Part shown: positions 1-52,015 of the stretch, one piece after another
Numbering within the stretch: position 1 is the first letter of the stretch
Layout of the letters: each line of letters opens with the position of its first letter
DNA from: an uncultured Clostridia bacterium
Lineage (GTDB): Bacteria > Bacillota > Clostridia > Oscillospirales > Acutalibacteraceae
Assembly (NCBI GenBank): GCA_944385105.1
Contig: CALWVR010000004.1
Location: 1 to 52,015 of the forward strand
Direction of reading: 5' to 3'
DNA length: 52,015 bases
Position numbers and translations under genes: made by a program
Notes under the pieces: generated by a model
What the model saw: only the letters and a program-made list of their open reading frames with translations
Databases searched by the model: none
What the model was told of the DNA's origin: nothing

Positions 1-218
1 CTTGTCCTATGTGTGCAGGTGCTATTATAAATTCTAGGATTAGAAGAGTTGTATTTGGTGCTTATGATAAAAAAGCTGGTTCTTGTGGCTCTGTTGTAAA
101 TCTATTTGATTTGCCATACAATCATAAGCCTTTGCTTAAGGGTGGGGTTTTAAGTAATGAATGTTCTAATATAATTTCAAATTTCTTTGAAAAATTAAGA
201 AGAGATAAGAAACTTTGA
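1..218 (+). CDS. tadA: tRNA-specific adenosine deaminase, C-terminal part (cut by window edge)
   Basis: This is the C-terminal part of the enzyme that deaminates the wobble adenosine (A34) of tRNA-Arg to inosine. The reading frame is open to the left edge (codons from base 3), so the start lies outside the window. The first visible residues are CPMCAGA, matching the second zinc and catalytic motif PCxxCAGA of the cytidine-deaminase fold. It is followed by the typical FGAYDKKAGSCGSVVNL strand and the FF-KLR C-terminal helix. The HAE motif must lie upstream. cwlD follows 54 bases after the stop. Confidence 0.93.
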   Translation, partial: CPMCAGAIINSRIRRVVFGAYDKKAGSCGSVVNLFDLPYNHKPLLKGGVLSNECSNIISNFFEKLRRDKKL

Positions 219-248
219 TAATTATTGTCCTATAAATGATTTTTATAG

Positions 249-256
249 CATAAATA
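249..256 (+). promoter_or_regulatory. possible sigma-E/G-like -10 element before cwlD
   Basis: CATAAATA lies 16 bases before the cwlD ATG and resembles the CATACAAT -10 of mother-cell sigma E. The expected -35 position about 14 bases upstream reads GTCCTATA, only a partial match to GTCATATT. cwlD is under sporulation control in Bacillus, which makes the reading plausible but not secure in such AT-rich DNA. Confidence 0.25.
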
Positions 257-272
257 TTTATAGGGTGAGATT

Positions 273-992
273 ATGAAAAAGTTAAATAATGATATATTTT
301 TTTACTCTGTGGTACTAGTATGTTATGTTGTAATTTGTCTTCTTATTATGAATGCATATTTTATGCATAGAGATAAACAAACTCTATCAAAATCTGGTAC
401 ATATTTTCCTACTGTTATTCTCGATGCTGGTCATGGAGGAGAAGATAGTGGAGCAGTGTCTGCTAATGGTATTCTAGAAAAAGATATCAATTTAAGCATA
501 TCACTTAAACTAAGAGATTTGTTGACAGTGTCGGGTTTTAAAGTTTTAATGACTCGTGAAGAAGATGTGTCTATTCATGATGACAGTGCTAATTCTATAA
601 GAGCCAAAAAGGTTTCGGATTTAAACAATAGACTAAAATTAATTAATAAAGATAAAAATAGTGTGCTTATAAGCATACACCAGAATAAATTTGAAAATAG
701 TAAGTATTCTGGAGCCCAGACTTTTTACTCCGAAACTTCTAAAAGCCGTGAATTAGCACAAAGCATGCGTGCATCGTTTTGTGGTTTATTACAAAGTGAC
801 AACAAAAGAGAAATAAAGCCTGCGCCAAAAAATGTATTTATTTTAAATAAATGTAAAATTCCTGGGGTAATAGTTGAATGCGGTTTTTTATCAAATGAAG
901 AAGAAGTTAAAAAGCTATGTAATGAAAGTTATCAAAATAAGGTAGCTTTTACAATATATTGTGGATTTATTGATTATTGGAGGAAGTTTTAA
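273..992 (+). CDS. cwlD: N-acetylmuramoyl-L-alanine amidase, CwlD type
   Basis: Zinc amidase of the Amidase_3 family. In spore formers CwlD strips side peptides from muramic acid so that muramic-delta-lactam can form in the spore cortex. An N-terminal membrane anchor spans residues 9-29. The catalytic domain shows zinc ligands H54 (in DAGHGG), E69 and H136 (in SIHQNKF), and the catalytic glutamate E202 in VECGFLSN. The length of 239 residues is normal for CwlD, and no separate wall-binding domain is present. The start is supported by a GGGTGAG ribosome site. radA follows 18 bases downstream. The assignment to CwlD rather than another Amidase_3 rests on size, anchor and the sporulation genes elsewhere in the window. 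Confidence 0.87.
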   Translation: MKKLNNDIFFYSVVLVCYVVICLLIMNAYFMHRDKQTLSKSGTYFPTVILDAGHGGEDSGAVSANGILEKDINLSISLKLRDLLTVSGFKVLMTREEDVSIHDDSANSIRAKKVSDLNNRLKLINKDKNSVLISIHQNKFENSKYSGAQTFYSETSKSRELAQSMRASFCGLLQSDNKREIKPAPKNVFILNKCKIPGVIVECGFLSNEEEVKKLCNESYQNKVAFTIYCGFIDYWRKF

Positions 993-1010
993 AGGGAGGA
1001 AATATAAACT

Positions 1011-2390
1011 ATGAGTTCAAAGGTTAAATCAGTGTGGGTTTGTTCTGAATGTGGATATGAATCACCCAAATGGAATGGACAGTGTCCTTGTTGTGGTGAA
1101 TGGAATACCTTTAACGAAGAGATAAAAAGCAGTGCAAAACAAACTTCAGGGCTAAAATATGAGATGATAAAAGAACATTCTAAACCGATTTTAATTGGTG
1201 AAATAAATAGTGAAGATGAGGTCCGCTACTCTACTGGACTTAGGGAATTTGATAGAGTTTTAGGTGGAGGCATTGTAAAAGGTTCATTAGTACTTTTGGG
1301 TGGAGATCCGGGGATTGGAAAGTCAACTCTTTTACTGCAAACCTGCCAGAGCTTGGGGCAGGTAAGTAAAATTTTATATGTTTCTGGAGAAGAATCTAGA
1401 AGACAATTAAAGCTGCGAGCATCTAGACTTAACATCAATAGTAATAACTTGTATGTAATGACTGAAACGGATATAGAGTGCGTTATAGAACAAATGCGTC
1501 AAACTAAGCCCGATATAGTTATGATTGACTCTATACAGACAATGAATCATAGAGAGTTATCGTCAACTACTGGTAGTGTAACTCAGGTTAGGGAATGTAC
1601 AAATCTTTTAATGCGTACTGCTAAAGAGCTTGATATTCCAGTTATTATAGTGGGGCACGTAAATAAAGACGGTGGCATTGCAGGACCTAAGGTGCTCGAA
1701 CATATTGTTGATGCTGTTTTATACTTCGAGGGAGATAAGCAAATGTCTTATAGAATACTGAGAGGTATAAAAAATAGATACGGATCTACTAATGAAATTG
1801 GTGTATTTAGTATGGGAAGCTTTGGACTTGAAGAAATAGATAATCCTTCATTAATCTTTCTTACAGGACGGCCAATAGGTGTACCCGGTACTTGTGTTGC
1901 TTGTATTATGGAAGGTACTAGACCTATATTTGCTGAAGTACAAGGGCTTGCTGCCACTTCAAACTTTGGAAATCCTAGAAGAATGGCCACAGGATTTGAT
2001 TATAATAGGATGTTATTAATATTAGCTGTTCTAGAAAAAAGAGCAGGATACTTCTTTTCTAACTTAGACTCTTACATTAATATAGTTGGAGGAATACGTT
2101 TGGATGAACCTGCTTCTGACTTAGCGGTAGCTATAGCTATGATATCTAGTTTAAAAAGCCAACCTATAGATGAATCTGCTATAGTATTTGGAGAAATAGG
2201 GTTAGCAGGAGAAATCCGTGCTGTTTCGCATGCTGAAGAAAGAATAGCAGAGGCGCAAAGACTAGGATTTAAAAAGTGCATATTTCCATACCATAACTTA
2301 AAGTCTATGAGTAATTTAAATCAATATGATGGTAAAATAGAACTTATCGGGGTTAGAAGTGTTAGGCAGGCTTTTGAAGCACTTGTTTGA
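1011..2390 (+). CDS. radA: DNA repair/recombination protein RadA (Sms)
   Basis: RadA is a RecA-like ATPase and helicase that extends recombination intermediates. All family hallmarks are present: a four-cysteine zinc ribbon (C11, C14, C25, C28), Walker A GGDPGIGKST at residues 97-106, the RadA signature KNRYG at 255-259, and a C-terminal Lon-protease-like domain with the segment IGLAGEIRAV. The length of 459 is standard. The ATG is preceded by GGGAGG at good spacing. It probably shares a transcript with cwlD, since the gap is only 18 bases. Confidence 0.97.
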   Translation: MSSKVKSVWVCSECGYESPKWNGQCPCCGEWNTFNEEIKSSAKQTSGLKYEMIKEHSKPILIGEINSEDEVRYSTGLREFDRVLGGGIVKGSLVLLGGDPGIGKSTLLLQTCQSLGQVSKILYVSGEESRRQLKLRASRLNINSNNLYVMTETDIECVIEQMRQTKPDIVMIDSIQTMNHRELSSTTGSVTQVRECTNLLMRTAKELDIPVIIVGHVNKDGGIAGPKVLEHIVDAVLYFEGDKQMSYRILRGIKNRYGSTNEIGVFSMGSFGLEEIDNPSLIFLTGRPIGVPGTCVACIMEGTRPIFAEVQGLAATSNFGNPRRMATGFDYNRMLLILAVLEKRAGYFFSNLDSYINIVGGIRLDEPASDLAVAIAMISSLKSQPIDESAIVFGEIGLAGEIRAVSHAEERIAEAQRLGFKKCIFPYHNLKSMSNLNQYDGKIELIGVRSVRQAFEALV

Positions 2391-2393
2391 CCA

Positions 2394-2543
2394 CTAAGTC
2401 TTATTAATATTATTTTTTGAGTTTAGTTTTACATAGTGAACACAACCAGTGCTAGAGTTATTAGTTATTATAGTAGGAGATTCAAGTATACAATAACCAT
2501 CCTTCTGATATATGCAGTCATCATCGCAGGTAATTAAAGACAT
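2394..2543 (-). CDS. small cysteine-rich protein, 49 residues
   Basis: A 49-codon gene sits alone in the 271-base gap between radA and the adaptor gene. It starts with ATG after a near-perfect ribosome site (GAGGTGATAAT). The protein begins MSLITCDDDCIYQKDGYC and ends its ordered part with a CVHY motif; cysteines fall at 6, 10, 18 and 34. The pattern recalls short clostridial Cys-rich proteins often mislabelled 'hydroxymyristoyl-ACP dehydratase' and, more loosely, DUF1540. A metal-binding role is a guess from the cysteines. The gene ends 4 bases from the convergent radA stop. Confidence 0.72.
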   Translation of the reverse strand: MSLITCDDDCIYQKDGYCILESPTIITNNSSTGCVHYVKLNSKNNINKT

Positions 2544-2661
2544 ATTATCACCTCGTTAATATAATTAATATTCTTATCTTTTAATATTCTTAAAACTTAT
2601 TAAAATATTACTAATAAATAATGTTATTATTTCAAATAATAAACTCCAGGGGAGGTATATT

Positions 2662-3681
2662 ATGAGAAAATATTTAACATTATTTTTTATTACATTTTTT
2701 TTATTGGGGGTTTTAAAATTTTATGATAGTCAAGTCAAAACAAATGTAAAATCAGTAGCTGCAATATGCCTAAGGCCTATAACAGCAAGAAATTATGTAA
2801 CATGTACAGGACGAGTTGAATACGGAAATACAGCTGATGTATACCTAGAAAAAAATTCAATAATTAGTGATTTAAGAATACAAGTAGGAGATAGAGTCTC
2901 AGAAGGTGATGTTATAATGACTGTAGCTGAATTTTCTGACGAAGATATTAATAAGTTAAAAAATATTTCTAATATAAGTGATATATATAAATCTATTGAA
3001 GGGCAAGGGGAAATACAGATGCCAGAATTTTTTCTTAAAGACTTAGATATTGGAAAAGCAAATAGAAAAGCTATATTAGCTTGCTCCTCTGGAATAGTTA
3101 CATCTGTTAATGTTCATAAAAATATGATTGCTGCTTCCAACACTTCTGCTGCATCAATTTCTGAAGATGGGGCTCTTCAGATAAGGTTAAGTATAAATGA
3201 GTGTAGAATAAGTGAAATTAAAGTAGGACAGCTAGTTGAAATAAATGGTATAGGTTTTAAGGGGGTTGAATATAAAGGAAAGGTTAGAAAAATAGCAGAT
3301 GAAGCACGGCAGATAATAGGTACAACAGGAACAGAAACTGTTGTAGATGTTATCGTAAGCGTTGACAAATGTGACGATATTAAATACTTAAAACCAGGTT
3401 TTACAGCCAATTGTAGAATACAGACTGAAGAAAGTCCAAATTTAGTTGTTACTCCTTATAATGCAGTCAGAGCAGAAGACGATGGGAGAGAATATGTATA
3501 TAAGTATAATAATGGAAAGGTTAAAAAAAGTTATATAATAACGGGAAAAGAGTTCGATTTGGGGTTTGAAGTTATATCAGGAGTTTCTGAAAATGATATG
3601 GTAGTAACAAACCCAGATAATCTTAATGATAGTTCGTATGTAAAACTCACAGAAAGGAGCATATTAAATGGAGATGCTTGA
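2662..3681 (+). CDS. HlyD/RND-type periplasmic-adaptor-like protein
   Basis: A 339-residue efflux adaptor of the membrane-fusion family. An N-terminal hydrophobic anchor (about residues 4-20) puts the bulk outside the membrane. Next comes a biotinyl-lipoyl-like region (VEYGNTADVYLEKNSIISDL, paired with SGIVTSVNVHKNMIA), then a beta-barrel (about 170-250) and a membrane-proximal domain (about 255-330). There is no lipobox. In Firmicutes such proteins pair with MacB/FtsX permeases, and the permease gene indeed overlaps its 3' end by 14 bases. The start has a GGGGAGG site. The substrate is unknown. Confidence 0.82.
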   Translation: MRKYLTLFFITFFLLGVLKFYDSQVKTNVKSVAAICLRPITARNYVTCTGRVEYGNTADVYLEKNSIISDLRIQVGDRVSEGDVIMTVAEFSDEDINKLKNISNISDIYKSIEGQGEIQMPEFFLKDLDIGKANRKAILACSSGIVTSVNVHKNMIAASNTSAASISEDGALQIRLSINECRISEIKVGQLVEINGIGFKGVEYKGKVRKIADEARQIIGTTGTETVVDVIVSVDKCDDIKYLKPGFTANCRIQTEESPNLVVTPYNAVRAEDDGREYVYKYNNGKVKKSYIITGKEFDLGFEVISGVSENDMVVTNPDNLNDSSYVKLTERSILNGDA

Positions 3682-4867
3682 TATAGTAAAATGTGCTGTA
3701 AAAAACATAGTGAGAAAAAAAGGGCGTACTTTTTTAACTGTAATTGGAATATCTATTGGGGTTGCTTCAGTTATAATAATTTCAAATATTAGTAATTGTG
3801 GAAGTAAAGCTGTAAATAACGAACTAAGTAGTTTAGGACTTGGAGCACTATACGTAAGTTGTGATTCAGCTTCACATTGTCTTTCAGAATATGAACTTAA
3901 TATTATAAAGAATACAATGAATGTAAAAAGTGCCAGTCCTGTGATAATGAGAAATACTGAAGTTTTCTGTAGAAAAGGTAAAGAAGATGCAATTCTATGG
4001 GGTATAGACTCAAATGCTAATCAAATCATTTCATTACAAACTATATATGGAAGAACTTTAAGTAATTCTGATGTCAGGTCGGGCAATAATGTATGTATGG
4101 TAGATCAAAAGTTTTCAAAAGCCTTATATAATAGAGACAACATAGTTGGTAAACATATCTCTTTGGTTACCATGGGAAATGCTAAGGAATATGAAGTAGT
4201 TGGAGTGATAAAACCAGGCAGTGGGCTTCTTCAAAATGTAATAGGAAATTACATTCCTAATTTTATTTATATTCCATATACATCGATGCAAAATATAACA
4301 GGTTCTAATTCATTTGATCAAATAGCTATAAAAGTAGAACAAGGTAAGAACATAGATATTATAAGTAAAGATATTTTAAAATCTCTGAATAGTAAAATTA
4401 TTGGAACTACTGAAAGTGAAATTTATAAGGTTAATAGTTTAGTTAAACAAAAGGAAAGTTTGAGCAAACTTATGAATATTGTTACTATTATATTTTCCAT
4501 GGTTGGAGCTATTTCTTTATTTGTTGCTAGTATGAGTATAATGACAGTTATGCTCATGGGTGTAAATGAAAGAACACGTGAAATAGGTATAAAGAAATCT
4601 ATTGGAGCAAGTAAGGGTGCAATTTTAAAGGAGTTCTTAATGGAAGCTTTGCTGTTAACTTTATTTGGGTGTATTTTAGGTTTGATTCTTGGTTTACTTA
4701 TATCCTATCTAGGGGCACAAATTTTCTCTATTGACCTTCACATACGTTTAGGTATGGTCTTGTGTACTGTGGTTTTATCAATTATTTGTGGTACGATTTT
4801 TGGAATATATCCGGCAATTAAAGCAGCGAATTTAAGACCGGTAGATGCTTTAAGGTGGGAAAATTAA
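3668..4867 (+). CDS. MacB/FtsX-family ABC transporter permease
   Basis: A 399-residue permease with the MacB topology. The first membrane helix spans about residues 21-40, followed by a large extracytoplasmic MacB_PCD domain, then three C-terminal helices from about residue 268 onward. The hallmark ERTREIGIKKSIGAS lies between helices 2 and 3, and the protein ends with the usual PVDALRWEN. The start overlaps the adaptor gene by 14 bases and has AAAGGAG 8 bases upstream, implying translational coupling. No ATPase gene is beside it, although these permeases require one; a partner must be encoded elsewhere. A long hairpin follows the stop. Confidence 0.88.
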   Translation: MEMLDIVKCAVKNIVRKKGRTFLTVIGISIGVASVIIISNISNCGSKAVNNELSSLGLGALYVSCDSASHCLSEYELNIIKNTMNVKSASPVIMRNTEVFCRKGKEDAILWGIDSNANQIISLQTIYGRTLSNSDVRSGNNVCMVDQKFSKALYNRDNIVGKHISLVTMGNAKEYEVVGVIKPGSGLLQNVIGNYIPNFIYIPYTSMQNITGSNSFDQIAIKVEQGKNIDIISKDILKSLNSKIIGTTESEIYKVNSLVKQKESLSKLMNIVTIIFSMVGAISLFVASMSIMTVMLMGVNERTREIGIKKSIGASKGAILKEFLMEALLLTLFGCILGLILGLLISYLGAQIFSIDLHIRLGMVLCTVVLSIICGTIFGIYPAIKAANLRPVDALRWEN

Positions 4868-4883
4868 ACTGATAAAACTACTC

Positions 4884-4923
4884 TACCTAATTATACAAAA
4901 TAAATATTTTGTATAATTAGGTA
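4884..4923 (+). terminator. 18-bp perfect hairpin after the permease gene
   Basis: Positions 4884-4901 pair perfectly with 4906-4923 around a 4-base loop. The hairpin starts 17 bases after the permease stop. The stem is AT-rich and the following T-run is short, so it may work as a weak intrinsic terminator or protect the 3' end of the transcript. Confidence 0.6.
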
Positions 4924-4988
4924 TTTAAATTATATATAAAAAGGTTTATAATATTCTTATTGAATTAATTGTGATCGGAGGAATTTTT

Positions 4989-5969
4989 TTGAAACCTAGT
5001 ATAATTTCTGAGGCACCTACAACTATTCTTAATTTTTTGGGCTATTTACAAACTATAAAAGGTAAGTCTCCAAAAACTGTTGATGAATATTATCTTGATT
5101 TAAGAACTTTCTTTAGATACATAAAATATTCAAGAGCTTTAGTTCCTAAAGACTCTAAATTTGATGAAATCCCTATATCTGATGTAGATATTTCACTTAT
5201 AGAAACAATCACCTTGACTGATTTATATGAGTATTTAAATTATCTGCTTGTAGAAAGAAATAATAATGCTTCAACACGTTCAAGAAAAATTTCAAGTTTA
5301 AAGTCTTTTTTTAATTATCTTACAAATAAAACAGGTTTATTAAAAAGTGATCCTACAAAGGAACTTGATATGCCAAAACGAAAATCTTCTTTGCCGAAAT
5401 TTCTAACTTTGGAACAAAGTTTAGAGCTCCTAAATAGCATCAAGGGCCCTTATAAAGAGCGTGACTATTGCATTATAACTTTATTTTTAAATTGTGGTAT
5501 GCGTTTGTCTGAACTCGTGGGAATTAACTTAAATGATATACGAAGTGACAATACTTTAAAGCTTACTGGAAAAGGAAATAAGGAGCGAATTGTATATCTA
5601 AATGATGCTTGCTTGCATGCCATTGAGCGGTATAAAATGGTTCGTCCTTCAACTAATATAAAAGATAGGAATGCTTTGTTTATAAGTAAGTTTAATAAGA
5701 GAATAAGCCCTAAAACGGTTCAGTTTCTGGTAAAAAAATATCTTGAAAGCATAAACCTTGACAATCAGGGGTACTCTGTCCATAAATTGAGGCATACTGC
5801 AGCAACGCTTATGTACCAACATGGTAATGTTGATATACGTATTTTAAAGGATATACTTGGACATGCTAACCTTGGCACTACTGAAATATACACTCATTTA
5901 TCAAGTAAACAACTACAACATGCAGTGTCATCAAATCCATTATCCTCTATAAACCAGAAGAAAATTTAA
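4989..5969 (+). CDS. tyrosine recombinase XerC/XerD family
   Basis: A 326-residue tyrosine recombinase. It has an N-terminal SAM-like core-binding domain (about residues 8-120) and a catalytic domain with the full active set: R172 in GMRLSEL, K near 195-198, H265 and R268 in HKLRH, H292 in LGHANLGTT, and nucleophile Y301 in IYTHLS. The chosen start is TTG at 4989, 7 bases after a GGAGG; the GTG at 4971 lies ahead of that site and is unlikely. Size and motifs fit a chromosome-dimer-resolution Xer protein rather than a phage integrase. It is separated from the phage-like block by the convergent ribosomal operon. Confidence 0.88.
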   Translation: MKPSIISEAPTTILNFLGYLQTIKGKSPKTVDEYYLDLRTFFRYIKYSRALVPKDSKFDEIPISDVDISLIETITLTDLYEYLNYLLVERNNNASTRSRKISSLKSFFNYLTNKTGLLKSDPTKELDMPKRKSSLPKFLTLEQSLELLNSIKGPYKERDYCIITLFLNCGMRLSELVGINLNDIRSDNTLKLTGKGNKERIVYLNDACLHAIERYKMVRPSTNIKDRNALFISKFNKRISPKTVQFLVKKYLESINLDNQGYSVHKLRHTAATLMYQHGNVDIRILKDILGHANLGTTEIYTHLSSKQLQHAVSSNPLSSINQKKI

Positions 5970-6025
5970 ATCCTAAACTTTTTCTATATATTTTTTAACT
6001 TTTGGTCTATTCATCTCACACAAAT

Positions 6026-6064
6026 ATAAAAATGGTAGGTATTTTTAATACCTACCATTTTTAT
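6026..6064. terminator. bidirectional terminator between the recombinase gene and rpsR
   Basis: A near-perfect inverted repeat with core AATGGTAGGTATT pairing with AATACCTACCATT. It is flanked by A-runs on the left and T-runs on the right, so it can stop transcription from both convergent units. Confidence 0.88.
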
Positions 6065-6083
6065 TAGTTAATTTACTTGATTA

Positions 6084-6338
6084 TTAATCATTGCTAAACG
6101 GCAATAATGCTAAATGACGAGCACGTTTTATTGCTTGAGTCAAATCACGTTGGTGATGCGCACAAGTGCCAGTTACTCTTCTTGGAAGTATCTTAGCTCT
6201 CTCAGAAATAAAACGACGAAGTTTAGATATATCCTTATAATCAATATCATCAACCTTATCTACGCAGAAAACACAAACTTTTTTACGACCTTTACGATTT
6301 CCTGGGCGTCGATTGTCTTTTTCCATCTTCTCTGACAT
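6084..6338 (-). CDS. rpsR: 30S ribosomal protein S18
   Basis: Ribosomal protein S18 of the small-subunit platform, the partner of S6. The start is ATG at 6338, directly behind an AGAGGAGGGG site, giving 84 residues; the longer frame upstream of that site is not used. Family features are the basic N-terminus, KVCVFC, and the conserved [16 protein letters not shown] followed by [14 protein letters not shown]. The cysteines (CxxC plus C in GTC) suggest the zinc-binding paralogue type. It is the last gene of rpsF-ssb-rpsR, and the shared terminator lies just downstream. Confidence 0.97.
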
Positions 6339-6385
6339 TAAATCCCCTCCTCTTCTATACAATTTTATTATTTATTATTCGTAAT

Positions 6386-6844
6386 TTAAAATGGCAAATC
6401 ATCATCTGTAGGAATTTCTCTAAAGTCATCCATATTACCGGTTTCAAATGATGATGAATTATCAATGTCAACTGATTTTTCATTTGTGCCTTGCCTATCA
6501 TAACTATTATTATATGAAGAATCCTTTTTAGATTCTGCAAAAAATACATTATCAGCAACAACTTCAAACGTCCTACGGTTATTACCATCTTTATCTTGAT
6601 ATGATCCTGTTTGTATAGCACCTCTTACAGCAACAAGTTGCCCTTTATTAAAATATTTCGATACAAATTCTGCTGTACTTCTCCAAGCTACAATATCGAT
6701 AAAGTCTGTGGCTCTTTCAGTGCCTGCTTTTGAGTACGAACGCCCTACTGCTAAAGTAAATCTGGTAACAGCAATACCATTTGGTGTATGCTTTAATTCA
6801 GGATCAGCTGTAAGCCTACCCATTAAAACTACATTATTGAGCAT
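6386..6844 (-). CDS. ssb: single-stranded DNA-binding protein
   Basis: A 152-residue SSB. The OB fold spans about residues 1-105, beginning MLNNVVLMGRLTADPEL with the usual FTLAVGR and AWRSTAEFVSKYF strands. A glycine-poor, Ser/Asn-rich linker follows, and the protein ends in the acidic tip DDDLPF, which docks repair and replication partners. It lies between rpsF and rpsR, the standard Firmicute arrangement, where SSB is made with the S6 and S18 proteins. The start has a good GGAGG site. Confidence 0.97.
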   Translation of the reverse strand: MLNNVVLMGRLTADPELKHTPNGIAVTRFTLAVGRSYSKAGTERATDFIDIVAWRSTAEFVSKYFNKGQLVAVRGAIQTGSYQDKDGNNRRTFEVVADNVFFAESKKDSSYNNSYDRQGTNEKSVDIDNSSSFETGNMDDFREIPTDDDLPF

Positions 6845-6858
6845 AAAACACTCCTCCT

Positions 6859-7155
6859 TTAGCTTTCTTTTTTGACAATTATCGTACGCAAAATACCATC
6901 AGTGATTTTATAAATACGGTCTAATTCTGCAGGAAATTCTGATCCGCTTTTAAAATTAAAAAGAACATAATATCCTTCTGATTCTTTATTAATCATATAA
7001 GCAAGCTTTCTTTTTCCCCATTCGTCTATGCTTTCTAATTCAGCATTTTTTTCGATTATTTCTTTAAATTTTTCAATCATTGACTTTGCAGCCTCTTCCC
7101 CATTTTTTAGAGAAAACACTACAACAGTTTCATAAGAATTTTTTACACTTGTCAT
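6859..7155 (-). CDS. rpsF: 30S ribosomal protein S6
   Basis: Ribosomal protein S6. The start is ATG at 7155, placed correctly behind AAGGAGGTG; the GTG at 7167 is part of that ribosome site and is rejected. This gives 98 residues. Conserved parts are YETVVVFSLKNGEEA, the ESIDEWGKRKLAYMINKESEGYY core, and the C-terminal ITDGILRTIIVKKES. It is the first gene of the rpsF-ssb-rpsR operon, with a consensus promoter about 85 bases upstream of the ATG. Confidence 0.96.
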   Translation of the reverse strand: MTSVKNSYETVVVFSLKNGEEAAKSMIEKFKEIIEKNAELESIDEWGKRKLAYMINKESEGYYVLFNFKSGSEFPAELDRIYKITDGILRTIIVKKES

Positions 7156-7181
7156 TCTACACAACACCTCCTTCTGGACAT

Positions 7182-7233
7182 TAGCCCCTCATACTAAGGG
7201 TAAGGAGTGATTGTTATTTTCTTAACAATCACT
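7182..7233 (-). promoter_or_regulatory. rpsF leader hairpins
   Basis: The rpsF 5' leader carries a 9-bp hairpin (7208-7216 with 7223-7231, 6-base loop). It is followed by a CCCTT...GAGGGG element close to the ribosome site. Firmicute rpsF leaders often bind the S6:S18 complex for autoregulation; I do not see the CCG signature of that leader, so only the structure is claimed. Confidence 0.4.
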
Positions 7234-7238
7234 TACTT

Positions 7239-7267
7239 AGTATATCAATAAAATTATAGCTAGTCAA
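7239..7267 (-). promoter_or_regulatory. sigma-A promoter of rpsF-ssb-rpsR
   Basis: On the minus strand TTGACT (7262-7267) and TATACT (7239-7244) are separated by exactly 17 bases, a strong housekeeping promoter reading toward rpsF. Confidence 0.85.
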
Positions 7268-7368
7268 GATTTTATTTTTATAAATTTATAAAAGTTGCCT
7301 TCAAAAGGCATAAAAATTTACTTTTTAGCATGTATGTTGAAATACATAATACAAAAGGGGGGAAGTTT

Positions 7369-7860
7369 ATGAGTACAAAGTATAAAAAAGATCTAACTCA
7401 ACGCGAAAGACAATTTTGCGTCAATTATGTTAATACTGGCAATATTAAAGAAGCTGCTATCAGTTCAGGTTATAAATGCGACCCAGAAATTACTGGTAGT
7501 AGGCTCTTAATGAGGGACGATATAAACTCTGAAATCGAAAGTCTCTTTAACCAGAAGAAAAAAACACTTCTATATAAAGCATGCGTTGGGTATGAACGTT
7601 TAGCTTTTGGCAATATTTCTGATGCTATTAAATTGATTTATTGTGATAACCTTGATTCTCATGATATTTCTCATATGGATCTATTTAATATAGCTGAAAT
7701 AAAAAAGCCGGGAGATGGCAAATTAGAAATCAAATTTTTTGATAGACTAAAAGCTTTAGAAAAACTACAAGAAATGGACTTTTCTACTCAGAGTCAAGAT
7801 CGTTCATTTTACAACGCAATTGAGAATGGATTTAAAGCTTTAAACAACTCTTTAGACTGA
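7369..7860 (+). CDS. phage terminase small subunit (PBSX XtmA-like)
   Basis: DNA-recognition subunit of the packaging motor. The start is ATG at 7369 behind GGGGGGAAG, giving 163 residues; an upstream in-frame ATG at 7330 has no ribosome site. The N-terminus LTQRERQFCVNYVNTGNIKEAA with GYK and GSRLL is the classic small-terminase helix-turn-helix. The C-terminal part (FDRLKALEKLQEMDF) is the usual oligomerisation region. It opens the structural block and is followed 19 bases later by the large subunit. The family call is from recall of PBSX/Terminase_2 patterns. Confidence 0.85.
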   Translation: MSTKYKKDLTQRERQFCVNYVNTGNIKEAAISSGYKCDPEITGSRLLMRDDINSEIESLFNQKKKTLLYKACVGYERLAFGNISDAIKLIYCDNLDSHDISHMDLFNIAEIKKPGDGKLEIKFFDRLKALEKLQEMDFSTQSQDRSFYNAIENGFKALNNSLD

Positions 7861-7879
7861 ATGAGGGGTGCATTGGCTT

Positions 7880-9130
7880 TTGAAGTTTGAAACATTTTCA
7901 AAAAAACAGATATTAGTACTTTCTTGGTGGATGGATAATAGTCCATATCAGAATTATGATGCTGTGATTTGTGATGGAGCTATACGTAGTGGAAAAACTC
8001 TTTGTATGGGTATATCGTTTATTGCATGGGCATCAAAAAAATTTAATAAATCAAATTTTGGTATATGTGGAAAAACACTGGGATCTATAAGGCGTAATCT
8101 TGTATTACCTATTTTACCAACTTTGAATGAATTGGGTTTTAGGTGCGAATTTAAAATTTCTCAAAACCTATTGGTAGTAAAACATTTAAACCACGAAAAT
8201 ATTTTTCATCTATTTTCCGGTAAAGACGAGTCATCTGCTTCCTTGATTCAAGGTATGACTTTATCAGGAGTACTTTTTGATGAGGTAGCTTTGATGCCGC
8301 AGTCTTTTGTTGAACAAGCTTTAGCTAGATGTTCTGTAACCGGTTCAAAATTTTGGTTTAACTGTAACCCTGAATATCCACAACATTGGTTTAATATAGA
8401 GTGGATTCAAAAAGCAAAAAACAAAAATACATTATATATTCACTTTACAATGAAAGACAATCCTTCATTATCGAAAGACATTATTAAAAGATACGAAGGA
8501 TTATATAGTGGAACTTTTTATGAACGGTTCATTGAGGGCAAATGGGTTGTTACTCAAGGCACTGTTTATCCAGAAATGTCAAAATTAGATTCTTTTTTCG
8601 AGGTGCCTAAGGTCAATTTTGAAAAATATAATATTTCATGCGACTATGGAACTGTAAACCCCGCTTCATTCGGACTTTGGGGTAAGTACAACAACGTTTG
8701 GTATAGAATAAAAGAATATTATTATGATTCGAGAAAAGAAGGGTGCCAAAAGACGGATGAAGAACACTATGCTTCCCTCTGCGAGCTTGCTTCAAATCTA
8801 AAAATTGATTCTATAACTGTTGATCCATCTGCTGCAAGCTTTATTACTTTAATACGAAAACATGGTAAATATAAAGTTATATCAGCTAAAAATAATGTTA
8901 TAGATGGAATTAGACAAGTATCAACAGCACTTAAAAATAAAAAAATAAGAATTTGCAATACTTGTACTGATAGTATAAGAGAGTTTAGCCTTTATAGATG
9001 GGAAAATTCAAACAGTAGAGATGTCCCAGTCAAGGAAAATGACCATGCTATGGATGATATAAGATACTTTGTCAGTACTTTGATGGAAGATAGTGACGAT
9101 GGCTTTTTTGCTATTGCAGCACGCAGATAA
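7880..9130 (+). CDS. terL: phage terminase large subunit
   Basis: ATPase and nuclease that pumps DNA into the prohead. I place the start at TTG 7880, 11 bases after GAGGGG; the GTG at 7868 overlaps that ribosome site. This gives 416 residues. The ATPase domain shows Walker A GAIRSGKT (about residues 33-40) and a Walker B-like GVLFDEVALM. The nuclease domain shows acidic residues in SCDYGTVNPASFGLWG, SITVDPSAAS and the terminal DHAMDDIRYF. Both catalytic halves look intact, arguing that the locus packages DNA rather than being a headless tailocin. It is close to PBSX XtmB/Terminase_6-type enzymes. Confidence 0.92.
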   Translation: MKFETFSKKQILVLSWWMDNSPYQNYDAVICDGAIRSGKTLCMGISFIAWASKKFNKSNFGICGKTLGSIRRNLVLPILPTLNELGFRCEFKISQNLLVVKHLNHENIFHLFSGKDESSASLIQGMTLSGVLFDEVALMPQSFVEQALARCSVTGSKFWFNCNPEYPQHWFNIEWIQKAKNKNTLYIHFTMKDNPSLSKDIIKRYEGLYSGTFYERFIEGKWVVTQGTVYPEMSKLDSFFEVPKVNFEKYNISCDYGTVNPASFGLWGKYNNVWYRIKEYYYDSRKEGCQKTDEEHYASLCELASNLKIDSITVDPSAASFITLIRKHGKYKVISAKNNVIDGIRQVSTALKNKKIRICNTCTDSIREFSLYRWENSNSRDVPVKENDHAMDDIRYFVSTLMEDSDDGFFAIAARR

Positions 9131-9153
9131 ATTTAATTAAAAGGAGTGATTTA

Positions 9154-10308
9154 GTGAGACTTTTTAAAAGCAAGAATAAAAAAAACTACCCTATGGTACA
9201 GACCGTGGAATCTAAGTCTAGAGCTCATCCTTTCCAAGAAATTAGAAGGTATGTGCCCTTAGATAATCCGGAGTTAAAATTATATTCTATTTTAAGAGAA
9301 GCTGTTCCTATAATCGACGCTGCTATTTGTAAGACTGTTAGACTAATTGGAAATTTTGCAATAGATTGTGAAGATGAAAACATAAAAGAACAGCTTAACA
9401 AATTTATATCAACTGTAAAGGTAAACTGTTGTGAGGAAGGAATGGAATTTTTCATATCTACCTATTTTGATCAACTTTTAACTTATGGCACTGCTGTAGG
9501 AGAGATTGTCATAGACCCATGCACAAATACTATAGCAGCGCTTTATAACTCTTCTTTATCAAATGTTATTTTAAAAACAGGTAGGAGCCCACTAGAACTA
9601 ATAGTTTGTAGGAAAAATGAGGATGGTAGTGAAACTCCTGTAAAATATCAGGATCTTATACTTACTACACCTCTTAAACCTGAACCTGGCAAAATTAATG
9701 GAACGTCAATCTTAAAAGGACTGCCATTTGTTAGTGAAATTCTTCTAAGTATATATCAAAGTATAGGTACAAACTGGGATAGAGTGGGAAATGTACGATT
9801 TGCTGTGACATATAAACCAAGTAGTGATGTTGGCGATAGAGCTTTTGCTAAAGAGCGAGTTCAACAAGTAGCTGATCAATGGAGCCAGGCTATGCACTCT
9901 GGTAGCTCTCTTAGTGACTTTATTTCCTTTGGCGACGTTAGTATAAAAGTAATTGGTGCTGATAATCAAATCTTAGATAGTCAAGTACCAGTAAGGCAAA
10001 TGCTTGAACAAATAGTCTCTAAACTTTCTATACCACCTTTTCTTTTAGGTTTGTGTTGGTCAACTACTGAAAGAATGTCAACTCAACAGGCTGATATTTT
10101 AACAAGTGAGCTTGAATTTTATAGGAGACTCCTTACTTCTGTTATATCTAAAATTTGTAGGACGTGGCTTAATATTAATGGCTATGTAACTGATTTTGAT
10201 GTGGTTTGGGATAACATTAATTTGCAAGATGAAGTTGAAACTGCAAATGCAAAATTAATGAGAGCTAGAGCTTCTGAAATAGAAAAAAGATTGGAGATGA
10301 ATCAATGA
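9154..10308 (+). CDS. phage portal protein
   Basis: Portal ring protein through which DNA enters and leaves the head. It has 384 residues and a GTG start behind AAAGGAGTG. Recognisable parts are REAVPIIDAAICKTVRLIGN near the N-terminus and the long helix region with IPPFLLGLCWSTTERMSTQQ and FYRRLLTSVI near the C-terminus, typical of portals next to terminase. It overlaps the next gene by 4 bases (ATGA). It is shorter than the portal of many tailed phages, as in PBSX-like elements. Confidence 0.87.
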   Translation: MRLFKSKNKKNYPMVQTVESKSRAHPFQEIRRYVPLDNPELKLYSILREAVPIIDAAICKTVRLIGNFAIDCEDENIKEQLNKFISTVKVNCCEEGMEFFISTYFDQLLTYGTAVGEIVIDPCTNTIAALYNSSLSNVILKTGRSPLELIVCRKNEDGSETPVKYQDLILTTPLKPEPGKINGTSILKGLPFVSEILLSIYQSIGTNWDRVGNVRFAVTYKPSSDVGDRAFAKERVQQVADQWSQAMHSGSSLSDFISFGDVSIKVIGADNQILDSQVPVRQMLEQIVSKLSIPPFLLGLCWSTTERMSTQQADILTSELEFYRRLLTSVISKICRTWLNINGYVTDFDVVWDNINLQDEVETANAKLMRARASEIEKRLEMNQ

Positions 10309-11291
10309 AGCAGGGATTCATAGTAAAAAGCAATGCAAAGGAAGTATCAATTTCTGAGACTGAATTAGATCTTATTAATAAATATACAAAGAGAGAATTA
10401 AAACCCAAAGAGATATATGCATTTACTGTTGTACTTTGTGATAATGAAATAGATAGAGAGTTTGAAAAGTTTACAAAAGATGCTCTATACTCATTGTCTG
10501 AGCTATTTGTTGGCAAAACTGGAATATTAGATCATGAAATGAAAAGTGATAATCAAACTGCAAGGATTTTTGATTGTCATGTAGAACAAGTAGAAAATAG
10601 ATTTAATATGGTTGGTGAACCATATTATAGATTAATTGCTAAAGCTTACATGCCTAAGTGTGAGAAAAATAATGATTTTATATTAGACATAGATGCTGGA
10701 ATTAAGAAGGAGGTAAGTGTTGGTTGTTCTGTCAACAAAGTTGTGTGTTCTGTTTGCGGGGCTAATCTAAAAACTGACAAATGTAGTCATATAAAAGGTA
10801 ATTTATATAATGACAAAGTTTGTCATACAATACTTGATGAACCAACAGACGCTTATGAGTGGTCTTTTGTTGCTGTTCCAGCTCAAAAGGAAGCAGGAGT
10901 TATTAAGAAATTTGACTTTACCTTGAGAGGAGGTGTGACTAATATGGAGACGCTTATTAAATCTTTAAAAAATGGTGAGAGCATACAAATTTCATCTGAA
11001 CAAGCCTTGGAGTTATCAAAGCTGCTTGCAAAGTTGGAAGAATTAGCAGAAGAAGGCAAACTATATAGGGATGAACTCCAAAAGGATGTTGTAAGGTTAT
11101 GTGCTTTAACTCAACAAGATATAAGTGACAAAGTCATTGAAAGTGTAGCTGCAAAAATGACTATTGATGAACTTAAAGCATTTAAAAAATCTTATGAATC
11201 AAAATCTAGTGAAGTTTTTCCTGCAAAGCCCCAGCTTACTTGTTTAAGTAATGAAGAGCTAAAATGTTTAAATAATGAATTTAAATTTTAA
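10305..11291 (+). CDS. prohead protease-like protein (XkdF-like) with C-terminal scaffold domain
   Basis: A 328-residue protein in the slot for capsid maturation protease, overlapping the portal gene by 4 bases. The N-terminal part (about residues 35-200) shows FTVVLCDNEIDREFEKFTKD, TGILDHEMKS and KEVSVGCSV, matching XkdF/prohead-protease-like proteins. It also carries a four-cysteine pair, CSVCGANL and later C residues, within it. The C-terminal third (from about 214) is charged and helix-forming, like a scaffold. An in-frame ATG with its own strong ribosome site lies at the join (see the nested entry). I could not identify the catalytic serine with certainty. Confidence 0.72.
   Translation: MKQGFIVKSNAKEVSISETELDLINKYTKRELKPKEIYAFTVVLCDNEIDREFEKFTKDALYSLSELFVGKTGILDHEMKSDNQTARIFDCHVEQVENRFNMVGEPYYRLIAKAYMPKCEKNNDFILDIDAGIKKEVSVGCSVNKVVCSVCGANLKTDKCSHIKGNLYNDKVCHTILDEPTDAYEWSFVAVPAQKEAGVIKKFDFTLRGGVTNMETLIKSLKNGESIQISSEQALELSKLLAKLEELAEEGKLYRDELQKDVVRLCALTQQDISDKVIESVAAKMTIDELKAFKKSYESKSSEVFPAKPQLTCLSNEELKCLNNEFKF
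10944..11291 (+). CDS. putative nested scaffold protein (internal start in protease gene)
   Basis: ATG 10944 is in frame with the protease gene and has AGAGGAGGTG at 10926-10935, a better site than most starts in this window. Translation from here would give a 115-residue acidic, helix-rich protein (METLIKSLKNGESIQ onward). Lambda C/Nu3 and related phages make scaffold from an internal start in the protease gene, and the same layout fits here. No independent evidence of expression is visible in the sequence. Confidence 0.5.
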   Translation: METLIKSLKNGESIQISSEQALELSKLLAKLEELAEEGKLYRDELQKDVVRLCALTQQDISDKVIESVAAKMTIDELKAFKKSYESKSSEVFPAKPQLTCLSNEELKCLNNEFKF

Positions 11292-11320
11292 AAATATATT
11301 ATTAATTGGAGGATTTTAAT

Positions 11321-12331
11321 ATGGCTTTTTATGATTCTTTAAAATTGGAAAAAGGTATGTACAACAAAGATTTTACCAGTGCTTTGGAAAGCATTGACCC
11401 ATCAGAAAACTACATAAACACTAGCTTATCCGGTCTTGATGCATATGAAAGGCAACTAAAACGCTTTAACATTAAGGTTAAAGGGAAAAATTCTGATACT
11501 ATAGAAGCTTTCTTTAAAACTTCTGATTCTGCAGTTTTATTCCCAGAGTATGTAAAAAGAAGTGTATTACAAGGTATGAATAGTGCTAATGTCCTACCAT
11601 CTATTGTTGCAACTGTTACAAAGATAGATGGTAACGATTATAGAACCATAAAAACTACTATAGGAACGGATAGTAGTACTACTGGAATAAGTGAAGGTAC
11701 CGAATTAACTAGTACTACTATTACTAACCAGGATGAATTAGTGACTTTAAAGAAGCGCGGTAATGTAATTAGTGCTTCTTATGAATCTTTAAGATTAAAA
11801 AGGCTTGATCTATTTTCAGTAACATTAAGGCAAATCGGAGCACAGATCGCAAGAACTCAACTTAGTGATGCTGTTTCCGTATTAGTAAATGGAGATGGAA
11901 ATAATAATGCAGCTGTAGCTGTAGATCCTGTTAGTGCCACTGGCCTTGCCTACGCAGATTTAATTGCTTTATGGGCAAGCCTTGATCCATATGAGCTAAA
12001 TACTATATTAGCGAACACTGAAACAATGCAAGTTTTATTATCCTTAAATGAAATGAGAGATGCTGAAGCTGGACTAAGTTTCCAAGGAACAGGCCAAATG
12101 ATAACTCCTCTTGGAGCAACCTTATTACGTGCTGATAGTGTTGCTGATAATACACTTATAGGAATCGATAGAAATTGTGCACTTGAAATGGTACAAGCTG
12201 GTGATGTTTTAATAGATAGCGACAAATTAATTGATAAGCAGTTAGAAAGAATATCTATTAGCTGTACAGCAGGATTTGCAAAAATATATAAAGACGCAAC
12301 CAAGAAGATGACTTATACTAAAGCTTCTTAA
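11321..12331 (+). CDS. phage major capsid protein
   Basis: Main head shell protein, 336 residues. The start is ATG at 11321 with TTGGAGG upstream; the TTG at 11306 is part of that site. The order after protease/scaffold, the size, and a sequence rich in beta segments (VLPSIVATVTKIDGNDYRTI, VTLKKRGNVISASYESLRL) support an HK97-fold capsid of the PBSX XkdG group. The N-terminal helical arm is where a scaffold or protease would act. No frame damage is seen. Confidence 0.82.
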   Translation: MAFYDSLKLEKGMYNKDFTSALESIDPSENYINTSLSGLDAYERQLKRFNIKVKGKNSDTIEAFFKTSDSAVLFPEYVKRSVLQGMNSANVLPSIVATVTKIDGNDYRTIKTTIGTDSSTTGISEGTELTSTTITNQDELVTLKKRGNVISASYESLRLKRLDLFSVTLRQIGAQIARTQLSDAVSVLVNGDGNNNAAVAVDPVSATGLAYADLIALWASLDPYELNTILANTETMQVLLSLNEMRDAEAGLSFQGTGQMITPLGATLLRADSVADNTLIGIDRNCALEMVQAGDVLIDSDKLIDKQLERISISCTAGFAKIYKDATKKMTYTKAS

Positions 12332-12354
12332 CTTTAATAAAGGAGGAAAGTCTA

Positions 12355-12729
12355 TTGGATATACAAGAAATTATTGAAAGGTTTGCCTTGATGGCTAATC
12401 TTAGCTTAGAAAAAGCTAGTCAATTTACGTATATTTGCAATGATGCTAAAAGTGAAATAGAGTCTAAACTTAAAGAAGAAACAAACACTGAAGATAACAG
12501 CGGTCGGCTTAACGTCGCCGCTGCTACCTTAAGTTTTTATAAGTATACTTGTTATAAGGTTTCTAATCTGCCAGCCGAGTCAATTTCAGCTGGAGACATA
12601 AATATAAAAGAGAATTCTGAGAGAACAATGAAAATTGCTTACCGTATGTGGGCAGAGGCGAAGGCTACTATAGCTGATCTACTGCGTGATGACGACTTTA
12701 CATTTCGGAGAGTGATTGTAGATGGTTGA
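12355..12729 (+). CDS. phage head-tail connector protein (XkdH-slot)
   Basis: A 124-residue protein directly after the capsid gene, with a TTG start behind AAAGGAGG. It is mainly helical (IIERFALMANLSLEKASQF, then LNVAAATLSFYKYTCYKV). Position, size and helical character match head-tail adaptors such as gp6/XkdH that sit beneath the portal. I rely on gene order more than on sequence. It overlaps the next gene by 8 bases. Confidence 0.6.
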   Translation: MDIQEIIERFALMANLSLEKASQFTYICNDAKSEIESKLKEETNTEDNSGRLNVAAATLSFYKYTCYKVSNLPAESISAGDINIKENSERTMKIAYRMWAEAKATIADLLRDDDFTFRRVIVDG

Positions 12730-13069
12730 TGAATATGTCTTAAATACTATTAGATGCTTTGGCCAGTCAGTTGAAGTCTTAGAACCCAATTCCTCAGTAG
12801 GAGTAAAAACCAAGGCCTTTATACAACCGCTACGTTATAAAGACAAAATGTATATGGGAGGTATATATATTGAACCTGGATTTTTGGACGGTTCAGGATA
12901 TTTATATATAGGAGCTTCGGATGTAAGATTAGATACTATGCCATTTAATTCATTGGTTAAGACAAAAGAATGCAGTTATGTTATAAGAAAAGCTAGAGCT
13001 GTTTATTTTCAGGAAGAAATATTATATATTTGGGCAATACTGCAACTCTGTATAGAAGAGGAGCAATAG
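12722..13069 (+). CDS. phage head-closure/minor structural protein (XkdI-slot)
   Basis: A 115-residue, beta-rich protein (VKTKAFIQPLRYKDKMYMGG, YLYIGASDVRLD) between the connector and the tail terminator. Head-closure or stopper proteins occupy this place in PBSX-like gene orders. No diagnostic motif is visible, and the call is positional. Its start overlaps the upstream gene, suggesting translational coupling. Confidence 0.5.
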   Translation: MVDEYVLNTIRCFGQSVEVLEPNSSVGVKTKAFIQPLRYKDKMYMGGIYIEPGFLDGSGYLYIGASDVRLDTMPFNSLVKTKECSYVIRKARAVYFQEEILYIWAILQLCIEEEQ

Positions 13070-13071
13070 CT

Positions 13072-13557
13072 ATGAGTGTGTTTAACGACATTGTAGACAA
13101 AATAAAAGATACTCTTATAAATACTGATGAATTAAGCAGTATCAAATTTGTTAATACTTACCCATTTAAACCAATTCAAAATCCTTTAATAGATACTTAT
13201 GTTTCAATGGGAATTTGTAATATAAAAATTAAAGATGGGAGTTTTAGTTCATACCTTGGCACTGAGAACCAAAAGGATTTATATGGGCATCTTTCTAATA
13301 CAGACATAGAATTTAAAATTTATTCACCTAAAAATAAAGGCGGAAAAAGCTGCTATGATATATTTGCTTCAATTTATGAAGCACTTTTATTAAATTTAGA
13401 AACTATTAAAATAGAGTCAGTAATATGTGGAAAAGTTAATTATGATCCCGACACTTTTTCCTTTACATTAGATTTTCAAATAAGTTTTAAATCATTCATA
13501 GGATATAGTGTCGATGGAATTAATATTTCTGAAATTGTTGTTATTAATAATAATTAG
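13072..13557 (+). CDS. phage tail terminator/neck protein (XkdJ-slot)
   Basis: The start is ATG at 13072, 2 bases after the previous stop, with AGAGGAG upstream, giving 161 residues. It has an N-terminal helix (VFNDIVDKIKDTL) and then alternating strands, as in tail-terminator proteins that cap the tube beneath the head. It comes immediately before the sheath gene. Function is inferred from position and size. Confidence 0.5.
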   Translation: MSVFNDIVDKIKDTLINTDELSSIKFVNTYPFKPIQNPLIDTYVSMGICNIKIKDGSFSSYLGTENQKDLYGHLSNTDIEFKIYSPKNKGGKSCYDIFASIYEALLLNLETIKIESVICGKVNYDPDTFSFTLDFQISFKSFIGYSVDGINISEIVVINNN

Positions 13558-13568
13558 GGGGTGAAGCT

Positions 13569-14618
13569 TTGAATATCATAGCAAATGAACGTCCAGGAAT
13601 TTTTTATGACTATGACACATCTTCTATTATATATTCTGAACCTAATAACGCTGTAGTTGGAATAGTGGCAGAAGGCCCCAACAACAATATAGGAGAAATT
13701 TATAATATATATAAGATATCAGATGCTGAAACTATATTTGGAAATAATCAATCTATTACAGAACTTTGCAAAATAGCAATTGAGAATGGAGCTTATAAAA
13801 TAGCAGCTATAAATATAGGTGATAATGAAGAAAATTATGCTCAAGCTTTTAATAAACTTAAGGATACAGAAAACATTTGCGTTATTATATGTGATAGTCA
13901 TAACATTGAAACACAGACACTTCTAATGCAAAGCGTTGTATCAGCGTCTGAAAATTGCAAGGAAAGAATCGGAATAGTTGCTGCTCCCCAGGACTCAAAT
14001 GTAAGTACATGGGCATCCAACTTTAATTGTGAGAGAATTATATTAGTAGCCCAAAATCCCATAGATAACGATGGTAACATTAAAACAGGCAACATCTTAG
14101 CAGCTGCTCTAGCCGCATTAGTTTCTAAAAATTACGATAACCCATCTAAGACATTTAATGGAGCGGTAATATCTAGCATATCATCTTTATCTCCTTATTT
14201 AACAGACAGTCAAATAGATGATTATATATTAAGTGGAGTTACTCCGTTTGAAAAAATAGCTGATAGAATTGAGGTCATAAGGGCTATAACTTCAAAAAAA
14301 GAATTAGACTCTTCTGGAGTTAATAAGGTCGAAAATATAAATTTGATTTTAATATCTGACTTTATAATAAGGAATATACGAGAAGCTCTATATACTAGCT
14401 TATCTTTTTCATCTAATTATTTGGTATCATATAGTTCTATAGAAAATCAAGTTATTATAAAGTTGCAAGAATATTTAGAGCTTGGATTAATTTCATCTTA
14501 TGAAAAGCCAAATATATATCAGTCAACAAATGATCAGTCCGTTTGCATAGTAGAACTTGATTTTGTTGTTATTAATGGAGTTAATCAAATACATTTAACA
14601 GCTAACATAAAAGTTTAG
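13569..14618 (+). CDS. contractile tail sheath protein (XkdK-like), short form
   Basis: Tail sheath subunit of a contractile injection machine. The TTG start follows GGGGGTGAAG, giving 349 residues. The opening ANERPGIFYDYDTSSI, the alternating-fold middle region (ICVIICDSHNIETQTLLMQS, RIGIVAAPQDSNVSTW), and the C-terminal strands with VVINGVNQIHLTANIKV match the XkdK/phage_sheath_1 family. PBSX XkdK is roughly 465 residues, so this is a compact sheath that may lack a surface insertion domain. The conserved C-terminal inner domain is retained, so contraction is plausible. Confidence 0.8.
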   Translation: MNIIANERPGIFYDYDTSSIIYSEPNNAVVGIVAEGPNNNIGEIYNIYKISDAETIFGNNQSITELCKIAIENGAYKIAAINIGDNEENYAQAFNKLKDTENICVIICDSHNIETQTLLMQSVVSASENCKERIGIVAAPQDSNVSTWASNFNCERIILVAQNPIDNDGNIKTGNILAAALAALVSKNYDNPSKTFNGAVISSISSLSPYLTDSQIDDYILSGVTPFEKIADRIEVIRAITSKKELDSSGVNKVENINLILISDFIIRNIREALYTSLSFSSNYLVSYSSIENQVIIKLQEYLELGLISSYEKPNIYQSTNDQSVCIVELDFVVINGVNQIHLTANIKV

Positions 14619-14631
14619 GAGGAAGATTTTA

Positions 14632-15021
14632 ATGTTGAATGTCTCTTTTCCAACGAGTCAAGACATCTACATAGAGTTAAATGGAAAACGTCTTGCTGTT
14701 GTTGAAAGCTATAATGCTACATCAACTTGTGACACCCATTATGTTGAGTCATTTGGAGAGATTGAGCCTATTGCAACAATTAGGGGAAAAATAAAACATT
14801 TAATAAAACTCTCAAGAGTCTATGCATGTGAAAACTCATCAAGTAGCCCCATAAATTTTTATTCACTTAGCAATTTTAATTTAATAATAATAAAGAATAA
14901 TAAAAAAATAATTTATTCAGGATGCGAATGGTCCTCAATAAGCGAAGGAGCATCTTTGACTAATGTTGCTATTGAAAATGTAAGTATAGTTGCTACAAAG
15001 CGTACAGAAGTTTTCTTATAA
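14632..15021 (+). CDS. phage tail tube protein (XkdM-like)
   Basis: A 129-residue protein following the sheath gene, where the inner tube subunit always lies. It is beta-rich (DIYIELNGKRLAVVESYNAT; FNLIIIKNNKKIIYSGCEWS; ASLTNVAIENVSIVA), consistent with the tube fold. The ATG has GGAGG upstream. A tube gene with no tape-measure gene downstream is the striking feature of this locus. Confidence 0.65.
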   Translation: MLNVSFPTSQDIYIELNGKRLAVVESYNATSTCDTHYVESFGEIEPIATIRGKIKHLIKLSRVYACENSSSSPINFYSLSNFNLIIIKNNKKIIYSGCEWSSISEGASLTNVAIENVSIVATKRTEVFL

Positions 15022-15050
15022 TAAACCTCTGAAGGGATATGATTATATAA

Positions 15051-15215
15051 ATGTCTGAATATAAAACTAACGGAGTGATAACTTACGAGCAATTAGAAGA
15101 AAATATAAGTTATTTTATTTACATGCGGAGTATAGTAGATATTTGCGATTTAATAGAACAGGATTCAAGAAGATATAAAAAATATCTTGACAATGATATA
15201 GAGGAGGATGATTAA
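15051..15215 (+). CDS. 54-residue protein in the tail-chaperone/tape-measure slot
   Basis: A short ORF beginning ATGTCTGAATATAAAAC, preceded by GAAGGGATATGATT (weak ribosome site), whose TAA overlaps the next gene's ATG by one base (TAATG). The product is acidic and predicted helical (ITYEQLEENISYFIYMRSI, ending NDIEEDD). PBSX-like loci carry a tail-assembly chaperone (XkdN) of over 100 residues and then a tape measure of several hundred or more here. This ORF is the only coding capacity in that gap. Function is unknown; a reduced chaperone is one possibility. Confidence 0.7.
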   Translation: MSEYKTNGVITYEQLEENISYFIYMRSIVDICDLIEQDSRRYKKYLDNDIEEDD

Positions 15216-15742
15216 TGGCTTTAGATTTAATGAAGTATAAGACTTACACCTGGCATCATAATCCATCGAAGATCAATATATCATCTCAAAGGAACATTAA
15301 AGAAATAATAATGCCTTTTAGCGGAACTGTATTTCAGGATTATGGAAGAAGGAAGAGAATAGTATCCGGGGAAGGCAAATTTTATGGGATAGATTGTATA
15401 GAACAATTTAATTCATTATTCTCTATATTTAGTCAAGACTCAGAAGGATATTTAACTATACCAGGAATACAATCTTTTTTAGCCTTATTTCATCGACTCG
15501 AACTTTTAGGTGAGACAGCTCCTAATGTGGTAACTTATAAGTTTGAATTTTGGGAAGTTTTAAATGAAAGTGAGCAAAATGTTAAAGCTTGGTCTACAAA
15601 TTACCATATTGTCAGAAATGGAGAAACTTTATGGGATATAGCACAAAAGTATAATTTAGATATTAACGAATTGCTAAAACTTAATTTGGAAATAAAAAAT
15701 CCTAACACACTATATGCCAACGAGAGGGTGAGACTATATTGA
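15215..15742 (+). CDS. LysM-domain baseplate/tail protein (XkdP-like)
   Basis: A 175-residue protein whose last 46 residues form a LysM domain (YHIVRNGETLWDIAQKYNL...). The N-terminal part resembles the hub-connecting domain of XkdP/gp53-type proteins. In contractile systems the LysM protein links hub to wedge and may touch peptidoglycan. It uses AGGAGG as its ribosome site and overlaps the neighbours on both sides, showing tight coupling. It begins the baseplate part of the block. Confidence 0.8.
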   Translation: MALDLMKYKTYTWHHNPSKINISSQRNIKEIIMPFSGTVFQDYGRRKRIVSGEGKFYGIDCIEQFNSLFSIFSQDSEGYLTIPGIQSFLALFHRLELLGETAPNVVTYKFEFWEVLNESEQNVKAWSTNYHIVRNGETLWDIAQKYNLDINELLKLNLEIKNPNTLYANERVRLY

Positions 15743-16695
15743 AATATATAGCCAAAACTTTATCAGGAAATATGATCGATTTAGGTAAACCTTATACTAC
15801 GATTATAAATAAAGCAAAAAGAGTTCCGGCTGATGATTTAACTGTAGTTTTCCCTACATTAAGAAAGTTTGAAGAATTTGTTAGTATAGAAGTACTTGAC
15901 AATGAAAATAAAGTATTTTTTTCAGGAATAATAGACGAACAAAAAACAACTTGTACTAAATCAGGTTGTTTTTTAAGTTTAATATCAAGAAGTTATGCAG
16001 CTTACCTACTTGATAATGAAGCGCTACCGCAAACCTATGTTAACCCATCTCTCGATGTGATATTCGACAAACATATACGCCCATATGGTTTTAGTGATAT
16101 AACAGGAGATAAGAGTACTTTTTATGAAAGTTTTACAGTTTATAAAGGTATGAGTGAATGGGAGGTTTTAGAAAGTTTTTGCCTTAGCTTTTTGAAAGTA
16201 TATCCTAGGGTAAATTCAAACTTTACAGTTGACGCTACTGGAAAGTCATCTGATGTAGTTTGGAAATTTTCAAACAAAGGTGGAGGATTTAACTATAGCT
16301 ATATATTAGAGAATAATAGAAGACATAAATTAATCTCTAAAGTTTTTGCTCGAACTAGTAGTAAGGGTCCTTATTCTATGGAGATAAGTGATCCTGAAAT
16401 TTTACGCCGAGGAGTAGTAAAAAAAAGATATATAAATGCAAGAAATAATTTAAAGTCTCCAGAGCAATACGGAAAATTTATGATTTCTAAGTCAAAAAGT
16501 AAGTCATATGAAATAAGAATTTACTACCCTGGAGCAATAAACTTATCCGCAGGAGATAAAGTTATCGTTGATGATCTAATTCTAGGTTACATTGACAACC
16601 TTATTATACATAGAATTCGATACACTCTAGACCAAGACTTGCAAAATACAGAAATCGTCTTACGTAAGGAGGTAAAACACATTGTGGATTTCTAG
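15739..16695 (+). CDS. baseplate hub protein (XkdQ/gpD-like)
   Basis: A 318-residue hub protein of the XkdQ/late-control-D group, which forms the trimer at the tail tip. The TTG start overlaps the previous gene by 4 bases. Visible features are ADDLTVVFPTLRKFEEFVSI near the N-terminus, the middle segment VYKGMSEWEVLESFCLSF, and a late IYYPGAINLSAGDKVIVDDL strand set, typical of the hub fold. No lytic domain is attached. Confidence 0.77.
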   Translation: MKYIAKTLSGNMIDLGKPYTTIINKAKRVPADDLTVVFPTLRKFEEFVSIEVLDNENKVFFSGIIDEQKTTCTKSGCFLSLISRSYAAYLLDNEALPQTYVNPSLDVIFDKHIRPYGFSDITGDKSTFYESFTVYKGMSEWEVLESFCLSFLKVYPRVNSNFTVDATGKSSDVVWKFSNKGGGFNYSYILENNRRHKLISKVFARTSSKGPYSMEISDPEILRRGVVKKRYINARNNLKSPEQYGKFMISKSKSKSYEIRIYYPGAINLSAGDKVIVDDLILGYIDNLIIHRIRYTLDQDLQNTEIVLRKEVKHIVDF

Positions 16696-17017
16696 ACAAA
16701 TAAATGAAGTTAATAGAAATTATAAAGAAGCAGCTTTTGCAAATGTTACTGGTATATCAGATAATAGTATAACTGTAAATTCTCAACAAGAGTATAGACA
16801 AATACCAATGATATCTCCTTTCGGAATTTCCAGTATTCCGAGTATAGGCTCGAAAGCTGTAATAGTACCAGTAGATGGAAACTTTGCTTATATTGGGAGT
16901 TTAAGTTCAAGTACTACCCTTGACCCCGGTGAACTTATGCTATATTCAAGTGGAGGGGCTAGTATAATTCTTAAGAATAATGGACAAGTTTTAATAAATG
17001 GAAATTCAATTAGTTAG
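16682..17017 (+). CDS. baseplate spike protein (gpV/XkdR/DUF2577-slot)
   Basis: A 111-residue protein with a TTG start after AAGGAGGT, overlapping the hub gene by 14 bases. An OB-like N-terminal part (SITVNSQQEYRQIPMISPFG; GSKAVIVPVDGNFAYIG) is followed by a short beta-helix tip (GELMLYSSGGASIILKNNGQ), the signature of small gpV-type puncturing spikes. This is among the shortest plausible spikes. It sits in the slot of XkdR in PBSX. Confidence 0.72.
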   Translation: MWISRQINEVNRNYKEAAFANVTGISDNSITVNSQQEYRQIPMISPFGISSIPSIGSKAVIVPVDGNFAYIGSLSSSTTLDPGELMLYSSGGASIILKNNGQVLINGNSIS

Positions 17018-17024
17018 AGGTGAT

Positions 17025-17375
17025 ATGTTGGATACAGCTTTAAGCAATGGAGATTTCTTATTAGATTCCAGGAATAAATTGATTCAAGTCGAGGGTTATA
17101 ACGAACTTTTGCAGCAAGTTTTGATAAGACTTTGCGTAAAAAAAGGAAGCTTTGTATACGATAGAAACCTTGGGAGCAATTTATATAAATTGGATGTAAA
17201 TTCACAGGATATAAACAATAAAGCTCTTTCTATAATAAAAGAATCTTTAAGTGATATGCCGGAAATACTTGTAAAAAGGGTCTATACAGAAATAGAAAAC
17301 AGCGGAGACAAACTAAATATAGACATTTTATTATCAATTAATGGCGAAGAGAAAGATGTGGTGATAAAAATATAA
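17025..17375 (+). CDS. baseplate wedge protein (XkdS/DUF2634, gp25-like)
   Basis: Baseplate wedge component of the gpW/gp25 and XkdS group. I choose ATG 17025, which has AGAGGTGAT directly upstream; the in-frame ATG 16998 overlaps the spike gene and has no ribosome site. The product is 116 residues. Key part: QVEGYNELLQQVLIRLCVKK followed by FVYDRNLGSNLYKL, the typical gp25 core, and a C-terminal two-strand segment. The stop overlaps the next ATG (TAATG). Confidence 0.8.
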   Translation: MLDTALSNGDFLLDSRNKLIQVEGYNELLQQVLIRLCVKKGSFVYDRNLGSNLYKLDVNSQDINNKALSIIKESLSDMPEILVKRVYTEIENSGDKLNIDILLSINGEEKDVVIKI

Positions 17376-18439
17376 TGGAGACTTTCGAATCTATATTGAA
17401 CAGAATGGAAAGTAAATTTTCAGAATTGTCTGGGGTTGAACTTGATGAGGCATCAGATGTAGGAATTAGATTAAAAGTTTTAGCAGGAGAAATATTTGCT
17501 CTTGAAAATAATATAGACTGGCTTAAGAATCAAATGTTTATTCAAACAGCAACTGGGCAACAATTAGACTATCATGCTGTTGAGAGAGGGCTTGAAAGGG
17601 CGCAAGCAACTAAATCAAAAGGTCTTTTAACATTTAGTAGGACAACAGCAGACGACGAGCAAAATATAGTTCCTGCTGGGACTATATGTGCAACTTCAGG
17701 TATAAATAGTATAAGGTTTAAAACTATAAGTGATGTCACTTTTGACCCAGAAAGTTTATCAGTATCGGTTGAAGCTGAGTCGGAAGAAGAAGGAGCAAAG
17801 TATAACACTGGTGTTGGCACTATTACAGTTATGATAAATCCTCCTCCTGGTGTTACATCGGTAACAAACTCTGCTGCCTTTACAGGAGGCACTGATGCAG
17901 AAACAGATGACTCTTTAAGAGAAAGATTAATACAAAGTTATAATAATATATCAAATGGAACAAATTGCGCTTTCTACATTGAAGAGGCTTTAAAGTATGA
18001 TAAAGTATATTCTGCAACAGCTATAGCTAAAAAGCGCGGTAATGGAACAGTAAATGTCTATGTAGCTGGAAAGGGAGCTTTATTGAGTGATGATGACATT
18101 GAGACTATACAGAGTGGCATGAGTAGTTTAAAAGAGATAAACGTTGACGTGCTTGTATGCAGTCCAACTTTTACAAGTGTAAGTTTAGGAGTTTACATTA
18201 CTGTAGAAGATGGATATAAGTTTGAGTCTGTCAAACAAAGCTGCATAAGTGAACTGAACAACTATTTTAACTCTCTAAAAATAGGTGAATCATTTTTACT
18301 TTCTAATGTAGGAGAAGTATTATACCATATAGAAGGAGTTAAATCATACACATTTATGAATAGCATTTCTAATAATAAAATAGCCAGTGCTGATCAACTC
18401 TTCAAGAGTGGTGGAATAACAATTGAAGAAGGGAGCTAA
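17375..18439 (+). CDS. baseplate J-like protein (XkdT-like)
   Basis: A 354-residue baseplate J (gp6-like) wedge protein. It starts at the ATG overlapping the wedge stop. Family signatures include ATGQQLDYHAVERGLERAQA near residue 55, AGTICAT, EEEGAKYNTGVGTI, FTGGTDAETDDSLRERLIQS, and the later YVAGKGALLSDDDIETIQ. The length is normal for XkdT. It is one of the best-conserved genes of the block and, with sheath and gp25, supports a contractile apparatus. Confidence 0.92.
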   Translation: METFESILNRMESKFSELSGVELDEASDVGIRLKVLAGEIFALENNIDWLKNQMFIQTATGQQLDYHAVERGLERAQATKSKGLLTFSRTTADDEQNIVPAGTICATSGINSIRFKTISDVTFDPESLSVSVEAESEEEGAKYNTGVGTITVMINPPPGVTSVTNSAAFTGGTDAETDDSLRERLIQSYNNISNGTNCAFYIEEALKYDKVYSATAIAKKRGNGTVNVYVAGKGALLSDDDIETIQSGMSSLKEINVDVLVCSPTFTSVSLGVYITVEDGYKFESVKQSCISELNNYFNSLKIGESFLLSNVGEVLYHIEGVKSYTFMNSISNNKIASADQLFKSGGITIEEGS

Positions 18440-18442
18440 CTT

Positions 18443-19012
18443 ATGAATTCACTTAATTCAATGATTTCAAAACTTAAACCCTTAGGACTTTATAATTTAG
18501 ACTCTGACAGTCTTGTATATAAAGAGATATATAGTTACTCTTACGGACTAGAAATAATTGAAGACCTTCTAGACGAGCTTGAGAGAGAATGTTTTATCAA
18601 TACTGCTATAGATTATGGATTAGATAATAGAGAAAAAACTTTTGGATATGTTGATCAAGGGCTTCCTACTGAAAGCAGACGAAAACTTTTAATATGTAAC
18701 AATTCAGTAACACGTAATGACTTTACAAAAGCTGATATTGAATATCTGCTTGGAATCTATGGCATAGATTCTTATATTATAGAAGTTCCAAATGATAGTA
18801 CAATACATATAAATGTTTTATCATTTACAAATAGTGTTCTTAGTAAGTCAGAAGTGTTAAACCGCATCCAGGCATATCTTCCTGCACACCTTAATTGTAT
18901 ATTTGACTTTAGAGAATTACAATGGCAGCAGATTGATGCTATGGACTTAACCTTTGCTCAAATGGACAATAAAGATCTTACATGGAATGAAATAGATAAT
19001 TATGAACAATAG
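18443..19012 (+). CDS. tail protein I / XkdU-like (DUF2313) with C-terminal repeats
   Basis: A 189-residue baseplate protein that usually bridges the wedge and the fibre. The N-terminal half (IIEDLLDELERECFINTA) and REKTFGYVDQGLPTESRRKL match the DUF2313/XkdU family. The last 30 residues hold three tandem repeats of about 10 residues with pattern LTWxxIDxxD (QWQQIDAMD, LTFAQMDNKD, LTWNEIDNYE). The start has GGGAG upstream and follows the J gene by 3 bases. Confidence 0.8.
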   Translation: MNSLNSMISKLKPLGLYNLDSDSLVYKEIYSYSYGLEIIEDLLDELERECFINTAIDYGLDNREKTFGYVDQGLPTESRRKLLICNNSVTRNDFTKADIEYLLGIYGIDSYIIEVPNDSTIHINVLSFTNSVLSKSEVLNRIQAYLPAHLNCIFDFRELQWQQIDAMDLTFAQMDNKDLTWNEIDNYEQ

Positions 19013-19025
19013 GAGGTAATCTAAT

Positions 19026-19493
19026 ATGCCAACGCAAAATAAAACTGAAAATCTTCTTCTTAATCAGTGGTTAAGTACCGATAAACCTAAAAGAGAAGAC
19101 TTTGTATCAGATAATCTTATAATAGACCAAGTAATATCAGAACATCTTGAAGATTTCGATCTTCATTTATCTGAATCAGACAGAACACTTCTAAGCAATC
19201 CATTTGCAATTGGAACTATATCTGGCGATGGACAAAGTTCTAAAATTCATACTTTAGATTTTATACCTAAATTTATCTTTGTATTTTTGAAAACCTATCC
19301 TTTAAGTTATTATGACTCAGACAATGGATATACTGTTGTAAATAGTGGTATTGCTACAAATGGATATGGATCGTCAAGCGGAATTAACTTAACACTAAAT
19401 TCCTTAACTTTATCTCAATCCACTACTGCGTCTGACGGTATTTTTAACAATTTAAATGCAGTTGCAAATTATTCATATATAGCTTTCAAATAA
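19026..19493 (+). CDS. short tail fibre-like protein
   Basis: A 155-residue protein ending the block. Its N-terminus has the motif LLNQWLSTDKPKREDFVSDN followed by IID, common at the start of clostridial tail fibres. The C-terminal half has a FIPKFIFVFLKT strand as in H-type fibre tips. XkdV-type fibres are much longer, so this is a minimal or trimmed receptor-binding protein. The ribosome site is AGGAGG. A terminator shared with queH follows. Confidence 0.72.
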   Translation: MPTQNKTENLLLNQWLSTDKPKREDFVSDNLIIDQVISEHLEDFDLHLSESDRTLLSNPFAIGTISGDGQSSKIHTLDFIPKFIFVFLKTYPLSYYDSDNGYTVVNSGIATNGYGSSSGINLTLNSLTLSQSTTASDGIFNNLNAVANYSYIAFK

Positions 19494-19497
19494 ATGT

Positions 19498-19530
19498 AAA
19501 AGCCAACACTACTTTTCAGTGTTGGCTTTT
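19498..19530. terminator. bidirectional terminator, fibre gene / queH
   Basis: A 13-bp stem (19498-19510 with 19518-19530) with a 7-base loop, flanked by A and T runs on both sides. It lies 2-5 bases after the fibre stop and includes the last codons of convergent queH. Confidence 0.92.
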
Positions 19531-20135
19531 GAGATTTTAGAATAAATACATCCACAGTAATTTTGTCTGTACAGACTATATTTCTTTGAAAGCTCTATAG
19601 ACCTTTTATAACCATTTCGTTTCTTGAAATCAGAAAAAAGATATGGAACTCCATAAACACAAGAAAGGTTCTTTCCTATTTCATTTAGTTTAAATGCATT
19701 TTTGTAAGGACTGACTGTTAATGTAGTGGTAAAATAATCAAATCCATCTTTCTTTGCTATCTTAGCAGTTTCCATAAGCCTCATATTATAACAAGAAAAA
19801 CACCTGTTTCCACCCTCCTGCTCCGACTCAAGATGCTTTGATATTTTGTAAAATATGCTAGTGTCATAACCACCGTATATAACATCTACATCATTTAATT
19901 TCATATCATGGACTAATCTTTTTAACTCTTCATACCTAAGTTCATGTTCCTTCTCAGGAAAAATGTTAGGGTTATAATAAAATACTGTTATATCAAAATA
20001 TTTGCATAAATACTCTAAAACATAACTACTACAAGGAGCACAGCAACTATGTAACAGCAACCTAGGTCTATTTCCTTTGTCTTTAATTTTATCTATTATT
20101 TTCTCTAGCTCTTTTTGAAAGTTTATTTTATTCAT
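19509..20135 (-). CDS. queH: epoxyqueuosine reductase QueH
   Basis: Reduces epoxyqueuosine in tRNA to queuosine, the last step of queuosine modification. The 208-residue protein shows the QueH cysteine pattern: HSCCAPC with C31, C32 and C35 at the N-terminus, RCFSCYNMRL with C112 and C115, and a C-terminal YCGC. QueH uses an iron-sulfur cluster and is unrelated to QueG. It starts one base after the cyuA stop, with a ribosome site inside cyuA, so translation is likely coupled. The other que genes are not in the window. Confidence 0.93.
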   Translation of the reverse strand: MNKINFQKELEKIIDKIKDKGNRPRLLLHSCCAPCSSYVLEYLCKYFDITVFYYNPNIFPEKEHELRYEELKRLVHDMKLNDVDVIYGGYDTSIFYKISKHLESEQEGGNRCFSCYNMRLMETAKIAKKDGFDYFTTTLTVSPYKNAFKLNEIGKNLSCVYGVPYLFSDFKKRNGYKRSIELSKKYSLYRQNYCGCIYSKISKANTEK

Positions 20136-20136
20136 T

Positions 20137-21447
20137 TTAGTTTCCTGTCATTATTTTGAGTATTTCAGTATCTGTTTGTTTCATGCCGTATTTACCTAGG
20201 CGCCATACATTTCTTATTGTACTTTCTATGTCTTTACCAACTATTCCATCACCAGATAAGAAATTCTTGTTATTAAGATACATATTATATCCTAGTATTC
20301 CAGCTTCAACAGAACTTGCTATCTTTGCAGCACATGAAGGTTTTGCTCCATCACAAACCATCCCTGAAACAATTGCTACAGCATTAACTATCGTGTGAGA
20401 TATCGCATCAAGGTCAGCACCAAGTAAATATGCAATGCCTGCTCCACTACCGCATCCTGCACATACTGCACCGCAAAAGGCAGATAAACTCCCAATACCA
20501 GCTTTTAAATGAATAGCAATTAGGTCAGACAAAGCTACAGCTCTATAGAGTTTTTCCTTACCTATACAGTATTCTTTGGCAAATTCTATTATTGGAACAG
20601 AAGCCGTTATCCCCTGGTTTCCACTTCCTGAAACAATTATCACAGGTAGCTCGCATCCACTCATACGAGCGTCAGAACCCGCTGCTGCCATAGCTTTAGC
20701 TCTTGTTTTTACATCATTTCCATACATAGACAATATAACATTTCCAATAGAAGAACCATAATTATTTTTTAGTCCTTCTTCTGAAATATTCATGTTATAA
20801 ATAATTTGACGGTCAATAATATTTTCTAAACTAGAAAAGTCTACAGTATTAACAAATTTGTATATATCACAAATATTAAGTAGCTTTTTATTATCAGTGT
20901 GCTCCAAATGAGAATTAAACTTTCCTTCTTTATATATAACTTCACCATTTTTCTCAATTAATACTATATTAGTATGGTCATCAACTATACGTAATTTTGC
21001 ATTTAATCCATCCTTGTACAAGTTTATAATAATATCAAAGTTAAGATCACTAGTAGCCGGCATTACTTTAATCTCATGTGAACACAAGTACTCACTTATT
21101 CTAGCCTTATCGATGGAGCTAACATTTGAAAGAACCTCTAATTCTCTATTGGCCCTACCTGCTATAATTCCAGCAGAAATAGCAGCCTCTATTCCTTTTA
21201 GTCCATTAGTATTTGGTACAACAACACTCTTTACATTCTTTATTATATTTCCACTGACTTCAACTTCTATTTTATCAGGTATTTCCCCTAAAACTTCCTT
21301 AGCTTTAGCAGCAGCATAAGCCAGAGCTATAGGTTCTGTGCATCCCATAGCAGGTACTAACTCTTCTTTTAATATTTTCAAATAAATGTTTTCAAAGTTA
21401 CTTCCAGTCTTAGAGAATTTTGATTGTTTTATTGTTCCACCTAACAT
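20137..21447 (-). CDS. cyuA: L-cysteine desulfidase / UPF0597-type serine dehydratase-alpha protein
   Basis: A 436-residue member of the CyuA/YhaM (UPF0597) family, which breaks down L-cysteine to pyruvate, ammonia and sulfide using an iron-sulfur cluster. Hallmarks are LVPAMGCTEPIALAYAAA with C36, the glycine-rich IVSGSGNQGITASVP, FCGAVCAGCGSGAGIAYLLG, and GMVCDGAKPSCAAK carrying the later cluster cysteines. The start has a GGAG site. It overlaps no gene upstream, and the 403-base gap ahead looks non-coding. Whether cysteine is the true substrate cannot be told from sequence. Confidence 0.88.
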   Translation of the reverse strand: MLGGTIKQSKFSKTGSNFENIYLKILKEELVPAMGCTEPIALAYAAAKAKEVLGEIPDKIEVEVSGNIIKNVKSVVVPNTNGLKGIEAAISAGIIAGRANRELEVLSNVSSIDKARISEYLCSHEIKVMPATSDLNFDIIINLYKDGLNAKLRIVDDHTNIVLIEKNGEVIYKEGKFNSHLEHTDNKKLLNICDIYKFVNTVDFSSLENIIDRQIIYNMNISEEGLKNNYGSSIGNVILSMYGNDVKTRAKAMAAAGSDARMSGCELPVIIVSGSGNQGITASVPIIEFAKEYCIGKEKLYRAVALSDLIAIHLKAGIGSLSAFCGAVCAGCGSGAGIAYLLGADLDAISHTIVNAVAIVSGMVCDGAKPSCAAKIASSVEAGILGYNMYLNNKNFLSGDGIVGKDIESTIRNVWRLGKYGMKQTDTEILKIMTGN

Positions 21448-21850
21448 TTTGTCAGCTCCTATTCGTATATTTATTTTTATAATAAAGTTTAAAGTAAACC
21501 TAAGTCATATTTAAATCTGGATAGATAAATATAGCATAGCATAATTCTACAAAAACTACAATAAAAACATATACAAAAGAATATTATGTATACTGTGAAA
21601 AAATATAAAGAGCATTATATAATATACTTAAATCAGATTGTAAAATGTTGTTATTAGCAATGATACTATATTAAAGAATCAACTAATTTATAAAAACACT
21701 AATGTAAATATTACTCCAACTAGGATAATTCTTATAAAGATGTACCTTACAAATCTTTTGTTTACATTTTTAAGTATAAACAAAAGTAAGCATACCCCTA
21801 TGGTTCTTAGCTTAAATATCTATTCAATAACCGGATTTTTAAAACAAAAT
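21448..21850. other. 403-base intergenic region without a convincing gene
   Basis: Very AT-rich. It carries the cyuA upstream region and the 3' side of the asparaginase gene. A 43-codon open frame on the minus strand (21688-21819) reads hydrophobic but has no ATG, GTG or well-placed TTG start and no ribosome site. No clear terminator hairpin was found. Confidence 0.5.
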
Positions 21851-22852
21851 TTAATATATATTAAATATTTCTTTTATTTCACTTAGGTTTTTTGTTTTAG
21901 TAAGAGCTAATGATAAAAGTATTCTGGCCTTTTGAGATGTCAAAGAATTGCCATAAACCCCTGTTTCTAGAATATTTTCATTTTTTCCTGTAACGATACC
22001 ATTTGATATTCTAGAGCACCTTACCACAGGTATACCCATAGAGATAATTTCTTTTATCTTTAGGTTCCATGAATCACTGCAATTGCCACAACCAGCACCA
22101 GCAACAATTATTCCCTGGGAAGTACTTGATAGATAATCAAGTATCTGGCTGTCTGCCCCAGCATAAAATAAAGCAATGGAAACTTTAGGAAGATCTTTAT
22201 AGTTTTCGACATTAAATATAGTTGAATTTGTGTGTTTTCTTAAAGATTTATTAAAAAAATAAACTTCATCGTCTCTTATATATCCAAAACAACCTAGTTC
22301 TCTATGATTAAATGCAGTAAGTTTACAGCTATTTCCTTTTTGAACATCCCTAGCACCATAGATTCCATCTGCAAAAGAGACAAGCACACCCTTTCCCTTT
22401 GCCTCCTCACTTCTAGCTAAGGCTACTGCTTGGTATATATTAAAAGGACCATCTGCACTTGTTGCTGTTGAAGGACGTATTGCACCAGTAATGACAACAG
22501 GTTTATCTGTTTTTAGAGTAAGATTTAAAAAATATGCAGTTTCCTCTAAAGTATCAGTACCATGTGTGATTACAAATCCGTCTATATCGTCATGTTTAGA
22601 TAACTCGTTAATGGTTTTTGCAAGTTTCAACCAGACACTAAAATCCATGTTACAGCTGTCAATAGAGACTATGTCAATGTGCTCTTTTATATTAGCCAAT
22701 TCATTAATTCCTGTAATGTTATAATATATGTCATGAACATGCAACGAACCCGCTTTGTAAGAAACTGTTTTCCCGTTTTCACCTACTCCTGAAATAGTCC
22801 CACCAGTGCCTATAATAACTATATTTTTAAGTATACTTTTTATTTTAATCAC
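21851..22852 (-). CDS. L-asparaginase
   Basis: Hydrolyses asparagine to aspartate and ammonia. It has 333 residues with both asparaginase signatures: IIGTGGTISG, where T19 is the nucleophile, and VITHGTDTLEETAYFLNLTL, containing the T99-D100 pair. TGAIRPSTATSADGPFN follows. No signal peptide is seen, so it is probably cytoplasmic. The only conventional start is GTG at 22852, but that GTG lies inside the sequence AGAGGTGATT that looks like the ribosome site. A near-cognate ATA 6 bases further on would have better spacing, so the start is uncertain by a few codons. Confidence 0.93.
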   Translation of the reverse strand: MIKIKSILKNIVIIGTGGTISGVGENGKTVSYKAGSLHVHDIYYNITGINELANIKEHIDIVSIDSCNMDFSVWLKLAKTINELSKHDDIDGFVITHGTDTLEETAYFLNLTLKTDKPVVITGAIRPSTATSADGPFNIYQAVALARSEEAKGKGVLVSFADGIYGARDVQKGNSCKLTAFNHRELGCFGYIRDDEVYFFNKSLRKHTNSTIFNVENYKDLPKVSIALFYAGADSQILDYLSSTSQGIIVAGAGCGNCSDSWNLKIKEIISMGIPVVRCSRISNGIVTGKNENILETGVYGNSLTSQKARILLSLALTKTKNLSEIKEIFNIY

Positions 22853-23046
22853 CTCTTCTATTACAATTATTTAATTTAATTATAACATTTATTAATAAAA
22901 CTTACAAGCATATTATATATGGTACATATAAAGACTTGATTATTTTCAAAAAATATATTAGACTTACAATAAAGCATATATTTTGTGTGTATTACTTTTA
23001 ATATAGTAGTAAAACTATAAGTATAATATATAAAGGAGGTGTTAAA

Positions 23047-23373
23047 ATGTCTGTTGCTGTATATCCACTAAAAAAGGAAAAACTAAACGAAATTATACAT
23101 GCCGAAGATTTCGTGTTAATTGACTTCTTTGCCTCATGGTGTGGCCCTTGCAAAATGTTTAGTCCAATTATAGACGAAATCTCAAAGTTGTATGAAGGAA
23201 AAGTCAATATTTTAAAGGTAGACATCGATGAGAACGAAGAAATAGCTTCTCAATACTCTATTCAAAGCGTTCCTACTTTAATTTTGTTTAAAAAGGGAGA
23301 AATTGTTTTTAGAAATTCTGGTGTTATGTCTTTAGAAGAATGCCAAAAGATATTAGATGAAAACATAAAATAG
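23047..23373 (+). CDS. trxA: thioredoxin
   Basis: A 108-residue thioredoxin with the active site WCGPC inside LIDFFASWCGPCKMFSPI, the cis-proline in SVPTLILFKKGE, and a C-terminal helix. It reduces protein disulfides using thioredoxin reductase, which is not in the window. The ATG follows AAAGGAGGTG at ideal spacing. It is monocistronic, ending in a strong hairpin shared with convergent asnS. Confidence 0.95.
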   Translation: MSVAVYPLKKEKLNEIIHAEDFVLIDFFASWCGPCKMFSPIIDEISKLYEGKVNILKVDIDENEEIASQYSIQSVPTLILFKKGEIVFRNSGVMSLEECQKILDENIK

Positions 23374-23406
23374 AAAAAGCTGTACAATCATTTGTACAGC
23401 TTTTTT
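23374..23406. terminator. terminator between trxA and asnS
   Basis: AAAAAGCTGTACAA pairs with its complement around TCAT and is followed by TTTTTT. It begins one base after the trxA stop. The A-run on the other side allows use by asnS as well. Confidence 0.92.
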
Positions 23407-23449
23407 ATCACTTAAAAAATTTCTTGCTAAGTTTTTCTCCCAATATAGT

Positions 23450-24844
23450 TTAGAATTCTGCAGAACCAGTTGTTCTTGGAAACAATAAAACGTCTCTAAT
23501 ATTTTGTATTCCGGTTAAATACATTATGAGCCTTTCAAAGCCCAGACCAAATCCTGAGTGGACTGCTGTTCCATATCTTCTAAGATCTAAATACCACCAA
23601 TAATCCTTTTCATCAAGGGAAAGTTCTTTCATTCTATTCAATAGTAAGTCTAGTCTTTCCTCTCTTTGGCTTCCACCAACAATTTCACCAATTCCTGGTA
23701 CCAATAAATCCATAGCCGCTACTGTCTTTCCATCTTCGTTTTCTCTCATATAGAATGACTTTATTTCTTTTGGATAGTTAATAACAAAGACTGGTTTTTT
23801 ATAAACCTGCTCTGTTAAATATCTTTCATGCTCCGTTTGTAAGTCCATTCCCCATGAAACTTCGTATTCAAAATCTTGGTTGCTTTTTTCCAATATATCT
23901 ATTGCTTCTGTGTATGTTACTACTCCAAAATCAGAATTAATTATTCCATTGAGACGCTCAATTAAATTTTTATCAAAAAATTCATTGAAAAACTGCATTT
24001 CTTCAGGACAATTATCGAGCACATATTTTATAACGAATTTTAACATGTTTTCAGTAATTTCCATATTGTCATTAAGATCAGCAAAGGCTATTTCTGGTTC
24101 GATCATCCAAAATTCTGCTGCATGCCTTTGCGTATATGATTTTTCCGCTCTAAACGTTGGCCCAAAAGTATATACTTTTCCAAAAGCCATAGCCATACAC
24201 TCGGCCTCAAGTTGACCTGAAACTGTTAGTGACGTATGCTTTTGAAAAAAGTCTTTAGAAAAATCAACATTTCCATCTGCATCTTTTTCTAATTTATTCA
24301 GATCAAAAGAGGTTACAGTAAACATCTCCCCTGCTCCTTCACAGTCACTTCCAGTTATAATTGGAGTATGGACATAAACAAAATCATTTTCTTGAAAAAA
24401 CTTGTGAATAGCATAAGCTGCAACAGACCTTACCCTAAATGCTGCGCTAAATGTATTAGTTCTTGGACGTAAATGTGCAATAGTTCTTAAATATTCAAAA
24501 GAATGGCGCTTCTTTTGTAGTGGATAATCACTTGTGGACTCTCCTTCTATTTTAATTTCACTTGCTTGTATTTCAAAAGGTTGCTTTGCATCGGGAGTTA
24601 AAATAAAATTTCCTCTAACACAAACGCAAGCTCCTACATTTAGAGCGGCTATCTCTCTAAAATTACTTATTTTATCTTTCAAGAACACTACTTGAACATC
24701 TTTAAAAAAACTTCCATCATTAAGTTGCATAAACCCTAATGATTTAGAGTCCCTAATTGTTTTAACCCAACCGTATACTGTAACTTCAGTATCCTGGTAT
24801 AAACGAGACTGCCTATAGAGCTGCTTTATTTCAATTTTCTCCAT
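23450..24844 (-). CDS. asnS: asparaginyl-tRNA synthetase
   Basis: Class II synthetase charging tRNA-Asn, 464 residues. It has an OB-fold anticodon-binding domain at residues ~15-110 ([20 protein letters not shown]) and a catalytic core with motif 2 [21 protein letters not shown]-type sequence and motif 3 [15 protein letters not shown]. The C-terminus is [10 protein letters not shown]. The ribosome site before the ATG (AGTAGG, 2 bases away) is weak. The upstream leader is about 100 bases with a possible tiny ORF and a hairpin, too short for a T-box. Confidence 0.97.
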
Positions 24845-24882
24845 AACCTACTGCACGAATAGCTTTACTTTGTATTTTATTT

Positions 24883-24912
24883 TTACAAATATCTTAGTAA
24901 AGTAATAATCAT
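24883..24912 (-). promoter_or_regulatory. possible leader peptide ORF before asnS
   Basis: A 9-codon ORF (MIITLLRYL) in the asnS leader with AAAGGTGG upstream. Its stop is followed by a hairpin formed by TTTGTA/TACAAA and CTTTAC/GTAAAG pairs before the asnS start. It contains no asparagine codons, so classical attenuation by asparagine supply is unlikely. Confidence 0.35.
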
Positions 24913-24946
24913 GCATTCCCACCTTTCAATTTAAAACTTTATATTG

Positions 24947-24975
24947 ATTATACTAAACTAGAAACGTATAGTCAA
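24947..24975 (-). promoter_or_regulatory. sigma-A promoter of asnS
   Basis: TTGACT (24970-24975) and TATAAT (24947-24952) with 17-base spacing on the minus strand. Confidence 0.85.
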
Positions 24976-25090
24976 TTAAATTAAGCAAGACAATTAATTT
25001 ATTTAAATTCACGATATAATTATTATTTACAATTTTCCCTAAAAATATTTCTAGTATATTACTTATAATGAATTAAATTATTAAATGATA

Positions 25091-25119
25091 TTGATATAAG
25101 TATAAAAAAATACTATACT
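25091..25119 (+). promoter_or_regulatory. sigma-A promoter of the phosphohexomutase gene
   Basis: TTGATA (25091-25096) and TATACT (25114-25119) with 17-base spacing, 33 bases before the ATG. Together with the asnS promoter it explains the 308-base divergent gap. Confidence 0.75.
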
Positions 25120-25152
25120 CATTTATATAATAGAACTAAAAGGAGACTTAAT

Positions 25153-26868
25153 ATGAATATAATGCAAAATTACACTACATGGAAAAACAAACATCTTGAA
25201 GATAAAGACTTAATGGAAGAACTTGAATCCATTAGTGATAATCAAGAAGAGATAAAGGATAGATTCTATCGTGAATTATCTTTTGGTACTGGAGGACTGC
25301 GAGGAATTATAGGTGCCGGTACTAATAGAATGAATGTATATACTGTTGGAAAGGCAACCCAGGGGCTTGCAAATTATATAAATAAAAAATTTAAAAATCC
25401 TCATGTTGCAATTGCTTATGACAGTCGAATAAAGTCTGACATATTTGCAAAAGAATCTGCACGGGTCCTTGCTGCAAATAATATAAAAGTATATATATAC
25501 AAAGAGCTTATGCCTACTCCATCATTATCTTTTGCAGTGAGACAATTAAAATGCAGTGCTGGCATTGTTGTCACTGCTAGTCATAACCCTTCTGAGTATA
25601 ATGGATATAAAGTATACGGCAGTGATGGATGTCAAATGACTATTGATTCTGCTAATGCAGTCTTTTATGAGATTAATAAGCTTGATATATTTGATGATGT
25701 CAGACGTATGGATTTTAATGAAGCGGTTAAATTGGGGCTTATAAACTTTATATCTAATGAGGTATTTGAAGGTTTTATAAATGCAGTAAGCTCTCAGTCT
25801 ATCAATAAGGATATAAAAAATAAAGATAATTTAAGAGTTGTCTATACTCCTCTTAATGGTTCTGGGTTAAAATGTGTTACAACGGTTCTAAAAAGAAATG
25901 GGTATTCAAATATTCATGTTGTACCGACTCAGGAAAAGCCAGATGGAAACTTTACTACTTGCCCATATCCAAATCCAGAAATAAAAGAAGCTTTAGAGGA
26001 AGGGCTTAAGGTTTGTAATGAAACCAATGCTGACATTTTATTGGCTACTGATCCGGACTGCGATAGAGTAGGAATTGCAGTTAAAAGCAACGGAGATTAT
26101 TCATTACTTACAGGAAATGAAGTAGGTATACTTTTGTTTGATTATATTTGTAAAAGTCGTATTAAAAATGGCACTATGCCTAAGGACCCTATATGTATAA
26201 AAACCATTGTCACTACAGATATGATATATCCAATAGCTAAAAAATATGGCGTAGATGTTATTGAAGTCTTGACTGGATTTAAGTTTATAGGAGAACAGAT
26301 AGGTTTACTTGAGAAAAAAAATGAAGATTACAGATATATTTTTGGATTTGAGGAAAGTTATGGTTATCTTTCTGGTTCTTATGTAAGGGATAAAGATGGT
26401 GTTAATGCATCTCTTTTAATATGTGAAATGGCGTCTTACTATTTAAACGAAGGATTAACATTAATTGATGTACTAAATAAGTTATATTCAGAATTTGGAT
26501 ATTATAAAAATACAATGAAGAGTTTCACTTTTTTAGGACAAAGTGGATTTGAAAAAATGCAAAGTATAATGAAGGATCTTCGTAACAATCCGCCCAGTTC
26601 ATTTATTGGCAATAGTGTTATCTCTGTCTTTGATTATTTGTCTGGAAAAAGAGTATTTAAAGATAGTAGCGTAGAAACCCTAACATTACCTTCATCAGAC
26701 GTCATAAAGTTTGAGTTATGTGATAATATGTCGTTGGTTGTAAGACCATCGGGAACTGAACCTAAACTTAAAACTTATATTTCTGTTGTATCTAATGATA
26801 GAAACAAATCTATCGATCTTTCTGACAAATTTAGCAAATATTTTGAGAACCTTTTCTCAAGTAAATAA
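25153..26868 (+). CDS. phosphoglucomutase/phosphomannomutase (PgcA type)
   Basis: An alpha-D-phosphohexomutase of 571 residues, interconverting hexose 1- and 6-phosphates for cell-envelope sugars and glycogen. Four family sites are present: the phosphoserine loop TASHNPSEYNGYK with S143, the metal loop DPDCDR at 300-305, the sugar-binding GFEESYGYL, and the phosphate-binding RPSGTEPKLKTY. Length and N-terminus match Firmicute PgcA. The ATG follows AAAAGGAG. Confidence 0.95.
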   Translation: MNIMQNYTTWKNKHLEDKDLMEELESISDNQEEIKDRFYRELSFGTGGLRGIIGAGTNRMNVYTVGKATQGLANYINKKFKNPHVAIAYDSRIKSDIFAKESARVLAANNIKVYIYKELMPTPSLSFAVRQLKCSAGIVVTASHNPSEYNGYKVYGSDGCQMTIDSANAVFYEINKLDIFDDVRRMDFNEAVKLGLINFISNEVFEGFINAVSSQSINKDIKNKDNLRVVYTPLNGSGLKCVTTVLKRNGYSNIHVVPTQEKPDGNFTTCPYPNPEIKEALEEGLKVCNETNADILLATDPDCDRVGIAVKSNGDYSLLTGNEVGILLFDYICKSRIKNGTMPKDPICIKTIVTTDMIYPIAKKYGVDVIEVLTGFKFIGEQIGLLEKKNEDYRYIFGFEESYGYLSGSYVRDKDGVNASLLICEMASYYLNEGLTLIDVLNKLYSEFGYYKNTMKSFTFLGQSGFEKMQSIMKDLRNNPPSSFIGNSVISVFDYLSGKRVFKDSSVETLTLPSSDVIKFELCDNMSLVVRPSGTEPKLKTYISVVSNDRNKSIDLSDKFSKYFENLFSSK

Positions 26869-26878
26869 ACCTTTACTT
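26843..26878. terminator. weak hairpins at the convergent ends of the mutase and CmpB-like genes
   Basis: Two short stems, TTGAGAA/TTCTCAA (26843-26860) and AAGTAAA/TTTACTT (26859-26878), overlap both 3' ends, which lie 4 bases apart. They are the only terminator-like structure here. Confidence 0.4.
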
Positions 26879-27253
26879 CACACTTTTATTTTGAAAGAGA
26901 ATTTTATCAATTATAAATGATATGCCGATCCATAAAATAGAGTATAAAAGGCATACTTGTCCTAGTATATTAAATGGCATATTCGAATAATCCCAGACTT
27001 TCATTTTTAGCCAAAGATTAAATATACAACCTGAAATAAATTCTATAATTGTTATTACAAAAGCTCCAACTACACATCTTTCAATAATATGACAGTCTTG
27101 CATTTTTTTAAATATTTTTGATAATATCAAAAAGCAAGTTCCACCTACAAAAAACATCGTTACATGACTATATCCTCTCCACATCATTTCAATAAAAAAG
27201 TAACATATTCCACTAAAATTAAATAATATAAAGTCTTTTTCTCTTTTTGTCAT
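26873..27253 (-). CDS. small membrane protein, putative ABC-transporter permease family (CmpB-like)
   Basis: A 126-residue protein with three or four membrane segments (about 9-25, 32-46, 58-78, 98-118). Cysteine- and tryptophan-containing motifs such as FVGGTCFLIL and WDYSNMPFNILGQVCLLYSI match the ABC_trans_CmpB (DUF1113-type) family common in Clostridia. The family's biochemical function is not established, and no ATPase lies nearby. The start has GGTGAT upstream. Confidence 0.75.
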   Translation of the reverse strand: MTKREKDFILFNFSGICYFFIEMMWRGYSHVTMFFVGGTCFLILSKIFKKMQDCHIIERCVVGAFVITIIEFISGCIFNLWLKMKVWDYSNMPFNILGQVCLLYSILWIGISFIIDKILFQNKSVK

Positions 27254-27318
27254 TTTATCACCAAGTATATTTTCTCCAGTACATATTAAAATACTCTTAA
27301 TTTATATTGAATGTAATT

Positions 27319-27353
27319 AAAATATCCGGTAAAAAATTTTTACCGGATATTTT
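27319..27353 (-). terminator. terminator of the hydroxyacid dehydrogenase gene
   Basis: The inverted repeat AAATATCCGGTAAAA/TTTTACCGGATATTT begins at the stop codon of the minus-strand dehydrogenase gene, with a T-rich tail. Confidence 0.85.
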
Positions 27354-28348
27354 TAATCTTTGATCTTATAAATAACTTCATTTTCAAGTAATTCGTTATT
27401 GAAGAATTGATGTAAATTCTTAAGTGTAGTTCTAGCTATATTTTCAAGTGCCTCATTTGTAAGAAATGCTTGATGAGAAGTTATTAATACATTAGGCATA
27501 GATGAAAGAACAGTTAATACATCATCTTTTATAATTAATTCTGAGCAGTCCTCAAAAAAGAAGTCTGACTCTTCTTCATAAACGTCAAGACCCGCTGCAC
27601 CAACTTTTCCAGTCTTAAGTGCATCTACTAAATCTTCACTTTCAATCAAAGCTCCCCTTGACGTATTAATTATATAGACTCCATCCTTCATCTTAGACAA
27701 AGAATCTTTATTAATAATGTGATGAGTATATTTTGTTAAAGGACAATGAAGAGATATTATATCAGACATTTTAAATAATTCCTCTAATGATACATAATTT
27801 ATATTACTATTTGTATCCGGATAGGGATCGTAAGCCAAAATGTTTACTCCAAACCCTCTACAAATATCAATGAAGACTTTTCCTATTTTTCCTGTACCTA
27901 TTACTCCTACTGTTTTTCCATGAAGATCAAAACCAGTAAGTCCATTTAAACTAAAGTTTCTATCCCTTGTTCGACTATATGCCCTATGGATCTTTCTATT
28001 TAAACACAATAACAGAGCCATAGCATGTTCAGCTATTGAGTAAGGTGAGTACCAAGGAACTCTAACAACATGTATCTTATTAAGCGCTGCCTTTAAATCG
28101 ACATTGTTATATCCAGCACTACGCATGGCTAATATCCTTATATTATTTTTATAAAGTTCATCGATAGTTTCTTTATTTATTTCATCGTTTACAAATCCTA
28201 TTACTGCATCAAATCCTCTAGCCAATATTGCAGTCTCACTGTTTAGTTTGTTTTCAAAATAATGAATATCATAATTATATTTATTATTAATAGTATCAAA
28301 CCAAATCTTGTCATACAGCTTCGAATCAAAAAAGGCAATCTTCTTCAT
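27353..28348 (-). CDS. D-2-hydroxyacid dehydrogenase (D-lactate dehydrogenase type)
   Basis: An NAD-dependent D-2-hydroxyacid dehydrogenase of 331 residues. The Rossmann motif GVIGTGKIG is at 149-157 with the D of AYDPYP as NAD-type acidic residue. Catalytic residues are R231 in NTSRGAL, a glutamate in the DVYEEE segment near 258-260, and H292 in SHQAFLT. MRSAGYNNVDL and AEHAM are the usual substrate-domain marks. The fit is best to fermentative D-lactate dehydrogenase. It follows glmS by 23 bases, so it may be co-transcribed. Confidence 0.9.
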   Translation of the reverse strand: MKKIAFFDSKLYDKIWFDTINNKYNYDIHYFENKLNSETAILARGFDAVIGFVNDEINKETIDELYKNNIRILAMRSAGYNNVDLKAALNKIHVVRVPWYSPYSIAEHAMALLLCLNRKIHRAYSRTRDRNFSLNGLTGFDLHGKTVGVIGTGKIGKVFIDICRGFGVNILAYDPYPDTNSNINYVSLEELFKMSDIISLHCPLTKYTHHIINKDSLSKMKDGVYIINTSRGALIESEDLVDALKTGKVGAAGLDVYEEESDFFFEDCSELIIKDDVLTVLSSMPNVLITSHQAFLTNEALENIARTTLKNLHQFFNNELLENEVIYKIKD

Positions 28349-28371
28349 TTTATCCCTCCGGCTTTTAATAA

Positions 28372-30198
28372 CTATTCAACCGTCACAGATTTAGCAAGAT
28401 TCCTTGGTTTGTCTATATCACACCCTTTAAAAAGTGCTATATAATATGCAAATATTTGTAGAGGAATTACTTCAAGCGATGCTGACATAATGTCAATTGT
28501 ATCTGGAATTAAAATTTTATAATCAGATACCTCATCTATTTCTTGATGTTTCTCATTTGTAATAGAAAGTACCGTTGCACCCCTAGACTTTACTTCTTTT
28601 ATATTACTTATCATCTTTTCAAATAAGGAATTGTTATTTGCAAGTGCAACAACCAAAGTACCTTCTTCTATAAGAGAAATAGTACCGTGTTTAAGCTCTC
28701 CTGCTGGATATGCTTCGGAATGTATATATGATATTTCCTTTAACTTGAGTGAACCTTCAAGTGAAACTGCATAGTCTATATTTCTACCTATAAAGAATAC
28801 ATTCTTACAAGAATAAAACTTCCTGGCAAGAGATTTTATTTCGTCTCTACATTTTAGTATGTCTTCTACTTTTGACGGTAAATATAATAATTCATTTACG
28901 TAATTATTATATTCACTTCTATCTATTTTATCCATTTTATTGGCCATGTATAAAGCTAGTAAATATACCATAGCAAGTTGCGTGCTATATGCCTTAGTTG
29001 TGGCAACAGCAACTTCGGGCCCTGCCAATGTATATAAAACTTCATCTGAAGCTGCTGCAATTGAGCTTCCTATAACATTAACTATAGACAATACCTTTGA
29101 ACCAAGTTTTTTTGCTTCTCGAATTGCTGCCAGTGTATCTGCTGTTTCTCCTGACTGACTAATAGCTATAGTTAACACGCTATCATCTATTATAGGTTCT
29201 TTATATCTAAATTCGGATGCTACTTCAACTTCAACAGGAATTCTAAGTATTTTTTCAAATATATATTTCGCAATGCAACCAACATGATAGGCAGAACCGC
29301 ATGCTACAATACAGATTTTACTTAGTCTCTTTATATATTCTTTTTCGAGGCTAATATTTTCGAAGAATACTTCTCCATTTTCTATTTTGCTTTTTATAGT
29401 GTCTCTTATAACTTTAGGTTGTTCCATAATCTCTTTTAGCATAAAATGCTCATATCCTGATTTCTCAACAGATGCAATATCCCAATCGATACAAGATACT
29501 TGCTTAGACAGAAGCCTTTTATCTTTATCATATACACCAACATTGCTAGATGTCAGTAAAGCAACTTCATTATCATCTAAACGAATAATATCTCGAGTTC
29601 GGTTTATAACAGCTGTAATATCTGAAGCTATAAAATTCTCATTTTTTCCTAATCCAATAATCAAAGGACTATCTTTTTTCATAGCTAAAAGTTCTCCAGG
29701 TTTATCATCACATATTATTCCTAAAGCATAGGAGCCCTCAAGTTCCGCCATAACTTTTAAACCTGTATCCAACAAATCTCCATTGTAGTAATAATCAAAT
29801 AGTTGAGCTATAACCTCTGTATCTGTTTCTGAATAAAAATTTATACCATTGTTAAGTAATTTTTCCTTTAATTTTATATAGTTTTCTATTATACCATTAT
29901 GCACAACTGCAAATTTCCCTGAATAGCTTACGTGAGGATGCGCATTTCTTTCTGAAGGTTCACCATGGGTTGCCCACCTAGTATGGCCTATACCAAGGTG
30001 CCCTTTTAATTGAGCTCCTGCATCTAACTTGTCACTTAATATCTGAAGGCGCCCTTTAGCTTTCACTAAATTTAACTTATTTCCATCATAAATTGCTACT
30101 CCAGCTGAATCATAACCCCTATATTCAAGTTTCTTTAAGCCACTTAAAATAAGCGGAGTAGCTTGATCATATCCAACATAGCCTACTATACCACACAT
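28372..30198 (-). CDS. glmS: glutamine-fructose-6-phosphate aminotransferase
   Basis: Makes glucosamine-6-phosphate for peptidoglycan. It has 608 residues with an N-terminal glutaminase domain using C2 (MCGIVGYVG) and GHTRWATHGEPSERNAHPH, two SIS domains (SQSGETADT and the later SEAYPAGELKHGTISL), and the conserved C-terminal NLAKSVTVE. It starts 16 bases after the purA stop, leaving no room for the glmS ribozyme often found in Firmicutes. It must depend on purA transcription or an internal promoter. Confidence 0.97.
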   Translation of the reverse strand: MCGIVGYVGYDQATPLILSGLKKLEYRGYDSAGVAIYDGNKLNLVKAKGRLQILSDKLDAGAQLKGHLGIGHTRWATHGEPSERNAHPHVSYSGKFAVVHNGIIENYIKLKEKLLNNGINFYSETDTEVIAQLFDYYYNGDLLDTGLKVMAELEGSYALGIICDDKPGELLAMKKDSPLIIGLGKNENFIASDITAVINRTRDIIRLDDNEVALLTSSNVGVYDKDKRLLSKQVSCIDWDIASVEKSGYEHFMLKEIMEQPKVIRDTIKSKIENGEVFFENISLEKEYIKRLSKICIVACGSAYHVGCIAKYIFEKILRIPVEVEVASEFRYKEPIIDDSVLTIAISQSGETADTLAAIREAKKLGSKVLSIVNVIGSSIAAASDEVLYTLAGPEVAVATTKAYSTQLAMVYLLALYMANKMDKIDRSEYNNYVNELLYLPSKVEDILKCRDEIKSLARKFYSCKNVFFIGRNIDYAVSLEGSLKLKEISYIHSEAYPAGELKHGTISLIEEGTLVVALANNNSLFEKMISNIKEVKSRGATVLSITNEKHQEIDEVSDYKILIPDTIDIMSASLEVIPLQIFAYYIALFKGCDIDKPRNLAKSVTVE

Positions 30199-30214
30199 AG
30201 TTTTTCCTCCAAAA

Positions 30215-31492
30215 TTATCTGTAAATTATGTCGTCCCTTGAAGGTCCATTAGAAATTATACCAATTTTTATTCCTATTTCTTTCTCTACAAATTCAATGT
30301 AGTTTTTGCAGTTTAAAGGCAAATCTTCATACTTTTTTATCCCTTTAATATCGCATTTCCATCCATCTAGTACTTCTAAAATAGGCTTAGCCTTCTTTAA
30401 CTTTGAAGTCGTTGGAAAACTATCCACTCTTTTACCATCTATTTCATAGCCAACGCAAACAGGTATTTTATCAAGGTATCCCAAAGCATCTACAACAGTA
30501 AATGCTATATTAGTAGCACCTTGAACTCTACAGCCGTATCTAGTCGCAACTAAATCAAGCCAGCCCATTCTCCTTGGTCTACCTGTAGTTGCTCCGTATT
30601 CGCCACAGTCCCCTCCTCTTTTTCGCAATTCTTCTGCTTCATCTCCGAAAATTTCACTTACAAATTCTCCAGCGCCAACAGCACTTGAATATGCTTTAAC
30701 AACGGTGATTATCTCTTTTATTTCATATGGTGGCAAACCTGCACCTATAGAACCATAACCAGCCAATGTATTAGAAGAAGTTACCATTGGATATATTCCA
30801 AAGTCTGGGTCTTTAAGCGAACCCAACTGCCCTTCTAGAAGTATTTTTTTCCCTTCCTTTACAGCATTATATAAATAATCAAATGTATCTTTAACGTATG
30901 GTTCTAATGTAACTTTATATTCCATTAACTTATTATAAATTTCAATTGCACTAAGTTTTTCTTTTTTGTAAAACTTTTCAAGTATAGCATTTTTTATAGG
31001 TAAAACTCTCTCTATTTTTTCTTTAAGACTAGCTTCATCATCAAATAATTCACTTATTTGAAATCCAATCTTTGAATACTTATCTGAATAAAAAGGAGCT
31101 ATTCCTGACTTAGTTGAACCAAATTTTTTATCACAAAGCCTTTCTTCTTCATATATATCAAAGAGTATATGATAAGGCATTACAATTTGTGCCCTATCTG
31201 ATACCATTATATTAGGATTTTTAATTCCACGTTCTTTAAGACTTTTTATTTCTTTTACAAAATTTTCAACGTTTAAAGCTACACCATTCCCAATAATATT
31301 AGTTATATGTGAATGAAAAACACCTGATGGTAGTTGATGAAGTGCAAATTTACCATGCTCATTTATTATTGTATGTCCTGCGTTACTTCCACCTTGAAAA
31401 CGTATAACTATGTCAGAATCAGCAGCCATTACATCAGTTATTTTGCCTTTGCCTTCATCTCCCCAATTTGCTCCTACTATTGCTTTAATCAT
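30215..31492 (-). CDS. purA: adenylosuccinate synthetase
   Basis: Joins IMP and aspartate with GTP to form adenylosuccinate on the way to AMP. It has 425 residues with the P-loop-like GANWGDEGKGKITD (about 7-20), GGSNAGHTI, GQLGSLKDPDFGIYPMVTS, and the TTGRPRRMGWLDLVATRYG segment. The partner purB lies just upstream on the same strand, and the two complete the IMP-to-AMP branch. Ribosome site AAGGTGG. Confidence 0.96.
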   Translation of the reverse strand: MIKAIVGANWGDEGKGKITDVMAADSDIVIRFQGGSNAGHTIINEHGKFALHQLPSGVFHSHITNIIGNGVALNVENFVKEIKSLKERGIKNPNIMVSDRAQIVMPYHILFDIYEEERLCDKKFGSTKSGIAPFYSDKYSKIGFQISELFDDEASLKEKIERVLPIKNAILEKFYKKEKLSAIEIYNKLMEYKVTLEPYVKDTFDYLYNAVKEGKKILLEGQLGSLKDPDFGIYPMVTSSNTLAGYGSIGAGLPPYEIKEIITVVKAYSSAVGAGEFVSEIFGDEAEELRKRGGDCGEYGATTGRPRRMGWLDLVATRYGCRVQGATNIAFTVVDALGYLDKIPVCVGYEIDGKRVDSFPTTSKLKKAKPILEVLDGWKCDIKGIKKYEDLPLNCKNYIEFVEKEIGIKIGIISNGPSRDDIIYR

Positions 31493-31616
31493 AAATAATT
31501 ATCCACCTTTTTATATTAATTCTTTTTAAAATATTTCTGTCTCAAAACAAGAATTTTTAAAAATATAGTTGCGATAACATACATTAATCCAATTTTAAAA
31601 AATCTTTTAAATACTT

Positions 31617-33047
31617 TTATACTTCTAATTGAGAAATCTCAACAAAATCGTTTTCATACTTTTTTAATATAGGTAAGACCTCTAAATTTATAAACTCTTC
31701 TGTCTGCTCTTCAGCTCTTCCTATGTATTTTTCGGGTATCAACATTTCTCTTAGCTCTTCATCACTAATACAAAAGGCCTTATCAGAAGAGATTTTTTCA
31801 AGTAATGTGTTTTTCCCCCCGAATTCCTTAATTTCACGTGATGCTTCCATGGAATGAATTCTTATCTTTTCATGTATCTCTTGCCTATCAGCACCTCTCT
31901 TCACAAGTTCCATCATTATATTTTCAGTTGCGATAAATGGAAGTTCCTCTTCTAAATGTTTATTTATAACTTTAGGGTAAACCACCAATCCGCTTGCTAC
32001 ATTTAAATATAAATCAAGTACTCCGTCAGTTGCCAGAAATGCTTCTGGTATACTAATTCTTTTATTAGCTGAATCATCAAGAGTTCGCTCAAACCATTGA
32101 GAAGAAGCTGTAATACACGGATTAAGAGCATCTACTATCACATACCTTGATAAAGCTGCTATTCGTTCTGACCTCATAGGGTTTCTTTTATATGCCATTG
32201 CTGAAGAGCCTATTTGAGACTTTTCAAAGGGCTCTTCTACTTCCTTTAAATGTTGCAAAAGTCTTATATCATTTGAAAATTTAGTCGCACTTTGAGCAAT
32301 ACCACTTAATACTGATAAAATTTGACTGTCTAGCTTTCTTGAATAAGTCTGCCCAGAAACTGCAAAGCAACGTTTAAATCCCATCTCTTGTGCAATTTTA
32401 TTTTCAAGCTGTTTAACCTTATTACCATCTCCATTAAAAAGTTTAAGAAAGCTAGCTTGAGTTCCGGTAGTTCCTTTAGAGCCTAAGAAACTAATGTTAT
32501 CTATCCTATACTCAATGTCATTTAAGTCCATTATTAAGTCTTGAATCCAAAGAGTAGCACGTTTTCCAACAGTAGTAGGTTGCGCCGCTTGAAAGTGTGT
32601 AAAAGAAAGCGTTGGTAAATTTTTATATTTATTTGCAAAATCAGTTAATTCTTTTATAACCAATACAAGTTTCTTCCTTATTAAATGAAGAGCTTCTGAC
32701 ATAAGAATTATGTCTGTATTGTCCCCGACATAACAAGAAGTTGCACCTAAATGTATTATAGGTTTTGCAAGAGGACATTGCTCTGAATAGGCATAGATGT
32801 GAGACATTACATCATGTCTAACTTGTTTTTCTCTTTCTTTTGCTGTATCATAGTTTATGATATCTCTATATAATTCCATCTGCTCTATCTGCTCTTCTTT
32901 TATAGGTAACCCTAATTCTTTTTCCGCTTTTGCTAATGCTATCCACAATCTTCTCCAGGTTCTAAATTTTTTTTCTGATGAAAAAATATATTTCATCTCA
33001 GAACTTGCATATCTTGAAGATAATGGTGATTCGTAAATATTATTCAT
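31617..33047 (-). CDS. purB: adenylosuccinate lyase
   Basis: A fumarase-superfamily lyase, 476 residues, acting twice in purine synthesis (SAICAR and adenylosuccinate cleavage). The signature SSAMAYKRNPMRSER is clear, with the catalytic-loop serines, and earlier THFQAAQPTTVGKR and HLGATSCYVGDNTD regions. Start ATG with GGGAG. Consensus promoter upstream. It is followed after 124 bases by purA. Confidence 0.95.
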   Translation of the reverse strand: MNNIYESPLSSRYASSEMKYIFSSEKKFRTWRRLWIALAKAEKELGLPIKEEQIEQMELYRDIINYDTAKEREKQVRHDVMSHIYAYSEQCPLAKPIIHLGATSCYVGDNTDIILMSEALHLIRKKLVLVIKELTDFANKYKNLPTLSFTHFQAAQPTTVGKRATLWIQDLIMDLNDIEYRIDNISFLGSKGTTGTQASFLKLFNGDGNKVKQLENKIAQEMGFKRCFAVSGQTYSRKLDSQILSVLSGIAQSATKFSNDIRLLQHLKEVEEPFEKSQIGSSAMAYKRNPMRSERIAALSRYVIVDALNPCITASSQWFERTLDDSANKRISIPEAFLATDGVLDLYLNVASGLVVYPKVINKHLEEELPFIATENIMMELVKRGADRQEIHEKIRIHSMEASREIKEFGGKNTLLEKISSDKAFCISDEELREMLIPEKYIGRAEEQTEEFINLEVLPILKKYENDFVEISQLEV

Positions 33048-33081
33048 TAAAAAACTCCCAATAATTTATGTTACATTTTGC

Positions 33082-33110
33082 ATTATAACATATAAGTTAG
33101 ATATCATCAA
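33082..33110 (-). promoter_or_regulatory. sigma-A promoter of purB
   Basis: TTGATG (33105-33110) and TATAAT (33082-33087) with 17-base spacing on the minus strand, 35 bases before the purB ATG. No PurR box or purine riboswitch is visible. Confidence 0.72.
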
Positions 33111-33172
33111 CACGAACTTAATTTCAGTTTGACCTTTTACTATGTCACCAAATTTAATAAGGAGGATTTTTC

Positions 33173-34504
33173 ATGACTTATATAGAAAATCAAATTAAAT
33201 CATTATCAAGACTCTATCCTGAGCAAAAACAATTTATAGCTGCAGTGACTGAGGTTATATCAACTCTTGGCCCTGTTTTTGAAGAGAAGCCTCAATATAT
33301 AAACAATAGAATACTTGAAAGATTAACAGAGCCCGAACGCCAAATACAATTTAAAGTATGTTACACTGATGATGACGGAAACATAAAAATAAATAGAGGA
33401 TATAGAGTACAATTTAACAGTGCTATAGGCCCTTATAAAGGCGGACTTAGATTCCATCCATCGGTTAATATAGACATTATTAAATTCTTAGGGTTTGAGC
33501 AAATCTTTAAAAATGCATTAACTGGATTACCAATTGGAGGTGCAAAGGGAGGAGCAGATTTTGACCCAAAAGGAAAAAGTGATCGAGAGATAATGGCATT
33601 TTGTCAAAGTTTTATGACTGAGCTTTATAGGCATATAGGTCCTAACACTGATGTCCCAGCAGGAGATATAGGAGTCGGAGCACGAGAAATAGGCTACCTT
33701 TTTGGACAGTATAAAAAAATAAAAAACGCATATGAAGGATCTATTACTGGTAAGGATATAAACTTTGGTGGATCATTAGTTAGAAAAGAATCTACAGGGT
33801 ATGGTCTAATATATTTTACTAATGAAATGTTAAAACAAAATGACTCTTCGATAAAAGATAAAAAGGTTTGTATATCAGGTTCAGGAAATGTAGCTATATA
33901 TGCTGCCGAAAAAGCGGAAATGATGGGTGCAAAAGTTTTAACTATGTCAGATTCAAATGGATTTATATATGATCGTAATGGAATAGATTTAAAAATTATT
34001 AAGAAGATAAAAGAAGTTGACCGCGATAGAATATTAAAATATATAGACTTTAATAAAGATGCACAATACAAAGAGGGAAAATTTTATTGGGATATACCAT
34101 GTGATATTGCACTGCCTTGTGCTACTCAAAATGAGCTTGACAAAATTTGTGCACAAAATTTAATTAACAATGGCGTAATAGCCGTTGCAGAAGGGGCTAA
34201 TATGCCTTCAACCGCAGAAGCTGTAGATTTATTCTTAAAGAATAATGTACTTTTTGGGCCTGCAAAAGCAGCAAATGCCGGTGGAGTTGCCGTATCTGCT
34301 ATTGAAATGAGCCAAAATAGTATAAGAAGGTCTATGTCATTTCAAGAAGTAGACCAAATATTAAAAAGCATTATGACTAATATCTTTAATAAAATATCAT
34401 TATCCTCGTCTAAGTATGGATATGGGAAAAATTATCTAGCTGGAGCTAATATAGAAGGATTTATTAAAGTTGCAGACGCTATGATTGCACAAGGTGTAAA
34501 TTAA
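33173..34504 (+). CDS. gdhA: glutamate dehydrogenase
   Basis: Converts 2-oxoglutarate and ammonia to glutamate, or the reverse. It has 443 residues with GPYKGGLRFHPSV, the catalytic-lysine motif LPIGGAKGGADFDPKGKSD (K125), VPAGDIGVGAREIGYLFGQY, and the Rossmann GSGNVAIYAAEKA. The length and the long N-terminus place it with hexameric, probably NADP-type bacterial enzymes; cofactor choice is not certain. The ATG follows AAGGAGG. It ends in its own terminator. Confidence 0.95.
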   Translation: MTYIENQIKSLSRLYPEQKQFIAAVTEVISTLGPVFEEKPQYINNRILERLTEPERQIQFKVCYTDDDGNIKINRGYRVQFNSAIGPYKGGLRFHPSVNIDIIKFLGFEQIFKNALTGLPIGGAKGGADFDPKGKSDREIMAFCQSFMTELYRHIGPNTDVPAGDIGVGAREIGYLFGQYKKIKNAYEGSITGKDINFGGSLVRKESTGYGLIYFTNEMLKQNDSSIKDKKVCISGSGNVAIYAAEKAEMMGAKVLTMSDSNGFIYDRNGIDLKIIKKIKEVDRDRILKYIDFNKDAQYKEGKFYWDIPCDIALPCATQNELDKICAQNLINNGVIAVAEGANMPSTAEAVDLFLKNNVLFGPAKAANAGGVAVSAIEMSQNSIRRSMSFQEVDQILKSIMTNIFNKISLSSSKYGYGKNYLAGANIEGFIKVADAMIAQGVN

Positions 34505-34510
34505 AAATAG

Positions 34511-34538
34511 GCCATCGTTTATTCGATGGCTTGTTTTT
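34511..34538 (+). terminator. terminator of gdhA
   Basis: GCCATCG pairs with CGATGGC across a 6-base loop, followed by TTGTTTTTAT, starting 6 bases after the gdhA stop. Confidence 0.9.
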
Positions 34539-34568
34539 ATAATAACATGCTAACATTTTTAAATTAAC

Positions 34569-34597
34569 TTGAATATAAAGTCTAAATATTGTAAAAT
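34569..34597 (+). promoter_or_regulatory. sigma-A promoter of pcrA
   Basis: TTGAAT (34569-34574) and TAAAAT (34592-34597) with 17-base spacing, 32 bases before the chosen pcrA ATG. Confidence 0.65.
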
Positions 34598-34629
34598 TAA
34601 TTTAGTATAAAAAATTGGAGAAGATACTA

Positions 34630-37014
34630 ATGAATCATAGTAGCGAGTTTTTGACACTCAGAAAGAAAATTATAGAAAATGATTTTAAAAAAATGAATCC
34701 TATGCAGAAAAAAGCTGTATTTACAACAGAGGGACCAATTTTAATTTTAGCAGGAGCTGGTAGTGGAAAAACTACTGTACTTGTAAATAGAATTGCTAAT
34801 TTGATAAAATACGGTACTGCTTATAACAGCACTTTCGTCCCTTGCTTTATTGACAATTCTTACATAGAAGATCTAAAAAATTTTATAGATCACGAGGATT
34901 TCAATAACTCGTCAGTTCCACTATCTATTGCAGTAGACCCTGTAAAACCATGGCAAATACTTGCAATAACTTTTACAAATAAAGCTGCCAATGAGTTAAA
35001 AGAACGTCTTAAAAATATGCTTGGTGAAAATGGAGATGGAATATGGGCTTCTACTTTTCATTCCGCTTGTGCAAAAATTTTACGCATTCATGCAGACAAA
35101 CTTGGATATAGCAAACATTTCACTGTGTATGATACAGACGATATAAAAAGACTAATAAAAAACTGTCAGCAGTCACTTAATATAGACGATAAAACATTGA
35201 GTCATAAATCTATAATGTCTGAAATATCTCATGCTAAAGATGAATTTTTAAACCCTTCAGACTATGAAAAAAATGCCGGTACTGATTTTAGAAAATTACA
35301 AATTGCGAAAATTTATTCTATGTACCAAAAACATTTAGTTGAAGCTGACGCCATGGATTTTGATGACTTAATATTAAACACAGTAAAATTATTTAAAAAA
35401 TGCAAAGATGTATTAGACTATTATCAAGATAAATTTAAATACGTCATGGTAGATGAATATCAAGACACTAATAAAGTACAGTATGAATTTATAAAATTAA
35501 TTTGTGGAAAATACAAAAACCTATGTGTTGTGGGAGATGATGATCAAAGTATCTATAAGTTTCGTGGTGCAACAATCGAGAATATAATGAATTTTGAAAA
35601 AACTTATAAGAATGCTTTAATTATAAAATTAGAACAAAATTATAGATCTACAAAAAATATATTAGCCGCAGCTAATGCTGTAATTGAACATAATAGTGAG
35701 AGGAAAGGCAAAACTCTTTGGACAGAAAACTCTACCGGTGACAAGATACATATACACACCTCATATAATGAATTTGACGAAGCTGAATACATAGCCAAAA
35801 AAATTATTGATATGGCATCAAAAGGTAAAAAATTTTCAGACTTTTCAATATTATATAGAATAAATGCTCAATCAAATAACCTTGAGCGTGTATTTGTACA
35901 ACTTAAAATACCTTATAAAATTATTGGTGGACATAAATTCTACGATAGAAAAGAAATACGAGACATGCTCGCCTACTTAAGTGTCATTGAAAATCCAAAT
36001 GATGAAATAAGATTACGTAGAATAATAAATGTTCCTAAACGAGGCATCGGAGATAAGACGATCTCAAATATCATAGAAATTTCTGATCAAACTGGTGAAA
36101 GTATGATTAATATTATGCGTCATGCTGATGAATATAGTAGCTTGTTACGTTCTGCTAATAAGTTAAAGAGTTTTACCGAACTTATAGATAACTTAATGCA
36201 GTTATCCAATAAACCTAATTCATCTATTTCTGAATTATACAATAAAATCATTGAAACAACAGGATATATTGAATCATTAAAAGCAGAGAAAGATGAAGCT
36301 ATTACTAGAATTGAAAATATTCAAGAACTCTTATCAAATATCATTAAGTATGAGCAAGATAACGGAGAAAATGCTTCTCTGAATGGATTTTTGGAAGAAG
36401 TATCACTAATGACTGATATAGATAATTATGACAATTATGCAGACGCTGTATCAATGATGACCGTACATTCAGCAAAAGGGCTTGAATTTCCAGTAATATT
36501 TTTACCTGGATTTGAGGAAGGAATATTTCCTGGCGTTCAGTCAATGTATAATCCAAAAGAACTAGAAGAAGAAAGACGTTTAGCCTACGTTGCTATAACA
36601 AGGGCTAAGGAGCAGCTTTACATTATAAATACAGCGGAACGTGTACTATTTGGATCTTCATCAAGCAATGAACCTTCCCGTTTTTCTTTAGAAATTCCCT
36701 CAGAACTTATTGATAAAACTGAAAGTGAAAGAGTTAAAAAATGTAATTTTAAAAATGTAGATTTTAATAAATTTAAAACTAAAAATAATACATTAAATTC
36801 GTCTAAAACATTTGGTCCATTTATAGGAAATTCTAAAACTAGTGAAGTGAATTTTTCTATAGGAGATAAGGTTTTGCATAAGGTATTTGGTCAAGGCGTT
36901 ATTCTTTCGTTACAACATATGGGGAATGATACTTTATTAGAAATTAATTTTAATTCTATAGGAAATAAAAAAGTTATGGCTAACTTTGCTAAATTAGAAC
37001 CGATATATGATTAA
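34630..37014 (+). CDS. pcrA: ATP-dependent DNA helicase PcrA/UvrD
   Basis: A superfamily 1A 3'-5' helicase for repair and clearing of replication conflicts. Start ATG 34630 lies behind TTGGAG; the TTG at 34615 is that site. This gives 794 residues, longer than typical because of an inserted segment of about 40 residues between Walker A (AGAGSGKT, ~41-48) and motif Ia (ITFTNKAANELKERL). Other motifs are STFHSACAKILR, VDEYQDTN, GDDDQSIYKFRGA, EQNYRS, VHSAKGLEFPVIF and VAITRAKEQLYI. The C-terminal Tudor-like region ends in KVFGQGVILS... and carries the RNA-polymerase-binding type fold. Confidence 0.96.
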   Translation: MNHSSEFLTLRKKIIENDFKKMNPMQKKAVFTTEGPILILAGAGSGKTTVLVNRIANLIKYGTAYNSTFVPCFIDNSYIEDLKNFIDHEDFNNSSVPLSIAVDPVKPWQILAITFTNKAANELKERLKNMLGENGDGIWASTFHSACAKILRIHADKLGYSKHFTVYDTDDIKRLIKNCQQSLNIDDKTLSHKSIMSEISHAKDEFLNPSDYEKNAGTDFRKLQIAKIYSMYQKHLVEADAMDFDDLILNTVKLFKKCKDVLDYYQDKFKYVMVDEYQDTNKVQYEFIKLICGKYKNLCVVGDDDQSIYKFRGATIENIMNFEKTYKNALIIKLEQNYRSTKNILAAANAVIEHNSERKGKTLWTENSTGDKIHIHTSYNEFDEAEYIAKKIIDMASKGKKFSDFSILYRINAQSNNLERVFVQLKIPYKIIGGHKFYDRKEIRDMLAYLSVIENPNDEIRLRRIINVPKRGIGDKTISNIIEISDQTGESMINIMRHADEYSSLLRSANKLKSFTELIDNLMQLSNKPNSSISELYNKIIETTGYIESLKAEKDEAITRIENIQELLSNIIKYEQDNGENASLNGFLEEVSLMTDIDNYDNYADAVSMMTVHSAKGLEFPVIFLPGFEEGIFPGVQSMYNPKELEEERRLAYVAITRAKEQLYIINTAERVLFGSSSSNEPSRFSLEIPSELIDKTESERVKKCNFKNVDFNKFKTKNNTLNSSKTFGPFIGNSKTSEVNFSIGDKVLHKVFGQGVILSLQHMGNDTLLEINFNSIGNKKVMANFAKLEPIYD

Positions 37015-37026
37015 TATATCGGTTCT
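36996..37026. terminator. bidirectional terminator formed by the 3' ends of pcrA and ruvX
   Basis: A perfect 13-bp stem (36996-37008 with 37014-37026, 5-base loop) that contains the final codons of both convergent genes. The two stops overlap by 4 bases. T-runs follow in both directions. Confidence 0.82.
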
Positions 37027-37442
37027 TTGTTTGATTTTTTTGAGTCTAAATAATTTTGCAATATTATAGTTGCTGCAACACTGTCAATTATATTTTTTCT
37101 TTTTTTGCCTCTTGTATCTGACATATTTAAATAGTTATGTGCTGTTATTGTAGTTCCCCTTTCATCCACTAAAACAACTTCAATATTGGTTATTCTTTCA
37201 AGAGTCTCTTTAAACTCCCTTGATCTTTTTGCACTCTCTCCTTCTGTTCCGTCCATATTTTTAGGTAGTCCCAATACTATTTTACCAACCTTTTTTTCAT
37301 TGCATATATTTAAAATTTTATCAGCAAGCTTCTCTTTATCTACTTCTTTTAATACACCTACAGGTGAAGCTAAAAGCTCTCCTATATCAGAAATAGCTAT
37401 CCCTGTTCTAACAAGACCTAAATCAACAGATAATATTTTCAT
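37011..37442 (-). CDS. ruvX: putative pre-16S rRNA nuclease / Holliday-junction resolvase-like YqgF
   Basis: A 143-residue RNase H-like protein of the YqgF/RuvX family, involved in 16S rRNA 5'-end processing. Conserved residues are SVDLGLVRTGIAISD, KIVLGLPKNMDGTEGESAKR, and VLVDERGTTITAHNYL, including the catalytic aspartates and glutamate. The ATG has GGTGG upstream. It lies between valS and pcrA, convergent with pcrA. Confidence 0.94.
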   Translation of the reverse strand: MKILSVDLGLVRTGIAISDIGELLASPVGVLKEVDKEKLADKILNICNEKKVGKIVLGLPKNMDGTEGESAKRSREFKETLERITNIEVVLVDERGTTITAHNYLNMSDTRGKKRKNIIDSVAATIILQNYLDSKKSNKEPIY

Positions 37443-37469
37443 ACACTTTCCACCTTAACACAAATTAAA

Positions 37470-37490
37470 GGGAACTTTTAAAAAGTTCCC
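37470..37490 (-). terminator. terminator of valS
   Basis: GGGAACTTTT/AAAAGTTCCC inverted repeat between valS and ruvX, followed on the minus strand by TTTAATTTG. It lies 24 bases after the valS stop and just before the ruvX ribosome site. Confidence 0.75.
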
Positions 37491-37513
37491 TCTTTTAGTA
37501 CATTAAAAAACAT

Positions 37514-40135
37514 CTATTTTAACTTTTCAATTGATGACTTTATTAACTCTATCTTTTCATTTAAAGCTTTAGCACTCTCCCTCACTCCATCAATTACATT
37601 TTGAGGAGCTCTTGTTAAAAATCCTTTATTGTTAAGTTTCGAATTCGCTATGTCAAGTTCCTTTTGAGATAAGTTAAGTTCCTTGCTAAGACGTTTTATC
37701 TCTTCTTGTCTATCAACTAATTCATCCATTGGCATAAATATCTTAGCATCGCTCGTCACAACTGTTACCATATCTTTTAAGTCGAAACTCTCTGATATTT
37801 TTATATCATTTGAGTATGCCAGTCTTTTTATAAAGTTCTCTCCTTTACTAAAAATATTTTTTGAGTTAGTTTCAATATAAATAGTTACCTTTTTTGAAGG
37901 AGGAACATTCATTTCTGCTCTTCTATTTCTAATAGCTCTAATACATTCCATTATACTTTGTACTTCTTTTTCTTCATTTAAATAAGAATTGCAACTACTA
38001 AAGTTAGGAAATTTTGAAATCATAATAGAATCGCCTTCATGTGGTATAGTTTGCCATATTTCTTCAGTTATAAATGGCATAAATGGGTGTAAAAGTTTTA
38101 AAATGTTATCCATTACATAAACAAGCATGCAGCGAGTATTATTAGAACTAGCTTCACTTGTTTGTATCCTTATCTTAGCAAATTCAATGTACCAATCGCA
38201 AAAGTAATCCCAAATAAAATCATATAATTTTTGTAAAGCTATTCCAAATTCAAAATTCTCAAGATTATTTGTAACTTCTTTTATTAAAGTGTTCAATAAA
38301 CTTATGATCCACTTATCTTCAAAATTTAGAACGTTTGGAATTTCATTTTTTATATTATGTCCATCTATATTCATATGAATAAATCTAGCAGCATTATAAA
38401 TTTTATTCGCGAAATTTCTTCCTACGTTAACCTTTTCGTCTGAAAAACGTATATCATTTCCAGGGCTATTACCACTTACAAGAGAGAATCTTAATGCATC
38501 GGCCCCATACGTCTCAATTAATTCAAGAGGATCTACCCCATTGCCTAAAGATTTAGACATCTTTCGTCCTTGCGAGTCCCTAACAAGGCCATGTATTAAA
38601 ACATTTTTAAACGGTGGCGTTCCTGTTTGTTCTATAGCTGAAAATACCATTCTAACTATCCAGAAGAAAATTATGTCATAGCCTGTGACTATAGTATCTG
38701 TAGGATAAAAATACTCAAAATCTTTTGTTTTTTCTGGCCAACCGAGTGTAGCAAATGGCCAAAGTGCAGAAGAAAACCATGTGTCTAGGGTATCTTTATC
38801 TTGATGAATTTTACTGGAATTGCATTTATGACAAACTCTAACTTTTTCTTTAGAAACCATTATTTCGCCACAATTTTCACAATAATAAGCAGGTATCCTA
38901 TGTCCCCACCAAAGTTGCCTTGAAATACACCAATCCTTAATATTATTGAGCCAATTAAAGTATATTTTATCGAACCTTGAGGGTATAAACTGAACATCAC
39001 CATTTTTTACACAATCAATAGCTGGCTTTGCAAGAGGCTCCATCTTGACGAACCATTGCGTAGATACTCTTGGTTCTACTATTTCAGAACATCGAGAACA
39101 AGTTCCGACATTATGTTTCATATCTTCTATTTTGACTAAAAAATCATCTTTTTTTAGATCTTCTACTATTTGTTTTCTTGCTTCTTTCCTATTAAGCCCT
39201 CGATACTTTCCAGCATTTTCATTAAGTATAGCTTTTTCATCCATAATATTTATTAGAGGTAAATTATGTCGAAGTCCTACTTCAAAATCATTAGGATCGT
39301 GAGCTGGAGTAATTTTAACAACACCTGTTCCAAATTCAACTTCAACATATGAGTCTTCTATAATAGGAATTTCCCGTCCAACTAAAGGAAGTATCAAGGT
39401 TTTTCCAACTAAGTGTTTATATCTACCATCATTAGGGTTAACGGCTACAGCTGTATCTCCAAGTAAAGTCTCTGGACGCGTTGTAGCAAGTTCCAGATAT
39501 CCCGTCCCATCAGATAGGAAATAACGTAAATGATAAAATTTCCCATCCTTTTCCTCAAATTCTACCTCTGCATCTGATAAAGCTGTCTTGCAATGCGGAC
39601 ACCAATTTATCATCCTTTCTCCTCTATATATTAGACCTTTTTCATAAAGTCTTATAAATACTTCTTTTACTGCTTCTTGATTCCCTTTATCCATTGTAAA
39701 CCGTTCTCTATCAAAGTCACAAGAAGCCCCCAGTCTTTTGATTTGATCTATTATTTTCCCTCCGTATTTTTCTTTCCACTCATAAGCTCGCTTTAAAAAC
39801 TCTTCTCTCCCTACTTGTTCTTTACTAAGCCCCTCTTTTTTCATTGCCTCAACGATCTTGGCCTCAGTAGCAATAGAAGCATGGTCCGTTCCAGGTAACC
39901 ACAACGCACTATAACCTTGCATTCTTTTAAATCTAATTAAAATATCTTGTAAGGTTTCGTCAAGAGCGTGTCCAATATGTAGTTGTCCTGTAATATTAGG
40001 AGGAGGGATTACTATTGTATAAGGCTTTTTTCTCTCATCTATTTGAGCCTTAAAGTATCCTCCCTTTGTCCAGAAATCGTATATTTTATCTTCAACTAGT
40101 TTTGGTTCATATGATTTTGGAAGATCCATACTCAT
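37514..40135 (-). CDS. valS: valyl-tRNA synthetase
   Basis: Class I synthetase charging tRNA-Val, 873 residues. HIGH motif H53-H56 in NITGQLHIGHALDE; KMSKS at 525-529. The editing domain is at about 190-340 with TTRPETLLGDTAVAV, zinc-type cysteine pairs near 345-350 and 419-438, the anticodon-binding region C-terminal, and a terminal coiled coil from about 800. The ATG follows AAGGAGGTAG. The leader is under 50 bases, so there is no T-box, unlike many Firmicute valS genes. Confidence 0.97.
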   Translation of the reverse strand: MSMDLPKSYEPKLVEDKIYDFWTKGGYFKAQIDERKKPYTIVIPPPNITGQLHIGHALDETLQDILIRFKRMQGYSALWLPGTDHASIATEAKIVEAMKKEGLSKEQVGREEFLKRAYEWKEKYGGKIIDQIKRLGASCDFDRERFTMDKGNQEAVKEVFIRLYEKGLIYRGERMINWCPHCKTALSDAEVEFEEKDGKFYHLRYFLSDGTGYLELATTRPETLLGDTAVAVNPNDGRYKHLVGKTLILPLVGREIPIIEDSYVEVEFGTGVVKITPAHDPNDFEVGLRHNLPLINIMDEKAILNENAGKYRGLNRKEARKQIVEDLKKDDFLVKIEDMKHNVGTCSRCSEIVEPRVSTQWFVKMEPLAKPAIDCVKNGDVQFIPSRFDKIYFNWLNNIKDWCISRQLWWGHRIPAYYCENCGEIMVSKEKVRVCHKCNSSKIHQDKDTLDTWFSSALWPFATLGWPEKTKDFEYFYPTDTIVTGYDIIFFWIVRMVFSAIEQTGTPPFKNVLIHGLVRDSQGRKMSKSLGNGVDPLELIETYGADALRFSLVSGNSPGNDIRFSDEKVNVGRNFANKIYNAARFIHMNIDGHNIKNEIPNVLNFEDKWIISLLNTLIKEVTNNLENFEFGIALQKLYDFIWDYFCDWYIEFAKIRIQTSEASSNNTRCMLVYVMDNILKLLHPFMPFITEEIWQTIPHEGDSIMISKFPNFSSCNSYLNEEKEVQSIMECIRAIRNRRAEMNVPPSKKVTIYIETNSKNIFSKGENFIKRLAYSNDIKISESFDLKDMVTVVTSDAKIFMPMDELVDRQEEIKRLSKELNLSQKELDIANSKLNNKGFLTRAPQNVIDGVRESAKALNEKIELIKSSIEKLK

Positions 40136-40171
40136 ATTTCTACCTCCTTAAATTCTAACTTCAGTGATTAT

Positions 40172-40201
40172 ATTATCTCATTAAATCCACATAAATGTCA
40201 A
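40172..40201 (-). promoter_or_regulatory. sigma-A promoter of valS
   Basis: TTGACA (40196-40201) and GATAAT (40172-40177) with 18-base spacing on the minus strand. The -35 directly abuts the terminator of the upstream regulator gene. Confidence 0.7.
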
Positions 40202-40226
40202 CAAAAAAAGAGCCTACCTTGGCTCT
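40202..40226 (-). terminator. terminator of the XRE regulator gene
   Basis: AGAGCC/GGCTCT stem with a 6-base loop followed on the minus strand by TTTTTTT, 2 bases after the stop. Confidence 0.9.
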
Positions 40227-40227
40227 A

Positions 40228-40614
40228 TTACTTTCTTTTTTCAGAAATAACATTAACTTTTTCTTTCATAAGATCCACTATTTCTTTTTTTTCTTCGTCA
40301 GGCAAAACTCTATAAAGGCTTATCAATGCTTTTTCATTTTTTGAGAGCTGATATATGTGCAAGAAATCCTGTTTTTCGTAAAAGTCATAAGAATCATTGA
40401 ATTTTGAATTTAAGTTTCGTTCCTCATCCTCAAAAATCTCTGTGTACGGAACATTAAAAATTTTAGATAACTTTATAATAGTATTTATATCAGGAGTTGT
40501 CTTGCCAGTTTCGTAGTACGTATAAGTAGACCTCTCTAAATTTAAAGCATCTGCAACTTGTTGCTGAGTATATCCACTATTTTCTCTAAGCCTTTTTAAA
40601 GTTTGCGACAACAT
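40228..40614 (-). CDS. XRE-family transcriptional regulator
   Basis: A 128-residue DNA-binding protein. The start is ATG at 40614 behind AAGGTG; the frame is open 31 codons further but without a ribosome site. The Cro/C1 helix-turn-helix fills residues ~4-58 (LKRLRENSGYTQQQVADALN, then TYTYYETGKTTPDINTIIKL). The C-terminal part is acidic and helical (LPDEEKKEIVDLMKEK), resembling short regulators of the SinR/Xre type. No target is visible; it lies divergent from rimP and might act there or on itself. Confidence 0.85.
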   Translation of the reverse strand: MLSQTLKRLRENSGYTQQQVADALNLERSTYTYYETGKTTPDINTIIKLSKIFNVPYTEIFEDEERNLNSKFNDSYDFYEKQDFLHIYQLSKNEKALISLYRVLPDEEKKEIVDLMKEKVNVISEKRK

Positions 40615-40778
40615 CTTTTTCACCTTATCTTTTACAATAAATTTTGCAATACAGACTAGCCTAATTAGACTACCCCCTACCTTTAAAGTATATATATAAT
40701 TCACCATTTTTCTATTTTTAGTGACTGATTTTCACTATATGTTTCTAAAATAAACTTATAAATTTAATCAATTTTCTA

Positions 40779-40807
40779 TTGCAATATTTTAACTTTTATG
40801 ATATATT
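40779..40807 (+). promoter_or_regulatory. sigma-A promoter of the rimP-nusA-infB operon
   Basis: TTGCAA (40779-40784) and TATATT (40802-40807) with 17-base spacing, about 75 bases before rimP. Confidence 0.6.
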
Positions 40808-40837
40808 ATTATAAAGACGTTGATAATAATTTTTAGT

Positions 40838-40866
40838 AAAGAGTGGGCAGTCCCACTCTTTTGTTT
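40838..40866 (+). promoter_or_regulatory. rimP leader hairpin, attenuator-like
   Basis: AAAGAGTGGG pairs with CCCACTCTTT around CAGT and is followed by TTGTTT, the form of an intrinsic terminator placed between promoter and first gene. Similar hairpins before rimP are known in Firmicutes (the 'rimP leader'). It probably tunes operon output, for example through NusA feedback. Confidence 0.75.
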
Positions 40867-40883
40867 ATGTTGAGGTGACTAAA

Positions 40884-41366
40884 TTGAGTAAACAAACACA
40901 CAAAGGCAATATCGTAAGTTCCGTCTGGCAACTAGCCGAACCTATAGCAACCAAAATTGGTGTTGAAATTTGGGATATAAACTTCGTAAAGGAGGGTTCT
41001 TCCTATTATCTTAGAATTTTTATTGATAAAGAATCAGGTATTACTATTGACGACTGTGAAAACATGAGCCGAGCTATTGATAAGCCACTAGATGAACTTG
41101 ATCCTATTTCTCAAAATTACTTTTTAGAAGTTTGTTCTCCGGGTATAGAAAGAGAATTAAAGTGTGATAGACATCTTGAAAAATCAATTAGTAAAAAGGT
41201 AGTAGTTCGCCTAATTAGACCTTTTGATAATGGGGTTAGACAAATATTGGGTAAATTGGACTCTTTTGATAAAACTAGTATTAGTATAATCACTCATGAA
41301 AATATTATAACAGTTATACCAAGAAAAAATGTAGCTTTTATTAAACTTAACGACTTTGAAAATTAA
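40884..41366 (+). CDS. rimP: ribosome maturation factor RimP
   Basis: Assembly factor for the 30S subunit, 160 residues. I choose TTG 40884, 6 bases after GAGGTG; the GTG at 40875 lies inside that site. Conserved segments: LAEPIATKIGVEIWDINFVKEG, LRIFIDKESGITIDDCENMSRAID, FLEVCSPGIERELK. First gene of the translation operon; nusA follows 17 bases later. Confidence 0.95.
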   Translation: MSKQTHKGNIVSSVWQLAEPIATKIGVEIWDINFVKEGSSYYLRIFIDKESGITIDDCENMSRAIDKPLDELDPISQNYFLEVCSPGIERELKCDRHLEKSISKKVVVRLIRPFDNGVRQILGKLDSFDKTSISIITHENIITVIPRKNVAFIKLNDFEN

Positions 41367-41383
41367 TTGGAGGTTTTTTTAAA

Positions 41384-42445
41384 ATGAAAAATAATAAAGA
41401 AATTTTTGAAGCTTTAGCCCTTCTTGAAAAAGAGCGCGGAATAGAAATGAGCTTTATGTTGGATAAAATAAAAAAAGCTATTATAACTGCTTGTAAAAGT
41501 AGTTACAATGGTAATGATCATGCTATTATAAGTATGAATGAAAATAAGGGTACTTTTGATGTTTATCTTCAAAAGACCGTTGTTGCTGCTGTCAATGACC
41601 CAGGACATGAAATTTCATTGGTAGAAGCTAGGAAAATTGATCCTAACGCTAAAATTGATGAAACTGTAAGTGTAAAATTAAATACAAAGGAGTTTGGGAG
41701 AATAGCTGCGCAAACAGCTAGAAATATTATTAGACAAGGAATAAGAGACGGAGAAAGAGAGCTTGTTTTAAAAGAATTTGAAGGGAAAAAACAAGAACTT
41801 GTAACAGCAACTGTTGAAAAAATAGATCCTAGGAATGGAAGTGCTAGTTTAAAAATAGGAAAATCTGAAGCATTCTTACCTAAAAATGAACAACTACCTT
41901 CTGATAACATTCATGAAGGGGATCATATAAAAGTCTACATAGTAGATGTAAAGGAAGGTGATAAAGGTCCTCATGTGCTTATTTCACGTACTCACCCTGA
42001 TGTAATAAAAAGAATGTTTGAGGCCGAAGTTCCTGAAATATATGATGGAACAGTGGAAATAAAAAATGTTGCACGAGAAGCAGGTTCTAGAACTAAAATT
42101 TCAGTTAAAAGCAGAGATAAAAACGTCGATGCAATTGGGGCTTGTATAGGACCTAAAGGAGCTAGAATTAGTAACATAATAAGAGAGCTTAACGGCGAAA
42201 AAATAGATATTATTGAATATAATGAAGACCCATGTAAATTTATAGCAGCTTCACTTGCTCCTGCAGAAGTGTTGAAAGTTGAAATGAATAATAGTAATAA
42301 AGATATGTGTCGGGCTATTGTTCCTAATAATCAATTGTCGCTGGCTATAGGAAATAAAGGGCAAAATGCTCGACTTGCTGCAAAATTAACAGGCTTTAAA
42401 ATAGATATTAAACCTGAAAATGAAATTCCAGAAATAGTTGAGTAA
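41384..42445 (+). CDS. nusA: transcription termination/antitermination factor NusA
   Basis: A 353-residue NusA with N-terminal RNA-polymerase-binding domain (about 1-130), S1 domain (~135-200, ATVEKIDPRNGSASLKIGKS), and KH1 and KH2 domains (GACIGPKGARISNIIRELNG; LAIGNKGQNARLAAKLTGFK). No acidic C-terminal repeats, as normal for Firmicutes. It acts with RNA polymerase on pausing, termination and rRNA antitermination. Ribosome site TTGGAGG. Confidence 0.97.
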   Translation: MKNNKEIFEALALLEKERGIEMSFMLDKIKKAIITACKSSYNGNDHAIISMNENKGTFDVYLQKTVVAAVNDPGHEISLVEARKIDPNAKIDETVSVKLNTKEFGRIAAQTARNIIRQGIRDGERELVLKEFEGKKQELVTATVEKIDPRNGSASLKIGKSEAFLPKNEQLPSDNIHEGDHIKVYIVDVKEGDKGPHVLISRTHPDVIKRMFEAEVPEIYDGTVEIKNVAREAGSRTKISVKSRDKNVDAIGACIGPKGARISNIIRELNGEKIDIIEYNEDPCKFIAASLAPAEVLKVEMNNSNKDMCRAIVPNNQLSLAIGNKGQNARLAAKLTGFKIDIKPENEIPEIVE

Positions 42446-42484
42446 GTAAAACTTTTATATTAAAGCTAAAGTGAGGTACGAATC

Positions 42485-42760
42485 ATGCAAAATAAACATA
42501 TACCTATGCGTATGTGTATTGGGTGTGGTAAGATGAACCATAAGGATAACCTTATAAGAATAGTTAAAACATCAAATACTAAAGCCCCTATTACAGTAGA
42601 TATAAATGGAAAAATGCCTGGAAGAGGTGCCTACTTATGCAGAGATACTATATGCTTAAAAAATATTCGTAAAACAAAACGATTATCTAGAATTTTTTCG
42701 TGTAGTATTCCTGACGATTTTTATGCTATTCTTGAGAAGGAGATAAATCAAAATGGATAA
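42485..42760 (+). CDS. ylxR: YlxR (RnpM-type RNA-binding protein)
   Basis: A 91-residue protein of the YlxR/DUF448 family, with MRMCIGCGKMNHKDNLIRIV and GRGAYLCRDTICLKN, both diagnostic. Family members bind RNA and have been linked to RNase P in Firmicutes. It lies in the conserved nusA-infB cluster and overlaps ylxQ by 8 bases. Confidence 0.94.
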   Translation: MQNKHIPMRMCIGCGKMNHKDNLIRIVKTSNTKAPITVDINGKMPGRGAYLCRDTICLKNIRKTKRLSRIFSCSIPDDFYAILEKEINQNG

Positions 42761-43052
42761 ACTTTTATCTTTTCTTGGAATATGCAAAAAAGCTGGTAAA
42801 TTAAGCCTTGGATATGATTCAACAGTTGAAATGTTAAAGAAAGGTAAGTGTCGCTTAGTATTAGTGACTAATGATTTGTCAAGTAATAGTTTAAGTAAAA
42901 TTATTTTGAAAGCTGATGAATATGATACTGAGTTATTGCATATTTCCATATCAATGGGCGAAATAATGGCAGCACTTGGACAACGCAGCGGAATAATTTC
43001 AATAAATGATTCGGGTTTCAAAAGCAGTATAAGAGCTCTCTTAAAAAATTAA
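42753..43052 (+). CDS. ylxQ: L7Ae-family ribosomal-like protein YlxQ
   Basis: A 99-residue L7Ae/L30e-fold protein that binds kink-turn RNA (LSFLGICKKAGKLSLGYDST, and the later LVTNDLSSNS). It is found between ylxR and infB in most Firmicutes. The start overlaps ylxR and has AGAAGGAG upstream, suggesting coupling. Confidence 0.92.
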   Translation: MDKLLSFLGICKKAGKLSLGYDSTVEMLKKGKCRLVLVTNDLSSNSLSKIILKADEYDTELLHISISMGEIMAALGQRSGIISINDSGFKSSIRALLKN

Positions 43053-43072
43053 TCTTAGGAGGTAATTAAGTT

Positions 43073-45580
43073 ATGATGATTAAATATAGAATACATGAAG
43101 TCGCTAAAGATTTTAATGTAACTAGTAAGGACATAATTGAATTTATTAAGGAAACCACAGGTAAAGAAAAAAAACATATGACAGCACTTAGCGAAGAGGA
43201 GTTAAATCTTATATTTGAGCATTTTACGAAAAATAAAGAAGTAAAAGATTTTAATGAATATTTAAGTGCAAAATTAGATGTAACAGAAAGTAATAAGAAT
43301 GAAAAGAGCAGTAACAAGAAAGAGGCAGAAAAAAAGAGTAATGATTTGAAAAAAGATCAGAAAATTTCTAGAGCAAAGAAAACACATTCTAAGGTAGAGC
43401 AAGTAAAAGATAAAAACATAAAAAAAGATAATCAGCAAAGAGATAAAAATATGGACAATACTATAAGACCAAATACTTCTAATGACAATAAAGTAAAACG
43501 TAACACAAACTACAATAAGAAGAATATTAATAATACTACTAAAGAAAATCCTAAAAACTCTTCAGATTCCTTTTCAAATACAAATAATCAAAGTTTATAT
43601 GCTCAGGGGCCAGCAGTACGTGTAATCGATACCAGAGCGGCACACGTTGATATTGAAAGATATAATGAAAAATATGATAGGCTTGCATCAGAAAAGATTA
43701 AAACTGAAAACATAGTAAGAAAACAGAAAATCACTCAGAAGTCTCAGCAGAGAGGAAAACCCAAAAATTCAAGAAAAGAGACTGAAGCTGAAAGACTTCG
43801 CAGAATAGCTTTAGAAAGAAAGAATAAACCTATTACAGTAACAATTCCAGATGAAATTACTGTTGGGGAACTTGCTTCTCGTCTTAAGGCAACTGCTGCA
43901 GAGGTTATAAAAAAATTAATGATGATGGGAATTATGGCATCAATAAATGATACTATAGACTTTGATACTGCAAGTCTTGTAGCTATGGAATTTCATGCAA
44001 AAGTTGAAAAAGAAGTTGTAATTACTATAGAAGAAAGAATTATAGACGATAGTGAAGATAGCGACGAAAATTTAGTCCCTAGAGCACCAGTTGTTGTTGT
44101 AATGGGACACGTTGATCATGGAAAAACTTCTTTACTAGATGCAATACGCCATGCAGACGTAATCTCAACTGAAGCTGGAGGAATTACACAGCACATAGGT
44201 GCTTACAGAGTAAGTATAGGAGATAAAGAAATTACATTCCTTGACACCCCAGGTCACGAAGCATTTACAACTATGAGAGCACGAGGAGCAATGGTTACAG
44301 ATATAGCTATATTAGTCGTAGCTGCAGATGATGGAATAATGCCACAAACAGTAGAAGCTATAAATCATGCAAAAGCTGCCGGAGTTTCCATAGTAGTTGC
44401 TATAAACAAAATAGATAAACCGGGAGCTAATATTGAAAATGTAAAACAACAATTACTTCAATATGAAATAATTCCAGAGGAATGGGGCGGGGATACTCCT
44501 TGCATCCCTATATCCGCAAAAAAAGGAATAGGAATAGAAGACTTATTAGAAATGGTAACTTTAATAGCTGATGTGAAAGAACTAAAAGCTAATCCATCAA
44601 GGGCTGCAAAGGGTACTGTAATTGAGGCAAGACTTGATAAAGGAAGAGGGCCTATTTCTACTATATTAGTTCAAAACGGAACTTTGAAAATTGGAGATAT
44701 TGTAGTTGCTGGTACAGCTGTAGGTAGAGTTAGAGCTATGATAAATGATAGAGGAGAGAGAGTAAGAGAAGCAGGACCATCAGTTCCTGTTGAAATCACT
44801 GGACTTGATTCTGTCCCCTCAGGAGGAGATACATTTAATTCTGTTTCTGACGAGAGACTTGCAAGAGAATTGGTAGAACAACGTAAGTCTAAACAAAAAG
44901 AAGAATTATTTAATTCTCAAACTAAAGTAACTCTTGATAATCTGTTTGATCAAATGCAGATGGGTGAAGTAAAAGAGCTTAAAATTATAGTAAAGGGAGA
45001 TGTTCAAGGTTCTGTAGAGGCTGTTAGTCAATCTCTTTTAAAGTTGAGCAATAATGAAGTCAGGGTAAATATAATACACGGAGCGGTAGGAGCTATAAAT
45101 GAATCTGATGTTATGCTTGCTGACGCCTCAAATGCCATTATAGTTGGATTTAACGTTCGCCCAGACCCGGTAGCTTCTGAAAGTGCTGAACGAGAAGGAG
45201 TAGATGTGCGTCTTTATAGAGTAATATATGACTGCATAAATGAAATAAGCTCTGCTATGAAAGGAATGCTTGCTCCTAAATTTAGAGAAGTGCTGCTTGG
45301 GCAAGCAGAATGCCGACAAGTATATAAAATTTCAAGTGTGGGTACTATTTCAGGAAGCTATGTAACCAGCGGAAAAATTACAAGGAACGCGAATATACGC
45401 GTAGTCAGAGACGGAATAGTAATTGCAGAAGATAAGTTAGCATCATTAAAGAGGTTCAAAGACGATGTTAAAGAAGTTACTCAAGGATATGAATGCGGCA
45501 TTTGCCTTGAGAAATTTAATGATATAAAAGAGGGAGATATTTTTGAAGCATTTATAATGGAAGAATATCGTGATGCTTAA
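43073..45580 (+). CDS. infB: translation initiation factor IF-2
   Basis: GTPase that places initiator tRNA on the 30S subunit, 835 residues. It has an N-terminal IF2_N motif ([20 protein letters not shown]), then a long Lys/Asn-rich linker of low conservation (about 65-235), a second IF2_N-like part, and the GTPase core with G1 [10 protein letters not shown]3 DTPGHEAF and G4 NKIDKP, followed by domains II-IV. Start ATG 43073 (a second ATG follows at once) after TAGGAGG. Confidence 0.97.
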
Positions 45581-45612
45581 TTATTAAATAAATAAAAAAT
45601 GAGGTTGAAATT

Positions 45613-45960
45613 ATGTCAAGCCATAGAATTGAAAGAATAACCGAAGATATAAAACGTGAGCTTACTGCAATATTCCGGGGACTTAAAGATCCTCGAGTAA
45701 AGGATACCTTAATAAGTATTGTAAGAGTGGAAGTCACAAGTGATCTATCGTATTGTAATATATATATTAGCACCATAGATGGACTTGATAGAACTAAAAC
45801 AGCTGTACTTGGGCTTAAGTCTGCATCAGGATATATAAAACGAGAACTTGGCTCTAGACTAAAATTAAGACATATCCCGGAACTAATATTTCACGCTACA
45901 GACTCAATAGAATATGCTACTGATATTTCAAGAAAGCTTAATGAATTAAAGGAACGATAA
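45613..45960 (+). CDS. rbfA: ribosome-binding factor A
   Basis: A 115-residue KH-fold protein needed for 16S maturation in the cold. Shows SHRIERITEDIKRELTAIFR, DPRVKDTLISIVRVEVTSDL and the RHIPELIFHATDSIEYATDI tail. Follows infB and precedes nrnA by 2 bases. Confidence 0.96.
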   Translation: MSSHRIERITEDIKRELTAIFRGLKDPRVKDTLISIVRVEVTSDLSYCNIYISTIDGLDRTKTAVLGLKSASGYIKRELGSRLKLRHIPELIFHATDSIEYATDISRKLNELKER

Positions 45961-45962
45961 AA

Positions 45963-46919
45963 ATGGAAGTAGATTTAAAGGAAATTGTAGATTTATTAAA
46001 TAATCATAATAATTTTTATATATTGACTCATTTGTCCCCTGATGGGGACACCCTGGGTTCAGCTTATGCCTTATGTTTAGCTCTTCAAAAGCTAAATAAG
46101 AATGTAAAAGTGCTATGTAATGATGAAATTCCTGAAAAATATTCATTTTTATACAAGGATGTAAAACTTCAAAACTTTAAGCCAGAGTTTATAATTAGTA
46201 CAGATGTTGCAGATACAAAACTTTTAGGAGATAAATTAGCTATATATTCCAATAAAGTTGACCTATGTATTGATCATCATGTTCTAAATAGTAAATTTGC
46301 AGATTTATGGTATATTGATCCTAATGCTGCTGCAACCTGTGAGATAATATTTAGTATAATAAATAATCTTAATGTAGAAATTGACAAAGACATAGCTACA
46401 TGTATATATACAGGAATATCAACGGATACAGGTTGCTTTAGACACATAAATGCAACATCAAAGTCTTATAGAATAGCAGCTGAAATGATAGACCACGGAG
46501 CTGATGCATTTAGTATAAATCGACTTATGTTTGATACAAAAACTAAGGCTCAGTTAGAACTTGAAAGACTTGCAATAGAGAAAATAGAGTTCTCATTTGA
46601 AGGCAAATGTGCAATGATAATTTTAACAAAAGATGAATTAGATAAAATAGGCATTAAAGATTCTGATACTAATGGAATATCTTCTATGCCAAGAGGGATA
46701 AAAGGAGTATTAATTGGAATAACACTGCGTGAAAAAGAAAAGAATGTATTTAAGGCATCAGTCAGAACAGACGAAACAATTGATGCTTCTATGATTTGTT
46801 CTCAATTCGGTGGAGGCGGACATAAATGCGCTGCAGGATTCATAATTCAAGGTTGTATCTTTGAAATTAAGGAAAAAATTCAAGATTGCATTGCTAAAAT
46901 TTTAGGTGGTAAAGCATGA
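45963..46919 (+). CDS. nrnA: DHH-family oligoribonuclease / pAp phosphatase NrnA
   Basis: A 318-residue DHH/DHHA1 phosphoesterase that degrades nanoRNA and pAp. Metal-binding motifs: LTHLSPDGDTLGS (H23, D27, D29), STDVAD, CIDHH, STDTGCFRH. DHHA1 motif GGGGHKCAAGF near residue 285. In Firmicutes this gene commonly sits between rbfA and truB. It overlaps truB by 4 bases (ATGA). Confidence 0.94.
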   Translation: MEVDLKEIVDLLNNHNNFYILTHLSPDGDTLGSAYALCLALQKLNKNVKVLCNDEIPEKYSFLYKDVKLQNFKPEFIISTDVADTKLLGDKLAIYSNKVDLCIDHHVLNSKFADLWYIDPNAAATCEIIFSIINNLNVEIDKDIATCIYTGISTDTGCFRHINATSKSYRIAAEMIDHGADAFSINRLMFDTKTKAQLELERLAIEKIEFSFEGKCAMIILTKDELDKIGIKDSDTNGISSMPRGIKGVLIGITLREKEKNVFKASVRTDETIDASMICSQFGGGGHKCAAGFIIQGCIFEIKEKIQDCIAKILGGKA

Positions 46920-47821
46920 ATGGTATAATAGTAATTAATAAACCTGAAGGCTATACTTCATTTGATGTAGTTGCTATCATGAGAAGACTACTTAATATAA
47001 AAAAAATTGGCCATACTGGAACACTTGACCCAATGGCATCTGGTGTATTGCCTATTTTAATTGGTAGAGCTACTAAATTACAGTCATTAATGCCAAATAC
47101 TCAAAAAGAGTACATTGCCAAATTCCGTCTAGGTGTAACTACTGATACATTAGACATAACAGGGGAAATATTATCGGAGCAAAATTCTAACGTAAGTATG
47201 GATGAACTTAGCAGTGTATTAAAATACTTTAAAGGAGATATTATGCAAATGCCACCTATGTATTCTGCTGTTCAAAAAGATGGAATACGGCTTTACGAAC
47301 TTGCAAGACGTGGTATTTCAGTTGAGAGAAAAGAAAGAACTGTTTGTATACACCATCTTGAAATGTTAAACTTTAATGAGGGCGAACAAATATGTGAAAT
47401 TTTAGTACGCTGTTCTAAGGGTACATATATACGCACACTATGTAATGATATTGGAACTAAACTTGGTTGTGGAGCTGTTTTAACCTCACTTATAAGAACT
47501 AAATCTAACTCTTTTAACTTGGAAGATAGCATAACTATAGACAAAGCGAAAGAACTTTCTGAAAAAAATATGTTATTATCAAAAATTTTACCTGCAGATA
47601 AATTATTTAGCATGTATAATAGGGTTAAAATAACTAAACCTCAGGAAATTCGATTTAAGAATGGTGGGGGTTTATCCATAAACAGAATAAAAGTTAATAG
47701 TAATAATCATGATGGTGACATCTATCGAGTATACAATGAAAATGATATATTTATAGGTTTGGGTAAAATCAATAAGATAAAAGGTGAACTATCAATTTTA
47801 TGCCTACTTGAGCTAAGCTAA
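46916..47821 (+). CDS. truB: tRNA pseudouridine(55) synthase TruB
   Basis: Makes the T-loop pseudouridine 55. It has 301 residues with GIIVINKPEGYTSFDVV, catalytic GTLDPMASGVLP (D38), the MPPMYSAVQKDGIRLYELAR segment, and CSKGTYIRTLCNDIGTKLGC. The start overlaps nrnA, and the site is AGGTGG. Confidence 0.97.
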   Translation: MNGIIVINKPEGYTSFDVVAIMRRLLNIKKIGHTGTLDPMASGVLPILIGRATKLQSLMPNTQKEYIAKFRLGVTTDTLDITGEILSEQNSNVSMDELSSVLKYFKGDIMQMPPMYSAVQKDGIRLYELARRGISVERKERTVCIHHLEMLNFNEGEQICEILVRCSKGTYIRTLCNDIGTKLGCGAVLTSLIRTKSNSFNLEDSITIDKAKELSEKNMLLSKILPADKLFSMYNRVKITKPQEIRFKNGGGLSINRIKVNSNNHDGDIYRVYNENDIFIGLGKINKIKGELSILCLLELS

Positions 47822-47835
47822 AAAGGAAGATAGAT

Positions 47836-48753
47836 ATGAAGATATTAAACTCCTTAAATATATTAGAAAAGCCCACTTGTGTTTCATTGGGCTTTTTCGA
47901 TGGTATTCATATAGGTCATAGAGCTGTTATATCAAATATGGTAAAAAAAGCAAAAGAGTCTGGGCTGAATGCAGTTGTATTTACGTTCAGCGAAAGTCCC
48001 AAAAAAGTTTTAGGTATAGCAAACATAGAAAAAATTATATCTGATAATCAGAAGGAAGATATACTTAATGACATGAGCGTTGACATACTATATAATATAG
48101 ATTTTTCAACAATCATGAACCTCTCAGCCAGAGAATTCGTAAGCGAAATTCTAATTAAGACACTTAAGGTAGAACATGTATTTTGCGGATTCAATTATAA
48201 ATTTGGTAAAGGCGGAAGTTCAGATACCAAAGAGCTCTTTAAATTATGTAAGGAACATGGGATAACAACAAACATAGTTATGCCCGTCACCTTTGATAAT
48301 CAGGTAGTAAGTTCTTCTAGAATACGGAATTACTTAAAAGATGGAAAAATTGATATTGCAAACAAGCTATTAAAAAGGCCTTTTAGTTACCAATTCCCCA
48401 TTATGCATGGAAATAGGATTGGGGGAAAAATTGGATATCCAACAATTAATCAAGAGTTAAAAGATGGAATTATCATTCCAAAGATAGGTGTATATAAAAG
48501 TTATGTCTTAATAGACGGCAAGAGATTTGACTCTGTGACTAATATAGGCATAAGTCCAACAATAGGCAATAGAGATAAACCAAATTCTGAAACCTTTATT
48601 TTAAACTACAATGGAGAGAATTTGTATGGGAAAAATATAGAAGTGTTTCTACTATCTTATATAAGGAATGAAATAAAATTTGAAAGTTTAGATGAATTAA
48701 AACTTCAAATTGAGAAGGATATACATTATAATAAAATACCTCCAATTAAATAA
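47836..48753 (+). CDS. ribF: bifunctional riboflavin kinase / FAD synthetase
   Basis: A 305-residue enzyme making FMN and FAD. The N-terminal nucleotidyltransferase has LGFFDGIHIGHRAVI and FGFN-like CGFNYKFGKGGS. The C-terminal kinase domain has NRIGGKIGYPTIN and GVYKSYVLIDGKRF plus the SETFILNYNGENLYGK segment. Last gene of the operon, ending in a hairpin shared with spoIVA. Confidence 0.95.
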   Translation: MKILNSLNILEKPTCVSLGFFDGIHIGHRAVISNMVKKAKESGLNAVVFTFSESPKKVLGIANIEKIISDNQKEDILNDMSVDILYNIDFSTIMNLSAREFVSEILIKTLKVEHVFCGFNYKFGKGGSSDTKELFKLCKEHGITTNIVMPVTFDNQVVSSSRIRNYLKDGKIDIANKLLKRPFSYQFPIMHGNRIGGKIGYPTINQELKDGIIIPKIGVYKSYVLIDGKRFDSVTNIGISPTIGNRDKPNSETFILNYNGENLYGKNIEVFLLSYIRNEIKFESLDELKLQIEKDIHYNKIPPIK

Positions 48754-48765
48754 TTGGAGGTATTT
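48734..48765. terminator. terminator between ribF and spoIVA
   Basis: A 15-bp near-perfect stem with core ATACCTCCAATTA that includes the ribF stop codon, with A/T tracts on both sides, so it can serve both convergent units. Confidence 0.85.
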
Positions 48766-48771
48766 CTCATT

Positions 48772-50250
48772 CTATAGTATTATGCATATAAGACCATTGC
48801 AACCATCATTTATTATTCTTTCTACTGTTTCTTTAATTTTTATTCTAGCGTCGTTAGGCATTCTGTAAAGTTTGTTGTGCAGTCCCTCATTTACAAGTTC
48901 ATATAATGACTTGCCAAATATATTCGACTCCCAAATCTTTCCCGGATTTTCCTCAAACTCCTTTAATAAGTAATTTACCAGCTCCTCGGATTGTTGCTCT
49001 GAACCAACTATAGGTGTTACTTCAGTGGTAATCTTCGTTTTCATCATATGTACAGATTGAGCTGCAGCTTTCAACCTTATTCCATATTTTCCACCCTGTT
49101 TAATGATTTCAGGTTCATCTAGAGTTAAGTCTTCCGTAGAAGGCATAACTATTCCATATCCACTCTCTAGTACATCATCATATGCTCTGCTTATTTTATT
49201 ATATTTTTCTCTAACAGCAGCTAAAGACATCATACAATCTAAAAGGTCTCCCTCATTTTCTACATTAATTCCCGTTTTTTCACTGAGAACTTTATAAAAT
49301 AAATTTGGCTTAAGGTCTATTACAATAGTTGAATGACCTATTCCAAGATCAATTAGTCCAACACGTGCCCTTTCTATATTTTCACATGAAAGTAGCTTCT
49401 CAGATATATCACCTATTTCACGTATTTTAGTTATACTCTTAGCAGCATCTTTTATAGAAGAATAAACAGAAGAACGTAACCAATGATTCTTTTCAAGTGA
49501 AGTAAGCCACTTTGGCATATCTATTTGTATTTCTTTCACAGGAAATTCAAATAATATTTGGGCTAAAATTCTTTTTATTTCATTCTCATTAAGTTCTAAG
49601 CAATTAACAGGAACTACTGGTACACCGTATCTTTCATTCATATTTTTAACTAGCTCTTTTGTTTGACTAGCACTAGGATACATAGTGTTTAGTAAAACAA
49701 CAAACGGCTTTTTAATCTCCTTGAGTTCATCTATTACTCTTTCTTCTACTTCTTCATACTCTTCCCTTGGGATATCAGTTATACTTCCATCAGTCGTAAT
49801 AACAAGGCCTATTGTGGAATGATCTGTTATTACTTTTTTGGTTCCAAGCTCAGCAGCCATATTAAATGGTATAGGTTCTTCATACCATGGGGTCATAACC
49901 ATTCTTGGCTGTTCATTTTCTATATATCCCAAAGCACTTGGTACTATATAACCTACACAATCTATTAGCCTTACTTTAAATGTTGCACTGTCATCTACAT
50001 GTACTTCTACTGCATTTTCTGGGATAAACTTAGGTTCTGTAGTCATAATAGTTCTTCCAGCAGCTGATTGTGGCAACTCATCCACAGCTCTTTCTTTCTT
50101 ATAACTACTATCCATGTTTGGTATTACTAAAGTATCCATAAATCTTTTTATAAAGGTAGATTTCCCACTTCTGACAGGCCCTACTACACCTATATAAATA
50201 TCCCCGTTAGTTCGCTGTGATATATCTTTATATATATTTCTCTCTTCCAA
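48772..50250 (-). CDS. spoIVA: spore coat morphogenesis ATPase SpoIVA
   Basis: SpoIVA polymerises with ATP on the forespore membrane to form the base of the coat. It has 492 residues, starts with TTG 50250 after GGGAGG, and carries Walker A GPVRSGKST (24-32), the following VIPNMDSSYKKERAVDELPQ region, DSATFKVRLIDCVGYIVPSA, and the conserved C-terminal end CNGLICIIL. The length is exactly in family range. sipL lies 48 bases upstream on the same strand, joining SpoIVA to its anchoring partner in one operon. Confidence 0.97.
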   Translation of the reverse strand: MEERNIYKDISQRTNGDIYIGVVGPVRSGKSTFIKRFMDTLVIPNMDSSYKKERAVDELPQSAAGRTIMTTEPKFIPENAVEVHVDDSATFKVRLIDCVGYIVPSALGYIENEQPRMVMTPWYEEPIPFNMAAELGTKKVITDHSTIGLVITTDGSITDIPREEYEEVEERVIDELKEIKKPFVVLLNTMYPSASQTKELVKNMNERYGVPVVPVNCLELNENEIKRILAQILFEFPVKEIQIDMPKWLTSLEKNHWLRSSVYSSIKDAAKSITKIREIGDISEKLLSCENIERARVGLIDLGIGHSTIVIDLKPNLFYKVLSEKTGINVENEGDLLDCMMSLAAVREKYNKISRAYDDVLESGYGIVMPSTEDLTLDEPEIIKQGGKYGIRLKAAAQSVHMMKTKITTEVTPIVGSEQQSEELVNYLLKEFEENPGKIWESNIFGKSLYELVNEGLHNKLYRMPNDARIKIKETVERIINDGCNGLICIIL

Positions 50251-50298
50251 CCTTACTTCCTCCCTATTGATTCTTGTTTCAAAATTAGTAATCTATAA

Positions 50299-51834
50299 TT
50301 ACATAGGTATAAATATCATGCCACGTTCTGAAATTATGTCTTCATCTATCTCATTTTCTGTTTTTATTTTTTCAACAGATGTACAATACTTTCTAGCTAT
50401 ATCCCAAATTTCTTCCCCCTCATCGGCGTAATATATAGTAAGCACCGCGTCATCATTTTTTTCTTTCATATTTTCTTCATCTACATATATGTCAATAATA
50501 GATTTAATATTTTTTACCTTATTGATAATAGTATCCATTTGAATATCTACAGTAACTTCCATGCTACTTTTAGATATCACTTTCCAGTCCAAAGATTTAA
50601 TAAATGCTTTAACAGAACAAGTCACGTTTTCATCGGATGGATATTCCTGCTGATATTCGAAATCTACTACTCTCTCTGAATAAAACGGTATTTCTTCATC
50701 GTCTTTAGCTAATACACATATGTTGAGTTTACCCACAGATGTCAATTTGTCTTCTTCTATATAAGAATTTATACTGTTAATTTCACATGATACATCTATA
50801 ACTTCGTTAATACCATTATTGAATATGTCTAATATACTCTTATTCTCATACGAATTCTTTATGTTTTCTATTTCACTTAAAATTTTTATATTTTCATATT
50901 TAGGTTCAATCTCGTAATCTATAGAATAAAGGTCATTTAAAGTTTCTACAGTTTTTTCTTCATAGGCTATTGCAGAAGCCATAAACTTTCCTTCAAACTC
51001 TATTATATTTATTCCATCCTGCTCATCTTGTCTTAATTGTACATCATGGCCCAATGCTTCTATGTTTATATCGCACATGCAATCATCCGTAATTCCATCT
51101 ATATCAACTATTTGACTTATCGGAATATCATATTCCATACTGTCAATACTTCCATATTCTATATCACTTATATAAAGAATTTTGAGTGTTGCCTGAGCAT
51201 TAATAATTATTTTATTATCTATAGTTTTATAATCTACTAAAGATGTCGTCACTTCTGTTTTTAAAATCAGTTCTATATCAGGTTGCTTTTTACTCTTGCT
51301 GATCTCCTCATTAATTGTAAACTGCTGTTGTCCTAATCCTATTGTACTAAAAATATTTATGTCTGACTTTTTTTGCTCTATACCCTCACCAGATATACTA
51401 TTTACTATATCTTGCTCTTTTTTAGCTTTTACCTTTGCAAGAACTGAAAATGCGCCATGTATATCTAATCTTCTAGAGTTAACAGCTCTGCAATTAACAT
51501 ATTCCACTTTAGTACTAGTGAAAACAATAGCATCTTGAGGTGTAGCTTTTAAATTGAATGACACTGAAAATGGACTTAAATGTTCACAACTTCTTATACT
51601 CATTTTTTCTTCATCCAAGTAAATTAGAAGAATATTAGCGTTCCCTTCTATGTTAAGCATGTCACCAGATATGCTCTTTGAACTTATACTTGGATATATT
51701 TGACATTTAAGTATTCTCGCTATATCAGGACAATAATCAGGTAAGTTAAAATCTAAGTCAACTGGCTGTTCCTTAGTTCCATCAAAAATTGTCTGAGCTA
51801 TACAAACTGGTTCTTTTTTTATACTATAGTCCAT
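50299..51834 (-). CDS. sipL: SpoIVA-interacting protein, SPOCS (DUF3794)/LysM type, SipL-like
   Basis: A 511-residue sporulation protein built from DUF3794/SPOCS-type domains (for example DLDFNLPDYCPDIARILKCQ near the N-terminus) and a C-terminal LysM domain at about 462-511 (ADEGEEIWDIARKYCTSVEK). This is the architecture of Clostridioides SipL, which binds SpoIVA through its LysM and stands in for SpoVID. Placement directly before spoIVA supports the assignment. The start has a GAGAGG site. Confidence 0.9.
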   Translation of the reverse strand: MDYSIKKEPVCIAQTIFDGTKEQPVDLDFNLPDYCPDIARILKCQIYPSISSKSISGDMLNIEGNANILLIYLDEEKMSIRSCEHLSPFSVSFNLKATPQDAIVFTSTKVEYVNCRAVNSRRLDIHGAFSVLAKVKAKKEQDIVNSISGEGIEQKKSDINIFSTIGLGQQQFTINEEISKSKKQPDIELILKTEVTTSLVDYKTIDNKIIINAQATLKILYISDIEYGSIDSMEYDIPISQIVDIDGITDDCMCDINIEALGHDVQLRQDEQDGINIIEFEGKFMASAIAYEEKTVETLNDLYSIDYEIEPKYENIKILSEIENIKNSYENKSILDIFNNGINEVIDVSCEINSINSYIEEDKLTSVGKLNICVLAKDDEEIPFYSERVVDFEYQQEYPSDENVTCSVKAFIKSLDWKVISKSSMEVTVDIQMDTIINKVKNIKSIIDIYVDEENMKEKNDDAVLTIYYADEGEEIWDIARKYCTSVEKIKTENEIDEDIISERGMIFIPM

Positions 51835-51867
51835 ATATGTAACCTCTCTTTTTCTATTCTATGTTAA

Positions 51868-51897
51868 TTTATATGCTCGTCCCGCTTAGGATATTCA
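51868..51897 (-). promoter_or_regulatory. sigma-E-like promoter of sipL-spoIVA
   Basis: On the minus strand TGAATATC (51890-51897), 14-base spacer, then CATATAAA (51868-51875). This matches the mother-cell sigma E pattern (GTCATATT, 13-15 bases, CATACAAT) in both boxes and spacing, 34 bases before the ATG. spoIVA is a known sigma E gene in Bacillus. Confidence 0.72.
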
Positions 51898-51949
51898 CAA
51901 ATTAAAATTTTGTAGCTTCTTAAAATCAATTAAACTATATTTATATAAT

Positions 51950-51989
51950 AAAATTAGACTCAATACATTTACGTATTGAGTCTAATTTT
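51950..51989. terminator. terminator near the window's right end
   Basis: A perfect 17-bp stem (51950-51966 with 51973-51989, 6-base loop) with A/T tracts on both sides. It probably ends a gene beyond the window and insulates the sipL promoter. Confidence 0.88.
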
Positions 51990-52015
51990 ATGTTTTTAAT
52001 ATTTAAAAACTAAAT

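Follow-up and report, generated by a model that had tools for sequence, protein, structure and literature searches.

What keeps an undamaged set of contractile-phage genes in the chromosome of a gut clostridium when the genes that would complete the phage are missing? This question is raised by a block at positions 7369 to 19493 of the window, a 52,015-nucleotide stretch that is an entire contig of an uncultured Clostridia bacterium (assembly GCA_944385105.1; genome 1.38 Mb in 33 contigs). The original prediction took the block for a domesticated particle, possibly a gene-transfer agent (GTA), and this reading is supported by the conservation of the block in related genomes, by trees that appear to follow the host and by the selection acting on its genes. 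In our judgement the block is probably a domesticated, GTA-like element.

A compact operon of packaging, head and contractile-tail genes

The block consists of 18 consecutive genes on the same strand, running from terS to a fibre gene with every frame open (Table 1), and ORF annotation together with profile matches confirmed the gene set, the order and the intact frames that had been predicted. With the listed starts, overlaps between neighbours reach 20 bases and gaps reach 29, the widest gap separating the tube gene from a 54-aa ORF; the predicted overlaps stand, whereas the predicted spacing of 1 to 25 bases was too narrow. The capsid start in relatives corresponds to the residue equivalent to 11321 here. 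A sheath profile compared with solved structures matched four sequences, three of which are named sheaths, and the similarity of the LysM protein to endolysin families is confined to its LysM part.

Table 1. Genes of the block, with window coordinates and the evidence for each assignment
Feature	Position	Strand	Evidence
terS, small terminase, 163 aa	7369..7860	+	Pfam Terminase_2 5.7e-16; frame open from 7330
terL, large terminase, PBSX family	7868..9130	+	TIGR01547 1.6e-62, 212 bits against curated cut-off of 105
Portal	9154..10308	+	phrog_30703 2.8e-132; present in 227/398 family genomes
Probable head maturation protease or scaffold	10305..11291	+	phrog_16951 6.4e-99 (function unnamed); weak head-protease matches
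Major capsid protein, HK97 type	11306..12331	+	phrog_3922 3.7e-85; TIGR01554 above cut-off
Neck protein hc1, adaptor position	12355..12729	+	position only; conserved among relatives
Neck protein hc2, stopper position	12722..13069	+	position only; conserved among relatives
Neck protein hc3, tail terminator	13072..13557	+	
Tail sheath, 349 aa	13569..14618	+	phrog_279 2e-20; profile matches solved sheaths
Tail tube, 129 aa	14632..15021	+	
54-aa ORF in tape-measure slot	15051..15215	+	EQDSRRY near its end
LysM / DNA_circ_N-like tail protein, XkdP position	15215..15742	+	Pfam LysM 3e-12
Baseplate hub	15739..16695	+	phrog_177 1.6e-11
Gp45-like spike	16682..17017	+	Phage_Mu_Gp45 8.5e-5, just under cut-off
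gp25-type sheath initiator or wedge	16998..17375	+	PF10934 5.7e-6 (under cut-off); phrog_43, phrog_975
Baseplate J	17375..18439	+	PF04865 2.9e-48
gpI-like tail protein	18443..19012	+	phrog_521 1.1e-14
Tail fibre, 155 aa	19026..19493	+	relatives' conserved last gene; weak matches to unnamed families only

A complete contractile phage would bring a full tape measure and chaperone as well as integration, replication and lysis genes, and neither ORF annotation nor profiles revealed an integrase, repressor, holin or other lysis gene, replication gene, tail chaperone or long tape measure within 7369-19493. The absence of these modules had been predicted correctly, except that the tape-measure position is occupied by the 54-aa ORF, which the prediction had not listed. 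The tape-measure family PF10145 matched nothing anywhere in the window's genome (G000). PF05105, the only holin family searched, had no match in this genome or in three others (G001, G002 and G037), and two matches, away from the block, in G099.

On one side, a XerC-like tyrosine recombinase gene (4971-5969), which scores under the XerC/XerD cut-offs, lies 1.4 kb upstream of the block, with rpsF-ssb and a gene read as rpsR in between, all of them on the opposite strand. The other flank carries queH and a serine dehydratase gene. A search for a long direct repeat flanking the block, as an attachment site, found none that was convincing.

Genomic distribution of the block

The portal was detected in all three searched genomes of the window's genus, which have the same gene set, bearing out the expectation that related genomes share it. 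In the host family it was found (E <=1e-10) in 227 of 398 genomes, 189 of 287 good genomes and 82 of 135 genera, counts that depend on custom-built profiles and come mostly from metagenome assemblies; three of the 227 carriers gave two portal matches and the others one. In the order, 43 of 295 genomes, spread over six families, carry the portal. Named genomes yielded at least 596 pattern-matching stretches, at least 483 of them encoding a relative, and the named-genome set analysed below is the best 80 of these (at least 483) relatives, taken from clostridial records with labels such as Ruminococcus, Oscillospiraceae, Clostridia and Clostridiales. Pseudoruminococcus massiliensis Marseille-P3876 and Anaeromassilibacillus sp. 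An172 are carriers with strain names, and they have a sheathless form and a form with neck and tube fused. A shared portal position equates genome G086 with P. massiliensis, which would make the host family Acutalibacteraceae.

A vestigial tape-measure slot

In two myophages that share this gene order, the chaperone and the tape measure are encoded between the tube and LysM genes. That stretch spans 2370 bases, with a tape measure of 584 aa, in Clostridioides phage CD2301 (the tube gene of which was assigned by position, since its record names it terminase) and 5034 bases, with a tape measure of 1441 aa, in Bacillus phage BalMu-1; both phages share with the window the order sheath-tube-slot-LysM(XkdP)-hub(XkdQ)-XkdS-XkdT. 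The slot of the window, in contrast, measures 193 bases and contains the single 54-aa ORF. A strict form of the motif near the end of this ORF ([DE].RR[YF], at most 25 residues from the end) was present in 61 of the 105 loci with a LysM gene, in an ORF that runs up to that gene. As background, these loci hold 14,513 ORFs between 40 and 250 aa long, the slot ORFs counted in, and 72 of them have the strict form; a looser form was found in 88 of 99 slots compared with 1.3% of all ORFs. Given this enrichment, the slot ORF is genuine and conserved.

The motif was absent from the tape measures of both CD2301 and BalMu-1. A PHROGs search returned no match for the slot ORF of the window, for a 96-aa slot ORF found in G001 and G002 or for the two longest slot ORFs, and weak matches to unnamed families for two chaperone-like slot ORFs. 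By its position and the length series alone, we call the slot ORF a putative tape-measure remnant, and the slot vestigial.

In phage T4, a ruler of 590 residues spans 23 rings, about 25 residues per ring. By these T4 figures, 54 residues would leave room for some two rings, and contraction over a few nanometres would fall short of crossing a Gram-positive wall; a stroke too short for the wall would explain the frequent loss of the sheath among relatives.

Tail reduction across relatives

Loss of tail functions peculiar to this strain was considered and ruled out, short slots being common in the family. The module absence noted in the original prediction is real, but the same modules are also missing from the related blocks examined, and tail reduction has gone further in relatives. 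Tail classes were assigned with clean tube, neck and fibre profiles, free of fused proteins. The 185 portal loci, a set from which known duplicates were removed but which retains some near-copies and was enriched for sheath carriers by the way it was gathered, comprise 37 with a sheath, 80 with a tail but no sheath, 9 with a neck-fibre fusion, 15 that are head-only (defined by the lack of a profile match, a few of them stopping close to where the contig ends) and 44 whose contigs are too short for a class to be assigned. In two of the head-only loci, L118 and L119, hc3 is long and may conceal a fusion. The best-80 named-genome set contains 2 sheath-bearing loci, 46 with a tail but no sheath, 7 fusions, 11 head-only loci and 14 that are too short; its two sheath loci, L028 and L029, are the same as L017 and L018. 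In the fixed sample of 398 family genomes, the sheath was found in 17 (11 of them strong matches) and the portal in 227.

Slot length differs between the two main classes: over 92 loci with both tube and LysM genes, the median is 1148 bases for the 31 that have a sheath and 124 for the 61 that lack one. Among the former, just the window, L020 and L022 have slots shorter than 250 bases; the sheathless loci with longer slots are L030, L093 and L097. In 53 sheathless unfused loci the gap between neck and tube genes is at most 182 bases (at most 30 in 47 of them), leaving no room there for a hidden sheath gene. In relative G132 the sheath is split over two frames. Some relatives appear to have the neck terminator fused to the tube, an assignment supported by the agreement of the predicted fold, a model compared by VIA-align only, and in nine loci a neck protein is fused to the fibre with no tail genes. 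The possibility that blocks without J keep tail genes at a second locus was examined in 18 genomes (five G-numbered genomes and 13 behind named-genome loci): 13 had no J match and five matched only long J-type proteins, which in the three of these genomes that were opened sit in a cluster that resembles an injection system and differs from the block.

The sheath is present in 16 of 28 genomes chosen for tree building, a pattern that takes five changes on the head-protein tree and six on the RpoB tree. The number of changes alone cannot distinguish gain from loss of the sheath; however, distant families carry the sheath together with longer slot ORFs, which makes repeated loss the better reading. 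What emerges is a new, order-wide series of tail reduction, from distant relatives with a sheath and a longer slot, through the window with a sheath and a vestigial slot, to the sheathless form of most relatives found, and to fusions. The evidence is evenly balanced on the full history that this series evokes: an ancient GTA family, older than the divergence of the host families of this order and contractile at the start, would have been dismantled repeatedly, its tape measure shrinking from roughly 200 residues to roughly 40, its sheath lost some five times or more, its neck protein joined to one tube ring and in the end, with no tail left, to the receptor-binding fibre. The window would then be a living intermediate that fires, or merely carries, a sheath over one or two rings.

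PBSX packs host DNA without injecting it (PMC12946183), and a killing particle of this type, acting as a bacteriocin on relatives, would accord with the PBSX-family terminase of the window, with its PBSX-type gene order (judged via the BalMu-1 and CD2301 records) and with the strong constraint on its fibre (dN/dS 0.023). It fits poorly with the finding that most relatives are sheathless yet keep terminase and portal. Moreover, known contractile particles depend for killing on a tail that can reach through the wall, and the slot would allow only a few rings, too short for such a tail. We regard a PBSX-like killer as unlikely.

The 15 head-only loci and the nine without tail genes are hard to square with DNA delivery, and they raise the alternative that the head has been co-opted for another job, for example DNA protection or sorting in starvation or sporulation within a single cell, delivery being secondary or lost in the tail-less relatives. 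Purifying selection still acts on the head-only pair L042/L053 (dN/dS 0-0.10), and Spo0A is present (Spo0A_C was found in G000, G001, G002 and G099), as such a role would allow. For an internal compartment, though, the full baseplate and fibre, constrained in G001 and G002, would be needless; this point is silent on the head-only forms. We consider a head co-opted in this way very unlikely.

Inheritance, mobility and selection

A GTA-like element would be expected to descend with its host. For the 28 genomes, chosen to span families and forms, a head-protein tree was built from terL (27 of the 28), portal, protease and capsid, and an RpoB tree from tblastn matches to the RpoB of the window's genome. 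The two trees have 19 of 25 splits in common, whereas after 10,000 shuffles of the labels the average was 0.2 and the highest count 3. The six discordant splits involve deep branching between families, G565, and where G099 and G022 fall within the host family. Of 13 splits of the sheath tree, 10 recur in the RpoB tree and 10 in the head tree. The vertical inheritance anticipated in the original prediction is borne out across the order in this way, and no full prophage at the site in close relatives, which would have spoken against that prediction, was found among the loci examined.

Within several clades the block occupies the same chromosomal site, with both flanks shared. G001 and G002 have a common site, which is other than that of the window, and the window flanks match none of the 104 other loci compared, implying that the block has moved at least once. 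It evidently moves now and then while descending with its host.

The block also occurs in viral collections. The viral_contigs collection holds 86 relatives, and among 50,697 phage records the portal matched six, of which five are unannotated faecal records and one is a Microcystis phage at 29%. In the three faecal phage records that were opened, the block sits among host genes, for example Rnf and ribosomal protein genes (names read from ORFs). Three integrase seeds detected integrase-like ORFs in 3 of the 185 loci, namely the XerC-like gene of the window, L190 and L246, and in none of 78 named-genome loci; the search covered a mean of 13.3 kb of sequence per locus, so that distant integrase genes are missed. 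L190 and L246 (2 of 80 viral-collection loci) have an integrase ORF near the block that scores above the Pfam phage-integrase cut-off, possibly reflecting a neighbouring or still mobile element. These two, out of six fully inspected viral contigs, and the viral-collection records are what an active phage or capsid-encoding satellite, spreading between hosts with its other genes elsewhere, would lead one to expect. The scarcity of integrase-like ORFs and the co-descent of the block with RpoB both tell against such an element, which we consider still less probable than an internal role for the head.

Selection on the GTA-like block was estimated from pairs of relatives, the window's genome having no partner close enough in the set. 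In G001 and G002, sister species that form the closest carrier pair, dN/dS is 0.023-0.218 for all 17 named block genes, lowest in the fibre (0.023), 0.155 in the sheath and highest in the gpI-like gene, far below 1 on each of them, in line with the test that the original prediction proposed. Three further pairs gave 0-0.30. In the slot of G001 and G002 the chaperone has a dN of 0.003 and a dS of 0.042, a 51-aa ORF is unchanged and the 96-aa ORF has a dN/dS of 0.36, the weakest constraint seen. A decaying prophage caught with its frames still open, the least probable of the alternatives, could account for the absence of whole modules, the split sheath of G132 and the head-only loci, but we reject it on the grounds of selection (dN/dS at most 0.22 in every one of the 17 named genes of that pair) and of prevalence (82 of 135 family genera) with host-following trees, a combination not expected of debris.

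Relation to gene transfer agents

The excerpted text of PMC9662315 characterises GTAs by six features: tailed-phage-derived proteins, packaging of mostly random host DNA, a fully endogenized genome with genes that exceed the head in size, vertical inheritance or co-diversification with the host, and delivery of DNA to other cells. In the block, profile evidence identifies tailed-phage-derived proteins. Endogenization is indicated at the sequence level by host-gene flanks, the lack of an integrase or replication gene of its own and a copy number that is nearly always one, with the viral-collection loci L190 and L246, which have an integrase nearby, as exceptions. Co-diversification is seen in the 19 of 25 splits shared with RpoB in the 28 chosen genomes. 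The comparisons show a single, intact chromosomal operon of head and tail genes, evidently inherited with its hosts over several families of one order, and suggest that the bacteria keep the element to move their own DNA. Our claims are strongest for conservation, co-descent and the tail series, and weakest for DNA transfer, which is drawn from the GTA model.

According to this model, the PBSX-type terminase would fill a small HK97-type head with host DNA, and hc1, hc2 and hc3 would close the neck. The tail would comprise one or a few tube rings, in this genus still sheathed, on a baseplate of LysM protein, hub, spike and J, its height being set by the vestigial slot protein rather than a long tape measure. 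Particles would exit when some cells lyse, through genes outside the block or mother-cell lysis, and may carry host DNA to kin. The presence of Spo0A_C in G000, G001, G002 and G099 agrees with the premise of the mother-cell route, namely a spore-forming host.

To our knowledge, few GTAs are found outside the Alphaproteobacteria. RcGTA, whose tail is long, non-contractile and equipped with a tape measure, is alphaproteobacterial and belongs to a phylum other than that of the window. Among the open-access literature matches listed, we recognised no sheath-bearing or tail-reduced GTA of these bacteria. At the sequence level, the present work follows a GTA-like element across several families within a gut order, and one form of the element retains a contractile sheath. 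Through its natural intermediates two questions can be tested: how little tail a particle needs for moving DNA among close kin, and what determines the length of the tail once the tape measure has almost disappeared.

The nearest published system, judged by its description, is FpGTA of Faecalibacterium (Nat Commun 2026; PMC12946183), for which the paper names RCH50851.1 and RCH50849.1 as portal and capsid. The paper, of January 2026, calls it, in its excerpted text, the first GTA from the human gut microbiome, with particles of about 40 nm, no identifiable tail and DNA of about 9 kb. Both FpGTA and the window come from Bacillota gut anaerobes and have an operon of terS, terL, portal, scaffold and capsid together with conserved phage hypotheticals and without replication genes; the tail of FpGTA is invisible or very short (PMC12946183). 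FpGTA comprises two operons, with holin and endolysin in the second, whereas the window has one operon with no lysis gene inside. The excerpts call FpGTA most likely podovirus-like and mention no sheath; the window, in contrast, keeps a contractile sheath. The packaged Faecalibacterium fragments are 8.4-8.9 kb (PMC12946183), compared with 12.1 kb for the block, the two heads being likened by analogy. By this analogy, FpGTA would offer the closest experimental support for a model of packaging, release and delivery (PMC12946183). A Faecalibacterium phage marker (Mushu) gave a match in one of 247 genomes, at 78%.

Chromosomal setting of the block

Three records deposited as faecal bacteriophage (MT835508, MT835952 and MT835769; loci L025-L027) carry the block and, judged by their other genes, are pieces of host chromosome, so that viral collections count the block as virus. 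A phage-type integrase was found within approximately 5 kb of the block in two loci, L190 and L246, and none was found near the block in the other 182 non-window loci of the comparison set. In three head-only relatives (L034, L042 and L053), in which no tail-gene profile matched, the block lies directly upstream of genes read as rimP-nusA-infB. Genes read in the same way are located at 40875-45580 of the window, on the same contig and 21 kb downstream of the block. The relative G002 also contains an apparent ordinary prophage (L253, on G002:C19), located away from the block and encoding a tape measure of more than 1000 aa.

Features of the block and of related loci
Feature	Location	Description
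Phage-type integrase	L190:7395-8468	Viral-collection contig
Phage-type integrase	L246:388-1494	Viral-collection contig
Tract of ~700 bases	L018:10785-11546	Tube end, tail chaperone, 51-aa ORF
Protease-capsid interposed gene	L019:7117-7488; L020:4271-4615	Examples
J-type cluster	L250, L251, L252	Pair of J-type proteins (~1020 aa, ~720 aa) adjoined by gp25-like and hub-like proteins, from reading of ORFs

Variation amongst relatives

Many relatives contain a gene of 110-123 aa between those for protease and capsid, perhaps encoding a capsid decoration protein, which is absent from the genome under study (window 11291-11306) and from G001 and G002, which are sister species of each other. Some relatives (L117, L197 and L206) have the genes for capsid, portal and protease in a rearranged order. 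The sheath gene of G132 (L021:2069-3092) is split over two frames, perhaps because the sheath is being lost, or through an assembly error. Comparison of the blocks of G001 (L017) and G002 (L018) revealed a tract that is ~99% identical, the remaining 300-base steps showing 79-93% identity; either recent recombination or an assembly effect would account for this tract.

J-type proteins outside the block

Five relatives without the baseplate J gene of the block gave matches to long J-type proteins elsewhere. In all three of these that were inspected, the J-type proteins sit in one gene cluster, whose predicted content resembles that of a contractile injection system. In G667, the J-type cluster and a head-only block are located on the same contig.
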